In this document: piece after piece, positions 1-64,000 of the stretch
How positions within the stretch are numbered: position 1 is the stretch's first letter
Layout: every line of letters begins with the position of its first letter
Assembly: GCA_949152475.1 (NCBI GenBank)
Contig: OX424569.1
Span: forward strand, 34,240,480 to 34,304,479
DNA length: 64,000 nt
Source: Terebella lapidaria
Lineage: Eukaryota > Annelida > Polychaeta > Terebellida > Terebellidae
Direction of reading: 5' to 3'
Program-made: the position numbers and the translations under genes
Notes under the pieces: generated by a model
What the model was told of the DNA's origin: nothing
Seen by the model: the letters and a program-made list of their open reading frames with translations, nothing else
The model's database searches: none

Positions 1-2297
1 TGAATCATCTTTATCGATATAAATTTGATATAAACACACAAATAAACTGATCGATGATCCTGTTGTACATCAATTTTTAGTTATGTTATAAAAGCACAAA
101 AGCGACAAACATAAGCAGTCGTTCCGTGCCCCCACGTCCGTGTCACAGGTTTACTGGGACATGTCCCACGACACGAAGAAGACATGATTAGAAGACCACG
201 AAGAATTATATTTTATCATCGGATATTTTCTTCGGGCTCAACGTACGTCAGTTCTCCCACGAAGCGCGGTCTTTATTTATAAGAGTGATATCCTTTCATG
301 ATCACGCATATTTTTATTTTAACCATCGCTTTGATTCTCAGTCCTGTCAGTAATCACATGAAATATTGTAATGATTTTCAAGCATTAATTTTTTAAAACA
401 TACTGAATGCACCGTACACAGTTTGGGTAACTGCTTGGGTGGCGGGTCCAAAACCAAACATACATGTATCTTGTATGTAACTACGTAACTGAGTTGGTGA
501 GCCCAAATGCCAATACAACCCTGAATAATTTGGGCAAACTCACTCGTATGGGATTTTTCAGAACCTTTCATACACGGCGCACCCATGATGTGATTTATGA
601 ACAGGTATGAATGGAAATATCGATATCGATGAGGTATTACCCCCACGGATGACTCTCGCAGGTGACCGCATATGAATTGCTATGTTCAAAAACATTATGA
701 CGTTTCATATGTAATACAATAAAGCGGTCCGCCTATCGAGAAAAGATCAGTCCCAGATTTGATATTTCTTGTGTACTTTGAACATCAATAGGACTGTAAA
801 TATTATTAGTATTATTAGTATATTAGTATTAGTTTCTTATTATTTTCCTGTCACATAACAATCATGATGTCAGTATAACTACAAATTCTGGTGCTCATAG
901 CATCAACCACTGCTGTTCTACAGAGCATTTATTGTGGAATATCGCCATTTTTCGGACCGCTAATCGAGTTGACACTGTAGTTTGAAGCAAAGATTTTCCA
1001 TACCATAGACCCTCTTCTATGTCTGTGTCCATACCAAGATAGCCAACTCACGTCATTACGTGCGACCAATTGAACAGTGGCGCCACACGACGGGGTCTCT
1101 GTAAAACGATGTTTTGGCGGCAAATGGGCGCACGATTTCAGCCCGACATGCAGCATTGAAATGCTGATTGCGAAAATTCTACCGCAGTGACCCCCATATT
1201 TTATTTCATTTATTCCATGTGTACAATTCATTAGACATGTAGACTAAATTTTGAAAGTTTCTCCCGTATGAAATTTTTTCTGGGGCTGTTAATTCATTTT
1301 GAAATGAATAATATTGCGGATTTCGAAGGCTAGCTGAATTTCGTTCAGAAGTGTTTTGCAACGAATCCAACGCGATGACCCTTATTTTCTAATCAACGGT
1401 TTCAATCTACACATATCACGTGACAATCAGACAAATTTGGAAAGAAATCTGATGAACACATTTCTACCTGTGGGTGATAATTCATCAACCATCTGGGAAT
1501 ATTATACGATTATTGCATGATAAATCCAACGTGATGGAAGAGCGACCATGTGAGGGCATGGGTTGTACAGAATTGTTCAACTTAATCATATATTTTATTA
1601 TAACAGTGTGATCTGTCTACTCTCCTGAATATGCTAGCAAATTTTCAAGTCAGTTCGTCCAGGAATGGGCGTGTTGCAAACATGTGTGTGTGCCCTCTCA
1701 TCGTGAGACTTCGTTCCAAAATGTCGCGGCAATGTCAACGAAAAACTATGAAACCGATGCCCGAGCGTTCGTGTTTCAGTCCATGATTGTGACAAAACCA
1801 ACACGACGACCCCCACTGTTTATTTGATTTTCTTAACAACGATGAGAATAAATAACAATTTACGAAATATTAATAATTCTATGGATTATAAATGTGGTGA
1901 ATAACTGTTGTTCTTATATCGGAAGTCAGAAGTGAAACATCATTATTTCGTTGGTATTCAGTATCTTGTGCCTGAAACTTGTAGATATATTTCTGACAAA
2001 TTGTAGGATGGTACACGTGCTCAATACTATCAAAGATTTTGATACAATGTATGGCAACAAAAAATATAGATTAGCACACGGGTGGATTCGGATATTGTAG
2101 GTTTTCATGTGATGCTGATATGGCGGTGCTACTGTTATCCTAGACGGGTACTAAGTTTTCGTTTATCTTGAAGTACTATTGTATTGTGTTGGGGTGGCGA
2201 AGGAAGAAAATTCCCAACATTTCTTCAAGATCCACGGCGGCTTTCTGTTGTTTTTTTTTATTATAAAACTACCACTCAAAGTGCCTAGAATAACAAA
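1..2297. other. Intergenic stretch, no gene recognised
   Basis: AT-rich sequence with no convincing coding region on either strand. The short open frames have no recognisable domain and no supporting splice signals. It holds one copy of a dispersed repeat (956-1105), listed separately. Confidence 0.6.
956..1105 (+). repeat. Dispersed repeat family, copy A
   Basis: This stretch shares GATAGCCAACTCACGT and GGGGTCTCTGTAA, in the same order and spacing, with the reverse complement of 5274-5385. It shares CAAAGATTTTCCAT with the reverse complement of 12936-12998. Three diverged copies in 13 kb suggest a short interspersed element. No internal promoter boxes or terminal repeats were recognised. 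Confidence 0.5.
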
Positions 2298-2639
2298 TCA
2301 ACATTTAGATAAAATCGTAATATATATATATTGCAAAGCAGTTTGTGCCGCGTCCAGATCGTCGGTCAAGTTAGTCGACGCCCCTTTTCGCATCGGACAA
2401 ACACGAACTGCGTCCAAGATGTTGACAAGTTCGTTTTGAAAGTCGGTGACGTGTACACGGGGATACAGGGATAGCTTACTCCTCAACAGCCCACTACTAT
2501 CAGACGAGAAGACTCTGACCTTGCTGGCATTCAGTCCATGGCTGAATTTAGTGATAATACGCAGAACTATATCTTCTATGCCGCTGCATGGATACTTGGC
2601 AAGGAAAATCACAGCATCGTCGAACTGTGAATCATCCAA
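2298..2639 (-). pseudogene. Possible VWA-domain gene relic
   Basis: The open frame on the minus strand resembles the first half of a von Willebrand factor A domain. A hydrophobic strand (DDAVIFLAK) is followed by an amphipathic helix (DIVLRIITKF), a second strand (VRVFSSDSS), LSLY, a second helix ELVNILDAVR, and the TNLTDDLDAAQTAL block typical of VWA helix 3. The MIDAS DxSxS motif is absent, and after AQTAL the frame runs into an (AT)n tract, so no complete domain exists here. It may be a lone exon or a decayed copy related to the VWA gene beyond 52617. The assignment rests on pattern only, and a chance open frame is possible. Confidence 0.4.
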
Positions 2640-2846
2640 CTATGAAGCATGCAACTCAGCGCACACTAGATCAGTGACAACTGGAAACGCTGATAAATTT
2701 TTGTCCATTGATAACAAACAGTACGATGTCTTCAAGAAAGGTTTTGAGTTAATCTGTCCTGGCTTTGACTGAACACATGGATTGATGGAAAGCACATTCG
2801 GAAACGTAAATGAGCGAATCGAGCAAGGCGAGCGTAAGCCTATCAT

Positions 2847-5149
2847 GAAAAAAAACCTTCCTGTGAGTTAATCTGGAATAGTGACAGCATCCCTGCAGTT
2901 GTTTCCCCTGAACTTTCAGGACAAAAGTCGTCTTTTGCACGCATATTTGCCAACCTAAAACTGCATCATTACATAAATGAAAGCCGCACTCGGAAGGCTA
3001 TTCGCTCCTTGAATATGGTTTGAATATAGGCCTACTGAGTAGCATACCGACTGGCTAAATGAATATAGAGACAACATAGTCCTATAATGTATGAATGCAA
3101 ATTCAATGATACAACATTATTTTATTCATATTTTTAAGTGCATGTGCGTGCTTGAATAAATAGGAGCGCGCACATGTGCTAACCAAAAGATATATTCAGT
3201 GCGACACCCGTATTTATAAGTAATATATAGCCTGGAATCTGGCTTGAATTCAGTTATGTCGAATGGTAGGCCTACTATATGAATGGATGAACGTGTTCAA
3301 GTGATGTACAGTCATGATATATCCCGTTCCATGTTTTCACAGCTATGATAATTCTATTAAAATCATTAGGTTCATTAAGTTGAATTGTTTTAACATGCAA
3401 TTCACTTCTTTACACATATATAGGCCTAGGCCTACTGGTATTTTAAAAATTAGCCCAAGAGCTAAGATAGGTTACCGGACAATTTTAGTTGAAACATGAC
3501 AGGTGAGATATGACCAATCTAGGTCATCTTCGTGAATTTCAATGTCATCATTAAGTGTGCAGCATATAACCTTGTATTCATGTATGTTCAAAATACAAAT
3601 ACAAGGTCTATCTACAAGTCTTTCGTCTATAGACGAAATTTACACATTTCTTGTTGGATGTGACACTGAGATATATCACTCAATGTCATCTGAGGTCAAG
3701 TTCAAGGTCACCAAAAGAAGTGAAAAAAGAAGTGACAGACCATAGAGGAAAATAAGGGGAATCTTTCAAAACAAAAATCTCAAAACTGATCAGACAGTTT
3801 TTGAAAAAATGGCCGCCAAAGACCAAAATTGGCCATTTTTCGTTAGAAATGGCCGCCATTCTCAGAAAAATGCGAATATCCAAAAAGAAAGGTGTCATAA
3901 CTGCATTTGATAATACGAAGTTATCGTTCCGATACCAGATATTGATTAGGTAAATATTTCAGAGTGTCATTTTATAGCAGTTGCAGTCTATGTATAGGCA
4001 CATTGAACATAACTTCAGAGTTCCCATTTGATATCGGAAGTGAACCAGCGGTTGCAGACAATTTTGCCATGTTTTATTTATTGCAAGAAGCCTACACTAG
4101 GTGATAACATTAGGCCTGAACAAGCAGAGCATTGACTATATACATATCTGCTAGTATTATAAGGACAATTCTCAAGTGTAGCGTCAGGTTCTATTGCTAT
4201 TTTCCGTGATATTCGCCTGATCGTGAAACCGACAAAACACAGATAGTCGAAACAAGAAAATGCAGCAAACTGCGGAAGACGACATTAGAGCTCGAGCACA
4301 TCATCAGCACCACGACAGCTGAATATATCTTACACAACGTTAGGCCTACCCCCCCCCCCCCCCCCCAAAAAAAAAAAGAAGCCATAATTTCATCCCCTAT
4401 GTGATTCCAATTCATTTCCGTATACTAGGATGAAAAACATGGCCTACTTCATTCATATTACTAATAAGTAAACATTTATTTTAAAATCGATCAATGGAAC
4501 AGATATGCCTGCTAAAATGATATGGAACCTCATTAAAATATCCTCAAAACATTGGAAACTATGAGGAATATCTGCATCTGATAACATCAGATATAGCCTA
4601 ACACATGCCTTTACTGGGCAAATTAAAATACCAGTTAAGAATAAAAAGACTTCGCAATCCAGCACAGAACACCAGCTTAATTGTCATGTTATAAAATACG
4701 TCAAATTACGGTAAATGTAGCCGTGGCATCGCAGACGAATCGCTGTGTTTACTTCATAACGCCAAAAAAGTCCACACGCAGATGCCCACAATAAACACAT
4801 GCATGTATGCATACACGAACTGCTGAACAGAAATTGTGTTTCAAAATACGCATCATTGTGGTAAAATTTGCTTTGCATTCTGGGAACGTCAATTTCCATC
4901 GGCTCCGCCATTTTGGGACGTTTCTAGATAATTTGAACATTTACGTTATTTTCTCAAACCTAGCACATCGATTCATGCCTCATATATCTGTGGAATTGTC
5001 AAAGTTTCCCATCAATTCGAGAGATTTTATGTCAAGGACAAAGAAAATCCTCACTTGAAGTAGGTATCTAAACGTTTACATGTCAAAACGTGCGTCGATA
5101 GGTTGGCATGAAACCTCCATGAAAAAGTCAGCACATAGACATGTAGAGG
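2847..5149. other. Intergenic stretch, no gene recognised
   Basis: No coding region, RNA gene or bounded mobile element could be supported here. It contains a C18/A11 homopolymer pair (4349-4377) and several TAGGCCTA-type motifs. Short open frames have no domain signature. Confidence 0.5.
4349..4377. repeat. Homopolymer pair C18-A11
   Basis: A run of 18 C directly followed by 11 A. This is simple sequence with no gene nearby. Confidence 0.9.
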
Positions 5150-5170
5150 GTTGGGGGCTTCGCCCCCAAC
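5150..5170. repeat. Short GC hairpin with TTC(G) loop
   Basis: A perfect 9-bp stem (GTTGGGGGC / GCCCCCAAC) encloses a three-base loop, equivalent to an 8-bp stem with a CTTCG loop. It looks like a rho-independent terminator stem but has no U-tract, and the setting is eukaryotic, so no terminator function is claimed. Confidence 0.6.
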
Positions 5171-5273
5171 GCTCTAATGTCAAAAAACACATATAGGGAA
5201 ATAAAATAGTTCAGATGCTCATACGTACACATATTGTTGGATAATGAGATATCAATTTAGATTCCATTCAGTG

Positions 5274-5385
5274 TCCGTTACAGAGACCCCGCTAGATGGC
5301 GTTTACGTCATTATGTCGCAATACGTTATAACGTGAGTTGGCTATCTCACGGTCCTATACGTCTACGGCTATGTTCGTCAATAAT
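5274..5385 (-). repeat. Dispersed repeat family, copy B
   Basis: Its reverse complement shares GATAGCCAACTCACGT and GGGGTCTCTGTAA with copy A. It also shares an exact stretch of more than 30 bases, beginning TGACGAACATAGCCGTAG, with copy C at 12936-12998. Confidence 0.55.
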
Positions 5386-6344
5386 AACAACAAACGGCGG
5401 CGATGTGAACGGTGTGGTGGAAATTGTTGTTTCCAATAGTTTAAATATGCAGTGTTGTATTGTGATATAGATATTAATCTCAAATGGAATCTACTTGGTC
5501 GGTATACATGTTTACAATGCACATAGGTGCTGTAAATATTTCAAAACATCGACAAGAAGCAGGGCACTGTTCGAGAAAAGTGATTCAGTCCACTGAAAAA
5601 ATTATCAATTTGATCAAATATTCACTTGTCGAGCGAATATTGATTGTACGATGAACGGAATAAGAATATAACTAATGGCCTGTTAATATTTCATTGCTGT
5701 TGCTGCAATATTGAGAGAGAATTAGCCTATTGAAAAATGTGTGTTTGGCACCTACCATGCTCCGCACCAACCACGCGGTGGCACCACGCATGCTCATTAG
5801 ATGCGCAAGTTTCTTCTCCTGAACCGGTTCGTCCTATATACCATAGTATACAGCTGGACAAGCAGTGTATAAGAGACGAACCCGATTTTTCACCCCGAGA
5901 AAGCAGTTTTATTTTTCTGATTATTTTAAAAATTATTCCCTGATGGTACACGTAGGCTTACGTTTACTATTATAGGTGGAGAGTTTACTGGAGAATAAGG
6001 AATACCGGCCCCGGGGGTGTATGCCATAAATAAAAATATCAGTTTGCTCCGAGTCTGCAATCATTTATTTCTTTCAAAAGTGTGACTACGTAGATCAATA
6101 TCAAAACTATAACGATTTTGTATATATATATACATATATAAGTGCAGATACTTTCGGTTTTGGCAGTATGTTCTATTATTCTGCTATTATTATCTAGACA
6201 TACATATAGATATCGTTTTTGTCCCCTGTGAAAATGGCATTTTGAGGATATTTTAAATATACATTTACCCAAAATTCTGTACTTGTAAACATATAGTTCC
6301 GATATGTTTAATAATATTCAAATAGATAGATAGATAGATTAGAT
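5386..6344. other. Intergenic stretch, no gene recognised
   Basis: No supported gene. It includes a short (TA)n tract near 6119-6140, and a (GATA)n tract around 6325-6350 forms the tail of the neighbouring SINE. Confidence 0.5.
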
Positions 6345-6795
6345 AGATTATACTGACGTAACCCTGTAAGGGAACTTGCCTTACCACCATCCGACCAACT
6401 TTGGTCCGCGATATATTGGTGGCGCGTCGCCGCAGTGCAGCGCCTGGCATATTTTTGGTTCCCGTGTATGTATGTAGTGTATGAACGGGATTTTCTGGTG
6501 TGCTGCATTGATGGGTACTTGTAGCGCGGCCCATGACATATCCGGGTACGCCTAGTGAACTACGTTTCTGCCCCTTCACAACCGCCGATACACCGAGTGC
6601 AGCAGTCTACAATGTATCACCTGGTCACCATATTAATGTCCGCGACGGACTGAAAAGTGAGGGTAACCCTTGATCCGCTGAGTGAATTTTGATCGCCGAG
6701 AGCGGGGCTCGAACCAGCCAACGACGAACATTGAATTCCCTTCAGCAGCGTGCGAACGACTTAGTGCGTTGCGCCACGGCCACTTCTGTTTTTTG
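6345..6795 (-). mobile_element. tRNA-derived SINE
   Basis: On the minus strand the head (about 6795 to 6690) resembles a tRNA gene. An A-box-like TGGCGCAACGCAC is followed by a B box GGTTCGAGCCC near 6706-6716, the spacing expected of an internal RNA polymerase III promoter. A body of about 350 bp follows, ending at a (TATC/GATA)n tract near 6325-6350, which is a plausible SINE tail. The cloverleaf is imperfect, so an active tRNA gene is unlikely. The outer borders are estimated and no target-site duplication was established. Confidence 0.5.
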
Positions 6796-7276
6796 CTCTC
6801 AGAGAGGGCAAAGAACATTTCACATAACCAAACATAACCATTACATAACCAAAGTTCGGTTTTTAAATTACTAGGGCTAAGTAGGGCTACATATTATCAC
6901 AGGATGAAGAAAACAACAAGTTTGTTTGTGCCTATAAATTTACACATTGTAGTTACCATGTATCAGAATATAATTGACGATCTTAATATTTATTATTAAC
7001 TGTATGAGATTCCTGTTTGTGATTGGTTGAAATGGGGCCACGTGACTAAAATGATACTACAATATCATGTCAGAGATGTTCTGGAGAAAGTGATATTTCC
7101 TAGTCAGAGGTAAATATAAGTTTTGGTTGATCCTTTTCTGACCTCGCCAGATGGCGCGCATCGCCCGATCAATCGCTTGGAGAGTAGCTATTTCCATGTG
7201 TGGTCTTGGTCGATGTGTTCTTACAGCAGTAGTTCAGTCTGTGTGGACTGAATTGTCCACACAGTTAATAATAAAA
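6796..7276. other. Intergenic stretch, no gene recognised
   Basis: No gene, RNA or bounded repeat could be supported in this interval. Confidence 0.5.
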
Positions 7277-7419
7277 CAAATATTGACATTTTAGCTTTCG
7301 GTTGATACGTGATTATCTTCACTTGTTGGAAAGTTGTATTCACCTCGCAAGCTCGGTGAATACAACTTTCCAACAAGTGAAGATAATCACGTGTCAACCT
7401 CAGCAAAAGTCAATATTTG
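7277..7419. repeat. Long near-perfect hairpin (palindrome)
   Basis: Two arms of about 65-68 bases (7277-7344 and 7355-7419) are reverse complements with only a few mismatches near the outer ends, separated by a 10-base loop. The inner 45 bases of each arm match almost exactly. It could be a small foldback element or a precursor-like hairpin RNA. No flanking duplication was identified. Confidence 0.8.
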
Positions 7420-7631
7420 TATAATGTTGTATTTGTGCAGGTAAATATAAATGTTCAGGACTCCCAACCGCCCACCGCCGATTTCTAGGTGGGTAGCCAC
7501 TGCGGGGTTAGATCCGGGGACTCTTTTTGAGATCCGGGGCGCGCACGTGCCGTCGATTAGGCCTAATATACGTAATATCTCGATAAAATATTAACTTTCT
7601 GGTTTTGCTTCCTGTTAATCCTGATTATAAT

Positions 7632-8525
7632 TGTGACGTTTGGTAATGACTTGTTTTCGGTGTGGCCCAAAAAACCTGGTTTCTCTGATCGTATAGACTT
7701 TTGTAACTCCCGCTCGTTGTGATTCGAGAGCCGTCACTAATCTGGCGTTCCCCAACGCTGGTGTATCATCACTCCGTAGCCTACCGGCTTCACTTAGGCA
7801 AGAAGCAACTCAGATGTAAATAAATTGAAGATTTATATACATCAAATCAACTTACAATTGTATGGCTGGTCACCCACGTGACGTACAAATATGAAGTTCA
7901 GACATGGAGCACTGTATGATCACATTTCAAAAATAAATAGTGCACGAGGGCACAACTAAAAAGAGTTCTTAGCCGGCGGCGTCTCTCTGTCCCTTCCCGT
8001 TGAAGTTTCCCGTCCCGTTTAGTCGAATGGTTTCTCCAGGTAGTCGGTCTAATCCCGGTTGACTCTAAGGCCCTGAAGAAGGAGTCGTCCGCACGGAGTT
8101 CGTCGAGTCCCTTGGCTGTGGCGGTGACGATCTCCCCACGGTCGATGTCGCTGTTGCAGTGCTCTCAGAGCGGCCGTCCGCTCTCCCTTATATAGCCAGG
8201 GTGGCTGCGCGCGCATCTTCGTCCGCGAACGTATCTTCCGCACTCTTCTCCACGTGGTGAAGACTGCGTCCGCGAACGGTTCTTCCGCGAAGGCTCCTCT
8301 TCCGCGAACGGTGCTTCCGCGACTGATGCTTCCGCTGATGATGCTTCCGCAATCGTGCTTCCGCGAACGGTTCTTCCGCTAACGATGCTTCCGCTGATGA
8401 TGCTTCCGCAATCGTGCTTCCGCGAACGGTTCTTCCGCGAACGGTGTCTTCGCAAGTGGACTTTGTAGATCACGTGACCGTTCCTAACGAACGTTTCAGC
8501 GCGGCAGTTGCATGGTTTTGTTACA
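7632..8525 (-). repeat. 3' LTR of element 1 (894 bp)
   Basis: This is the downstream LTR in element orientation. It matches 11558-12399 but is 52 bp longer, through one extra block of the CTTCCG-type tandem repeats and an extra 8 bp near 7980. A TATATAAG box lies at 8187-8194 (minus strand), and CACGTG motifs lie near 8249 and 8471. A few single-base differences from its partner point to a fairly recent insertion. Confidence 0.92.
8262..8455 (-). repeat. U3 tandem repeats of element 1 LTR
   Basis: Degenerate tandem copies of a unit of about 15 bp, core CTTCCGCGAACG on the plus strand. They lie upstream of the LTR TATA box in element orientation, the usual place for U3 enhancer repeats. Copy number differs between the two LTRs. 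The same core recurs at 9849-9975 upstream of the zinc-finger ORF. Confidence 0.8.
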
Positions 8526-8541
8526 ACTCCACCCTTTCTGG
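8526..8541 (-). other. Polypurine tract of element 1
   Basis: On the minus strand AGAAAGGGTGGAGT directly abuts the 3' LTR. It is the expected plus-strand primer site for reverse transcription. Confidence 0.7.
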
Positions 8542-8645
8542 AGATCAACGTCCCCGTTGATCCTTTCTCTCTCTTCTTTTCTCTTCTTCCTCCTTCTTCG
8601 TCTTTTCCTGCCTGTCTGTTGTTTACAGGGCTCTCTCCCTCCACT

Positions 8646-9743
8646 TCACTGGCGATCCACCTCGCTTTCGGACGTCTTCGCCAGCCTGTCCCGAGTGTCT
8701 GTGTATGCTCGGAGCTGTTCCCGGAGCAGCTTGGTCTCTCGGACGTGGGCTCGCAGCTCCTTCCGGTGGCTCTTCTCTCGTTGAGAGGCCTCCCCTCGCA
8801 GCTGCAGCACCTCGGCCTCGAGCTGTCTCCGCTCCTCCTTGGCTTGGAGCCGAGCATCCGCTTGGGTGAGGTGGCGTCGTCCCATGGCTATCGTGGACGC
8901 CAGGTCCTCCAGGGCCTTCTCTCCGGCAGTGACCGCTCTGCCCAGGCCCTCCACATACGGTCGCAGTTGGTCCTCCTCCTCCGGAACGGGCTTGAGGTAC
9001 CAACTCAGGTCTAGGGGCTTGTAGGTAGGGGCCGAGTCTCTGGGAACGGGGGGTCCGTCGTCCTCCGGGGTGGGGGCCTCCGGGGATTCCGCCTCTCTCC
9101 GCTCCTGCTGAGACTCCGGTTCCTCTTCGCTATTCGGGGGGTCGTCCTCGGGGTCTGGGGCGTCTGCTGACCTGGGGGCGTCCTCCCGGGGGCTTGATGG
9201 CGTGGAGCTGGTCGTCCCGCCGGCCGCAAAGCTGACAGTCTTCAGCTCAGGGGCAGACACAGTAGCCGGACCATCTCGGGGGTCAGACACGGGCGTGTCG
9301 GTCGTCGTCCTCCATCGCCCTGGCTTGAGGGTGTTGCCGCTGGCATGCGACGTCTCATGCCGGTCTCTGTCGGCTCGGCGGGCGAATCGCTGGCTGCACA
9401 TCTTGCAGAGGTGCCGCCCCTCCTTCTGCGTGTGTTTGGTCGCCACGTGTCGGCTAAAGTTGGATGCCGTCACGTGGATCCGGCAGGGGCTGCACCAGCG
9501 TCGCCCTCTCTCGGTAGACAACTTCCGGGCAGGGGACCGTCGACCTCCTCGGGGCTCCTCACGACGCTCCCGGCTCCTCGAGTGCTCCCGCTTCCGGTCA
9601 GGCTTGTCTATCTTGGTAGGTGGGTCGCTCATCTTGTCGACTTCAAGGGGCAGAAAGTCAGCCAAGTCGAAATCTGGAACGTCCCCGAAATCTTCGTCTG
9701 CAAATGCGGGTATCTCAATGATCTGCAGAGTTGGTGTGTTCAT
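8646..9743 (-). CDS. C2H2 zinc-finger / coiled-coil accessory ORF (element 1)
   Basis: About 365 codons from the ATG at 9743, the first ATG downstream of an internal TATA box. The open frame extends further upstream, but only through translated tandem repeats. The N-terminus is acidic and hydrophobic (IIEIPAFADEDFG), followed by an Arg/Ser-rich basic stretch. Two C2H2-like fingers follow (WCSPC...H...H and LCKMC...H...H), then a Pro/Glu/Asp-rich linker, then a long charged coiled-coil region rich in Lys, Arg, Glu and Leu. The ORF occupies the position after integrase where retroviruses carry env, but there is no signal peptide or membrane segment. Its role is unknown; nucleic-acid binding is inferred from the fingers only. 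Confidence 0.8.
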   Translation of the reverse strand: MNTPTLQIIEIPAFADEDFGDVPDFDLADFLPLEVDKMSDPPTKIDKPDRKREHSRSRERREEPRGGRRSPARKLSTERGRRWCSPCRIHVTASNFSRHVATKHTQKEGRHLCKMCSQRFARRADRDRHETSHASGNTLKPGRWRTTTDTPVSDPRDGPATVSAPELKTVSFAAGGTTSSTPSSPREDAPRSADAPDPEDDPPNSEEEPESQQERREAESPEAPTPEDDGPPVPRDSAPTYKPLDLSWYLKPVPEEEDQLRPYVEGLGRAVTAGEKALEDLASTIAMGRRHLTQADARLQAKEERRQLEAEVLQLRGEASQREKSHRKELRAHVRETKLLREQLRAYTDTRDRLAKTSESEVDRQ

Positions 9744-9777
9744 GGTTGAAGTGATGACAGAATCGTAGGCCGGCCTG

Positions 9778-9975
9778 CTTATATAGAAAAGGCGCGGACC
9801 AGGGATCTGGGGGAAAAAGCATTGTCGTGGAACGAAATAACGTTTTCGCTTGCTTCCGCGAACAGTTCCTCCGCGAACGCTGCTTCCGCGAACGTGCTTC
9901 CGCGAACGGTACTTCCGCGAACGCTGCTTCCGCGAACGCCGCTTCCGCGAACGCTGCTTCCGCGAACGCTCCCGT
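9778..9975 (-). promoter_or_regulatory. Putative internal promoter of the element 1 accessory ORF
   Basis: On the minus strand, tandem CGTTCGCGGAAG-type repeats (9849-9975) precede a CTATATAAG box at 9778-9786. The accessory ORF's ATG follows about 35-40 bp later. The LTR shows the same order: repeats, then GGCTATATAAGGG. This suggests a U3-like promoter was duplicated into the interior to drive a separate mRNA. Promoter activity is inferred, not shown. Confidence 0.5.
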
Positions 9976-9981
9976 CGTCGT

Positions 9982-11547
9982 TTACATCGTTTGGACTGCA
10001 TTCCCGCTGTTTTCCACTCGTCCCTCGTCATCACTGGGGGTCCGGACTGGGGTCACATCGTCCGGATTGGGTATCCAGGCGTCGGTTTCAGGGGTAAACC
10101 GGCACCTTTTTATATTGTCAATGTGGACATCTTTAATCTTGCCACCGGGTCGATCTTGTATGGACACCTTCCATCCGAGATGAGACTTCACAACGAGATA
10201 AGGTCCCGTCCACCCTAGTCCTAGTTTTGGTCTAGCCTTTGGAGGGTACCAATACATCACCCAGGTGCCCACCGGAAAATGTCGAGCGGCTGATTTCACG
10301 TCATGATGGCGCTTTTGTCGCACCGTAGCCGTTTTCAGGCACTCTCGGGCAGTCTCATGAGCTTGTATGGTGGCTTCCTTCACCCATTCGACGTATTCGG
10401 ACGCACACTCGGGGACTGGTCCTCCCAAATCGTCCGGTTTCGTCCGGTACCTCAGGTCCAATGGGGTGGTTGCCTCCCATCCCATCATCATTCGAAATGG
10501 TGTACACCCGGTGCTTTCGTGTACTGATGTTCTATAAGTCGCCATCACGTAGGGCAGATGGTCGTCCCAGTCGTCATGGTTCTCGTCCACGACCACGGCC
10601 AGAAGGTTCAGCAGGGTCTGGTTGAATCGCTCGACCATCCCGTCTGATTTGGCGTGATAAGGGGTCGTCCGAGTCTTCTCCCCTCCTAGGATCTTGATCA
10701 TCTCAAGGAAAAGCTTACTCTCGAACTCTCGTCCCTGGTCGGTATGTATCTTGGCTGGCATTCCCAGGCGGCACACGAACTCAGTCACAAAGACGTCCGC
10801 CACCGCCTGAGCCTCATGGTTGGGTAGAGCGTAGGCCTCAGTCCACTTGGTGAAATAATCACCAACGACCAGTATATACCGGTTCCCAGAATTGGTGATC
10901 GTTCCAGGCTCCAAAATGTCCATGGCCACCCTTTCTAGCCGATCGCCTACCGGTAGATTTCCCATGGGGTGGTACTTGGGCCCCAGTCGCGGCTTTCTCC
11001 CACTACACTTCAGGCACTCCCGGCACCAACGCTCCACGTCCTTCGTCATACCCGGCCAGTACATTCTCGCTTTTAGTCGGTGGACTGTTTTGGTGACTCC
11101 CTGGTGGCTCATCAGCTTGCCGGTGTGGACCTCCTTCATGACGGCGCGTCTCAGGACCTGTGGAACGACCAGTTGATGGATTGGTGCGTTCTGGCAAGCC
11201 GCTTGGTACCGCCGGTACAGAAGCCCATCACGTAGCTCCAGCTGGTCCCACTGTTGCCACAGAGTCTTCATTTGCTGACTTTTTGTTCTGACTTCGGGCC
11301 ATGCAGGTCTCTCAGTGAAAATATTCTTCCACCCGAGGATGCCTCCAACTTCAGGGTCAGCTCGTTGAAGGGTCACTAGGTCCTCCTGGGAATAACCATT
11401 CAGGACCTCGGTCTCCGGGGCTCCATCCATCGGATTCCGGCGTCCTCTCGTAGCCATAGCCCGCGTGACAGCTAGCATTTGTTTGTCTGGATCTCGGACC
11501 ACAGGGTTGGGGCATGCCGAGAAAACCCAGGTTCGAATCCTGGTCAC
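9982..11547 (-). CDS. Ty3/gypsy integrase ORF (element 1)
   Basis: A 521-codon frame encoding an integrase. The N-terminal zinc-binding domain has the HHCC pattern (HTGKLMSHQG...CRECLKC). The catalytic core has the D-D-E residues (MDILEPG; HTDQGREFE; GMVERFNQTL). A C-terminal region (KLGLGWTGPYLVVK) resembles the GPY/F module. The first codons overlap the primer binding site, so the listed start is not natural. The true product probably began as part of a pol polyprotein before the upstream genes were deleted; ATGs inside the frame exist, for example the Met preceding LAVTRAM. The protein would insert element cDNA into DNA and is the only enzymatic pol domain left. Confidence 0.85.
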   Translation of the reverse strand: MTRIRTWVFSACPNPVVRDPDKQMLAVTRAMATRGRRNPMDGAPETEVLNGYSQEDLVTLQRADPEVGGILGWKNIFTERPAWPEVRTKSQQMKTLWQQWDQLELRDGLLYRRYQAACQNAPIHQLVVPQVLRRAVMKEVHTGKLMSHQGVTKTVHRLKARMYWPGMTKDVERWCRECLKCSGRKPRLGPKYHPMGNLPVGDRLERVAMDILEPGTITNSGNRYILVVGDYFTKWTEAYALPNHEAQAVADVFVTEFVCRLGMPAKIHTDQGREFESKLFLEMIKILGGEKTRTTPYHAKSDGMVERFNQTLLNLLAVVVDENHDDWDDHLPYVMATYRTSVHESTGCTPFRMMMGWEATTPLDLRYRTKPDDLGGPVPECASEYVEWVKEATIQAHETARECLKTATVRQKRHHDVKSAARHFPVGTWVMYWYPPKARPKLGLGWTGPYLVVKSHLGWKVSIQDRPGGKIKDVHIDNIKRCRFTPETDAWIPNPDDVTPVRTPSDDEGRVENSGNAVQTM

Positions 11548-11554
11548 GGCACCA
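11526..11554 (-). other. Primer binding site, tRNA-His, element 1
   Basis: The sequence 3 bases inside the 5' LTR matches the 3' end of a tRNA with acceptor strand TCACGGCA-CCA, as in metazoan tRNA-His. The match continues for about 29 bases through a complete T-arm (CCAGG, TTCGAAT, CCTGG), whereas a PBS normally spans about 18. The tRNA identity comes from remembered tRNA sequences. Confidence 0.75.
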
Positions 11555-11557
11555 AGT

Positions 11558-12399
11558 TGTGACGTTTGGTAATGACTTGTTTTCGGTGTGGCCCAAAAAA
11601 CCTGGTTTCTCTGATCGTATAGACTTTTGTAACTCCCGCTCGTTGTGATTCGAGAGCCGTCACTAATCTGGCGTTCCCCAACGCTGGTGTATCATCACTC
11701 CGTAGCCTACCGGCTTCACTTAGGCAAGAAGCAACTCAGATGTAAATAAATTGAAGATTTATATACATCAAATCAACTTACAATTGTATGGCTGGTCACC
11801 CACGTGACGTACAAATATGAAGTTCAGACATGGAGCACTGTATGATCACATTTCAAAAATAAATAGTGCACGAGGGCACAACTAAAAAGAGTTCTTAGCC
11901 GGCGGTGTCCCTTCCCGTTGAAGTTTCCCGTCCCGTTTAGTCGAATGGTTTCTCCAGGTAGTCGGTCTAATCCCGGTTGACTCTAAGGCCCTGAAGAAGG
12001 AGTCGTCCGCATGGAGTTCGTCGAGTCCCTTGGCTGTGGCGGTGACGATCTCCCCACGGTCGATGTCGCTGTTGCAGTGCTCTCAGAGCGGCCGTCCGCT
12101 CTCCCTTATATAGCCAGGGTGGCTGCGCGCGCATCTTCGTCCGCGAACGTATCTTCCGCACTCTTCTCCACGTGGTGAAGACTGCGTCCGCGAACGGTTC
12201 TTCCGCGAAGGCTCCTCTTCCGCGAACGGTGTTTCCGCGACTGATGCTTCCGCTGATGATGCTTCCGCAATCGTGCTTCCGCGAACGGTTCTTCCGCTAA
12301 CGATGCTTCCGCGAACGGTGTCTTCGCAAGTGGACTTTGTAGATCACGTGACCGTTCCTAACGAACGTTTCAGCGCGGCAGTTGCATGGTTTTGTTACA
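11558..12399 (-). repeat. 5' LTR of element 1 (842 bp)
   Basis: Upstream LTR in element orientation. Its TATA box lies at 12105-12112, and the ends TGTGAC and GTTACA match the partner at 7632-8525. It has fewer CTTCCG tandem repeats than the 3' LTR. Confidence 0.92.
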
Positions 12400-13051
12400 T
12401 AATGTTAATGTCCAGACCTGAAGGGCTGGGTTTGAACCATTCACGGCTGAATGTACATGTAGATCTCTATATACGTGTAGCGATGAGCATGCATGGTGCC
12501 ATCGCAAAAACATGGCCTTTGGCGCCGTGCAGATTTTCACAATCCCAGTATTCAGCTGGTATTTGCGTTTCGCTGTACTTTGTTCTATGATAACTTTGTG
12601 ATTGTGACATAAGTAGGTCGCGGAATGAGTTCTCTTTGTTCAATAAGTGATTGTCAGACAAATATGTGAGTAATTGTCACTATATTGACTAATTTTCGCT
12701 CACTTGCTTTTGCAAAATAATCAGCAAGTGATAGGCTTGTCGATGTTGTGTGGAAATGGCACACAGTGCAGCCTGAAAGCTGGCGGGGCTTAATAGAATA
12801 ACATATCTACTAGGTTAATAGCTATAAAATAGAACTCGACAGTCTTCCTTTTGGGTTGAAAATGTTTGTTTTGATCGCACCTCTGCTATTTTTCTGAAAA
12901 CATGCATGGTGCATGGGAGGCACGACGCATGTTTTTGACGAACATAGCCGTAGACGTATAGGACCGTGTATCTTGGCATGGAAAATCTTTGTTTGAAGTA
13001 AAAGTTTGAAGCAGTTTGATCGTTATGGTAACTTTTAAAGATAATTGATAC
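12400..13051. other. Intergenic stretch with repeat copy C
   Basis: No gene is supported. It contains a copy of the dispersed repeat at 12936-12998. Confidence 0.5.
12936..12998 (+). repeat. Dispersed repeat family, copy C
   Basis: It shares an exact run of more than 30 bases with the reverse complement of 5274-5385, and its right half matches copy A inverted. Confidence 0.55.
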
Positions 13052-13638
13052 TAACAGAGAGGTTTCACTCAACCGGTACCATTTTGTATTTTGAACTGGT
13101 GGCACTCCTGGCAGATGGATGTGCTTTATGAATAAATTTGTTTACTACTATTACTACGACATGGATTTATGAATGAAAAAAATATGTTAAAAAACGAAAT
13201 GACGTAATTCACAATCGTCCCTGAGGACGACAGACAACAACACCGCATCCAGCCACCAGGATTGCAGGGCTCCATGAGACAAAACAGAGAGTGTAGAATA
13301 GAGAGGTGTCACTCTGCAAATTTCCATTGTCTACCATTTTGTCTCATGGAGCCCTGTAATCCTGGCGGCTGGAGGGGGTGTTGTAGTTTGTCGTCCACAG
13401 AGACAAATGTGAATTACGTCATTTCGTTTTTTAACATATTTTTTCATTCATAAATCCATGTCGTAGTAATAGTAGTAAACAAATTCATTCATAAACCACA
13501 TCCATCCGCCAGGAGTGCCACCAGTTCAAAATACAAAATGGTGCCAGCGGAGTGACACCTCTCTTTTCTACACTCTCTAGACAAAATGATAGACAATAGA
13601 AACTTGCAGAGTGAAACCTCTCTGTTCTACACTCTCTG
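13052..13638. mobile_element. Foldback / long-TIR MITE cluster
   Basis: Arms of about 210 bases (13056-13281 and about 13340-13580) are reverse complements around a centre near 13310. They share ATGACGTAATT, the TAGTAATAGTAG-type block and AGGGCTCCATGAGACAAAA. AGAGAGGTTTCACTC / GAGTGAAACCTCTCT ends recur further right (13600-13638), suggesting a second partial copy. There is no coding capacity. It resembles a non-autonomous DNA element; the outer borders are approximate. Confidence 0.65.
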
Positions 13639-13777
13639 GTACTAATGTCCGTTCATTTAGTATATTCGCCAACATATTGGAATACACCGAAAAGAATTGA
13701 ACACGTTGTCCTCTCCGGTGAAATTTAAAGTGAAAACGGGACCAAAACCAAACTGATTTTGCAGGCTGAATTAATTT

Positions 13778-14530
13778 GTGACCAATATTTTTTAAACAAA
13801 GTCGATTTTTCTATTTTCTTATGGAGATTTAACATGGGAGGACCATAGCCATGTTTTGGGCCGCTGGGTGGTTGACTGCACATGAACGAACAGCCGTTAC
13901 ATGTACTGAATGAGGTTTGTCGTGATTGGTCATTTCGGGAGGTCTGGCTAGACTCACGACCCATAGGAAAGAGCTCTCTGCCCATAGCAACACCCATGTG
14001 ACTTTTCCATGCTATGTGACAGAATTTGTAATACCGGAAAGACTATACTCTTTCGTTCCACAGACTTCAATGCCTTCCGTTGATATATACCTTAACCACA
14101 TACATCACCAAATTATTGTCGGACTGTGTATTTGCTATGTCTCTCCGGTCATGAGCTATTAACATCATGGTCAACTGTCATGAGCTATAGGGGCTTGGGG
14201 ACCTTATCATGAATGTCACCAAAAACTATTTAAAAATGTTCGATGTGCAATTAAAAAAATACATTCTACATAATGTCACTAGTGTTCGCATGTGAATGAA
14301 TGAATGAATATATTAGGGATCACAAACATTACAAAGACTGATCACAACGTATACAATTGTCACACGCGTTATGGTGTTTTGGGCATTTTGAGATGGCTCC
14401 TATCAAAATGTGCTGTGCCGGTCAGTCGGCTCCGTCCCAGTGCAGGTCTGAACATGGCTATGACCCTCCCATGTTAAATCTCCATAAGTAAAAATAGAAA
14501 AATCGACTTTGTTTGAAAAATATTGGTCAC
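13778..14530. mobile_element. Inverted-repeat element, 753 bp
   Basis: Terminal arms of about 80 bases (13778-13856 and 14451-14530) are reverse complements with few differences; both outer ends start GTGACCAATATTTTT. No transposase or other coding region lies between them, so it is probably a non-autonomous DNA transposon. No clear target duplication was found. Confidence 0.7.
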
Positions 14531-15175
14531 CATCAAAACAACAATGAAGCGGAAATAAGCGTTATTTGGCCCGTTCATTTTGGCCCCTCGTTATTTGGCC
14601 CTGGGACATTATGTGCCACAGTTGCTTAACTTATCAGTCATTTTACTCCAAATGAAATGATCATTACTACACTAATAACATCAGTCTGTGATTATCTGCA
14701 TACGTTATTCCAAATAGTTTCACTTCCCCGTTCCAATATTGACATGCATGTCACACAGGGTCGAAATTACGTGCACTTTTAGCAAGTTCGGCTGCGTTAA
14801 AATACCCAACAAAATAAAACAAGCGTTTATCTCAGAAACTAAGTCGGTGACCCCTAATTTGTTCTATATTCGGACTCCACACATGTTGATATGAGGTACG
14901 GCAAAGTTTGAAAGAAATCTATCAATGATTTTTTTTCGGCCGATATAGTACCAATTGTCTTTAATATTCCAAACATCGAAATAATCACAAGAAGGTGAAC
15001 AGTAATATAGACATTGAACGAATTTACATCAGGCTGTCTGTATTCGACTTCACCATGGATCATAATGCACCCAAGTTTCTAACATGTTGTTATAGCTGTG
15101 TATGTATATGGACAAATGTCCTTAATGAATAAAGCATGTATCAATAAACATATAATATACCGGAATCATGCATAT
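14531..15175. other. Intergenic stretch, no gene recognised
   Basis: No supported feature between the inverted-repeat element and LTR element 2. Confidence 0.5.
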
Positions 15176-16562
15176 TGTAACGGGTTTGAACCCTTCTGTG
15201 ACGTCTTGATGAACCGATTTTCTAGGGAGGTGGGTGAGTGGTTGTTTAACCGGAGCTGAAACGGTAAAACTCCGGGAAACTGCTACTGTTGTACGGTTGA
15301 ACTCCGGCTAGAAGTCTCTAAGGTTGGTAGCGTGGTCTGGAATGGACCTCTTAACCGTTGCCCGACTGCTAATCTGCAACTGCACCTGTAAAGTAAGGAT
15401 CCGGAGGCGTTTCCGTCTCCGGGTACTGCAACTGCTCCGTCGGGAAACCGCTTTACTGCAACAGCTCCGTCGTTTTCCGTCTTACTGCAAACTGCGACTG
15501 CGCCTGGAATAAAGAATCCGGAAACGTTGCCGTTTCCGAATACTGCAACCGCTCTGCCAGGTTCCGCCGCACTGCAATCTGCTCCGGTTGGCTCCGCCTC
15601 ACCGCAACCTGCGACTGCACCTGAAATGGAGTATCTCGGAAGTGTTCCTACTTCCGGTTACCGCAACCGCTCCGTCAGGTACTGCCTCTGCAACTCCGTC
15701 GTCCGGTACCGCCTCTGCAACTGCTTCGTCGTTCCCGTCTCTGCAACTGCTCCGTCCGATACCGCCTCCGTAGTTGCTCCGTTGATTTCCACCTCCGTCT
15801 CCGTCTCCGACTCCTTCCTCGGTGATCTGGGTTCTTAGATCACCCTAAGACGTCGTTACAACTTGGTCTTAACCGACTGTAGTCTTATCTCCCTTTACTC
15901 CGTATAACTGTCTTTTCCGGGAAACTAACTTTATTATAACTTCCAGTTCCCTAACGAACACGGAAAAACAACTCGGTTGAAGTTTTCATGTTTATTTTCC
16001 AAGTTCACAGTCGGAAGACTTAACTGCTATCATCTGGATGACTCTATCCGGAACAAGGGAGTACTCTGCTATGGGAGAAGGGGTCTGCACAGGTCGACGT
16101 CAGGACACCAACTCCGCCGTCCGCTGTGAAGCGGGGGCTTTTATAGACCTGAGACCCACGTCACGTGACCAACCTATTGTGACGTCATAGTCCGCCAAAA
16201 CACTGATATTTTCCGGATTTCTAAAAACACTCTAGAACCAATCAGTGGCTGACACGTCACCTTTTAAACCGAAAACGAGGCTGATCACATGACCTTCCGG
16301 AAATAACGTCATTACGTTTTTGTACTCCATTGTTCCGGCTCCGTGTCCGGTTCCGTCTCCGTCTCCGGATCCGTCTCCGGCGTTACCAACATCATAAATT
16401 ACTAAGTTGCGAGACGGAAAACCTTTAAAACATTAACAATACGGAACCGTATGAACCTTTAAACACATATACACCCTAATAAACGGTTATTTAACCATAA
16501 TATCACAAAACACTACAATAATACCTAGGGGAAACCTTTGGGTACGCCCCAAAACCGTTACA
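15176..16562 (-). repeat. 3' LTR of element 2 (1387 bp)
   Basis: Same length as 26407-27793 and matching wherever compared. It contains a long low-complexity block (about 15365-15820) of degenerate CTGCAACTGCTCCGTC-type units on the plus strand, which creates spurious open frames. In element orientation it carries an inverted CCAAT box (16238), a CRE-like TGACGTCA (16180), an E-box CACGTG (16162-16167) and a TATAAAAG box near 16140. Confidence 0.95.
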
Positions 16563-16576
16563 CTCCCCCTTCCTTA
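16563..16576 (-). other. Polypurine tract of element 2
   Basis: On the minus strand AAGGAAGGGGGAG directly abuts the 3' LTR, as expected for plus-strand priming. Confidence 0.8.
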
Positions 16577-16837
16577 GACTCTGTTCGTCCCGAACAGAAC
16601 GATATCACATATATACAAATTGTCAACCGTTAAACTGTCCGTAAAATCAAACACAACTTGTCTCCGTGATCCGGGTACTGGTATCTCTTAACTAGTTTAC
16701 CGTCACTGTACCCGGATATCTTGCTTGTTCCGTTTCCCACTTTTTAACTCTTAATTATACTAGAATCCGGGAAACGGTTCTTCTTTCTTCTCCTTGCGCC
16801 GACTTGACTTGCGACGACTTGCGACGACTTGCGACGA

Positions 16838-18697
16838 CTACTGCCCACCAGTATCACGGCGCGAACTGCTCCCCGACGGCGGACGCGGTGGAAAGGTCTG
16901 TGGTACCAACGGTCGTCCGAAGCTTGTCCCTCTGGCATCAACCGGGAGAAGATCCGGATCATGGAGGCTCCACTGAGGCGGGACGTAGAACCCATTCCTG
17001 AGGCGTTCGTCTCGGATGGACCAATCTGGAATCCGGACGATCTGACGGGTCGGGACGAGACCAAACGGTGACTCTCTCTGCTCCATGATCTCCACGTAGA
17101 CGCCGGAGTCTCTCATCTCGGCTGGCCCCCACTGCTCCGGTCCCCAACGTACTGCATAGTATCTGGCGTGCTCCGGGACTGCGGGTGCAAAGACGGAAGC
17201 GCTCCGTCCCCCAATATTCACCGGGAAACAATGGGACGGACACGGTTGAGTTGAAGGACCGCCAAACGGGTAGAAGGTGTAGGGTGGACTCTGGGTTGGT
17301 GCTCGGACTTGGCTCCTTCCGGACCGCTCACTGGAAGACTGTCGAGGTCGGGTTTCCACCGGAGACAGGATTCCGGGTGTAGCTCTGGCTTGGTCTACCA
17401 GGATACTCCTCCGGGCTCTCTGCACGTCCGCATGGCTTCGTTCGGACGCGGAAGACTCCATTCCGTCATCTCTAGCCGCTGAACTGGTTCTGCTTCCTGC
17501 TACTGCTTGAATGGTTGCCGGCAAAGTTCGCTCCGTGGATCCTCGGGTCTCCGTCTCACTGCCAGCTCTGCTCCGGTTTCCGCCTTCCGTTTTGGTCTCC
17601 GGTCTGCCTCCCGATCTGCCAATGGGTCTGCTGTCCGCTCGGCTATCTGCTCTGCTATCTGCTCTATCTGCTCTGCTATCGACTCGGCTATCTGCTCTGC
17701 TATCGGCTCGGCCGCTGGATCTGATTTCTGCTCCGCCTCCGGGCCGGACAATCACACTGCTCACTGCTCTGCCACTGCTAGTTGTTCTCGGAGGTGGACT
17801 CCGGAAAAGGTCTTCCTCATCGTCTCGGCTCTGCATTTCCGCAATGTCTGCCACTCCCACTTCTGCCGTTGCTCCGCCGGAACCTTCCTCCAACAGCCGG
17901 AACTTGTAGTCATACACCCCCTTCCCTTTTCCTTTGACGCTGCCTCCGGAAGACTTGGGTGGGGTGTGTCGTTTCTCCTCTCGACCACGTTCTCCGCTTC
18001 GGTCCTTGGCTCGCTCCGGGCTCTCCTTCCTATATTCTCGGCGTTGATGGCGTCCGGAATTATCCGGCGAACGGCTGCGACTCCGCTTCTTTCCGCGGTC
18101 TCGATCTGCTCCGGTACCTCGAGATGAGTCAGGGCTGTTTTTCCGGGAGGTGTTCCGGGAAGAACTCCGGGTCACAGGCGGCTTAACCGGCTTCGGGTCT
18201 CCTGGTTCCTGCAACTCGTCTTCACTTGCCATGATTTTCAGCTCCGCTTCCTCTTCCGAACTGCTCTCCGCCTCCGTGGACGAAACGTCGGCTGCTAGTG
18301 CGGCCACCGACTGGGTACCGGAACGGTACCGGGTCCGGGACGAAACCGAACCTCCCGACTCCGACTCCGTATCCGACAACTGGTCATGCCGTGTTACCGG
18401 CTTCTTGCTTTTCCGTGGGGTCATCTTGGACCGGAGGCTTTTCTCCTCAAACTGCTCTCTGCCCACCCTCAGTCGAATCGGGTTTGCGTCCATTGCGTGC
18501 CGGGACTGCAGATGCTTCTGTGTTCCTTCTTTCCGCCTGCTCCAATGGTCACACTGCGGACAGGCGAAGACGGTGACTTCACTTGTGTGCTGCTCCGTGA
18601 CATGCCGGAGCAACGTGTGCTTGCTCTTGAACTCTAGGTTGCAGTCTCCACACCGGTGAGGGCGGGGCTTGCGGGGTGTTGTCTTTACTTTCGGCAT
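16838..18697 (-). CDS. C2H2 accessory ORF 4 (element 2)
   Basis: A 619-codon ORF with an ATG start. The basic N-terminus leads into two classical C2H2 fingers, roughly residues 15-75: HRCGDCNLEF...H...H and FACPQCDHWS...H...H. The middle is Ser/Arg/Glu-rich and low in complexity, including a tandem RADSRADS-type tract near residues 320-365. The C-terminal third is more complex, rich in Pro, Gly, Tyr and Trp, with the block PFGLVPTRQIVRIPDW. It lies after pol and ORF 3, about 80 bp downstream of its own TATA/E-box promoter. The fingers suggest nucleic-acid binding; the role in the element is unknown. No membrane segment, so not a classical Env. Confidence 0.85.
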   Translation of the reverse strand: MPKVKTTPRKPRPHRCGDCNLEFKSKHTLLRHVTEQHTSEVTVFACPQCDHWSRRKEGTQKHLQSRHAMDANPIRLRVGREQFEEKSLRSKMTPRKSKKPVTRHDQLSDTESESGGSVSSRTRYRSGTQSVAALAADVSSTEAESSSEEEAELKIMASEDELQEPGDPKPVKPPVTRSSSRNTSRKNSPDSSRGTGADRDRGKKRSRSRSPDNSGRHQRREYRKESPERAKDRSGERGREEKRHTPPKSSGGSVKGKGKGVYDYKFRLLEEGSGGATAEVGVADIAEMQSRDDEEDLFRSPPPRTTSSGRAVSSVIVRPGGGAEIRSSGRADSRADSRVDSRADRADSRADSRADSRPIGRSGGRPETKTEGGNRSRAGSETETRGSTERTLPATIQAVAGSRTSSAARDDGMESSASERSHADVQRARRSILVDQARATPGILSPVETRPRQSSSERSGRSQVRAPTQSPPYTFYPFGGPSTQPCPSHCFPVNIGGRSASVFAPAVPEHARYYAVRWGPEQWGPAEMRDSGVYVEIMEQRESPFGLVPTRQIVRIPDWSIRDERLRNGFYVPPQWSLHDPDLLPVDARGTSFGRPLVPQTFPPRPPSGSSSRRDTGGQ

Positions 18698-18774
18698 TCT
18701 GATTCTCTGCTTTGTGTCGATGTTGACTCAGCTACAGCAAACTGCCTTCTGCATCCGGTAACAGCTAACTGCCC

Positions 18775-18830
18775 CTTTTATAGTCTCTGGAAGTCACGTG
18801 ACCGGCTTATCTGCTTGATGATTGGCTGCT
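18775..18830 (-). promoter_or_regulatory. Putative internal promoter of ORF 4 (element 2)
   Basis: On the minus strand the order is GCAGCCAATCAT (CCAAT box, near 18821), GGTCACGTGAC (E-box, 18795-18800), then CTATAAAAGG (TATA, 18775-18783); the ORF 4 ATG follows at 18697. The LTR has the same set of boxes with similar E-box to TATA spacing. Confidence 0.6.
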
Positions 18831-18871
18831 CAGCAAACTGCAACTCCTCCTGGTGGTCTTCTTGGATAAAT

Positions 18872-18875
<4 letters not shown>

Positions 18876-18922
<47 letters not shown>
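18876..18922 (-). repeat. Poly(A) tract (about 47 nt on the minus strand)
   Basis: An uninterrupted run of about 47 T on the plus strand, reading as A on the element's coding strand. It lies about 100 bp after the ORF 3 stop and upstream of the ORF 4 promoter. It could be a simple-sequence expansion or the fossil poly(A) tail of captured mRNA. No AATAAA was seen just upstream. Confidence 0.9.
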
Positions 18923-18923
<1 letters not shown>

Positions 18924-19022
18924 CCGTGTTGTTGCTGCTAACTGCCACCGCTTCTTCCGTCTCCGCCAAACTGCCAACCGCCTCCGTCAACCGCTATACT
19001 GCCAACCGCCTCCGTCTACTTT

Positions 19023-19799
19023 TCACACTGCCTTCGCTTCCGTCCAGGAGTCCTCCTCTGCCGTCTCATACTCCGACTCATCCGTCTCCGGCTTCGAAGT
19101 GGGAGAAGGTGGTCGATATTCCCACACCCGGATCTCTGCCTCCCAGTCTTCCACCGGCTGATCTTCTTCTTCGGGTTTCTCTGCTTGATCCGGCATAACT
19201 GCTCTGACCGCCTCTGCAATCAGCTCCATCTCCTGATCCCAGCTTTCCGGAGGAGCGTCGTCGGCGGCCCGGAGACAGCCTTGTGGATCCGGAACCCATT
19301 CCGGGAGATCTAACTGCTCCGGTTGTCCGATGGGGGCGGCTGCTCCGGCATCCCAGTCAGGGCCAAACGGAAGCTGGTCCGCATAAGTTCCCGGAACTGT
19401 ATTCTCCCTTGGTGACCGGGTGCAGTATCGCCGGAAACGCTTATGCCGGGACTGCGTTGCTGTTCCCCGCCAGGCCGAATCAAAGGTTCCCACATGGTTG
19501 AGGGTGGCCTCGTCCTGAGGAGGACGGTTCCCGGAAGGGTACTTCCACCCGTGCATCTCCCGGAGATGCCTCCTAAGGTCGTTCGCCCGGTTGGCATAGA
19601 AGGCACACAAACAGCAATGAAATCTCTGGGCTGGGCACACATGCCGTCTCCGGTCCCTCGCACTCTCAAACATCCGGTCACACCGCTTACACAGCCGGCT
19701 ATAATCCAGTGGCAGCCGGCTATAATCCGGTGGCTGCGGGGTTGCCCAATCTCTGCTCCGGCCGCGATCTTGTCTATCAAGGAACGCCGAGTAGGCCAT
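19023..19799 (-). CDS. C2H2 accessory ORF 3 (element 2)
   Basis: A 258-codon ORF with an ATG start, between pol and ORF 4. Near residues 30-90 lie two zinc-finger units. The first is irregular (LCKRCDRMF...H-V-C); the second is a regular C2H2 (CCLCAFYANRANDLRRH...H). The C-terminal 80 residues are strongly acidic and Pro-rich (PEEEDQPVEDWEAEI, DESEYETAEED), which could act as a protein-interaction or activation region; that is inference. Its first finger differs from those of ORF 4, so it is unlikely to be a simple recent duplicate. Confidence 0.8.
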   Translation of the reverse strand: MAYSAFLDRQDRGRSRDWATPQPPDYSRLPLDYSRLCKRCDRMFESARDRRRHVCPAQRFHCCLCAFYANRANDLRRHLREMHGWKYPSGNRPPQDEATLNHVGTFDSAWRGTATQSRHKRFRRYCTRSPRENTVPGTYADQLPFGPDWDAGAAAPIGQPEQLDLPEWVPDPQGCLRAADDAPPESWDQEMELIAEAVRAVMPDQAEKPEEEDQPVEDWEAEIRVWEYRPPSPTSKPETDESEYETAEEDSWTEAKAV

Positions 19800-20039
19800 T
19801 CCGGAAGACCGGGAAACTGAAATTGTCGATCTACTGCACCGCTTTTACTGCACCGCTTCTGCGCCGCCTCTGCACCGCTTCTCCGGACTGGTGGTCTTCC
19901 GGGAAACACTTAGTCGTTTTTCACTGCAAAATCTGTTGCTACCGGAAAATGCTGGACTTGATTCGATTCCGCCAAACTTTGTCTGCGATGTGCACAGCTC
20001 GAGGTCTGCTCTCCAACTGCTGTCAGAGCCCGATTTCAA

Positions 20040-20120
20040 GGCCCTTATATACCCTTTCTGCTCACGTGATTTGAAAAGCTCCATGCTGATTGGCTGCCTC
20101 AGGAGTGACGTCACAATTAT
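20040..20120 (-). promoter_or_regulatory. Putative internal promoter of ORF 3 (element 2)
   Basis: On the minus strand a CRE-like TGACGTCA (near 20106), GCAGCCAATCAGC (CCAAT box, near 20089), CACGTG (20063-20068) and GTATATAAGGG (20043-20051) occur in order, about 245 bp upstream of the ORF 3 ATG. The GATTGGCTGC block is shared exactly with the ORF 4 promoter. The E-box to TATA distance of about 17-22 bp is the same at all three promoters of the element. Confidence 0.55.
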
Positions 20121-20862
20121 GCAAAAACTCAACCGTTAACCGAGAGGTGTCCGTCTCCGGCTCAACCGGCTTCTCCGGGTTTTTCCGGCTCCCTTTCAAC
20201 TGCTTCTCCGAGCGAAGTATCTGCAATTTTGAAGTATCTCTGCCATCAGGAGGGTTGAATAGAGTCTCAGCCAGTTGAATCTGCCTCTCAGACGAACATC
20301 TAGACTGCAAGCTGGGCGTTTCCGCCATCTGTACTGCTTCGTCAACTGCATATCTGCTCACTGGTATTACTGCTTGTCGACACTGGAAACTGCATACATT
20401 CTTGTCCAGAAGGAGGGCCCTTCCTATCTGGAATGATGTTTCACCGCTTCTGTCGATCTGCAGCCGGTTTGCTGTCTCTGCTAAGTGGAAACTCCGGTTG
20501 GATGTCTACAGCCGGAAAACTTTTCCGTCTTAATTCTCTGAATACGGAAGACGTGTAGCTGCTTCTCTGGAGATACTAGACCGCTAACCCAGGTTCTTCT
20601 GGACCCCTGGCCGCTACCCTGGACTGGTTGACTATGCGCTCCAACCAGTCAGAACCTCAAGGATGTCTCTATCCGGTCTCTGCACCGCTTTCCGCTCTGC
20701 TTCCTTTCTCCGCCCTGTTTCCGGAACCAGCACTTGCTCGCTGCTTCGACTTCTTGCGGTCGCTCTCTGCCGGAACTCAACGTTTTACCAGGGTCTCAGC
20801 TATCTCCTTCTCCTGCTCTACAGCTCACTCCGTCTTCTAATATTTCTGCGTCCTCTGCGGCT
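20121..20862 (-). other. Non-coding spacer after pol (element 2)
   Basis: About 740 bp between the pol stop and the ORF 3 promoter. It is pyrimidine-rich on the plus strand, with CTGC/CTCCG bias like the LTR. No open frame is supported. Confidence 0.5.
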
Positions 20863-23800
20863 TTACTCCGAGTCCGTATCCGACTCAGAGACCGTCGGTT
20901 CCGTCTCCGGAACACTACTCTGCTTCGGCGGCTCCGTCTGCCTCCAGGAATCTGCCATTCTCCGCTTCATCCATCTCGGATGCTTGACGCCATTATACGG
21001 TTTCAGCAAATCGAAGTGAACCACCTTCTGTCGAGTTTCACTCTCTGCAATCTCGTAGGTCACGTCGGTAAATCTGCTCAGCACTAGCTTTGGACCGCTC
21101 CACTTCCTCTGCAACTTGGGAGCTTTGCCCTTCTTCCGTGTTTTGACCGCCATCCACACTCGGTCTCCTGGCTGGAACTGATTGTTGACCTTCCTCCGGT
21201 CGTACAGCTTCTTCTGCCGTTCCATTTCTCTGCCAGATTTCGCTCGAACCGCCTTGTATACCGCCTCTAGTCGCTCCCGGAGCTGACTGCCATACTCTGT
21301 TACTTCTGCCGTTGATTCTCCCGGCGGTCTGCCAATCAGTAACTCTACCGGAGTGTTGACTTCTCTGCCCAGCATCAGCAAGTTGGGACTCTGCCCGGTT
21401 GTCTCCTGCGGGGTACTCCGGTAAGCTGCCATCGCCAACGGAACTAGCTGATCCCAGTTGGTCTGCCGCTCGCTTACGTACAGGCTCAAGATCTGCTGCA
21501 GCGTCCGGTTGAATCGCTCGATGAAACCGTCCGACTGAGGTCGGAAAGCGGTTGTCCGTGTCTTGTGAATCCCCAGGATTCTGCAAACATTTCTCAGCAA
21601 GTCGGACTCGAAATTTCTGCCTTGGTCGGTGTGTATCTCCATCGGGATACCGTACCGCGCTGCAAACTGGTTGACGAATATGTCCGCAACCGTCACCGCT
21701 TCCTGATTCGGCATCGGGTAAGCCTCTACCCACTTGGTGAAGTAATCGCCGATTACTAAGATGTACCGGTTCCCCCGGGTGGATTTAGGTAACGGACCCA
21801 TCACGTCCATTGCCACCCTCTCCATGGGCGCTCCAACCCGGTATTTCTGCATCGGAGATCGTTTCAAGTTCTGCATACTTCTTGACGCACATTCGTCACA
21901 GCTCAGCACCCACTGCTTTATGTCCCGCATCATAGCCGGCCAGAAATACCGCCTCCGAATGCTAGCCGCCATCCTTCTGCTTCCGAGGTGTCCTCCCGTC
22001 CGGCTCTGGTGGGCCAGACGGAAAATCTCCTGTCTCAGCTCCTTCGGGGTTATTAACTGCATTCGGCTGGTTCCTTCTGCCGTTCTCCATTTCCGGTAGA
22101 CTACTCCGTCGACTTTCAGCAAGGTCTTCCGCATCCCGTACAGCACTTTCTCCTCGCTGCTCATGCTGGAAAAGTCTACACCGCCAGCTGTACCGCTCCC
22201 GTCGATCAGCGACGTCACCAGTGAGTACCAAGGTTCTGCTTGCTGCATTCTCTGCAAATCATCTGGTCGATATTTCTGCCCCAGCACAGTATCCTGGTCC
22301 GCATTTTCCGCCAGCCTAATCTGCTCTGCAACCGCATCCGCTTCTCCTGGAACTGCCTTCTCCGTCACCGCAACCGCAACCGGCTTCCGGGACACTGCTT
22401 TCTCCGTCACCGCAACCGCAACCGGCTTCCGGGACGCTGCTTTCTCCGTCACCGCAACCGCAACCGGCTTCCGGGACGCTGCTTTCTCCGCTACTGCAAC
22501 CGCCTTCCTTGGGACTGCTTCCTCTGTCACCGCAACCGCAACCGGCTTCCGGGACGCTGCTTTCTCCGCTACTGTAACCGTCTTCCTTGGGACTGCTTCC
22601 TCTGTCACCGCAACCGCAACCGGCTTCCGGGACGCTGCTTTCTCCGCTACTGCAACCGCCTTCCTTGGGACTGCTTCCTCCGTCAGTTCTGCTTCTCCGC
22701 CCGATCTCCTTGACCGCTTCCGGCGTCCCCCCTTCTTTGGCTTGGGCTGAGGAGTTTCTTCACTTCGTGTCTGCCGGATTCTTTCTCCGTAGTTCCAGGC
22801 ATCTATCTTGGCTTGTTTCCAGTCGATTTTTCCGCATTGGCTGCATGGGGATCTGGACAAGGCGTCCGCATTATTATGGATTCGCCCCGGACGATGTTCG
22901 ATGTCGAAATGAAACTCACTCAGGAGCTCAATCCACCGGGCTACCTGCCCCTGGGGCTCCTTGAAATTCATAAGCCAGGTCAGACTGCCATGATCCGTGC
23001 GAAGAAGGAAGTGTCGTCCCAGCAAGTACTGCTTATTCTTCTGTACCGCAAACACAACCGCCAGGAGCTCCTTCCGGGTGACACAGTATCTCCGTTCTTC
23101 TTTGGTTAGGCTGCGGCTCAAGTAGGTTATCACCCGCTCCTGGTTGCCCTGCTTCTGTGACAGTACTGCTCCCAGCCCGGTGTCACTGGCGTCCGTGTCC
23201 AGGATATATCGGCCTTGCTCCCTTGGGTACCCGAGTATCGGTGCCGATACTAGGCGGTTCTTCAGCTCTGCAAATGCCTGTTCTTGCTCCGTCTGCCACC
23301 GGAACGGCACCCCTTTTTCCGTCAAGTGATTCAGCGGCGCTGCAATCTCGGAGAACTTCGGCACGAACTTCCGGTAATAGGAGCAAAGTCCCAGAAAACT
23401 GCGCAGCTCCGTCAGGTTGGTGGGTGTCCGCCACTTCCGTACTGCCTCCGTTTTTGCCGGGTCGGTGCGGATACCGTCTCTGCCGACTATGTGACCTAGG
23501 AAAGACACCTCCGGCTGGAAGAACTTGCATTTTGACGGTTTGACTTTTAGGTCTGCCTCTCTCAGCTTGCTGAACACCTCCTGAAGATCACGGATGTGAT
23601 CCTCCAGGGTCTTGCTGTAGACTATGATGTCGTCCAGATATATGAGGCAGGTCTTCCAGGACAAACCGCCTAGCACCTTCTCCATCAACCGCTCGAACGT
23701 ACCCGGAGCATTGCACAAGCCGAAACTCATCACTTTGAACTGGTAAAGGCCGCCAGGAACACAGAAGGCCGACTTTTTCCGGGCGTCTTCATCCATCCCG

Positions 23801-25080
23801 ACCTGCCAGTAGCCACTGGTCAGGTCGAGAGTGGAGAACCATTTAGCGTCTGCACAGGCTGCTATGGTGTCGTCTATTCTCGGCAACGGATAAGCATCTT
23901 TCTCCGTGACTGCATTTAACCGCCGGTAATCGACGCAGAACCGGGTGGTCCCATCCTTTTTCTTCACAAGGACAATCGGTGCAGCCCACGGACTGCTACT
24001 TTCTTCAATGACGTTCTTGTCTTTCATCTCCTGAATCAGACTGCTCACCAGCTCTCTCTTGTCTGGCGGAATTCGTCTGGTTGGCTGCTTAATCGGCCGG
24101 TGACTGCCCGTGTTTATCTGATGTTGTACCTCGTTGGTCTGCCCCAGTTCTCCGGCATCATTACTGAAGGTCAGCTTATTCCGAAATAGGAGGTCGGTTA
24201 CTCTCTCGCGGAAATGACTCGGCACTGCATCCTGGGTCTGCTCTGCTAACTGCCGCAGCTTCTCGTACCCGCTCCAATTCCGCCCGGCCTCCGACTCCGT
24301 GGAAATCTGCACCTTCCGGCTCCGTTCCGCCAACGGCACAACACTGCAACCGGCTGCTAAGGTGGTCATCGTCGCCAACTGCGCTCCTTTCTTGATGATT
24401 ACCGGCTCTGCCATCACGTTGATCACTCGAACCGGGACTGTTCCTTGCTTTATCCGGGATAAAGTTCTCCCGATCAGCCAAGGTCTTTTCTCCGTAGGCT
24501 CCTGCGGCATTTCTAGTACTCCTTCTGCTTCACGGACACTCTCTGCTTGTCCTATAATCAGCTGTTCCGTTTCCGGCGGAATTTGGTAATCTGCTACAGC
24601 GTTGATCGGAAACGGCTCCCTGGTCTGCTCGAACATGGTGAGGAACACCTCCTGGCTGCCCATCTGCATGGTCATCCGGTCGAAGTTTATGCCGGATACT
24701 CGGGAACGGATGAAATCCATCCCCAGTATTCCTTCGTCTTCACAGTCTGCAATCTCGAACGTCACGGTCTCAGCTACTCCTGCGATGTTGAGTGGAAGTT
24801 CTTTCCGGCCATGTGTCCGTATGTTACTTCCGTCAACCATTGAAAGACGAATCGGCGACCGCTTCAGCTTCATTCCGGGTTTCCGGATCCGTTCCCAGGT
24901 TTGTAGGTTGAGCATTGTGACAGTGCTGCCGGTGTCGATTATCAGCGTTACTGGCTCTCCGCATACTCTGGCTGTCACACACATGCCCACCTCGCCCCTG
25001 GGACCGGGTCCGTGAACCACCTGCCTGTTATGGGGGTGTCCTCTCTTCCGGGTCCCGGATTTCCCCTTTTCCGCGACCCG
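20863..25080 (-). CDS. Pol polyprotein (element 2)
   Basis: About 1400 codons. Aspartic protease near the start (LIIDTGSTVTML), reverse transcriptase (FCVDYRRLN; active site YLDDIIVY), RNase H (DTDASDTGLGAVLSQ) and integrase (zinc domain HQSRTGGHLG...CDECAS; D-D-E residues in MDVMGP, HTDQGRNFE and GFIERFN). A C-terminal GPY/F-like region contains RKWSGPKLVLSRF. The frame lies at minus 1 relative to gag and is open across the gag stop, so expression by minus 1 frameshifting is likely. Between RNase H and integrase sits an unusual tandem repeat block of about 14-residue units (22320-22720). All catalytic motifs are intact. Confidence 0.95.
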   Translation of the reverse strand, partial: RVAEKGKSGTRKRGHPHNRQVVHGPGPRGEVGMCVTARVCGEPVTLIIDTGSTVTMLNLQTWERIRKPGMKLKRSPIRLSMVDGSNIRTHGRKELPLNIAGVAETVTFEIADCEDEGILGMDFIRSRVSGINFDRMTMQMGSQEVFLTMFEQTREPFPINAVADYQIPPETEQLIIGQAESVREAEGVLEMPQEPTEKRPWLIGRTLSRIKQGTVPVRVINVMAEPVIIKKGAQLATMTTLAAGCSVVPLAERSRKVQISTESEAGRNWSGYEKLRQLAEQTQDAVPSHFRERVTDLLFRNKLTFSNDAGELGQTNEVQHQINTGSHRPIKQPTRRIPPDKRELVSSLIQEMKDKNVIEESSSPWAAPIVLVKKKDGTTRFCVDYRRLNAVTEKDAYPLPRIDDTIAACADAKWFSTLDLTSGYWQVGMDEDARKKSAFCVPGGLYQFKVMSFGLCNAPGTFERLMEKVLGGLSWKTCLIYLDDIIVYSKTLEDHIRDLQEVFSKLREADLKVKPSKCKFFQPEVSFLGHIVGRDGIRTDPAKTEAVRKWRTPTNLTELRSFLGLCSYYRKFVPKFSEIAAPLNHLTEKGVPFRWQTEQEQAFAELKNRLVSAPILGYPREQGRYILDTDASDTGLGAVLSQKQGNQERVITYLSRSLTKEERRYCVTRKELLAVVFAVQKNKQYLLGRHFLLRTDHGSLTWLMNFKEPQGQVARWIELLSEFHFDIEHRPGRIHNNADALSRSPCSQCGKIDWKQAKIDAWNYGERIRQTRSEETPQPKPKKGGRRKRSRRSGGEAELTEEAVPRKAVAVAEKAASRKPVAVAVTEEAVPRKTVTVAEKAASRKPVAVAVTEEAVPRKAVAVAEKAASRKPVAVAVTEKAASRKPVAVAVTEKAVSRKPVAVAVTEKAVPGEADAVAEQIRLAENADQDTVLGQKYRPDDLQRMQQAEPWYSLVTSLIDGSGTAGGVDFSSMSSEEKVLYGMRKTLLKVDGVVYRKWRTAEGTSRMQLITPKELRQEIFRLAHQSRTGGHLGSRRMAASIRRRYFWPAMMRDIKQWVLSCDECASRSMQNLKRSPMQKYRVGAPMERVAMDVMGPLPKSTRGNRYILVIGDYFTKWVEAYPMPNQEAVTVADIFVNQFAARYGIPMEIHTDQGRNFESDLLRNVCRILGIHKTRTTAFRPQSDGFIERFNRTLQQILSLYVSERQTNWDQLVPLAMAAYRSTPQETTGQSPNLLMLGREVNTPVELLIGRPPGESTAEVTEYGSQLRERLEAVYKAVRAKSGREMERQKKLYDRRKVNNQFQPGDRVWMAVKTRKKGKAPKLQRKWSGPKLVLSRFTDVTYEIAESETRQKVVHFDLLKPYNGVKHPRWMKRRMADSWRQTEPPKQSSVPETEPTVSESDTDSE
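22320..22720 (-). repeat. Coding tandem repeats in the pol RNase H-IN linker
   Basis: Units of about 42 bp repeat in tandem, encoding 14-residue peptides of type RKPVAVAVTEKAAS and variants with PRKAVAVAEK. Length is always a multiple of three, so the pol frame stays open. The block lies in the flexible linker between RNase H and the integrase zinc domain. Confidence 0.85.
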
Positions 25081-25082
25081 CT

Positions 25083-26372
25083 CTAGTTTTCCGGCTGCTG
25101 CTGCTGCTGTCGTGGCTGCTGCAATTGTTGCTGCTGCTGCTGCTGCTGCGGCTGCTGCTGCTGCTGCTGTTGTCGCGGCGACTGCTGCTGTTGTGGTTGA
25201 CGCCGCTGCTGCTGCTGCTTCGGCTGCCTACAGTCTCGGGCAAAATGCCCTTTCCGGCCACAGTTGAAACATTCTAAATCCGCTCGGGAACTGCGCTGCT
25301 GCTGCTGTCGGCTAACCGCTTCCTTGACCTGAGTCATCAGATCCGCCATCTGCTGCTGAGTCTGCTCGGCTTGCTTCCGCAATTCGTTCACCTGCTGGCT
25401 CCACTCCGGCTCCGTGTTCAGCTGCCTCGTCCGGTGTCGCTCCGCTGGTCTGCTGTTGTCCGTTTTCATGATACTCTCATACTCGGTAGCGAAAGCCAGG
25501 GCCTGCGACAGCGTTTCCGGGTGGCTTTTCAATACCGACAACCGCATATCTCGGTTAGTCAGGCTGTTGCAGAAATGCATCTTCATGAGCACTTCTGTTG
25601 TTGCCGGATCTGCTTTTGGGTAAGCTAGCCGCGTCTTGCTCCGTATGTCTCTGGCCAGCTCGGACAGCTCCTCCTCCGGCTGCAATTTCCGTGTCTGCAA
25701 TTCTGCCTGGAAAACAAATGTTTTCTCCCCCGGACAAAACTGCTGTTTTAATGCCGCCACAACCGTATCAAAGCTGCGTCTCTGCTCCGCGGACAGATCC
25801 AGTAGTATGCTGCGGGCGTTACCCCTCAAACTGACACATAAGTTCAGCGCCTTTTCCTCTGCTGTCCAACGGTAGTACCGAGCGTATTCAAGGAGGTGAG
25901 CCTCATATTCCGGCCACGGATCAGTTCCGTCGTATGTCATTAATCTGGCTACTCCTGCCCTTGGTGCTGGCTGTTGTACTGCTTCTGCCTGCTGCTGCTT
26001 TCCGGTTACTGCCAGGTGCTGCTGAAACACCTCCATTTGGGTCGCCAATAATCTGGTCAGGTTGTCGACTAAGTTCTCTCCGCCTTCCGGGTCCGCATCC
26101 GGTTCCCGATCGCCAGCCTGGTCCGGAAAGTTAACTTCCGCCTCTGCTAACTGCTCTGCAGGCTGTTCTCCTTGAGGAACCCGGAGGGGCTCGTCTGCAA
26201 CTGCTTTCTGCATTTCCGGCTGCAACAGCTTCCGCTCGGCAGGACGAACCGCTTCCTTTTCCGCAACCGGCATCTGCAACGGCTCAGCTCCTACTGCTCC
26301 TACAGGCTGCTCCGTGTCCGACACGGCTGCCTTCAGCTGCTGTTCCGCCAATTTGCCCCGTCTAGTAGTCAT
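25083..26372 (-). CDS. Gag polyprotein (element 2)
   Basis: A 429-codon ORF with its ATG just inside the PBS. The centre carries a Ty3/gypsy-type capsid region (MTYDGTDPWPEYEAHL; FCPGEKTFVFQAEL). One CCHC zinc knuckle (CFNCGRKGHFARDC) follows near residue 375, and the extreme C-terminus is a Gln-rich tract encoded by (CAG/CTG)n. The TAG stop lies at 25083-25085. GGAAAAC just before the stop sits where a minus 1 slip would join the pol frame, though it is not a canonical heptamer. Confidence 0.93.
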   Translation of the reverse strand: MTTRRGKLAEQQLKAAVSDTEQPVGAVGAEPLQMPVAEKEAVRPAERKLLQPEMQKAVADEPLRVPQGEQPAEQLAEAEVNFPDQAGDREPDADPEGGENLVDNLTRLLATQMEVFQQHLAVTGKQQQAEAVQQPAPRAGVARLMTYDGTDPWPEYEAHLLEYARYYRWTAEEKALNLCVSLRGNARSILLDLSAEQRRSFDTVVAALKQQFCPGEKTFVFQAELQTRKLQPEEELSELARDIRSKTRLAYPKADPATTEVLMKMHFCNSLTNRDMRLSVLKSHPETLSQALAFATEYESIMKTDNSRPAERHRTRQLNTEPEWSQQVNELRKQAEQTQQQMADLMTQVKEAVSRQQQQRSSRADLECFNCGRKGHFARDCRQPKQQQQRRQPQQQQSPRQQQQQQQPQQQQQQQQLQQPRQQQQQPEN

Positions 26373-26382
26373 ACTGCAGATG

Positions 26383-26400
26383 ATCCCACCGCTGCCACCA
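26383..26400 (-). other. Primer binding site, tRNA-Leu, element 2
   Basis: Eighteen bases, ATCCCACCGCTGCCACCA on the plus strand, match the 3' end of metazoan tRNA-Leu(AAG), 6 bases from the LTR edge. The identity comes from remembered tRNA sequences. Confidence 0.8.
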
Positions 26401-26406
26401 AAAAGT

Positions 26407-27793
26407 TGTAACGGGTTTGAACCCTTCTGTGACGTCTTGATGAACCGATTTTCTAGGGAGGTGGGTGAGTGGTTGTTTAACCGGAGCTGAAACGGTAAAA
26501 CTCCGGGAAACTGCTACTGTTGTACGGTTGAACTCCGGCTAGAAGTCTCTAAGGTTGGTAGCGTGGTCTGGAATGGACCTCTTAACCGTTGCCCGACTGC
26601 TAATCTGCAACTGCACCTGTAAAGTAAGGATCCGGAGGCGTTTCCGTCTCCGGGTACTGCAACTGCTCCGTCGGGAAACCGCTTTACTGCAACAGCTCCG
26701 TCGTTTTCCGTCTTACTGCAAACTGCGACTGCGCCTGGAATAAAGAATCCGGAAACGTTGCCGTTTCCGAATACTGCAACCGCTCTGCCAGGTTCCGCCG
26801 CACTGCAATCTGCTCCGGTTGGCTCCGCCTCACCGCAACCTGCGACTGCACCTGAAATGGAGTATCTCGGAAGTGTTCCTACTTCCGGTTACCGCAACCG
26901 CTCCGTCAGGTACTGCCTCTGCAACTCCGTCGTCCGGTACCGCCTCTGCAACTGCTTCGTCGTTCCCGTCTCTGCAACTGCTCCGTCCGATACCGCCTCC
27001 GTAGTTGCTCCGTTGATTTCCACCTCCGTCTCCGTCTCCGACTCCTTCCTCGGTGATCTGGGTTCTTAGATCACCCTAAGACGTCGTTACAACTTGGTCT
27101 TAACCGACTGTAGTCTTATCTCCCTTTACTCCGTATAACTGTCTTTTCCGGGAAACTAACTTTATTATAACTTCCAGTTCCCTAACGAACACGGAAAAAC
27201 AACTCGGTTGAAGTTTTCATGTTTATTTTCCAAGTTCACAGTCGGAAGACTTAACTGCTATCATCTGGATGACTCTATCCGGAACAAGGGAGTACTCTGC
27301 TATGGGAGAAGGGGTCTGCACAGGTCGACGTCAGGACACCAACTCCGCCGTCCGCTGTGAAGCGGGGGCTTTTATAGACCTGAGACCCACGTCACGTGAC
27401 CAACCTATTGTGACGTCATAGTCCGCCAAAACACTGATATTTTCCGGATTTCTAAAAACACTCTAGAACCAATCAGTGGCTGACACGTCACCTTTTAAAC
27501 CGAAAACGAGGCTGATCACATGACCTTCCGGAAATAACGTCATTACGTTTTTGTACTCCATTGTTCCGGCTCCGTGTCCGGTTCCGTCTCCGTCTCCGGA
27601 TCCGTCTCCGGCGTTACCAACATCATAAATTACTAAGTTGCGAGACGGAAAACCTTTAAAACATTAACAATACGGAACCGTATGAACCTTTAAACACATA
27701 TACACCCTAATAAACGGTTATTTAACCATAATATCACAAAACACTACAATAATACCTAGGGGAAACCTTTGGGTACGCCCCAAAACCGTTACA
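26407..27793 (-). repeat. 5' LTR of element 2 (1387 bp)
   Basis: Upstream LTR in element orientation, shifted by exactly 11,231 bp from 15176-16562 with no length difference. The TATA box lies near 27371, so transcription would start near 27340. Confidence 0.95.
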
Positions 27794-28044
27794 ATATTTT
27801 GATAATTTTAAGATTATTCCAAAATAATATATATCAGATGAATATTCCTGTGATGTTGTATATGACTGGTAGCACAGTGAGGTAAACTGAGGTGCAATGA
27901 GATACTAAATGAAATAAAACTAAAATAAAACCTGCTAAAAGCATTTACTACACCAACAATTCTACCCCCATCACACAAACAAAATCATTCTTGATCATTA
28001 TTCAACAGACTGTATGATGTGGTGATGACACTTGTATTCCGCAG

Positions 28045-28269
28045 GTCCCTGTCCGTGTGTGGAGCCGTGAGGAGGGGCAGCCTGTACTGGACGTGTGCTG
28101 GGAGAGTGAGGGAGAGGACGCGGCTCTCCTCTACACGACACTGCACTCTGTCAGACGGGTGTCGGTGACGGGAGAGCCGCTCCCTCTGTCACTGGACACC
28201 ACACGCATGTTCACGCCAATGTTCGTGTCGTGTACCGGTGACGGGGAGTGGGCGGTGGTGGCGGACTTT
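28045..28269 (+). CDS. Beta-propeller-like host gene, exon A (partial gene)
   Basis: A 75-codon exon bounded by TTCCGCAG and GTAAGT, phase 0 at both ends. It encodes VPVRVWSREEGQPVLDVCW and a strand-rich domain ending in GDGEWAVVADF. Together with exons 28375-28503, 28757-29180 and 29529-29569 it forms one continuous frame of about 273 residues. Short beta-strand repeats with conserved Trp, Gly and Val resemble NHL or TRIM-type propeller blades. I could not assign a named family. Upstream exons must exist but were not found; the 12.6-kb element 2 ends only 251 bp upstream, so it may have inserted in the preceding intron. Confidence 0.75.
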
Positions 28270-28374
28270 GTAAGTATCAATCTGTTACCACCAATACAGT
28301 CAGATTATAAAGATGTAAAATTAAGATTATAAAGTCTTAAAGGTGTACCAATACAGACAGACTATATGTCGCAG

Positions 28375-28503
28375 GACTCGTGGACAGCATACCACCGCGA
28401 GGCCCCGGGGGTCTACCGTCGACACAGCAACAACCCAGTGGACGGGGATCCTCTCTCAGTCCGCGTCACACCACAGGGCCGTCTGGCTGTGATAGTGGAA
28501 AAG
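28375..28503 (+). CDS. Beta-propeller-like host gene, exon B
   Basis: A 43-codon exon between GTCGCAG and GTGAGT, phase 0 on both sides. It encodes DSWTAYHREAPGVYRRH and PLSVRVTPQGRLAVIVEK, a pattern like one propeller blade. Confidence 0.75.
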
Positions 28504-28705
28504 GTGAGTGTGATGTGCATATTAAATATTTTTGTTAGTATTATAGAATTTATTTTATATTTTAATGTAGAATTATTTCCTTGCCGAATCATGTCAATTT
28601 CATTACTTCCAATACATTCCAACATTGGTTAACCTGACTGTCTACTACATACACGTACGTGTACAGACTCAGTACAATCACACGCCAATAATTATAACCA
28701 TCATA

Positions 28706-28707
<2 letters not shown>

Positions 28708-28752
<45 letters not shown>
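28708..28752 (+). repeat. (ATT)n microsatellite at a splice acceptor
   Basis: About 15 ATT units lie directly upstream of the TACCAG acceptor of exon C, replacing a normal polypyrimidine tract with alternating TTA. Confidence 0.9.
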
Positions 28753-28755
<3 letters not shown>

Positions 28756-28756
28756 G

Positions 28757-29180
28757 CACAACGGGTATTTCCTTCGGCTGTACAGAGGTGTGTCAGACCC
28801 CGGCCAGGTCTGGGAGCAGCGTGTATCTGCCTCTGTCTCCCTCTCTGGGTCGTTCCCGCCCCCAGGCCGCCTGTCCGTGTCAGCGAGCGGTGACATCCTC
28901 GTCTGTGAACCGAAGGGTGTGAAGAAGTACCGCGGCACAGACGGGTCACACCTCACCACCGTCCGTTACCCTGCCGGCCTGGAGAACCCCAGAGCGGTGT
29001 GCGCGGCCCCGTCCGGCCGTGTGTGGGTCGGGTGCGTGGACAGGTCCGTGTGGCTGTGTGACGGGACGGGAGGGGACAAGCTCATTGAGACAGGAGGCGA
29101 GTGGGTGAACAGTCTGGCTCTCCACGGTCACCGTCTGGTGGTGGCTACAGACCGTGGGTTACAGATGTATGATGTGTCAG
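28757..29180 (+). CDS. Beta-propeller-like host gene, exon C
   Basis: A 424-bp exon ending in TGTCAG before GTGAGT, entering in phase 0 and leaving in phase 1. It encodes about 141 residues with repeated strand motifs such as GRLSVSASGDILVCEP, GLENPRAVCAAPSGRVWVG and VATDRGLQMYDVSG. These are typical of several NHL/WD-like propeller blades. GC content is higher than in the flanking introns. Confidence 0.78.
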
Positions 29181-29528
29181 GTGAGTGTTTGATACGCATT
29201 GATATGACCACAGCCAGATATATGTAACTATTATCATCAAGAAGAAATAATGATGATTCTCATATTGGGCACACTGATATTGAACATATGATATCTAAAT
29301 AACATGATATTATTCCAAGTATATTCGAAATTCATATAGACCTGTGTGCGTTGTGTATCAACATCACAGCAACAATATTCTCTGGAATCTGCGGTGACTT
29401 GGCACATGGAATAACTGATACTGTACATGTGTGACGTGTAACTAAATAATGTAACCAATACATGTATAGTAAATGTACATGTACAACTCAATGACACACA
29501 ACATACAAATTGTTACTGTTATCAACAG

Positions 29529-29569
29529 GTGCAGCCAAGATTCCACGCGGTAAAACTCCAGTCCAGTGA
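29529..29569 (+). CDS. Beta-propeller-like host gene, last exon D
   Basis: It follows TCAACAG. Joined in phase 1 to exon C, it adds about 13 residues (AAKIPRGKTPVQ) and a TGA stop at 29567-29569. No AATAAA was found close downstream, so the 3' UTR end is undefined. Confidence 0.6.
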
Positions 29570-31974
29570 CAGATTCGGGTGTGTCACATGTTGGATAACA
29601 CAAGTCGTAGTGGAAGTGGTTCAGCAGGACCAGAGGACTCCCAAACTGGTTATGGGAGGTCAGGAAAGCTCAGAGAATAACAATAATTTTGCTTGAACAA
29701 AGAGCACCAGTCATCTGAATGAGCAGATTTCATAGAGATAGAATACTTAGAACATTCACCGTCTATTCTGATATAAGGGGTGGCTGTAGGATATTTTGTT
29801 GTTTGTTCCATGGATTCAGCTGACGTTTTGTGCTGCTAATGTTGTACTTATTCCAGGAAGGACATTACATGCCTGCAGTATCATGAGTATTGTCCGGTGT
29901 CTGATATCAGTCGGGTTTGAAGTTATAGTTACTTACATTTACACATGTTTCCTCAATAGTGAGGTCGCTCTTATGTCCTGTAGCTTGGGAACGGGGACTA
30001 TACGACTGTCATCTATCTAGAGTATATTATACTGTCGGTATCATTCATAATCACGGATCACTGAGATCGTATTGTGGTCCCAGTTTAGCGATAAATTCTG
30101 TTCCAATGTATGTACATGTATTATCATACAGTGCCACTTCGATGTGGAATAAAAGGATCCAGTTCCAACTTGTGTTGCTGTTGTACAAGCCCAGAGCGGC
30201 CCAAGTAATGTATGCTGCTTGTTCATCTATATTCGATGAAGATTAAAAAGCTACATTTTTAGTGTAATTGAACGAATTAAACGAGTAATATTACGGAACA
30301 GAACAAGGTACTTGGCCCCCAGAACGGCATCTCACATGCTGTGTCTAATCTACTGGTCATAAACCGATAACAGCCTACAACCATAGCATACATAGTGTGT
30401 TACTTGTTTGGCGACTTAGATTGGAGGAGTCGTATAAATATACAAAGCAGCTGGGGCATTGTAATAGGCCTCCAGACGTAACATCGTCTTCACTAATTTA
30501 ACACGCCTTCATACAACAATACATAAAAAAACACTTTTGAAAACAATATCGGAAGGTATTTGACAATATGCTGGACTTTCAAGACTGATAGTCGTTTTGT
30601 AGCTATGGACAAAACGTGTATTGTCTATTTAAAATATTAACACACATTTTTATGTTGTGCTCTTCCTTCTGGTGAAGCTAACATACAAATACATAATACG
30701 TCAACATCACTGATCGTATATTAGGCAAAAAGCTTAAAGTTAGAATCAATTTTAAAATCAGCCAAATTGAGCATTCTTGTTTGTCACGCAAACTTGACAG
30801 ATACTCAGAAAATTGCCGTTAATCGTGCATAAAAACAATGAATAGAGAATTATCGGCCTGCCTACATTGCCGGTTGCCACAGTATCTAGACAAATACCAA
30901 TTACATCATCAGACTGTGTATAGAACTCGCCCGCAAGCGGGTCGCTTAGAGGAAAAAAATGATGCGCACGAATTTGAATCTTGATTTGGAAACTCAATTT
31001 AGGCACATAATACACATTTTCAGACCCAAATTTGTACGATTTCTCATCCTATAGACAAAATAAAGCTATCGCAGAATGAAAAAATTTTGTCAATTCTAAA
31101 AGTGATTATAGCTTTAATACTCATCAATACCTATGCAATGAAGAACCCCGATGCTTGTAGCACAAGTACACGTTATCGGATTAAGTTGAAGAGCAAGAAT
31201 ACTCAACAGAACAGAACAGAATTCATTTATCTTATGTAACAAAAACAACAATGGAATAACAAAACACTTTCAACTTAGGTTTGTACATAGGCGGGACGCC
31301 AGAGGAGTTATCCACTCATCGAGCTGGCGACTACGGAGCCTCTGAGAGGACATGGAAGAAATATTTTTAGCACATTGTTAGCACAATTTTCCTTGTTTGG
31401 AGCGGTAAAACTAGCACGTTTGTTACGTTCCATTTTTTGACTGCATCTTAAGTTCTAACAATCATACGCATTTATTTTCCGCTGTCCTAATTTGTCGCTA
31501 ATTTTTCGCTCGCAAAGTGCGGAAGATTGAGTACCGTGGTATTGGCAATGTGTAAAAGTCAGAATGGGTTCCGAATTCAAAACCGCCGTCTTCAACATTG
31601 ACAATTAAGTGGTTATGAATATACCGACGGTACTCAAATTTATCGGAAACTTCTCATATGATATATTGTCGCATATTTGTACATTATTGAAAACAACTTT
31701 ACGAATATATTGAATTTTGGGCCAAATAGAAAACGGTGCTGAATTTTATGGACACCTTGCTTTTTTTTTTTTTTTTTTTTTTTTAATGGGCCTACTCGAT
31801 CAGGAACTCGACATTCTTATGGGCGTACTCGATCAGTGTTCATACGAACTATACCGTACCGATTGCTTTCACATCCGTATTCGTCCGGCATGGACATCGT
31901 AGGCCTATATAATATGCGCATGGGATTAAATTGAAAACAGAAATGATCGCGCTTTTGACTTCTGTCATCCTGGG
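29570..31974. other. Intergenic stretch, no gene recognised
   Basis: AT-rich. It contains a possible minus-strand non-LTR retrotransposon 3' end (31195-31375) and a T24 run (31761-31784). No gene is supported. Confidence 0.5.
31195..31375 (-). mobile_element. Possible non-LTR retrotransposon 3' end
   Basis: On the minus strand a short frame ending WITPLASRLCTNLS and a stop is followed by an AT-rich tail and then repeated TTCTG units. Pentamer tails of this kind end some LINEs and SINEs. This is weak evidence with no full domain. Confidence 0.3.
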
Positions 31975-33610
31975 AGATCTGGTGCTTTGCATCAGGCATG
32001 ATTCTTGTCAATTCTATATTAGTCTCTGGAGTGTTTCCTTCTCGGTGGTCAGAAGGCATTATCTCTCCTTTACACAAGAGAGGCTCGCGAGCGGAAGTAA
32101 AAACACTATATAGAGGTATATCTTTATTATGCAGTCTTGGAAAGGTACGTCACAGGTATGTCACATGTATTTACGAAAATACTGAATAATTGTTTGGTTA
32201 AATGGGCTGGCGAGGCTGAAATCCTTGATGAAGGTCAAGCTGCATACAGAGGTGGTCGCTCTACTATCGACAATATTTTTACTCTATATGGTGTTATTCG
32301 AGAATATCTCAATTAACGTGGCGGAAGATTTTATTGTTGCTTCATCGATTTCTCAAGGGCGTTCGATTCGCTACCGCACAGTCACCTACAGACTAATTAA
32401 CAATGGACTGCACGGAAATTTCCTAACAATTTATACGTTCTATGTACTCACAGCTGAAGTCGTGTGTCAAGACGCCTGAAGGGTTGTCAAACTTTTTTCA
32501 TTGTAGTATTGGAACAAGACAAAATTGTATATTAATGAATTGGTTTCCATGTGTGAATGTAAATTGTGATGGGATATATTTAAATGAGTCTTATCCGTCT
32601 GTTTATTTTTCAATGTATGCAGATGATGTCACATTATTCAACGACACGGTTGGTAAACTGCAAAAACAGTTGAATGTTCTATATGAATTTTGTCAGAAAT
32701 ATATGTTGACTGTAAATCTCAAAAGTAATATAGTGGTTTTCCGAAATGGTGGTATTATTCGCAAGAATGAAATTTTTTTTTTATAATAATAATGAAATCA
32801 AATGTTGTACATATTACAAGTATCTTGGTTTGATGTTTTCATCATCTTCTGAATGGTCTGTTGCTCTACAGACTGTTGCTCAGCAAGCTGGCAGAGCGTT
32901 GCAAACGATATATATGGTGTTCGAAAAGTATGCAGTGTTCTATCATTTCGACTATATTTTAAATTATTTCACAAACTTATAATACCTATTTTGCTATATG
33001 GTTCAGAGGTATGGAGATATGAAGTGGGCAAGAATATCGAGGAAATTCGAAAAAAATTTGTTAATATGTTTTGGGAGTTACACGAAATACAACAAACTGT
33101 GCAGTTCTTGGAGAATGAACGCACTCCGTTGTCTGTACTTTAAATGTATAAATGTATCAAATACCGGATTCGCCTAGTTCAGGTCTAATGACATACATGA
33201 CAAACCCAAGTTGGATACTTATCGTACATTCAAGTTTGATTTGATAAGTGAAAAATATTTGCACTGTGTTAAAATTATGAGTCACAGGAAAGCTTTGTCC
33301 AGGTTCCACTGTTCCAATCACAGATTGGCTGTGGAAAAATTCAGGGGTATTTCGAATAGACATGTCAATATTGCCTTAAGTCTAGACATATATTAATCTT
33401 GGAAAATGAATATCACTTTGTCATGATCTGCCCTCTGTATGACCATCTACGGCACAACTTACTGTCATGTTATATACCAGTTAATTCTCTTTCTGTAGTC
33501 GTTTCTCTTATGTCATCAACCAGTGAACATGTTCTCATAAACCTTGCCTCATATACATATCATGCATTGAAAGCACATAGTGAATTCATGAGACCTGAAA
33601 AATAATGTAT
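31975..33610 (+). pseudogene. Decayed LINE ORF2 (reverse transcriptase) fragment
   Basis: Broken reading frames on the plus strand follow the order of a non-LTR reverse transcriptase. They begin with VSGVFPSRWSEGIISPLHKRG and then YRGISLL. Next come a Gln-Ala-Ala-Tyr-Arg-Gly segment and STIDNIFTLYGVIREY across a frameshift. Then come CFIDFSRAFDS, the catalytic block FSMYADDVTLF and the thumb-like YYKYLGLMFSS. Further on are LYGSEVWRYE and ENEYHFVMICPLYDHLR. Several frameshifts and stops separate these pieces, so no function remains. The style fits a Jockey/CR1-like LINE, but I cannot fix the clade. No apurinic endonuclease region was found upstream. Confidence 0.8.
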
Positions 33611-34473
33611 GTGCACTCGTTTGTCCATCGTTTATGTATCTGATGTGTGCTATGGCCATGTTGTACTTCATTGACTAATAATACAAAAAAATTACAGTGT
33701 AACAGCATAGCAAGTGTATATTTAGCAAGAGCATGGTTCGTCAACTCAGACTGTGTACATGACAAGCACTAGCATTTAATTTCAATGTTCTAGATTTAAT
33801 AAAATATATGTTACTGGCGACCGGTGTATTTGAGTATTCACACAATATGGCACACAAAGTACACGTACATTATCACTCATGGCGAAACAGGATAGAAAAT
33901 ATATATACAACATAATAGTCCTTTCGATGTATCCGCGACTGGAGACTGTTATACGGAATGACGTAATCATGACGTCACTTATCAAACAGAGCAGACAAGA
34001 ACGATCGAGTGATAAACACTCAAATCTACACCTGTAATTATGCAGAATTGTGCTACTTTGAGTGCCAGTTGCGTGATTATGACCTCACATTTCGAACAGC
34101 GCTTGTTCAGTGAACAACACTTCTTTCGTGAAGTACGCGTGCCAACAAATTGGAAAGGCATCTTGTCGTGTTTCAATAGAGTAATGAGGGTAATTAGACA
34201 ATACAAATTGGCATGCCAGTAGTTGTAAGCTATTTATTCATCTGTAGAATAGCTCAATTAAAACAATAGACGCTCGGAGAGTTACAAATGTTTCCAATGT
34301 TCCTGTTACATGTATTTAAAGCCTTCCCGTACCGATTTTTCTGTTTTAATTCACTCAACAAGGATTCAAATAGATTCACATGCTAAAAGTATTTATTCAT
34401 TTATTTATTTAAGTCTCACCCGGTAAATATATCGCAGAAGTACCATAACCATTCTACAGAATTGAGAATCAGA
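33611..34473. other. Intergenic stretch, no gene recognised
   Basis: No gene or bounded repeat is supported between the decayed LINE and the TTAA-flanked transposon. Confidence 0.5.
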
Positions 34474-34477
34474 TTAA

Positions 34478-34642
34478 AGCTGGACTAATGGTATTTAAGG
34501 AGACAAGAGAGATTTAAAAAAATATATGTCGGCACATGTACCGCATGTGTCCAGGCGGTACTGCACCCGTGAGATTACCGAACATTTCCGAAGTACCATC
34601 GGCTAGTTTCGGCCGCCCTCGGCGTTTGCTCCAAAGAGCTCC
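34478..34642 (+). repeat. Left terminal inverted repeat of the TTAA transposon
   Basis: Starts AGCTGGACTAATGG after TTAA. It is roughly 70 percent alike to the reverse complement of 50741-50903 by eye, with exact blocks such as CGGCACATGTACCGCATGTG. Confidence 0.75.
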
Positions 34643-35583
34643 GCTCACAAAGTGCAACCGGTCGATATAAAACTCGCCTGTCGTCATGTGGTATAGTCCA
34701 GTTCAACTCACGATACTCTGGGCTGCAACACCACGCTGCACTCCCGGTGAATGCATATCCCCCATACTGCTTGTCAACAGCAGATATTTTATATCGTTAG
34801 AATATGATGCATAAACCATCATATTGCCTAAATCTATCTCCGAAATGGAAATAAATAAACACGATATATTCGACATGTCAATTGTTTACATAAAGTATCA
34901 CACACAGATTCATAACAGAATGTACATCACAATTGAGAAATTGGCCCATGTTCTCCCGTCGGATTACAACTCAACAGGCTTGAGTTGTAATCTAGCGGGA
35001 TTACTATTGTTGGGCAATATTTGTTAGGCTTTAGGCTTCGCTTTCCAGAATAAAGCTCATCAACTATGATTTGCGATTAGACAATTATGTATACATTTCA
35101 TTGCCAATCAGTGTTTAGTGTACAAAATGTATTGTATCCGTAATTGGTTATAGTCATAGTCTACTTTCTAACAAACATCATTGACAGTGAGTATTATTTG
35201 TATAATTATGCTATCGCACTGTATAAAAGATACACAGCCTAGACATAGTACGCACAGTAATAGTATTTGGGGCGGGGGTGCTACTGTTAGCATCCCGAAA
35301 TACAACTGTATGAACGGTAGTGGTCAACTGTGCCAACGAATAAGTGGTATGTATGGACGATTGATACATCATATCACACAAGTTGGTAATGTACATTGAA
35401 ACGGAATGGAGTACATATGTAAAATTATTTCATAGTACAGTAATACCACCAAAATCCACCTTTTTAGCGTTCCCATTTAGGTATATCGATATATGCTTTA
35501 GCGGCAACAGCCCAAGTGTTTCCGTGTTGACATGTACGCACAAATGACACGCTTCATTGAACGGTACTGGGGCCTTATATACT
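34643..35583 (+). other. Non-coding left part of the TTAA transposon
   Basis: Nothing coding is recognised between the left terminal repeat and the 456-bp internal repeat. Confidence 0.5.
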
Positions 35584-36039
35584 GGCATCACGCCACAATA
35601 AGATCTGCATTGGTGGCAATGATAACGAAAAAAAATATTAAAAAAAAACGAGTCCACAAAAAACTTCCATATAACATGATTAGCGAGATCATTACCTTGG
35701 AACAAAATAATATCAGATTCGTGCAAATTCGCCGTCGAAAATTTGTTTAAATGTCCCTCGAGTGACAGTACCGTTCAAATCACATGTCTTCTGGCGCGCA
35801 TTGACACAAAAGCAAGGTGCTTGTTTACAAAATTTCTATATTTTTGTTTTATAGCCAAAGATTACAAATTTGCATTTGCCTGATCAACAGTTGAACACAC
35901 AACACATTTCTGACCAGAAAACACTGATATCCCACACATTTCCCTGACATTTCTCACCTTTCTCCACAAGATTTACTTTCTTTAAGCCGATTTATAGCCC
36001 ACGACGAGTGGTGTTATTCCGCAATAGTGGTGTGATCCC
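35584..36039 (+). repeat. 456-bp internal repeat R1 (MITE-like)
   Basis: Nearly identical, in direct orientation, to 50262-50717. Its own ends form a short imperfect inverted repeat (GGCATCACGCCACAAT against GGGATCACACCACTAT). It could be a MITE present twice, or a subterminal repeat belonging to the transposon. Confidence 0.8.
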
Positions 36040-36878
36040 TAATAGGTATTGAACATACAGAGATGACAAATGTAATATGGCTATTATTTATCACTATTGT
36101 ATTGGCAATTGAATTGTCAGACCGAAAATTTGATATCGAATCGACCCGACGTGCAAAACACATAGTCGTATAGGCACCGTGAGCGAATGAGGGAAGGGAC
36201 GGCATGCTGCAGCACCACATATGGCATACTGATACTCAACATTCATCCTGGTCATGTATCCAGATGCTTTGAGATTTCATGATTTTTATTTTACCTGAGC
36301 ACATTGTGGTATCAACACTTCATGATAACTATATGTTTTAGTTGATTGTTTAATTGCAGTAATTATCATTAATATTTTACAACATGCCCTATTTTACCCT
36401 AAAATGCCTACTTCTTACCGAATTTGAACTGAAATAACTTCCGACGCAAGGTCTCAGATTTCACGAAAAAGTTTTTTTTATATAATTTTACCATCGAAAA
36501 GTATCACTGATAGTGAACATGCAGAATATTGTGTGAAAATAAAAAAATATAAGCATTTTAGTTTTTTTCCTGACAGTGAAAATTTGGAGCTTGTCCGTCA
36601 TAGTGCACCCGTACATAACATGAGAACTTCAAACTTGCAATATTTAAATTATTACAATAGCAGCTTTCTAGGTTCTGGATCAATGTGAAATGCCAATATA
36701 CATCGGACACAGAAAACATGTACATGTCCCAGATCTGTCACTTTACGATAAACATCATTAATCAGACAAACCTAACACATACAGTACTATGGGACAAGTG
36801 AAAAACAGTCATTCCAACTAAATCTCCACATCAGGATACTTGTGTTTGATACCAAAGTGAAATTATTATTTAAGCAAT
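36040..36878 (+). other. Upstream region of the transposase gene
   Basis: AT-rich, no open frame supported. It presumably contains the transposase promoter, but no clear TATA box was chosen. Confidence 0.4.
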
Positions 36879-38574
36879 ATGGCTAAATCAGCTATTGTAA
36901 AGGCGAGGAACAAAGATGGCAGGTTCAGGAAAGACATGACCACCAGAGCTCATCACCAACTTGTTAACAAGGGTCATTTCAAGAAAGGTGTTCGGGCCAA
37001 GCGACATAGGATGGCAGCTCACAGTCTGATCAAAAGCTGTGAAAACAGGAGAATTGAGCGACTCACCAGTAGCGTATTCCAGCGTGTAGCGAAGATGTCA
37101 CCTGGTGGAGTACTATACGGGCCTGATGCCGAGAACCGCCCAGGACCGGCAATGCTGTTGAGACCGCGTCAGAGTACGGAGCCAGATGTCTCCACCGCGT
37201 ACCTGACGGAAGAGGGAGAGAATGATGAAATGAGGCTGGTCAACAACAACAAGGCAGCTGAAATGTGGAACATGGCATTCACTGAACATACACACACAGG
37301 AGAATGTGACAGGCCATATCTGAAAGTTGACCGAGAGATAAAGCGGGGGCTCGGCTGGAAGCAGTCATTGGCCTGTGCCAACTGCTCATACACCTCGGGT
37401 ATGTTCAAGTTGTATACAGAGGTCAAATCCAACAAGCGAGGGCCTAAACGTGCCTCATGCAATGTTGGATTACAAGTTGGTCTCCAAGACACTCCGATCA
37501 GCAATACGAAAGCCCGCATGTTGATTGCATCAACCAATACTCCGCCATCAGCACTGAGTGCTATGCAACGCATGTCGAACAGCGTAGGGAAGGCCATCCG
37601 AACCTTGAATATGAGGGACATGAGGGCAAGACGACGTGAAGCTGGTGACATCAACGTGCTGCGAGGGCTGAACCGAGATGCTGCGGTAAACATATCTTTT
37701 GATGTTCGATATGACAGCACGACAATCGGAAGCCGCCACAAGATGGGTCAGAATGCTTCGCAGGCAGTTGGTATCGCCGTCGAAAATCAGACCACTCAGA
37801 AGCAAATCATTGGGGTCCATATGGACAACAAGCTATGCTGGGTTGGTTCATGGTTTCGCAATAGGGGCTTCAATGTTCAGTGTCCAGGTCATCCTGACTG
37901 CACAGCCAATGTGAATCCTGATGATCCGTTATCAGAGAGGCACATTGGTGAAAGCATTGTTGAAGACCTGGCTGACTCCGGCTTGCTTGTGCAGTACGTG
38001 ACCACTGACGGAGACGGCCGCGGTGCTGAGGGTGTGAAAGCTGCCATGGAGAACAAGTTTCCCAGCTGCCACGTGGAAAGACAGGCAGACACCACTCACC
38101 TGGGGCAGTCAGTGTTCCGTCAAACCATTCAAGCCAAATTCAGTGATGCCATGTTCCCGGGGTCCAGTGCGGAAAGACGGAAAGAACAGCAAAAGATCCT
38201 GGGCCTGGACCTGAAGACGCGATGTCATGCCATCATGAATCGTATGCATCAGGATTATGCAGGTGACATGCATGCTATCGCCAAGAAGATGCCTGCAGTT
38301 ATGAGTACAACACTCGACTGCTATAGTGGAGACTGTAGTGGATGCAGGTACACTGGCATAGTTTGCAATGGAGGCAAGAAAAACTGTTGGTGGCGCCGGT
38401 CACCGTACCTGTGGAACTGCGGTTTGAGGAGCCTAGCAGTCAGTGACGATGACCGGGCAATTCTGAGGGCGCTACTGAATCTCAGACTAGGGGTTGAGGC
38501 ACTGAGAATAACCAAACACAACACCAACACAAACAAAAATGAGGCAGTCAACAGGGGAATAAGTGTCAGCCTAC
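36879..38574 (+). CDS. Mutator-like transposase, N-terminal part (interrupted)
   Basis: ATG at 36879. The frame encodes 565 codons before LTR element 3 interrupts it. A basic N-terminus (MAKSAIVKARNKDGRFRKD) precedes the catalytic domain. FDVRYDSTTIGS near residue 270 fits the first Asp motif, and VTTDGDGRGAEGV near residue 374 fits the conserved DGD motif. HLGQSVFRQ and RCHAIMNR helices, a Cys-rich insertion (YSGDCSGCRYTGIVC) and NTNKNEAVNR near residue 550 (the Glu/Asn motif) follow. This order matches the Mutator-like transposase domain common in mollusc and arthropod proteins. The insertion falls just after the NEAVNR motif; reading past it enters the LTR and stops at 38657. The gene is inactive as it stands. 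Confidence 0.8.
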
Positions 38575-39079
38575 TGTTGTGCCATGCGGTTTTACGATAT
38601 GGCCGAACGGTGGGCCGCAAAGCACACCAAGTTCAAGGGAAAAATACACAAAGGTAACTCACGCTTGTCAGTCGCCGTGCAGTTTCCCTCACACACACAC
38701 AGCGTTGTCAGGTTAGCAGTAGCAGGCAGCTAGTAGACTCGAGTCTGTCCGCACGTGGAACTCCAGTCGTCTCACGTCCGTAGCCGAAGTCTGCCCGTGG
38801 ATTTCTCTGTAGTATCTGCCCGTGATGAATAGACGCCCCGAACATTTATTGCAAGATGACCACTCCTATCTTGACCGGCGTGTTCACCGACGTGGAGACA
38901 AGTCACACAGGCCGGTTCACTGAGGCGTGAACAAGTCACTCGGGGATCTTCGTTATAGCCGAACCCGGCCGAATCAAGGTTCGTCAGTTTCCGGACTACT
39001 CCGTGATGACTGGTTGTACTTCTTGACTACACACCGACATCATAAATAATAGACATTTTTACGATCAAAATCTACAACA
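38575..39079 (-). repeat. 3' LTR of element 3 (505 bp)
   Basis: Appears identical to 48489-48993. In element orientation it contains GCAATAAATG, a candidate polyadenylation signal. The interrupted transposase frame runs about 80 bp into this LTR before a stop. Confidence 0.95.
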
Positions 39080-39093
39080 CACTTCCCCTTTTT
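39080..39093 (-). other. Polypurine tract of element 3
   Basis: On the minus strand AAAAAGGGGAAGTG directly abuts the 3' LTR. Confidence 0.8.
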
Positions 39094-39475
39094 GAAGAAA
39101 CCCCCTTGATATTAAACATGTTGAAAGGATTTATTTGGTGATTTGATAAAAATAGTGTGATATGTATATTAAAACCAGCTTTTACGATGAACTTCACACA
39201 GAAGGGCTACGGGTTGTATACAACAACCTGTAGAGCCTTCTCATACACACTAACACACTCACAGCCACACAAGTAAACACACAACTAAGATCAGCATTCC
39301 GGAAGCCTACCGCGAACACTAAACAACTGAAGCCACAATTTGGGAAGATTAATTATCCAACCGGAAAAACCTTAACTTGGAATACACTTAAAACTACCCA
39401 AAACCCAACTCCACTTAACAGCGCATGTAAACCGGGTCGTATACTACGTCCTAATTCACATGCTTCCCAACCCGA

Positions 39476-40975
39476 CTAATAATCTAACCGATAAAACTGG
39501 CTAGCTGCCCGGCGAGTCCGACAAACTACCAACGACAACGGGAGGTGCTTGATCCGGGCTACCTCAGTGGCAAATGGTTTCAGGCTCCAGGGACCAGTGG
39601 CCAGCAGTGGGGCATCACTTTCAAGTATGAGGCGATCAAGCGCACACTGCTGAACCACAGCTGCTGTGTCGGGGTGACTGAAGACCTTGGAACCGACCCC
39701 GATAAACAATTTGAAGGTCCGGGACCACTTATGGAAAAGCACGAGGGAACCACAGAAACAGTGAATATAAACAGGATATCCCTGGGGCAAAACATCTGTA
39801 GCGATACGGTACAGGTCGTCATAAGCGTCCCAAGAATCTTCCTTGTCTCGGCAGTGAAATACAACCGGGAGCACTTTGACCTTAGCAAGATCTAGAGCCT
39901 CTCTAAGATATCTTTCCTGTGCCGCCTTCTGCTCATCCGTGCGGTGCCTGGAGTAATCGATCCCGACCTCACCTATGGCTACACACTTAGGGTGATCAGC
40001 CAGCTGATGGAGCTCTCGAATAAGATCGGAACACGGACTAGATGCCACATGAGGGTGAACCCCAACAGAAACACTTATCTCCGGTGATTTATTCACAACT
40101 GACATTATCCCGAGACTGTGGGGAAAATTCAAACTCGCCACAAACGCAACCACGTCGAGGAAATTGGAATTCTGCCGACATACACTCTTAGCGTGAGCCA
40201 GATCGCGATATCGGCTCGAAATCATCATCCGGTCGAGGTGACAGTGTCCGTCTATAGCAAGCAACGGGGGATCCGGGAAAATTTTAACTTGACCCTGCCT
40301 CGAGACAGAAACGGCTAGACCGGGGTCTGGCAACAGCTGTACAAGTTCAAATAAGACATGCCAGTTCGTGAGCGATGATAATTTGTTGGGAGGGCTGATC
40401 TGATACAGCGGAATAACATCCTGGCCGGTTCGCATGTCAAAAAGTGCTGCCATATCCAAATCAACAGACGAGAACTGATAATTTTTTGGCGTAACGGGGA
40501 AATGAACCTGTGAATATTCCAACAACCCCTCATGACCTCCCTGAATACCCAGCTGACCTTCAAGAAATTCAAAGAATCCAAACAAAAGCTTTAACCATAA
40601 CTCGACATGAAGATCGCTAAAGTAGCCGTCGACAGGGTTATCGTCATGGCGATTGGATCCTGCTCCGTGTTTCATCCGGTCGAAACTCATGCTTCCTTCG
40701 CTGGTTTCACAAATAAAACAGGACCTATCGGGGAGCACATACCAGGGCAAATGCTTCTGTAGCGCATGTCTTTTAATAGACGTTCCCGCTGACTGGGTGC
40801 ACAAAGGACAAGTTTTCTTCTTGTTTTTCGTTTTCTTGGAAGCCCCCTCCCCCTTCCTCTTCGAAGACTCCACCTCAGCCTCCTCCTCTTCCACGACCTG
40901 CAAAGGTTTCACCTCTTCCCCCTCTACCTCCTCTTCGTAATCAGGGACAAAATTTGCTTCGTCTTGGGAATCCAT
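39476..40975 (-). CDS. TatD-family nuclease with N-terminal zinc finger (element 3 accessory ORF)
   Basis: 499 codons from the ATG at 40975 (MDSQDEANF). Residues 1-55 are acidic then basic. A C2H2-like finger follows (C56, C59, H70, H75), and CFIC at 86-89 may start a second. Residues 240-499 form a TatD-type metal-dependent hydrolase (TIM barrel). The ligands are all present: H244 and H246 in DGHCHLD, E336 in AIGEVGID, H374 in FHCRD, H405 in YIHCFCG and D454 in LESDAP. SVGVHPH and EQKAAQERYLREALDLA also fit the family. TatD proteins are DNases or exonucleases acting in DNA turnover and repair. It occupies the post-pol position where retroviruses carry env. The role in the element is unknown; processing of cDNA ends is a guess. 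Confidence 0.9.
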   Translation of the reverse strand: MDSQDEANFVPDYEEEVEGEEVKPLQVVEEEEAEVESSKRKGEGASKKTKNKKKTCPLCTQSAGTSIKRHALQKHLPWYVLPDRSCFICETSEGSMSFDRMKHGAGSNRHDDNPVDGYFSDLHVELWLKLLFGFFEFLEGQLGIQGGHEGLLEYSQVHFPVTPKNYQFSSVDLDMAALFDMRTGQDVIPLYQISPPNKLSSLTNWHVLFELVQLLPDPGLAVSVSRQGQVKIFPDPPLLAIDGHCHLDRMMISSRYRDLAHAKSVCRQNSNFLDVVAFVASLNFPHSLGIMSVVNKSPEISVSVGVHPHVASSPCSDLIRELHQLADHPKCVAIGEVGIDYSRHRTDEQKAAQERYLREALDLAKVKVLPVVFHCRDKEDSWDAYDDLYRIATDVLPQGYPVYIHCFCGSLVLFHKWSRTFKLFIGVGSKVFSHPDTAAVVQQCALDRLILESDAPLLATGPWSLKPFATEVARIKHLPLSLVVCRTRRAASQFYRLDY

Positions 40976-41094
40976 ACTAAGATCTGTAATAAGCAAATAT
41001 TAACACCCCAAAGAAACCATGAAACAAACAAATCTTTTCCTAACTTAACGCCACCACCGAAGAGAGAGAAATATCATATATACAAGGAACATGT

Positions 41095-41194
41095 CAGACA
41101 ATATACCACTGTCTGAGAATCCTACCTTATTCAGTTATATACAAATTCCAAATAACACATCAGTGTGAACTGTCGGACAATATACCACTGTCTG
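41095..41194 (-). repeat. Duplicated palindromic motif before the TatD-like ORF
   Basis: Two 21-bp copies (41095-41115 and 41174-41194) of CAGACA-N9-TGTCTG type lie in the 240-bp spacer between pol and the TatD-like ORF. A diverged third copy lies in pol coding sequence at 42847-42867. They could be protein-binding sites or RNA hairpins. Confidence 0.7.
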
Positions 41195-41215
41195 AAAGCT
41201 CAATTCTACATACAA

Positions 41216-44200
41216 CTAGGGCACATAGTCGCTCAAATAGGCAGGTTTTTTAACATTCCTTCCTACCCTGGTCTGCACACTAAATTCAGGAATACTGTCA
41301 TCAGTACTATCATAATCACCTTCATCCTCTTGATCGAGATTTCCAAGTCCATATGGGATAGTCTCATTTAAATCCCCGGAATTTGCTAATCCCTCGGAAT
41401 TTGCTAATCCCTCGGAATCCGACATAACCAAAGCCGTGATGTTGTCCACAACTGCTTCGGATTCCGGAACATCAATAGCAACATCTTGTTCTAAAAGACT
41501 ATGCCTTTTCCTACGTATCCACAAAGGAATATCCCGATCAGCACAAAGTTTAAGGTTGTCGTGGTGAAGAATGAAATTTCGGCGCCTGTCCTCAATTCGA
41601 TATAATACAGGCGAGACGACCTTGGTCACTAGGAAGGGACCTACATAAATTGGCTTCAATTTAGAGCTTTCCCCAGTTTTATGACTTAGGTCCAGCCTAT
41701 AGACTAAATCACCCTTTTCATATTTCTTCTGATTTACTTGGCCCTCATGATACTTTTTCTGTCTTTCCTGGTTCCCTAGCAAATGCTTCCTCGCCACGTC
41801 ATGTGCTTTAGTCAGATTTTGTAACAGACCCTTCAGATAAACACCAACATCACCACCTTCTAGATTCACATTTGAAATACCCAACATCTCAGCTGGAAGT
41901 GACACTTCCCTACCCAGCATCAAAAAGTTTGGGGTATAACCAGTGTTTCGGTTAACCATACTTCTCATAGCCATACCCAACAGTGGCAAATATTTGTCCC
42001 AATCCTGCTGCTTGCCATCTAGGTAACACCTAATGGAGGACAAAATAACCCTGTTGTAAACCTCGACTTGGCCATTAGAGCATGGACGATAAGGGGTGGT
42101 TCTGGTTTTAGTAATTTCAAGTATGCGACAAAGGTTCTGGAACAAACTTCCTTCGAAATTTCTGCCTTGATCTGAATGAATGAACACAGGAATTCCCAGA
42201 CGAGAAAAGAAATTATCTACCAAAGTTTGAGCTACGACTTCCGCAGTCTGGTCCTGCACGGCATAACATTCAATCCACTTGGTAAATTGATCTACCACTA
42301 CTAATATGTACTTATTCCCACGATCACTAACCACAAACGGACCTAGCATGTCTATATGCACTCTTTCCATAGGAACCCCTGCACAAAAGGAACCTAAACT
42401 GGCCCGCGGTTTGCGAGTTGCTTTTTTGTTCTGATTACACTTGGAACAAGTTTTAACATATAGATCACAGTCAACTCTCATTTTATACCAGTAGAAATTT
42501 TCACGAAGTCGTTTCAAGGTCTTATTTTGTCCAAAATGACCTGCCGTCTTTGCATCATGCACAAGGAATAAGATCGGATCTCTTAAAGATAAGGGAACCA
42601 CTAACTTCAGCCTAGTGGAATTATCACTACCCTCTACCCAATGGTAATAAAGTACACCGTCTCGTAATTCAAGTTGGTCCTTGTGTAGCCACAGAAATTT
42701 AGTCGCAACACCATGAGGGAATAAATCCTCCTTTGTCGGTATTTGACTCGACGCTAACCAGGTCATAATTGGACGAATACTGGGATCTGACTTTTGAGCA
42801 TCACTGATTTCTTCTGGCGAGTACCCATGTGTGAGCACCTCATCTTCGGACAGTATACTACCGTCTGAAAAGTCAGAAACTCCTACATTACGCACTGCCA
42901 AAGGAACAACGTCATCAACCTCGATCTCAAAACGTTTCCATTGAGTATGCACTCTAGTACAGAAACTACAACCGCCACATGGAAGATCACTAAGACTTTC
43001 CCCTGCCCGATAGCAGTCACAATAGTCTATCGGATCGTGCCTCCTAGTGGGAGCATCCGCGTTACAATGTCTCTTTCCAGAACGATGTATGATAAACATA
43101 TCAAACTGGCTAAGCTCCTCAAGCCAGCGTGCGAGCTGTCCCTCTGGTTGTCGAAAACGAAGTAACCAAACCAAACTATGATGATCGGTCCTAACACAGA
43201 ATCTACGGCCTAACAAATAATGTCTATACTGACGAGTGAAAACAATTATAGCTAACAATTCTTTCCTCGTGGTACAGTACTTTCTTTGAGCCGATGACAA
43301 AACTTTACTTCCGAAGGACACTGGCTTTTCCACACCATCCTGTACTTGACTCAACACAGCACCTACAGCAATATTTGAAGCATCAGTATCCAGAATGAAT
43401 AAATCTGAAGAATTAGGGAAAGTTAAGGTAGGACATTCAGCTATCTTCATTTTGAGTAAATCAAAAGCTTGCTGGTGTTCGAGATCCCATCTAAACCTTG
43501 CTTTTGGACCTGTTAATCCATATAGACAGGCTGAAATTTCTGCAAAACCTTCCAGAAATTCACGATTATAGTTCATGAACCCTAAATACGACTCTACTTC
43601 CTTTCTACAGGTAGGTTCTGACCAATTCAAAACTGCATCAACCTTTTCATGCGTCATAGTTATTCCATCCTTACTCAGATGCTTCCCCAAGAAATTTACC
43701 TCATGTTGGAACAACACACACTTTTTGGGTTTCAGACGAAGGTTGTATTCACGGAATCGTAAAAGAACGGTTCTCAAATTCTCAAGAGCTTTCGAAAAGG
43801 TGTCACCCAGTACAATAACATCATCCAAATATGCTAGAGCTTCCTGCCACTGAAGCCCGTGCAGCACAAAATTCATGGCTCTTTGAAAAGTTGCTGGTGC
43901 GTTACATAACCCAAATCCCATGCGAACATGTTCAAACAACCCATATCTAGTGATGAATGCGGTTTTGTGCCTATCCTTGGGATCAATACTAATCTGCCAA
44001 TATCCAGCAGCTAAATCCAATGTTGAGAAAAATTCAACACCTCCAAGTGAATCTAAGCACTGCTCAATCAAAGGCAATGGGTAGGTATCCTTTATAGTCT
44101 TGGTGTTTAGACCGCGGTAATCTATACAATACCTAACTGACCCATCTTTCTTTCTCACCAAGACAGGCGCTGACGCCCACTCAGATGCTGAGGGTTGTAT

Positions 44201-45454
44201 TACACCTATCTCTAACATTTTATCCAAGTGCGCTTTCTCCTCTTTTTCAAAACCTATGGGAGTCCTACGCATACGTTCCTTAACAGGTTTTTCTGGTCCT
44301 GTGTCTATTTTGTGTTGTATGACCTCAAAATGACCCAAGTCAAGATCACTTTTTGCAAAAACATCAGCAAACTCAATCAGGAAACTTTTCAATTCACTTC
44401 TCTGCTGTTCATTCAAATTAATTGAACTCCGGTCAAACAGATTAACCATGTGCGCCGGAAGTTCCTGCACTACAATCTCCCTAACAACTATTGATTCAAT
44501 TTGGTGATCGTCAACACTGAAGTCCAAGTCTTGAGAACCGGGGGGTGATACTACCTCCTGATTAACCAGACTTTTTCTCAAGCATGACTCTCGCCCCTCC
44601 AAAGCATACCCTTTACCTAAACTAGTGTCCACACAAGACCCAGGCATTTGAGAGGCGGATTGCGATACTGCACTCTGCTTTTCACACGCCCAGCTCCTGC
44701 CTGACTGTATACTAGGAGCGTCCAGCATTTCACTGACCGGCATGGCATTACCAACAAGACAGCCTCGCTTCAGTGTCCGATAACCTAAGCTACAATTTAT
44801 GACTCGGATATGTACTTCAGAACCCTGAAGGAGAACTCTAGGGATCAGAATCCCCGGTTGACTAAGAACAGGTTCCACTATGTGTGATCCATTACCTAGC
44901 AAACTATCTATTTTGGCCTTTACCACTTTCATGCTATTAGGTGGTATGACAGTTCGCTTGGACAATAGAACTGGCTTTAAAATAATTTGACCAGCCATGC
45001 TGTTCTTCTGGATTGCTGGAACAACTTCTCCCTGTACTGCCAAGGTATTATTCCCCATGTTTATTGAGCAGTTATGAGCCTTCAGGAAATCAGAACCTAG
45101 CAGCAAATCTTCAGAAATGTTTGCCGTTATCATAGGCCAATTAAATTTCTGATTGCCCACTTCTAATTTCACACTACTAAGCTTATATCCCTTGGTCTTA
45201 CCACCAAAAGCTCCTGTCATGCCTATTTCTTCTTTACTCTTTGTATCGAGAGACTTCGTTTTTAGGAATTTTTCATTGATTATGGTTGCCTCAGCTGCAG
45301 TGTCTATCACAGCATTAATTTTCTGGCCTTCAACTTTCACTGGAATGACTAAGGTCCAACCCCAGTGTTCATTTATTTCACCACTGCTAACGTTATGGAC
45401 ATTGCGGCCCTCAACACCCTTCGGAGCTGAACTTTGGGCCGAAAACCCAGCTCC
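41216..45454 (-). CDS. Pol polyprotein (element 3)
   Basis: About 1400 codons in minus 1 phase to gag and open across the gag stop; no ATG is needed if it is made by frameshifting. Protease region VIDTAAEATIINE has Ala in place of the usual Gly after Asp-Thr. Reverse transcriptase: YCIDYRGLN and active site YLDDVIVLG. RNase H: DTDASNIAVGAVLSQ. Integrase: zinc domain HDAKTAGHFG...CSKCNQ and D-D-E residues in IDMLGP, HSDQGRNFE and GQVEVYNR. A C-terminal GPF-like module YVGPFLVTKVV follows, then an acidic tail. All catalytic motifs look intact. Confidence 0.95.
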   Translation of the reverse strand, partial: GAGFSAQSSAPKGVEGRNVHNVSSGEINEHWGWTLVIPVKVEGQKINAVIDTAAEATIINEKFLKTKSLDTKSKEEIGMTGAFGGKTKGYKLSSVKLEVGNQKFNWPMITANISEDLLLGSDFLKAHNCSINMGNNTLAVQGEVVPAIQKNSMAGQIILKPVLLSKRTVIPPNSMKVVKAKIDSLLGNGSHIVEPVLSQPGILIPRVLLQGSEVHIRVINCSLGYRTLKRGCLVGNAMPVSEMLDAPSIQSGRSWACEKQSAVSQSASQMPGSCVDTSLGKGYALEGRESCLRKSLVNQEVVSPPGSQDLDFSVDDHQIESIVVREIVVQELPAHMVNLFDRSSINLNEQQRSELKSFLIEFADVFAKSDLDLGHFEVIQHKIDTGPEKPVKERMRRTPIGFEKEEKAHLDKMLEIGVIQPSASEWASAPVLVRKKDGSVRYCIDYRGLNTKTIKDTYPLPLIEQCLDSLGGVEFFSTLDLAAGYWQISIDPKDRHKTAFITRYGLFEHVRMGFGLCNAPATFQRAMNFVLHGLQWQEALAYLDDVIVLGDTFSKALENLRTVLLRFREYNLRLKPKKCVLFQHEVNFLGKHLSKDGITMTHEKVDAVLNWSEPTCRKEVESYLGFMNYNREFLEGFAEISACLYGLTGPKARFRWDLEHQQAFDLLKMKIAECPTLTFPNSSDLFILDTDASNIAVGAVLSQVQDGVEKPVSFGSKVLSSAQRKYCTTRKELLAIIVFTRQYRHYLLGRRFCVRTDHHSLVWLLRFRQPEGQLARWLEELSQFDMFIIHRSGKRHCNADAPTRRHDPIDYCDCYRAGESLSDLPCGGCSFCTRVHTQWKRFEIEVDDVVPLAVRNVGVSDFSDGSILSEDEVLTHGYSPEEISDAQKSDPSIRPIMTWLASSQIPTKEDLFPHGVATKFLWLHKDQLELRDGVLYYHWVEGSDNSTRLKLVVPLSLRDPILFLVHDAKTAGHFGQNKTLKRLRENFYWYKMRVDCDLYVKTCSKCNQNKKATRKPRASLGSFCAGVPMERVHIDMLGPFVVSDRGNKYILVVVDQFTKWIECYAVQDQTAEVVAQTLVDNFFSRLGIPVFIHSDQGRNFEGSLFQNLCRILEITKTRTTPYRPCSNGQVEVYNRVILSSIRCYLDGKQQDWDKYLPLLGMAMRSMVNRNTGYTPNFLMLGREVSLPAEMLGISNVNLEGGDVGVYLKGLLQNLTKAHDVARKHLLGNQERQKKYHEGQVNQKKYEKGDLVYRLDLSHKTGESSKLKPIYVGPFLVTKVVSPVLYRIEDRRRNFILHHDNLKLCADRDIPLWIRRKRHSLLEQDVAIDVPESEAVVDNITALVMSDSEGLANSEGLANSGDLNETIPYGLGNLDQEDEGDYDSTDDSIPEFSVQTRVGRNVKKPAYLSDYVP

Positions 45455-47643
45455 TAAGCTTTTAACGGACTATGAGGGGTGTCTGACTTCCTAGCTGGCG
45501 ATGGACTACGAGATGTAGGACAATTTCTCGATATGTGACCTAGCTCATGGCACTTAAAACACTCAAAGTCTTGATGTGTTTTCCCAGACTGCTGTTTTTC
45601 CTCCATGACCCCCTTTTCACTACGTTTCGGGCACTCGCGGCTAAAATGGCCCTTATTCCCACAAGTGTAACATGTAACATTTGCTCGGGATCCTGGCGAT
45701 GGAGATCTAGGACGGCTATCAATTTTTTCTGCTAGTGCCTTGGTGAGTTTCATCAAATCTTCTAGCACTCGGCCACTAACTTGAACAGAATCCTTCGTTG
45801 TACCTACATTCCTCACTGCAGGACCTTCAACCTCCTCAAATGACACCTGTCTACTTGACAAACTAGTCTTATAGCCCAAAGAACGCATGTTAAACATGGA
45901 ACGCTTTGCATGTTGTAAAGCTTTCTCAACTGTTCGAGGTTCTTTCTCGAAAACTTTTTCAGCTATATGTTTATCAGCTAAACCCCGAATGAACACATCG
46001 ACTGCTACCCCTTGTAGTGTACCACGAGCTGCACCAGGAAACCCTTCCTGACCTAGCTGGAGAACTCTATCCGCAAAATCCTCTAAAGGCTCATCTACTG
46101 TCTGTTTAGCACAGTACATTTCCTTCCTAACCGTTGCTGGTGGATCTCTCGCACCATAACGCTTTTTCAGATCAGCAATAAGGTCACGATAATTATGACG
46201 GACTCTCGTGGGTAGACTTTCAACAAAGTCGATAGCTTTATCCCTCAAACATGTTTTTAGCTTTTCCAATTTGGCATTATCTGTCCACCTGTAGTTATGG
46301 CTGAACTGTTTAAACTGGAAGTAGAACGACTTCCAACTAGCTTTGTCACCACTGAAAGTTGGCATTTTCGGCAAAACCGAATCACCCTTACGATGGCGTG
46401 TACCATGCTCCCTGTCACTAACCCACTCCTCATCTGACGACGTATTTGGCCCACTATCATAACTTGACTGAGAACTTTCCTCACGACGGCGAGCCCTCGC
46501 CCTCCTTGGAACATCATCCCTCTGCACTCTAACAGGACTCCTAGCCCGCTCCGCCGGCCTACTTCGCCCCCGTGGTTGACCTACTCTCCGTTCCCTTCTT
46601 TCTCCACCAGACTCTCGATACGTTTCCTCAACCCGATCTGATTCATGAACCCCACCCAGAGGTGTTTGAACAGGGCGTACCCCCTCCCGCGGGTTCCAAG
46701 TCTGTTGTACCACAACTCGAGGGTACAAGTTGCCATCTGCCGGTTGTACTGCTGGATTGTTCATAGAAACTTGGTGGGCATCTAACTGAGACCCGAAACT
46801 TTTAAGTCTCTCTGGAGCAACAACTGGGATAGGATTTGGTCTTTCCCATTCCCCACAATACTGTCCAGAACGGTACGTTCCTCCTGCCGGATAAGATGAA
46901 TCATCCACCCTCCCCCTTTCTAATGAGCGCTGCTCAACTCCTACTACATTTGAGAGAGTATGCCTGGTGATAGGATTACTAGATTCAGAGACATCTGAGT
47001 TTTTACCTCCATAAACCCCACCATCAGGAAATGCTTTACTTACAACTTCATTTTGCCATTTCATGAACTCCTGATTCCTAGTGCGGGCTCTATCCTCCCA
47101 TACCTGTGGGTGCCTCAACTTTAAAGTTTGAGCTTGTTTAGAATGAGTCTGCACTACATCCTCCTGTTCATTTTTACATGCAGTTAAGGGTGTAAACTCT
47201 TGTGTCAGATATTCACTACTTCTACGATCTTGCTGAGGCTTTATAAGGTTTAATTCATTCGTACGCTCTTGTTCAGATTTTACGAAGTTTAGTTCGCTCC
47301 TCATTTCTTTTTGATAAGCCTTCATTTCCTTTTGATCAGTAGTCACGTTAAGAAGCTTTTCCTCAAACATTTCCATCATATTCAGAATTCTGTCTAATTT
47401 CCTATCCGTGTCACTAACAGGATACATACATGTAGTACTTTTTTCTGAAGACAGTGGTTTTATGACACCATTGTCAATCAGATCTTGAAAGAAACGCTCA
47501 CTCAACCCAGTAGCCTCAGCTAAGTTATTCAGGGTTACATCATCTTGTTGCAAATCCACTATAGCCCGTGCTCGAGCTTCACCTATCTGTGGAATTTCCT
47601 TTAGTTCAATAACTGAAGCCGTCTCTAAATCGATAGGATTCAT
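45454..47643 (-). CDS. Gag polyprotein with helix-hairpin-helix (element 3)
   Basis: 729 codons with an ATG start. The first 50 residues contain ELKEIPQIGEARARAIVDLQ, a ComEA-like helix-hairpin-helix DNA-binding motif, which is unusual in Gag. A coiled-coil-like segment follows (residues about 75-125), then an Arg-rich linker. A Ty3/gypsy capsid region starts near PTFSGDKASWKSFYFQFKQF. Two CCHC zinc knuckles (CYTCGNKGHFSREC and CFKCHELGHISRNC) sit at the C-terminus. It would package the element RNA in the particle. Confidence 0.93.
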   Translation of the reverse strand: MNPIDLETASVIELKEIPQIGEARARAIVDLQQDDVTLNNLAEATGLSERFFQDLIDNGVIKPLSSEKSTTCMYPVSDTDRKLDRILNMMEMFEEKLLNVTTDQKEMKAYQKEMRSELNFVKSEQERTNELNLIKPQQDRRSSEYLTQEFTPLTACKNEQEDVVQTHSKQAQTLKLRHPQVWEDRARTRNQEFMKWQNEVVSKAFPDGGVYGGKNSDVSESSNPITRHTLSNVVGVEQRSLERGRVDDSSYPAGGTYRSGQYCGEWERPNPIPVVAPERLKSFGSQLDAHQVSMNNPAVQPADGNLYPRVVVQQTWNPREGVRPVQTPLGGVHESDRVEETYRESGGERRERRVGQPRGRSRPAERARSPVRVQRDDVPRRARARRREESSQSSYDSGPNTSSDEEWVSDREHGTRHRKGDSVLPKMPTFSGDKASWKSFYFQFKQFSHNYRWTDNAKLEKLKTCLRDKAIDFVESLPTRVRHNYRDLIADLKKRYGARDPPATVRKEMYCAKQTVDEPLEDFADRVLQLGQEGFPGAARGTLQGVAVDVFIRGLADKHIAEKVFEKEPRTVEKALQHAKRSMFNMRSLGYKTSLSSRQVSFEEVEGPAVRNVGTTKDSVQVSGRVLEDLMKLTKALAEKIDSRPRSPSPGSRANVTCYTCGNKGHFSRECPKRSEKGVMEEKQQSGKTHQDFECFKCHELGHISRNCPTSRSPSPARKSDTPHSPLKA

Positions 47644-48472
47644 CTTGAAATATTCTTGCTAATCCAAAAAAAAAAAAAAAAAATAGTAAAAATCAGCGTG
47701 CAAAGAGAAAGGATAGACCTAAATGAGTTCTATACACAGGTTGTATACAACACCCTATGTACTTAACCCATAGAACTTAATTACACTATATAAAGAAAGG
47801 TGCCAAAACTACTCAGATCATAATTTACTCCACTACACGATCACACATGAATTTTTTATTTTATGAGGGAACATAGCAATAAAACCATTTACTAGCTAGA
47901 CAAGATATTTTCCAAAATTTCAGTTTTTTAAACTACAAATTTTTTATCACAGACTTATTTCAAAGCCAAATGAATTTGATTACAATAAATAGTTTCTTGA
48001 ATAACCACAAAGTCTGACAAAAAGAATCAGGTATACACAGAAACTCTTGAATCTATTCAATGTAAAATCAGTTTTGGGGCGTGAACTACACTTTCCGACA
48101 GTAACTTACTAGCTAAAGAGTTACATACACGCTAGCTTTACAATTATACGGACTGAAGAAAAAATTGCTTTGTTTGTTTTTCCAAAACTTCAAAGTAAAT
48201 TGCAATATCTGGTCGTTTGACAGGTCCGAGTTCCGGAAATATTCCGAAATTAATGCACTAGAACAGCTGTCATAATCCGAATGCTCAACTATCCGAATTT
48301 TAGGAGAACTGTCAACTTGCAAATAAACCTCAAACGAACAAAATTTTGCCTGAAAAATCACCTAAACTGACAAACTAGACTGCCGCTACAATCTACAACC
48401 AATTCCCTTGAAGAAATAAATTTCTGTCTACCAACCAAGCGCTTACGGTCAGTTCAAATTTGTTTGTGTCTG
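47644..48472 (-). other. Untranslated leader of element 3
   Basis: About 830 bp between the PBS and the gag ATG, with a short poly(A) tract (plus strand) near 47668. No ORF is supported; it probably contains the packaging signal. Confidence 0.5.
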
Positions 48473-48486
48473 CACTTCTGACACCA
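48473..48486 (-). other. Primer binding site, tRNA-Leu, element 3
   Basis: Fourteen bases, CACTTCTGACACCA on the plus strand, match the 3' end of a metazoan tRNA-Leu (CAA type), 2 bases from the LTR. The identity comes from remembered tRNA sequences. Confidence 0.7.
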
Positions 48487-48488
48487 TT

Positions 48489-48993
48489 TGTTGTGCCATG
48501 CGGTTTTACGATATGGCCGAACGGTGGGCCGCAAAGCACACCAAGTTCAAGGGAAAAATACACAAAGGTAACTCACGCTTGTCAGTCGCCGTGCAGTTTC
48601 CCTCACACACACACAGCGTTGTCAGGTTAGCAGTAGCAGGCAGCTAGTAGACTCGAGTCTGTCCGCACGTGGAACTCCAGTCGTCTCACGTCCGTAGCCG
48701 AAGTCTGCCCGTGGATTTCTCTGTAGTATCTGCCCGTGATGAATAGACGCCCCGAACATTTATTGCAAGATGACCACTCCTATCTTGACCGGCGTGTTCA
48801 CCGACGTGGAGACAAGTCACACAGGCCGGTTCACTGAGGCGTGAACAAGTCACTCGGGGATCTTCGTTATAGCCGAACCCGGCCGAATCAAGGTTCGTCA
48901 GTTTCCGGACTACTCCGTGATGACTGGTTGTACTTCTTGACTACACACCGACATCATAAATAATAGACATTTTTACGATCAAAATCTACAACA
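48489..48993 (-). repeat. 5' LTR of element 3 (505 bp)
   Basis: Appears identical to 38575-39079; the CTAC duplication follows at 48994-48997. Confidence 0.95.
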
Positions 48994-48997
48994 CTAC

Positions 48998-49434
48998 CAA
49001 AGAATGTCACCTACAGTCGGAATGCAGTGGCCCGTGCTAACTCAGCCGTCCACCGATTGAATCACGGCGCAGGGAACTCTCTAATTAAGAAACTGGAGGC
49101 AGTGAACAGCCCGATAACAAAGGGACGACATGTGGCCAGGGCTGTCAAACACATACAACATCGCTCCAAGTACCACATAACATATTTACAGCAGAGAAAA
49201 GTGCGACAAATGAAAATGTTCAATCGTGTCAGACAGATGAGGTCATATCTCAGGGCTAAATATGCGAAGAGGGTCAGACCCGATTATCAGAAAGGACAAC
49301 TTGATCCCCAAATACATGACCCACTAGAAGACATAAAAGATGTTGGTACTGGGGGTTACTGCCTCCGAAAGCGGGGAAAACCAAAACCAGCTCATAACGA
49401 ACACCCCTACAGTAAGCCTTTACACCACTTGTAA
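48998..49434 (+). CDS. Mutator-like transposase, C-terminal part
   Basis: It continues the frame of 36879-38574 exactly once the LTR element and one CTAC copy are disregarded; the total is 710 codons with no stop. It begins PKNVTYSRNAVARANSAV and continues through HRLNHG, which matches the end of Mutator-like transposase domains. A basic tail and a TAA stop at 49432-49434 follow. A GTAAGC donor-like site at 49411 and an acceptor-like ACAG near 49447 would allow a very short intron and about 58 more residues; I consider this unlikely. Confidence 0.75.
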
Positions 49435-49757
49435 CTTTCCCATACAGGCACCATCTGTCAGGGATGAACCTGAGTTCACTCCGGACGACAGATCGCCGAC
49501 GACGATCGACAGGCTTACCGTAGAGGTGTCCGGGAATGTGGAGTGCTGCCCTACCCCTGCCATGGATACAAATACTGGGACTGGCGCTGACCAACGTACC
49601 GCCGGAAGAGTCCCACTATGACCCACAAACCCTGCGTTGGGTGTCAGGTCCGGCCCTCACCTGACACGCCAGGACCGCCGCCTTGAGGGGAGCCTCGTTG
49701 CAGTCAATGGTGACTATTTACTATTATATGCATGTTTTTTGCATGAATACACACCTT
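49435..49757. other. Spacer between convergent transposon genes
   Basis: A GC-rich stretch with an open plus-strand frame to 49621 but no start of its own or domain. It separates the convergent transposase and endonuclease stops. Confidence 0.4.
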
Positions 49758-50132
49758 TTACATCTTTAAATTTAATAAGCAGTCCTGAAATGGCCAATGG
49801 TGCTGACACTGATTGAGATGAACACAAATATTTCTGTTCTGATTAATGACATCATATTCTAACGATAAGTGAGCTGGATTCACGCATGCTTTGTTGTGGC
49901 ACCTATGGCTTATATCTTGACCGTGAATGTCGACAAAAGTCAAATTATGAAATAATAAATACGATAACCTATGTACAGTCACATTCTGCCACTTGTCAGT
50001 GATTTTGACATTAATTTGACCATATCCATCCTTATTTAAATATTTTTTCCACATATGACATTGGCCATTATGACCGATTTCCCAGTTATTTTGTAGTTTT
50101 TCTCTATATTTTTCAATAAAATTGGCATCCAT
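49758..50132 (-). CDS. His-Cys-box homing-endonuclease-like protein
   Basis: 124 codons from the ATG at 50132. The motif series fits the I-PpoI / zinc-binding-loop His-Me finger family: W28, DGYGQI, VHRLSY, then SHRCHN..C..NPAHL..E, a later Asn, and R-N-x-C. By comparison with I-PpoI, H76 would be the catalytic His and N97 the metal-binding Asn. Zinc site 1 would be C25, C78, C83 and H88. Site 2 would be C103, C109, H111 and C118. These enzymes cut double-stranded DNA. An acceptor-like TTTTTTCAG upstream suggests a 5' UTR intron. It lies convergent to the transposase inside the same TTAA transposon, close to the right end. Its function there is unknown. Confidence 0.75.
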   Translation of the reverse strand: MDANFIEKYREKLQNNWEIGHNGQCHMWKKYLNKDGYGQINVKITDKWQNVTVHRLSYLLFHNLTFVDIHGQDISHRCHNKACVNPAHLSLEYDVINQNRNICVHLNQCQHHWPFQDCLLNLKM

Positions 50133-50261
50133 GATGAATATACTGTATAAAGCATTGTATTGGGCAGACAACAGTACCAAATATGGGATGTTAACCTGAA
50201 AAAAATGCCGTAGAAACAGAAAATAAACATTACCCTATGTCATCATAATGCACCGGTGACA

Positions 50262-50717
50262 GGCATCACGCCACAATAAGATCTGCATTGGTGGCAATGA
50301 TAACGAAAAAAAATATTTAAAAAAAACGAGTCCACAAAAAACCTCCATATAACATGATTAGCGAGATCATTACCTTGGAACAAAATAATATCAGATTCGT
50401 GCAAATTCGCCGTCGAAAATTTGTTTAAATGTCCCTCGAGTGACAGTACCGTTCAAATCACATGTTTTCTGGCGCGCATTGACACAAAAGCAAGGTGCTT
50501 GTTTACAAAATTTCTATATTTTTGTTTTATAGCCAAAGATTACAAATTTGCATTTGCCTGATCAACAGTTGAACACACAACACATTTCTGACCAGAAAAC
50601 ACTGATATCCCACACATTTCCCTGACATTTCTCACCTTTCTCCACAAGATTTACTTTCTTTAAGCCGATTTATAGCCCACGACGAGTGGTGTTATTCCGC
50701 AATAGTGGTGTGATCCC
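50262..50717 (+). repeat. 456-bp internal repeat R2 (MITE-like)
   Basis: Direct copy of R1 (35584-36039) with only a few differences, ending about 24 bp inside the right terminal inverted repeat. TACT lies outside both R1 left and R2 right. Confidence 0.8.
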
Positions 50718-50740
50718 TACTGGCAGAAACCCCTCAAGTG

Positions 50741-50903
50741 CTGGAGCGTTTGGAGCAAACGCCGAGAACAACCGAAGGCAGCCGACTGCAGTCGGGCATT
50801 TTCGGAAATGTAACGGGCACAGTACCGTATGAACACATGCGGTACATGTGCCGAAATATATTTTTTAATCTATTTTTTCTCCTTTTAAGCCATTAGTCCA
50901 GCT
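50741..50903 (-). repeat. Right terminal inverted repeat of the TTAA transposon
   Basis: Reverse complement of the left repeat, ending CCATTAGTCCAGCT before TTAA at 50904-50907. Confidence 0.75.
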
Positions 50904-50907
50904 TTAA

Positions 50908-51394
50908 GGAGGTTTCCTCCAGGTAGACCCACTCAGAGGCGCTAAAATTTGGAATTCATTCGATGATATTCAGATTTTCATACAAATCATCAACACTGCT
51001 TTGTCCATTTGAGAACATAAAATTGGGATCAAATATTCTCTTTAATGTGGAATTAAAATAGAACATTTCACCGAAATTTACCAAAATTGTAATAAATTCA
51101 CCGACTTTGAGATTTTAGCAACACATGAAAGAACAATTAGCACGGTGAACCCCCCCCCCCCCCCCCCTCTCCCATATTTCTTGTATAAAGAAAAACTTGC
51201 CACACTTATTCATTGATAAATTCTCAGGCTTTGTTCTGCATTAGTTATTATTTAAAAATAGTTTTTAGTGAAAAAAAGTCAAAAATGACCCATTTTCCAG
51301 GTATTTTGGGGTGAAAAAGTTTAAAAGTCTGAGAATAATCGAATGATTTTCAAATTAGTGTCATTCTGAGTGAGTCCTCCAGAGGCGAGCATCC
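50908..51394. mobile_element. TTAA-flanked MITE, 487 bp
   Basis: TTAA copies lie at 50904-50907 and 51395-51398. The ends are imperfect inverted repeats of about 75 bp, reading GGAGGTTTCCTCCAGG inward on the left and GGATGCTCGCCTCTGGAGG on the right, with shared CATTCGAT and TTCAGA blocks further in. A C20 run lies at 51150-51169. No coding capacity. It shares the central TTAA with the neighbouring transposon. Confidence 0.65.
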
Positions 51395-51398
51395 TTAA

Positions 51399-52616
51399 AA
51401 CCTAGACGAGTGATATAGTTACTGGCCACTCTATTTTTGTAAATGAATGACAATATTTATTTGAAAAATAATTCATTTTGTATGGAACTCATTTTAGTTT
51501 ATACTGGGTAAAACTATGAAATGAACGCATGTACGATTTAATCTTTATTTTGAACGAGCTTCATCAATATGAAATATTTTTATCGTTTCTTTACTGGGAA
51601 TATTACAGAAAGGGATATATACAGATGTGCACATGTTGTGGAAATAAAATGGATTTATATAACATGTGGATATTACATCACATGATACACTCACCCATTT
51701 CAATGCAAGACATATATTATATAAAACCGACACATTCCAGTCCGTTACGCAACCTGACCCGCTCATGAAAAACTAATTATTCAACTCTAATGCATCCCTA
51801 TACACGCACATCCAGCATCGCGGTGATAATATTTTACAACCCCACATAATTTTGCCATCTTTCATGACAGCTCGAAATTACGAACCATCATACGCATGCA
51901 GATAACGGTTAATCCACGTCGTGTATAGTCATGAAGTTAATTGTAACAGAACGCAGACAAAGACTAATTGATTTAGACAAAGAATAAGCGAAACAATGTA
52001 AGGTGTCTAATTGACATCACTAGGTCCAATAAAAATGTATTGTCCACTTTTTATTGTCACGAGGGATTTATGATAGGCCTCAATTTGTAGCGTCTTCTTG
52101 TGTAAGTAGCGAATTGACAAGTCTTTTATTCACTACCCGTCGGAATGGACTACTGTCTCGCCTTTCGAAAACACAAAAGGAAATTCTTCTGGTCCTACAA
52201 TGAAACTGTGTCTGCTTCCATACTCAGCACCTGCAAAAATACAAACTAGACAATTGGTCGCGTCACCAGCTTGTCACAATACGCAATCAACGGATGGAAA
52301 CAATCAGCAAAGGAAACACACAGCCCACACCTTACATTGAATCCACCAGCGCAAAGTATTGACTACAAAAGCCGCGGACATACTGGTCATTTCATGATGT
52401 TCAACAAAGCATGACGCCCGCTCATAAATAGTCTCGCCGCGTGGCTGAGCGGTCAGTGTGAACTTGGGTAGTCGGACAGACGAGCAGATACAAATGCTCG
52501 TCATTTGAGTTGTTCATGAGCAATACTCCGATTTCGTAGTTGAAGACTTTTTCACGTAAACAAGACGTGTACGCCGGGGAGAGAGTGGTTACGAGCCGCA
52601 TATTTCACCAGCCAAA
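51399..52616 (+). promoter_or_regulatory. Upstream region and putative promoter of the CAP-VWA gene
   Basis: Mostly unremarkable AT-rich DNA. A TATA-like CATAAATAG near 52420 with an initiator-like TCAGTG about 35 bp downstream could set the start site. The 5' UTR would run to 52616 and ends CCAAAATGG, a good start context. No other gene is seen. Confidence 0.35.
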
Positions 52617-52931
52617 ATGGCGATTTCACGGCATGGCACGAATGCCGAAAGAACTGGATCAAAATCGCATGTAACTTGCGTCGTTGCATTGCTATTCCTA
52701 TGCGCGCCGTACGGCGGCCACACGGCGTCGCTCAATGAACGCAGCGGAGGCGCAGCGTCACCGCACATTAAATCTACAAAACTGACTGAAGTTAGAGACT
52801 ATTCCGAAGCGTTTGACTCGGTGCGGTCACGTTCAAGACGGAGTCTGTATTCGGATTCCTCGGTTCGAGATATTGTCGAGAAGCACAACGAACTCCGGCG
52901 AGCAGAGGGTGCATCAGATATGCAGGAAATG
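52617..52931 (+). CDS. CAP-VWA gene exon 1 (signal peptide, start of CAP)
   Basis: 105 codons ending in phase 0 at GTGAGT. A hydrophobic core VTCVVALLFLCAPYG with likely cleavage after GGHTA marks secretion. RSRSRRSL suggests furin-type processing. RDIVEKHNELRRAEGASDM is the first CAP helix. Confidence 0.88.
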
Positions 52932-55900
52932 GTGAGTTTCTTATTAGCCATGTAAATAAATTCTTTCCATAAAATGGGAAATCTACTCCGTAATTTTAAA
53001 ATTTATCTGAATCATTCCAATTCGAACAGCTGGAATTTATGTATTTTTCAATATTTCAATTATTCATCAAAATGTGAATATTATTCTGATAAAACGTCAG
53101 GTTTGGAACGAGTACCTGGCGTCTATGGCAGAAGACTGGGCCCTAGGATGTGACTGGGCTCATGGCCAGCCCCTCAGAGACCCGGCAACTCTGCCATATC
53201 AGCAACTAGGGCAGAATCTGTTCGCGACCACAAGCGAGCTGGATCCTATCCGCGCCATACAGATCTGGTTTGACGAGAAGGCTGGCTACGACTATGATAC
53301 TGGTTCCTGCTCAGTCGAACCGTGTGGACATTACACGCAGGTCAGAATATTATGTGATATCAATGATGACATTGCAAAGACTTGAAGTTCATATGATGAA
53401 AAATAACGACATAATTTTCAACAAATGCTAAATTTAATCTCATTCCAAATTCAAAATTATTTCCATAAAATGTTTATGATAAGCAAAGTGTAAATTTGGT
53501 TAAATGCCTTTGTCATCGAAATCATTTCAAAACATGAATATGTTCATCCAAACAAATAAAACCGAATTATACTACATTATTTGCAGGTTGTTTGGGCGAC
53601 ATCCCGAGAAGTGGGCTGCGCCTACGCTTTCTGTCCAAATCTGCGAAATGCCTTCGAGAACGGGAACTATCTGGTCTGCAACTACGGACCGCCGTGAGTT
53701 ACATTTCACTTTTTTGCACAAACTTTTGTTTCATGGTGCAGGTTCAGAGTTTGAATTTTGATTCTACTCAATATATAGATGAAAATAAGATGATTGGACA
53801 TTTTCGTAAATAGAATAAAGTCGATAACGAAGTATGGTATCGTGAAAGTACAAGGTATTTCGACTTGAAGTTGCTACCAGAAATAAAATGCTTGGTGGTC
53901 AGGTGTTGAGATAGGTATCAACTGCTCACACATTCATAGACCTGCTATGAAGGGTCCCACATTATAAGCACATAATTACCGTGGATAAATATGTTCACTC
54001 CGTTGCTTTCATGCTGAATGCACAGATTAGATCATTCATGGCGTTATCAATAGATTGTCAAGATGTAGTGGTGCATAGTTTTCACTCAATGGTTATTCAG
54101 TTACTTGGTAGGTTATAAACGCACTGCATACATTTCGAAAACGATTCTATTTCGAATTCGATGCCACGGTGTGGAATAACCTAAATATTCGGAATTGGAA
54201 TCAATTCAATCGTTTCACTTTTTATTTGTTATTCTTTCAATTTAACACTCCATATATTCGGAGATAATGTAAATAAGTGTAAATGCCATCAATGTTCGGA
54301 ATGCATGGATATCATAAACTCTTCGGGTGTTGATGGTCAACGTCAGTGTTAGTTGTTACATAAAGACCAGTATAAAGATACTGAAGGGTTTTTGTTTTCA
54401 ATATACCCATACATTTATATTGCGAACCATGGCTGTATTGTGACATCTGCCGTTGTTTCATTGATGAACAAATACTAGTATTCTGCGGTTTTCATGTGTA
54501 CGTGTGTTTGCAAAACGTATTTATATGGGTCCAGTGACATCATAGGGGTGTGATACGAGATGAGGAATTTATTGGTATGTTTTGGGAAATAACGATCTTG
54601 TTTTTTCTCTTGTTTTATGATGAACAAAATGAACCAAATAAATGGAACCAGCTCTAAGCTAACATCCCGGCGTGATCGAATCACTATACAATTTATTTTG
54701 TGTATCCCCATGCAGTATTTCCAACACATAATTGCGATATAGGTATAACTTGTGAAGGGTCCCACATTATGAGCACACAATTACCGTGGATAAATATGTT
54801 CACTCCGTTGTTTTCATGCTGAATGCACAGAACAGATAATTCATGGCGTTATCAATAGAAACGATCAAAAATAATAATGGCCATGCGATAAATAGATTCG
54901 ACTCTTTTACATGAATTTTCCTGGGTTTTCTCTTGGGACTGCCAAATAATGGACATAAAATGGACCAATACTTCGTGAAAAATACGAAACCCAATTAGTT
55001 CCAGTCCTTGACTTGCTTGGCAGACTTGGAAGATCGCATCATGGTCTGCATTCTACGCGTGTATTCAGGGCGAATAAGAAGTATTGTTATCTGTTGTTCA
55101 ATGTGGGGTTCACAACCTTAGTGAAAATAGCCTTCTTGTTTTCCTCGCGAAAACGGATCGCAGGCATACACAAAAGAGATGGCTTATGTAATAAGTAGTA
55201 TGTCATTTTGGGGGAAAAACATCAAAGAACTTTTTGACATGCAATATTCCGTGGATAGCTTTCTTCTATTGTGTCTGAATATTCGACACCAGAGTGACAC
55301 GGGCAATGGTTTTGACTTAGCCCACATTACCTGCCACATGGCCTTCATAGCCCCACCCATTGTCTGCAATGGTACATGTATACCTGTTTCTTTGTGACCG
55401 GAATCGAGGGTCAGTGGAACTCATCAGTAGTTGCTTGTGAATAAGACACGTAATACATTGAAAATGTCCTGATTCGTGCGAAAGTAATTACCCGGTGAAC
55501 AGAACTTATATAAAAGTTCTGAAATGGGTCAGTGTTACATAAAAAATACTGGATATTTTCTCAACGAAGTTAGAAAAAAATACATTATACTCCGTTAATG
55601 TTACGATTCTGCTTATTTTCTATTGTCCTTTCCATAGCATAATGTGTTAACTGTGAATTATCCTCAATAATGCGCATATACAACGATAAGCGCTTACACA
55701 ACAATCACTTAATGTTAAGTACACTCTGCTTGTAGTGTTTGGCTTACTTTGATATCTCTGTACATTAATGAACCCTAAACTAACAAGTGAGTCTTCAAAT
55801 GAGTGAAAAACAAACTGCTCCAGAAGTTTCGAATCAGTCTTATTACTGAAATAATAATTTTACATTTTGAAAGATGAATAAATATGAGACACACTACTGC

Positions 55901-56815
55901 GGAATGGAGCACAAAGGTGATCCAACCTAGAATGTAGTTTTGTGGAAATCTAGCTTAATTGCAATCTATTAAAAACTTGTGCGAGTTATATACCAAGACT
56001 GCGCCGTCTTTCTTGTAAGTTGTATTTGTTTCAAAGGTGTTACTTTGTATTAAATGCGCTAATTTGCTACATTTCAGGGGTAATTCCGGTGGGTATCCTT
56101 ACCAGAAAGGAGAAGCTTGCTCGCAGTGCGCTAACGGCAAAGGCTGGTGTAATGATGGACTTTGCATGGGTACGTTATGGTGCATGCTAGTAGTTTTCAA
56201 CCGATCTTTCCAATGTTTTATCGTTGTGATCCATGTGTCAGATATCACTGAGTTATTTTGAGCAATCACTGATAGTGTTATATTAGTTATTATGATAGAG
56301 TATTTTGTGTATCCCCATTTTGTGTATTCAGCCGAGGACCAATGCAACAGAGGACAACAGTGTGGTTAGTTTCGTTTTATTCATATTTATTAGCAATTCT
56401 ATTTCATGTAATATTCAGTTAGCCGTTGTATTGCAAATATTTTATGTTGCAAATCATACATTTTGTCCATTCGATTACGAATATTACTTTTTGTGTTAAT
56501 AAAACTTTGCCTCCTGATGTATATTTTTATTCCCTCGATCAGAATGCCGCGCTCAGTGTCAAAACGGAGGCGTATTGGACAGCAATGACTGTTCTTGTAC
56601 CTGCGCCCCAGGCTGGCATGGTGCTGACTGCAGCGGTAAATTTTCACTTATCCATTTTCGTTTTTCTTTTGTGATAGACTTTTGTTTCATATTCTCGCCA
56701 ATAGATCTATATTTCGTTATGACGCCTATTTTCAAATTTATTTTACGAACATCGTGTTAGATCAAACAAGTTAAGAACTCTTTATTATTGATATCAATCA
56801 ATCAATCATTCAATC

Positions 56816-56853
<38 letters not shown>

Positions 56854-59800
56854 CAGGGGTTTGTGAGGACACGGACAGATTATGCGGGGCTAGCCCTGGC
56901 TGGCCGACATCCTGGTGTGACCGTGATTTCGTCATAGCAGCCTGCCCGCGCATGTGTGGACTCTGCACAGGTTATCCATCATTTAATATCATTTTGAAAA
57001 AAGTTTATGGTAATGTTTATATTCTTCATTAAATGATGATTTTCGTGAATCAGTCATGTATTATGGTTGAGACGTTTGGAAATAAATACAGTAACATATT
57101 AAATAATTAATTCTTCGAATTATAGTGAATAATTATTTCAATATTCAAATGACTGTTGGTATCGAATGATTAAATTGATCTTTGTACTTGAATTTCCACA
57201 TATTACAAGAAGAGAACGAAAACTATTTTTTTTTTTGTATTTTTCCTGTCGCAGCTGCCCCCGTTACACTCCCCACCCCCACCACCCGCGGACCCCCCGC
57301 CACCCGGCCGCCTTCAGGATCAGGTCAGTGGTCGTGGTGTATACACACGGTGGTCCGGGCTGTTTGTGTCACTCCAGTGAAGTAGCACCCTTGTAGACAG
57401 TAGCTTCTCGTAGGATGTTTGTGTGATATTCCTGCTTCCGTAGATTCCTATCGAGTTGTTTTCTATATACGTATATTCTTATTGGTTTGCTGTGAATTTT
57501 GTAGTTGTAGATTTCGTTATGATTTCATTCGGTGCTCTGTACATTTTCCACATTGATTGGACATCCGGATACATGTATATGGTGAAGGACATTCGACAAA
57601 TGTCAATCAGATTCAACATTTCGAAACAGAATTTCTTTTAAATGGATTCCAAATTCTCTCGCATTTCACAATGAGGCATTGCTAGTGGGATTCCAATAAG
57701 TATTTCCGGATCCTGTGTCCGATGTCCCTTCAGCTGAGGCTATGGTTACCGTGTGTATTCACGTGGGAATGATGCATAGAATGGATTTTCATTTCTGATC
57801 AGCGTTCTATTGTTTCTCTTACAAGGCAACTTTAAAATTAATATGACGGATTTAATATGTTGACGGGACAGTGATAAGAGTCCATATGAAATTCGAACAA
57901 GATATAGTCCTCATTGTCTTTGACAAACTTATGTAACATCGGTACCTTTGGCATAATTAGGCCTAATGTTTAATGCGTTTTGCCTACTGCACTTTGAACT
58001 CTTCTGAAAATCTCAAAAGGTCTTTTAACCTTGAGAACGAAATTGAATTCAAATTCCCAAAACATATCTTTAAAAAAACATAAGTCGAATTTTGGAGCTG
58101 ACCATAAAAAAAATATTCGCATAAAAAGAATATGTAGATGTGAATTACAACTCTGCATTTTGATATTATTTCATCTCCATCCACGCATTCCAAATCTACG
58201 CATCATTTCCTGGTACTTTCACTATTACTGGTAACAAAAGTGATGCATACACCAGTATATGTACTTTAATATCCAGGAGTTGATGTTGTTTTCGTCATGG
58301 ATTCATCTGGATCCGTTGGAGCCAATAATTGGGACACGATCAAAAACTTTGCCAAGAACATTATTTCTCGCTTTACGGTTGGACCTAATGATGTACAGTT
58401 TGGTTTTGTGACGGTTGGTGCGGAGGGTTATCCCGACATCTTCCTCGATGAGTTCACCAATAGAGACGATATATTCAGAAGAATTGATAGTATTCCATGG
58501 ACACAAGAATCTAGTAACATTGCGGACGGTCTACGTACGGCAAGAAATGAAATTCTGAATCCCATGAACGGCGCGCGGTCATCTGCTTCTAACCTGGTGG
58601 TACTGCTTACGGACGGACCGCCCAGTGAAGAGGAAGACGCAACTTCGTCAGAAGCCATCGCAACGAGAGAACTACCCAACACGGAAGTTATCGTCCTCAA
58701 GGTCTCAGACTACGCCTTGAACACGCCAAAAATCGACCAAATACCTGAAACTCCCGAGTTGTTACGATATGTTGAAAATTTTGCGGAACTCGATCGTTTA
58801 CAACCATTCTTGGAAGATAAGATCCGTTCTATGTCGCGGTCAACAGCGAGAACTGTTTCACAAACTCAGCCGAGCGTGACCCGACCTGTGACACAACCGC
58901 CCTCTAGGGGCACGAAAGTTGATGTCGTTTTTGTTATGGATTCCTCGGACTCAGTGCGCGCAGTCAATTGGAATGTCATCAGAGAATTCACGAAGGGTAT
59001 CATATCACAGTTCACTCTTGGCCAAGACGGTGTTCAGTTTGGGTTCGTTCGGTTCAGTGACATGGCGTATGATGATATATTCCTCTATGAATACATAGAC
59101 ACAGCCAGTATGTTTGCACGTATTGACAGCCTCGCATGGACAGGAGGACCAAGCAATATTGCGGCTGGTCTCCGAATGGCCAGAACTGTCGTGTTAGATC
59201 GTTCTTACGGTGCGAGAGACTCTGTTCCGAACCTAGTAGTTCTGCTGACTGACGGCCCCGCCAGTGCAGAGGAAAACGCCACTGAATCAGAGGGAATAGC
59301 CACTAGAGATCTCCCCAATACCGATTTAATTGTCTTGAAAGTTACCACAAACGCTGCGGATACGCCAGACATCGATGCTATTCCAGATATTCCCGATTCT
59401 TTGCGTTATGTAGACAGCTTTTCCGAGCTGGACAGCTTACAATCTTATGTCGTCGACAGGATACGCACAATGTCACAAGACACGGTAACAACCAGTACAC
59501 GAAGAACACAAACTTTCCCAACCCGAACATTCCCCACACCAGTCACACCGCCTCCTACACTCGGCACCGGCGTCGATGTTGTATTTGTCATGGATTCTTC
59601 AGGCTCCGTCGGTTTAGACAACTGGTTAATAATCAAAGAATTCGCAAAGAACGTCATATCTGGTTTCCCAGTCGGTCCTGATGACATTCAATTCGGTTTC
59701 GTTAGGTTTGGTGATGTTGGCTACGAAGATCTGTACTTTTATGAATACATAGCGAAGGAGGATATCTACAGTAGAATTGACAGTCTCTCCTGGACACAAC

Positions 59801-62800
59801 AATCCAGCAATATCGCGGACGGTCTACGAACTGCAAGAAGTGTGATTTTGACTCCATCCTATGGAGCAAGGTCATCGGTCCCTAATCTGGTTGTCTTACT
59901 GACTGACGGCCCAGCCAGTGCGGAGGAAAATGCAACGGCGTCTGAAGGAGAGGCAATCAGAAACCTACCGAATACGGAGATCATTGTCATCAAAGTTACA
60001 AACAACGCTGCAGACACACCAGTAGTTGATGGCATTGTAGAAATGCAAGAATCTCTGCGCTTTATAGATTCCTTCGTAGATCTTGCAAGTCTCGAGTCGT
60101 TTGTCGAGGACAAGATTCGCTCCATGACGCGAACTCCTGTCACCCTGGCGACCACCCCGCCAGTGGTCGACACTACCCCAACAACAACTCCAAGGCCTAC
60201 TCGGCCCGCGGGACGAAATGGAGAAGTGGATGTCGTTTTCGTCATGGATTCTTCGGGATCAGTTGGTGAAGACAACTGGATCACCATTAAGGAGTTCACC
60301 AAGAGCGTCATCTCACAGTTCATGATGGGCCAAGATGATGTTCAGTTTGCTTTTGTGAGATTTGGCGATGTAGGGTACAACGACATATACCTGTACGAAT
60401 ATATCAACAAGGACAACATATACGATAGAATTGATAGCTTGGAATGGACTCAAGAATCGAGCAACATCGCCGACGGTCTACGAACTGCGAGAAATGATAT
60501 CTTGGGTCCAGGAAACGGCGATCGTTCAATGGCTCCCAACTTAGTGGTATTACTAACTGATGGTCCAGCGAGCGCTGAGGAAAATGGCACAGAATCCGAG
60601 GGACGAGCCATTACAGAGCTGCCGAATACGGAAATAATCGTCATCAAAGTTACAGATTACGCTTCGAATACACCGGAAGTCGACCGAATTCCCGAAACTG
60701 CTGAGTCACTCCGTTACGTGGACAGGTTTGACGATCTAGAGACCTTGCGCGATTTCGTAGCGGACAAGATACGCTCACTGATGGCCGCGGACTTAACACC
60801 CCTCACAACGCTGATGACGTCATCTACAACAATATTCACCCCCACGACACCTTCGACGCCCCGGCCGCCAACTGGTATCAATATACTGAATAAGATTCTA
60901 ACTTTCAATCCTTTTTTTAGTTCTAACTTTCAATACATTTTTTATCCATTCTGCATTATTTTCACTTTGACACAACACACATAATACTAACAGTTTATAA
61001 TTTAATACGATACCATACTCATTAATCATACGCTACTTTAACCATAATCAAAACAGAAGTTGGCATAACCATTGTTGGTAATGTAATTATTTGAATGTAA
61101 CTATATCGTACATAAACTACATCACAATTCATACTCATACAGCACATCATTCCTTTTCCTCTGATTCATCCTTATTAATTTCAACACCATTCAACTAACA
61201 GAAATCACGGTCGCTCCATTGTACAATTGCATGATGATTTTAATGATTGGCGGATCTAACATAATTATGAACAACTAATGATATTTAAAGTATTTTTGAA
61301 TTAAAATTAAGTATATAGGATACATCAAGATAAACTCATTTACGAAATGAATGCATATTTGGTTCCTTACTCTTGAATTTATTATTACATAAACGCAATT
61401 TAGTTCACCAAATTAACAATAATAATTCAAATGAAACGAAGCTCTAATCGTGTTGTTTTACATGTGTATTGACACCTTCCATTCCGTGTTCCCAGGTGGC
61501 CCCGGTGTGGATGTAGTTTTCTTGATGGACTCCTCTGGATCTGTTGGGAGCAGGAACTGGGACTTGATCAAAAACTTCGCCAAGAACATCATCGACGACT
61601 TCCCAACAAGTCCGAGCGATATTCAGTTCGCTTTCGTCACGATTGGCAACCAAGGGACGCCCAGCCTCTACCTTGACCAGCTGACTAACAAACAGGCCAT
61701 CTATGACGTCATTGATGACATTGAATGGACAGGACAGGCTACCAACATTGCTGACGCCCTACGAACCACTAGAAACTCAATCCTAACTCGAGGCAGGGGA
61801 GACCGACCCGATGCTCCTAACCTGGTGGTACTGCTGACTGATGGCCCCGCGAGCCGTGAGGAGGAGAACACTGAATTCGAGGGCAGACAACTCAACCAGG
61901 TACAAGACACGGACGTCCTCGTCTTGAAGTTGTCCACTAACGCCGCCGACACACCGACAATCGACCAGATCGCCAGCCGTCCAGATCTGCTCTACTACGT
62001 GGACAACTTTGTTCGGATCGGCAGCTTGGAGTCCGTGGTCCGGCAGAGGATCCGGGATATGATGCCGGTGACAGTCAGGCCGCCCCAGACCACGAGACCA
62101 ACCCCGCCTCCAGTCACGCGCCCAACTCCACCGAGGACTCCGCCCTCCACATCTCTACCAGGTTGGTGCAAGAAACATGGCAGTGACGTAATTCTTGAAG
62201 TGAAATAAATTGATTTTTGTTTCACATAAGTTCATGTAAATATATTACTTTTTTTAATTATATCATATTGTAGCAGAACTACTTGTGAATGTGTTCATTT
62301 TTGAAGCTTTTTATTATTATTTTTTGGCAATATTCAATGCCCCATGTGCTTTTCACTACAAAAAAAAGTTAATCAATCAACGAACCAATCGTTCAATCGA
62401 TCACTTCAGATGGTGTGATGGATGTCGTGTTTGTGATGGACTCGTCCAGTTCTGTGCGATCTGAGAACTGGGCGAGAATCAAGGACTTCACACAGAATAT
62501 CGTGTCCGCCGTCACAGTCGGACCCAGTGATGTCCGGTTCGCTTTCATATCCTTCTCGACCGTGGCTGAGGTGAACATGAGGCTTAACGACTTCTCCTCG
62601 AAGAACGACATATTGGACAAGATTGAAGGTCTCGAATGGCGCGAAGGCGCTAGTAACATCGCCGACGGACTCCGCCGAGCGAGAACTGAAGTTCTACTCA
62701 GTGTCAATGGTGATCGCCTCGGTGTTCCAAACTTGGTCGTGCTGCTGACGGACGGACCGGCGAGTGCAGAGCAAGACCTCACTCAGCCAATGGGCCTCGC

Positions 62801-64000
62801 CCTCACGATGCTCACGGGTACAACACTCGTAGTCATAAAAGTCGGGGACGCCGCCAACGTGCCCGTCTTCGACATGATTGCAAGTGATCCCGCCCTCGTG
62901 TACAATCTTCGGGACTTCAACGGGCTGACTTCTCTGGAGAATAGCATCATCAACCTCATCGCGCCGGGCTCTCCCACAAGAGGAACGACGCCTGTAGTGA
63001 CTGGGCCGACTGCGACACCCGCCACAACCCCACGGGTCACCGCTCCATCCACTCCAACCATACCTGGGCAGAGACTCGGTGAGCAGAGGATAGCATGTTT
63101 GAATTTAAAATCAGTTGATATATTGCATTATTTTTGCAGCAACATATTTGTAGAATGTAAATATGAAAAAGTAACTTAATTCGCATGTAATTGAAAAGTC
63201 ATAGGTACTTACTTTGTGGAAATAACACGCTGACATGTCATGTTATCTCAAAGTTCCAAAACCCTCTGTCAGATTCAGCAAGTTTTTGTTTTCCACAAAG
63301 AACATTTTGAATTTTGATTGGTCTATGTGAGTCACAGTGAGAATCCTTGATGTATTTGCAGGATACGATGTCGTGTTTATCATGGACTCTTCGTCGTCCA
63401 TCGGAGGCGGCAACTGGGACAAGATCAAGGACTTCGCCACGGACATTGTCTCAGAGTTCACAACCGGTCCTGACGATATGCAGTTCGGCTTTGTATCATT
63501 CGGGGGCGTCGGGTACGTCGACATCAAACTGAACGACTACTCAGACAGCCAGCAACTTATCTCCGCCATCGACGAGATTCCCTGGAGGCAAGGCTCTAGA
63601 AACGCGGCAGATGGCTTCAGGAAGGCCAAGAACCAGGTGTTCCTCCGACCTTATGGCGACAGAGACGAGGCGCCGAATCTGGTGATTTTCTTGACCAGTG
63701 GACGAGCAAATGCTGAGACAAGGTTCACGCTTGCTGCTGGGCTGGCGCTGAAATTCCTAATAGGGACACAAGTGATGGTCATCAAAGTCACGGATGCTGC
63801 AAACATTCGCGACTTTGACCAGATTGCTTCCAGTCGCGACAACATCAAGTTCGTGGATGACTTTGACGGGCTCCCTGCCCTTGGGGATGAAATCATCGAC
63901 ATGATAGAAGAATCTATGCCGACCGTCCCGTCAGTGCGAACCACCAGACCACCGAGGCCTACCCAGCCAACCGGGACACCCAGACCCACTTCGCCTACTG
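52617..64000 (+). CDS. Secreted CAP-EGF-ShKT-VWA mosaic protein gene (3' end outside window)
   Basis: At least 12 exons joined by GT-AG introns into one open frame; the exons are listed separately. Domain order: signal peptide, basic dibasic-rich propeptide, CAP (SCP/CRISP) domain, Cys-rich hinge, EGF-like domain, ShKT domain, Thr/Pro linker, then at least seven VWA domains separated by Thr/Pro-rich linkers. Six of the seven VWAs keep the MIDAS DxSxS and the later TDG. Introns from exon 4 onward are all phase 1, which suits exon shuffling. CAP proteins are extracellular and VWAs bind proteins through a metal. A role in matrix, mucus, shell matrix or immune recognition is inferred. I know no named orthologue with exactly this order. 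Confidence 0.88.
53101..53340 (+). CDS. CAP-VWA gene exon 2 (CAP core)
   Basis: 80 codons between CGTCAG and GTCAGA, phase 0. It contains VWNEYLASMAEDWALGCDW, GQNLFAT and CGHYTQ, the start of CRISP signature 1. Confidence 0.9.
53587..53693 (+). CDS. CAP-VWA gene exon 3 (end of CAP)
   Basis: It completes GHYTQVVW and adds VGCAYAFC and LVCNYGPP (CRISP signature 2). It ends in phase 2 at GTGAGT. Confidence 0.9.
53948..54054 (+). repeat. Intron 3 direct repeat, copy A
   Basis: A copy of about 107 bp, beginning TGAAGGGTCCCACATTAT, that recurs with few changes at 54753-54859. The space between the copies is unrelated sequence. Confidence 0.85.
54753..54859 (+). repeat. Intron 3 direct repeat, copy B
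   Basis: Second copy of the 107-bp repeat at 53948-54054, same orientation. No other feature is seen in the 2.4-kb intron 3. Confidence 0.85.
56078..56169 (+). CDS. CAP-VWA gene exon 4 (Cys-rich hinge)
   Basis: It enters in phase 2 and leaves in phase 1. It encodes GNSGGYPYQKGEACSQCANG and KGWCNDGLC, like the hinge following CAP in GLIPR/PI16-type proteins. Confidence 0.88.
56332..56364 (+). CDS. CAP-VWA gene exon 5 (micro-exon)
   Basis: A 33-bp exon (AEDQCNRGQQC) between ATTCAG and GTTAGT, phase 1 on both sides. It adds two Cys to the hinge. Confidence 0.75.
56543..56635 (+). CDS. CAP-VWA gene exon 6 (EGF-like domain)
   Basis: 93 bp, phase 1 on both sides. It encodes ECRAQCQNGGVLDSNDCSC and TCAPGWHGADCS, a six-cysteine EGF-like domain. 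Confidence 0.88.
56797..56852 (+). repeat. (ATCA)n microsatellite at a splice acceptor
   Basis: Tandem ATCA/ATTCA units run to within 4 bases of the CAG acceptor of exon 7, leaving no normal polypyrimidine tract. Confidence 0.9.
56857..56970 (+). CDS. CAP-VWA gene exon 7 (ShKT domain)
   Basis: 114 bp, phase 1 on both sides. Six Cys in VCEDTDRLCG...SWCDRDFVIAACPRMCGLC fit a ShKT toxin-like fold, a common extracellular module; this does not imply toxicity. Confidence 0.85.
57255..57323 (+). CDS. CAP-VWA gene exon 8 (Pro/Thr linker)
   Basis: 69 bp, phase 1 on both sides. It encodes AAPVTLPTPTTRGPPATRPP, a likely O-glycosylated spacer. The acceptor is CTGTCGCAG, preceded by a T-rich tract. Confidence 0.75.
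58277..60874 (+). CDS. CAP-VWA gene exon 9 (VWA domains 1-4)
   Basis: One 2.6-kb exon encodes four VWA domains in tandem with Thr/Pro linkers, phase 1 on both sides. The domains span about 58280-58830, 58920-59470, 59570-60125 and 60230-60785. MIDAS motifs: DSSGSVGANNW, DSSDSVRAVNW, DSSGSVGLDNW and DSSGSVGEDNW; each domain also has LLTDGP. The four domains are closely alike (repeated SNIADGLRTAR, LPNTEIIVIKV), indicating recent tandem duplication without introns. Confidence 0.92.
61496..62161 (+). CDS. CAP-VWA gene exon 10 (VWA domain 5)
   Basis: 666 bp, phase 1 on both sides. MIDAS DSSGSVGSRNW and LLTDGPASREE are present, with a Pro/Thr linker at the end. Confidence 0.92.
62410..63078 (+). 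CDS. CAP-VWA gene exon 11 (VWA domain 6)
   Basis: 669 bp, phase 1 on both sides. MIDAS DSSSSVRSENW and LLTDGPASAEQ, then a Thr/Pro linker. It is preceded by an AATCAATCAACG-type acceptor region. Confidence 0.92.
63362..64000 (+). CDS. CAP-VWA gene exon 12 (VWA domain 7, truncated by window end)
   Basis: Follows TTTGCAG in phase 1. MIDAS DSSSSIGGGNW is intact, but the later TDG motif reads FLTSGRANAE, so an Asp of the metal site region is replaced by Ser. The exon is still open at the window end within a Thr/Pro linker (RPTQPTGTPRPTSPT). Confidence 0.9.

Follow-up and report, generated by a model that had tools for sequence, protein, structure and literature searches.

Enzymatic third genes are already known in LTR retrotransposons. 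In bdelloid rotifers the elements Juno and Vesta carry an ORF3 for a DEDDy exonuclease or a GDSL esterase, according to the parts of PMC5408684 drawn on here, and orchid Ty3/gypsy elements are described in parts of PMC9289625 with an m6A RNA demethylase domain, a recent acquisition. The element presented here shares with the bdelloid elements, as far as those parts go, the order of gag, pol and an enzyme ORF (nucleases included) in the place of env, with the invariant residues of the enzyme largely intact. With the orchid elements it shares the gain of an extra functional domain, although these belong to a plant and carry another enzyme. Unlike the bdelloid ORF3s, its ORF3 protein has neither a DEDDy nor a GDSL domain, and Pfam gives TatD_DNase. 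No description of TatD in an LTR retrotransposon was found among the open-access papers searched, Repbase lying outside this scope, and the mentions of TatD in the portions of PMC5408686, PMC5840709 and PMC7545183 that were available concern other matters. Whereas enzymatic ORF3s as such are known, TatD as an ORF3, widespread and constrained within its Ty3/gypsy group, appears to be new.

The window is a stretch of 64,000 nucleotides of Terebella lapidaria DNA, and its TatD-bearing Ty3/gypsy element of 10,419 bp lies intact on the minus strand, with the features collected in Table 1. The LTRs have TG..CA termini and are bordered by a target-site duplication of 4 bp. The order protease-RT-RNase H-integrase in pol is the one that Ty3/gypsy (Metaviridae) membership demands, and the paired LTRs with a short duplication, the CCHC gag and the PBS-like and PPT-like sequences are also those of this group. 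The PBS-like sequence presumably resembles a leucine tRNA. Gag, pol and ORF3 are all open and the LTR copies are 100% identical, which bears out the initial annotation of an intact ORF within apparently identical LTRs, and by this identity the insertion is recent. Its borders are exact, because the insertion split a Mutator-like transposase ORF, and joining the flanks at one CTAC restores an open frame of 710 aa.

Some further observations concern the surroundings of the element and its gag. Within the flanking stretches 34474-38574 and 48998-50907, the Mutator-like ORF lies between 461-bp direct repeats that are 99% identical (35581-36041 and 50259-50719) and is also enclosed by 79% inverted repeats (34474-34642 and 50743-50907), a layout that would perhaps fit a complete Mutator-like element whose direct repeats are unusual. 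The N-terminus of gag (47485-47643, minus strand) has a helix-hairpin-helix-like stretch, which is unusual for gag and matches PF12836 below the cut-off (E = 2.4e-4), and seven loci belonging to families B and C have counterparts of gag residues 1-64 to 1-75 that are 44-51% identical. Several large, mutually similar ORFs at 58297-63999 on the plus strand, with four von Willebrand A domains in 58297-60984, are probably exons of a host gene.

Table 1. Features of the TatD-bearing Ty3/gypsy element in window coordinates.
Feature	Position	Strand	Basis
Target-site duplication CTAC (left)	38571..38574	.	read from sequence
3′ LTR, 505 bp	38575..39079	-	100% identity with 5′ LTR
Polypurine tract AAAAAGGGGAAGTG, adjoins 3′ LTR	39080..39093	-	read by eye
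ORF3, finger-TatD protein, 499 aa counted from ATG, plus stop	39476..40975	-	ORF list, Pfam
TatD_DNase domain, aa 241-495, six of six metal ligands	39491..40255	-	Pfam, alignment
Second CCHH motif, aa 86-110	40646..40720	-	motif reading
First CCHH motif, aa 56-75	40751..40810	-	motif reading
Splice-acceptor-like YAGs, TTACAG 8 nt and TTAG 1 nt before the TatD ATG	40977..40986	-	putative
pol: protease, RT, RNase H, integrase	41216..45340	-	open frame, domain search
gag, two CCHC knuckles	45454..47643	-	open frame, domain search
PBS-like TGGTGTCAGAAGTG, adjoins 5′ LTR	48473..48486	-	read by eye
5′ LTR, 505 bp	48489..48993	-	repeat comparison
Target-site duplication CTAC (right)	48994..48997	.	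empty-site comparison

The match of the ORF3 protein to Pfam TatD_DNase scored 137.1 bits against a cut-off of 27 and covered model positions 1-252 of 253, confirming the full TatD domain that had been annotated in the ORF between pol and the 3′ LTR. The metal ligands HxH, E, H, H and D were likewise present at each of the residues claimed for them (H244, H246, E336, H374, H405 and D454). TatD_DNase was the sole Pfam match of the protein and the N-terminal half had none at E up to 5. A chance ORF is ruled out by the domain match, and an env protein by the lack of any Pfam env family among the matches up to E = 5. A profile built from the ORF3 protein and eight relatives matched solved TatD structures over the whole domain, the best being 1yix (E = 1.5e-37), with the structures of human TATDN3 and TATDN1 ranking lower. 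The NCBIfam TatD models all stayed below their curated cut-offs, with 112.6 bits against 206 for TIGR00010, a model built for prokaryotic proteins. Upstream of the TatD domain a single C2H2-like finger had initially been noted; a finger region of the CCHH type is indeed there, but it holds two motifs rather than one (C56/C59/H70/H75 and C86/C89/H103/H110), placed around HLPWY and preceded by an acidic start and then a basic patch. By its place as third gene, past pol and before the 3′ LTR, and by the acceptor-like site near its ATG, ORF3 resembles retroviral env, but it encodes an enzyme and not a glycoprotein.

A search of the 762-Mb genome (438 contigs) with the TatD-ORF3 protein gave at least 88 matches, a lower bound that rests on 86 scored candidates out of 308. 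Sixty-eight of the 88 covered at least 400 residues, 57 of these being stop-free and 11 having stops. Besides the window copy, five full-length matches were 99-100% identical and two more were identical at 100% (shortened) and 97% (residues 1-478); among the further matches one copy was split by a frameshift, two places were degenerate and the rest were 26-40% identical. Between families TatD is only about 30% identical, yet the plan of acidic start, two CCHH fingers and catalytic domain is common to them. The Pfam TatD_DNase model gave at least 152 matches in the genome (150 of 216 candidates scored). At two places, C1:31959692-31960629 and C11:892369-893418, TatD is laid out in three exon-like pieces, and these were therefore taken as host TatD genes. 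At another locus (L038, G000:C3:12352534-12356734) an open TatD frame of 517 aa has no pol in the 2.3 kb upstream and is neighboured by a second TatD piece and gag-knuckle-like pieces; from this arrangement it may be a gag-TatD element that is non-autonomous, or else a domesticated copy.

One copy from each of four families, including the window's own, was examined on the 5′ side (A, L012; B, L027; C, L030; D, L022), and TatD was inside LTRs in all four. The end stretches of 505, 287, 300 and 269 nt, respectively, were 100% identical within each pair, and the 4-bp duplications were read as GTAA, ATAG, CTAT and GTAA. The LTR terminus is CA for families A and D but TA for B and C, a purine tract was found in every family, and the PBS-like sequence of D differs. 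The copy of family C is embedded in repeated DNA, with a second flank match of 323 nt. The coexistence of many related families in one genome could be taken to mean that the nuclease destroys the nucleic acids of competing elements or limits the copies of its own family. Such exclusion is nevertheless very unlikely, as no sign of discrimination between self and other was seen, near-identical copies of one family coexist, and a self-limiting element should be out-competed, an argument made for the rotifer ORF3s in parts of PMC5408684.

The linkage of TatD to pol was found repeatedly and in both directions, which refutes the possibility, raised in the initial annotation, that only the window copy is linked. 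Pol lay upstream on the same strand at 27 of 30 TatD loci besides the window, in some of them partial or in pieces: at 18 of 20 first-ranked loci inspected over 7.5 kb upstream (split rows merged), and at nine of 10 loci chosen for other families and inspected over 2.5 kb. The three loci without upstream pol are two degenerate ones, L020 with a pol piece downstream and L021 with none, and L038 with its open TatD frame. Inversely, when the window pol was used for the search irrespective of TatD, TatD followed downstream on the same strand at all 34 pol loci scored (out of 13,197 candidates), with 221-2654 nt separating it from the pol match. A lone captured passenger is ruled out by this two-way linkage. 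Among seven finger-bearing relatives from the database only P0001 has a pol partner, P0100, among the best 120 of 3942 pol matches; the pairing is inferred from their source (lgn, with a longest contig of 8019 bases for both) and is a lead for linkage outside this genome. No relative turned up in viral_contigs when this set was scanned with the TatD ORF, with pol or with a pol alignment, and its TatD loci L001-L003, which align over just the catalytic half and with 26-28% identity, were not used. The notion that TatD stays intact where pol is broken (L026, L028, L029 and L031) was dropped, because TatD is shorter and the copies were chosen by TatD similarity.

Two other Ty3 elements in the window are distant from the TatD element (integrase 34-35% identical), and no TatD match was found in the six ORFs of theirs that were scanned. 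One of them, at 15175-27793, has 1388-bp end repeats that are 100% identical and, past pol, two minus-strand ORFs (16838-18697 and 19023-19799) with weak zinc-finger matches below the cut-off and no TatD. The other, at 7631-12312, has end repeats of 98.7% identity and, past its integrase, a minus-strand ORF (8646-10034) with weak zinc-finger matches also below the cut-off. Since finger ORFs without TatD occur in these elements, finger ORF3s may be common in these Ty3 lineages and older than the fusion with TatD.

Conservation over a wider range was read from 23 aligned rows, 17 from this genome (three of family A and two of family B) and six from the database. Both CCHH motifs were complete in 21 of them, the exceptions being N_L040 with a short frame and P0005 with a gap at the last histidine. 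This completeness, together with the post-pol ORFs with weak C2H2 matches and no TatD in the two other window elements, favours a regulator led by its fingers, in which the protein chiefly binds element DNA or RNA for targeting, autoregulation or packaging and TatD is weakly active or a binding fold. Against this, all 23 rows retain the six metal ligands at an overall identity of about 30%, and a binding fold has no need of them, so that this explanation appears unlikely. A basic patch, counted as at least six K/R in the 25 residues before the finger, was present in 17 of the 22 finger-bearing rows and unclear in five, and suggests nuclear entry or nucleic-acid binding.

Within families the TatD ORF is under purifying selection. 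Pooled pN/pS was 0.48 in family A, the window's own (7 copies, p = 0.008), 0.084 in B (4 copies, p = 0.0007), 0.175 in C (3 copies, p = 0.018), 0.248 in F (5 copies, p = 5e-6) and 0.48 in J/K (2 copies, p = 0.016), values that are rough, with few counts and simple site counting without transition bias or tree, and that come from copies chosen by protein similarity, which favours intact frames. The ratio near 1 that had been considered as a possible outcome was thus not seen in any of the five families, though the window's own family gets no lower than 0.48. For pol the corresponding values were 0.287 in B (3 copies, p = 2e-7) and 0.60 in A (4 copies, p = 0.22). These counts leave out L025 (late start) for the TatD of B and L019 (frameshift) for A, as well as the degenerate L020 and L021 and the window copy. 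Between families dS was saturated in nearly all pairs.

TatD has also diverged together with pol. The identity matrices of integrase and TatD correlated with r = 0.90 over 13 rows (12 from this genome and P0100 with P0001), with 0.875 when the near-copy K was removed and 0.879 when the P0100 pair was removed as well, and in each case none of 5000 permutations reached r. L_L038, N_L040 and P_L041 were left out because they have no long integrase piece. The groupings {B, C, D, H, I}, {E, J, K} and {G, M} are common to both proteins. The broken copies, with stops among the long matches, might be those of a passenger, a host gene acquired by chance and without function for the element, but such a passenger is strongly disfavoured and hardly credible in view of the linkage, the co-divergence, the conserved ligands and the purifying selection. 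With TatD behind every scored pol, its active site kept over deep divergence and its frame under purifying selection, some step of the element cycle seems to depend on a nuclease, which the element apparently does not leave to the host. The rotifer ORF3s are described, in parts of PMC5408684, as specific to particular families and absent from the earliest branches, and their intragenomic evolution as not departing significantly from neutrality; in contrast, TatD was found behind 34 of 34 scored pols, has diverged in step with integrase and is under purifying selection.

In a tree of TatD domains (37 rows) the retro-type proteins formed one group (95/80), some branches being long and P0009, a protein with another N-terminus, falling inside the group. 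The host gene at C1:31.96 Mb branched next outside this group (93/83), followed by the second host gene and, further out, 11 bacterial rows. The C1 row is partial, joined from exon pieces, and the single TATDN2-like row in the tree, a provisional name given for its motifs. With this host gene as the nearest outgroup, the retro-type TatD was likely captured from an animal, and an animal gene of the TATDN2 lineage would be the simplest source. ORF3 has the TatD domain in common with animal TATDN2 but is borne by an element, open in one frame and equipped with two N-terminal CCHH fingers. In the tree of integrases (39 rows) all 12 rows from this genome fell into one supported group (99/97), together with three database pols that may or may not carry TatD, and P0100 joined a different group, close to a pol with a Macro domain. 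With this mixture of TatD-bearing rows and database pols, and P0100 elsewhere, a single capture is only one possibility: TatD may be older than this group, it may have been gained or lost more than once, or the pairing of P0100 may be wrong. Related pol proteins (P0112 and P0136, and P0082, P0097 and P0125) were seen to carry other extra domains, Macro (PF01661) or zf-CW (PF07496).

A YAG stands just upstream of the TatD ATG in several families, the letters before ATG being ATTTCAG in B, TTTTTCAG in D, TTCTCTAG in H and CATTGTAG in I. Of 11 families, 8 have one within 2 nt of the TatD ATG and all 11 have one within 11 nt, whereas among 1330 other ATGs in these loci the corresponding counts were 126 (p = 8e-7) and 407 (p = 2e-6); J, K, N and P stood outside this comparison, and related families are only partly independent. 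The pyrimidine tracts before these YAGs are mostly weak. A YAG so placed would look like a 3′ splice site for a subgenomic mRNA.

In the reading preferred here, which we would give an even chance of being right, ORF3 is a genuine third gene of an old Ty3/gypsy group, a captured nuclease of the TATDN2 lineage that acts as an active nuclear helper and clears element intermediates. A TatD nuclease of this animal lineage would have been captured, most simply once, and set past pol with an acidic stretch, a basic patch and two CCHH fingers in front of it; it would then have been inherited with pol as the group split into many families. The protein would most likely be translated, as retroviral env is, from a subgenomic mRNA whose splice acceptor lies at the ATG or close to it, and is predicted to have been retained as an active metal-dependent nuclease. 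Fingers and basic patch would bring the enzyme to the nucleic acids of the element, in the nucleus or the pre-integration complex, where it could trim the RNA of RNA:DNA hybrids, 3′ ends, flaps or abasic sites arising from reverse transcription and integration; RNA:DNA hybrids or element DNA ends would be the favoured substrates. TatD relatives are described in parts of PMC12709183 as 3′-5′ exonucleases on ssDNA and RNA and as AP endonucleases, and human TATDN2 as cutting RNA in R-loops. The apparent dependence of the element on a nuclease makes the limits on such elements in animals, namely hybrid removal, end repair and sensing, testable.

The R-loop activity of TATDN2 reported in those parts of PMC12709183 would also suit a role in counter-defence, in which TatD removes nucleic acids that betray the element, either surplus cytosolic cDNA in the manner of TREX1 or RNA:DNA hybrids and R-loops that feed silencing at element loci. 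TatD has its own gene, probably expressed apart from gag-pol, and it changes faster than integrase, with identities between families, near-copies aside, of about 0.26-0.50 against 0.44-0.75. QatD, a nuclease of the TatD family, is part of an anti-phage system, and its model matches ORF3 far below the cut-off. The basic patch in 17 of 22 rows, on the other hand, points to the nucleus over the cytosol, and counter-defence is regarded as possible but rather improbable. The nuclear helper that clears intermediates is retained as the preferred reading. More tentatively, and with low confidence, the protein could be a host-derived, finger-guided nuclease of the TATDN2 type, an env-like spliced gene of a large and old animal Ty3/gypsy group, that rids its own loci of RNA:DNA hybrids or surplus cDNA and so escapes silencing or sensing. 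If this were true, it would be a retroelement-encoded R-loop resolver or TREX1 analogue, and part of the TATDN2 annotations in mollusc genomes would be the ORF3 gene.

For annotation in general, database genes named TATDN2 may be ORF3s of retrotransposons, for example the Saccostrea relative P0003, which bears this name at NCBI. In the giant squid genome TATDN2 and a pogo element are labelled among the non-Hox genes of the Hox figure (PMC6962438, known here in part), and an oyster GWAS, as far as the consulted part of PMC10778899 shows, has two TatD genes close together; the squid TATDN2 or the oyster pair may be such an element.
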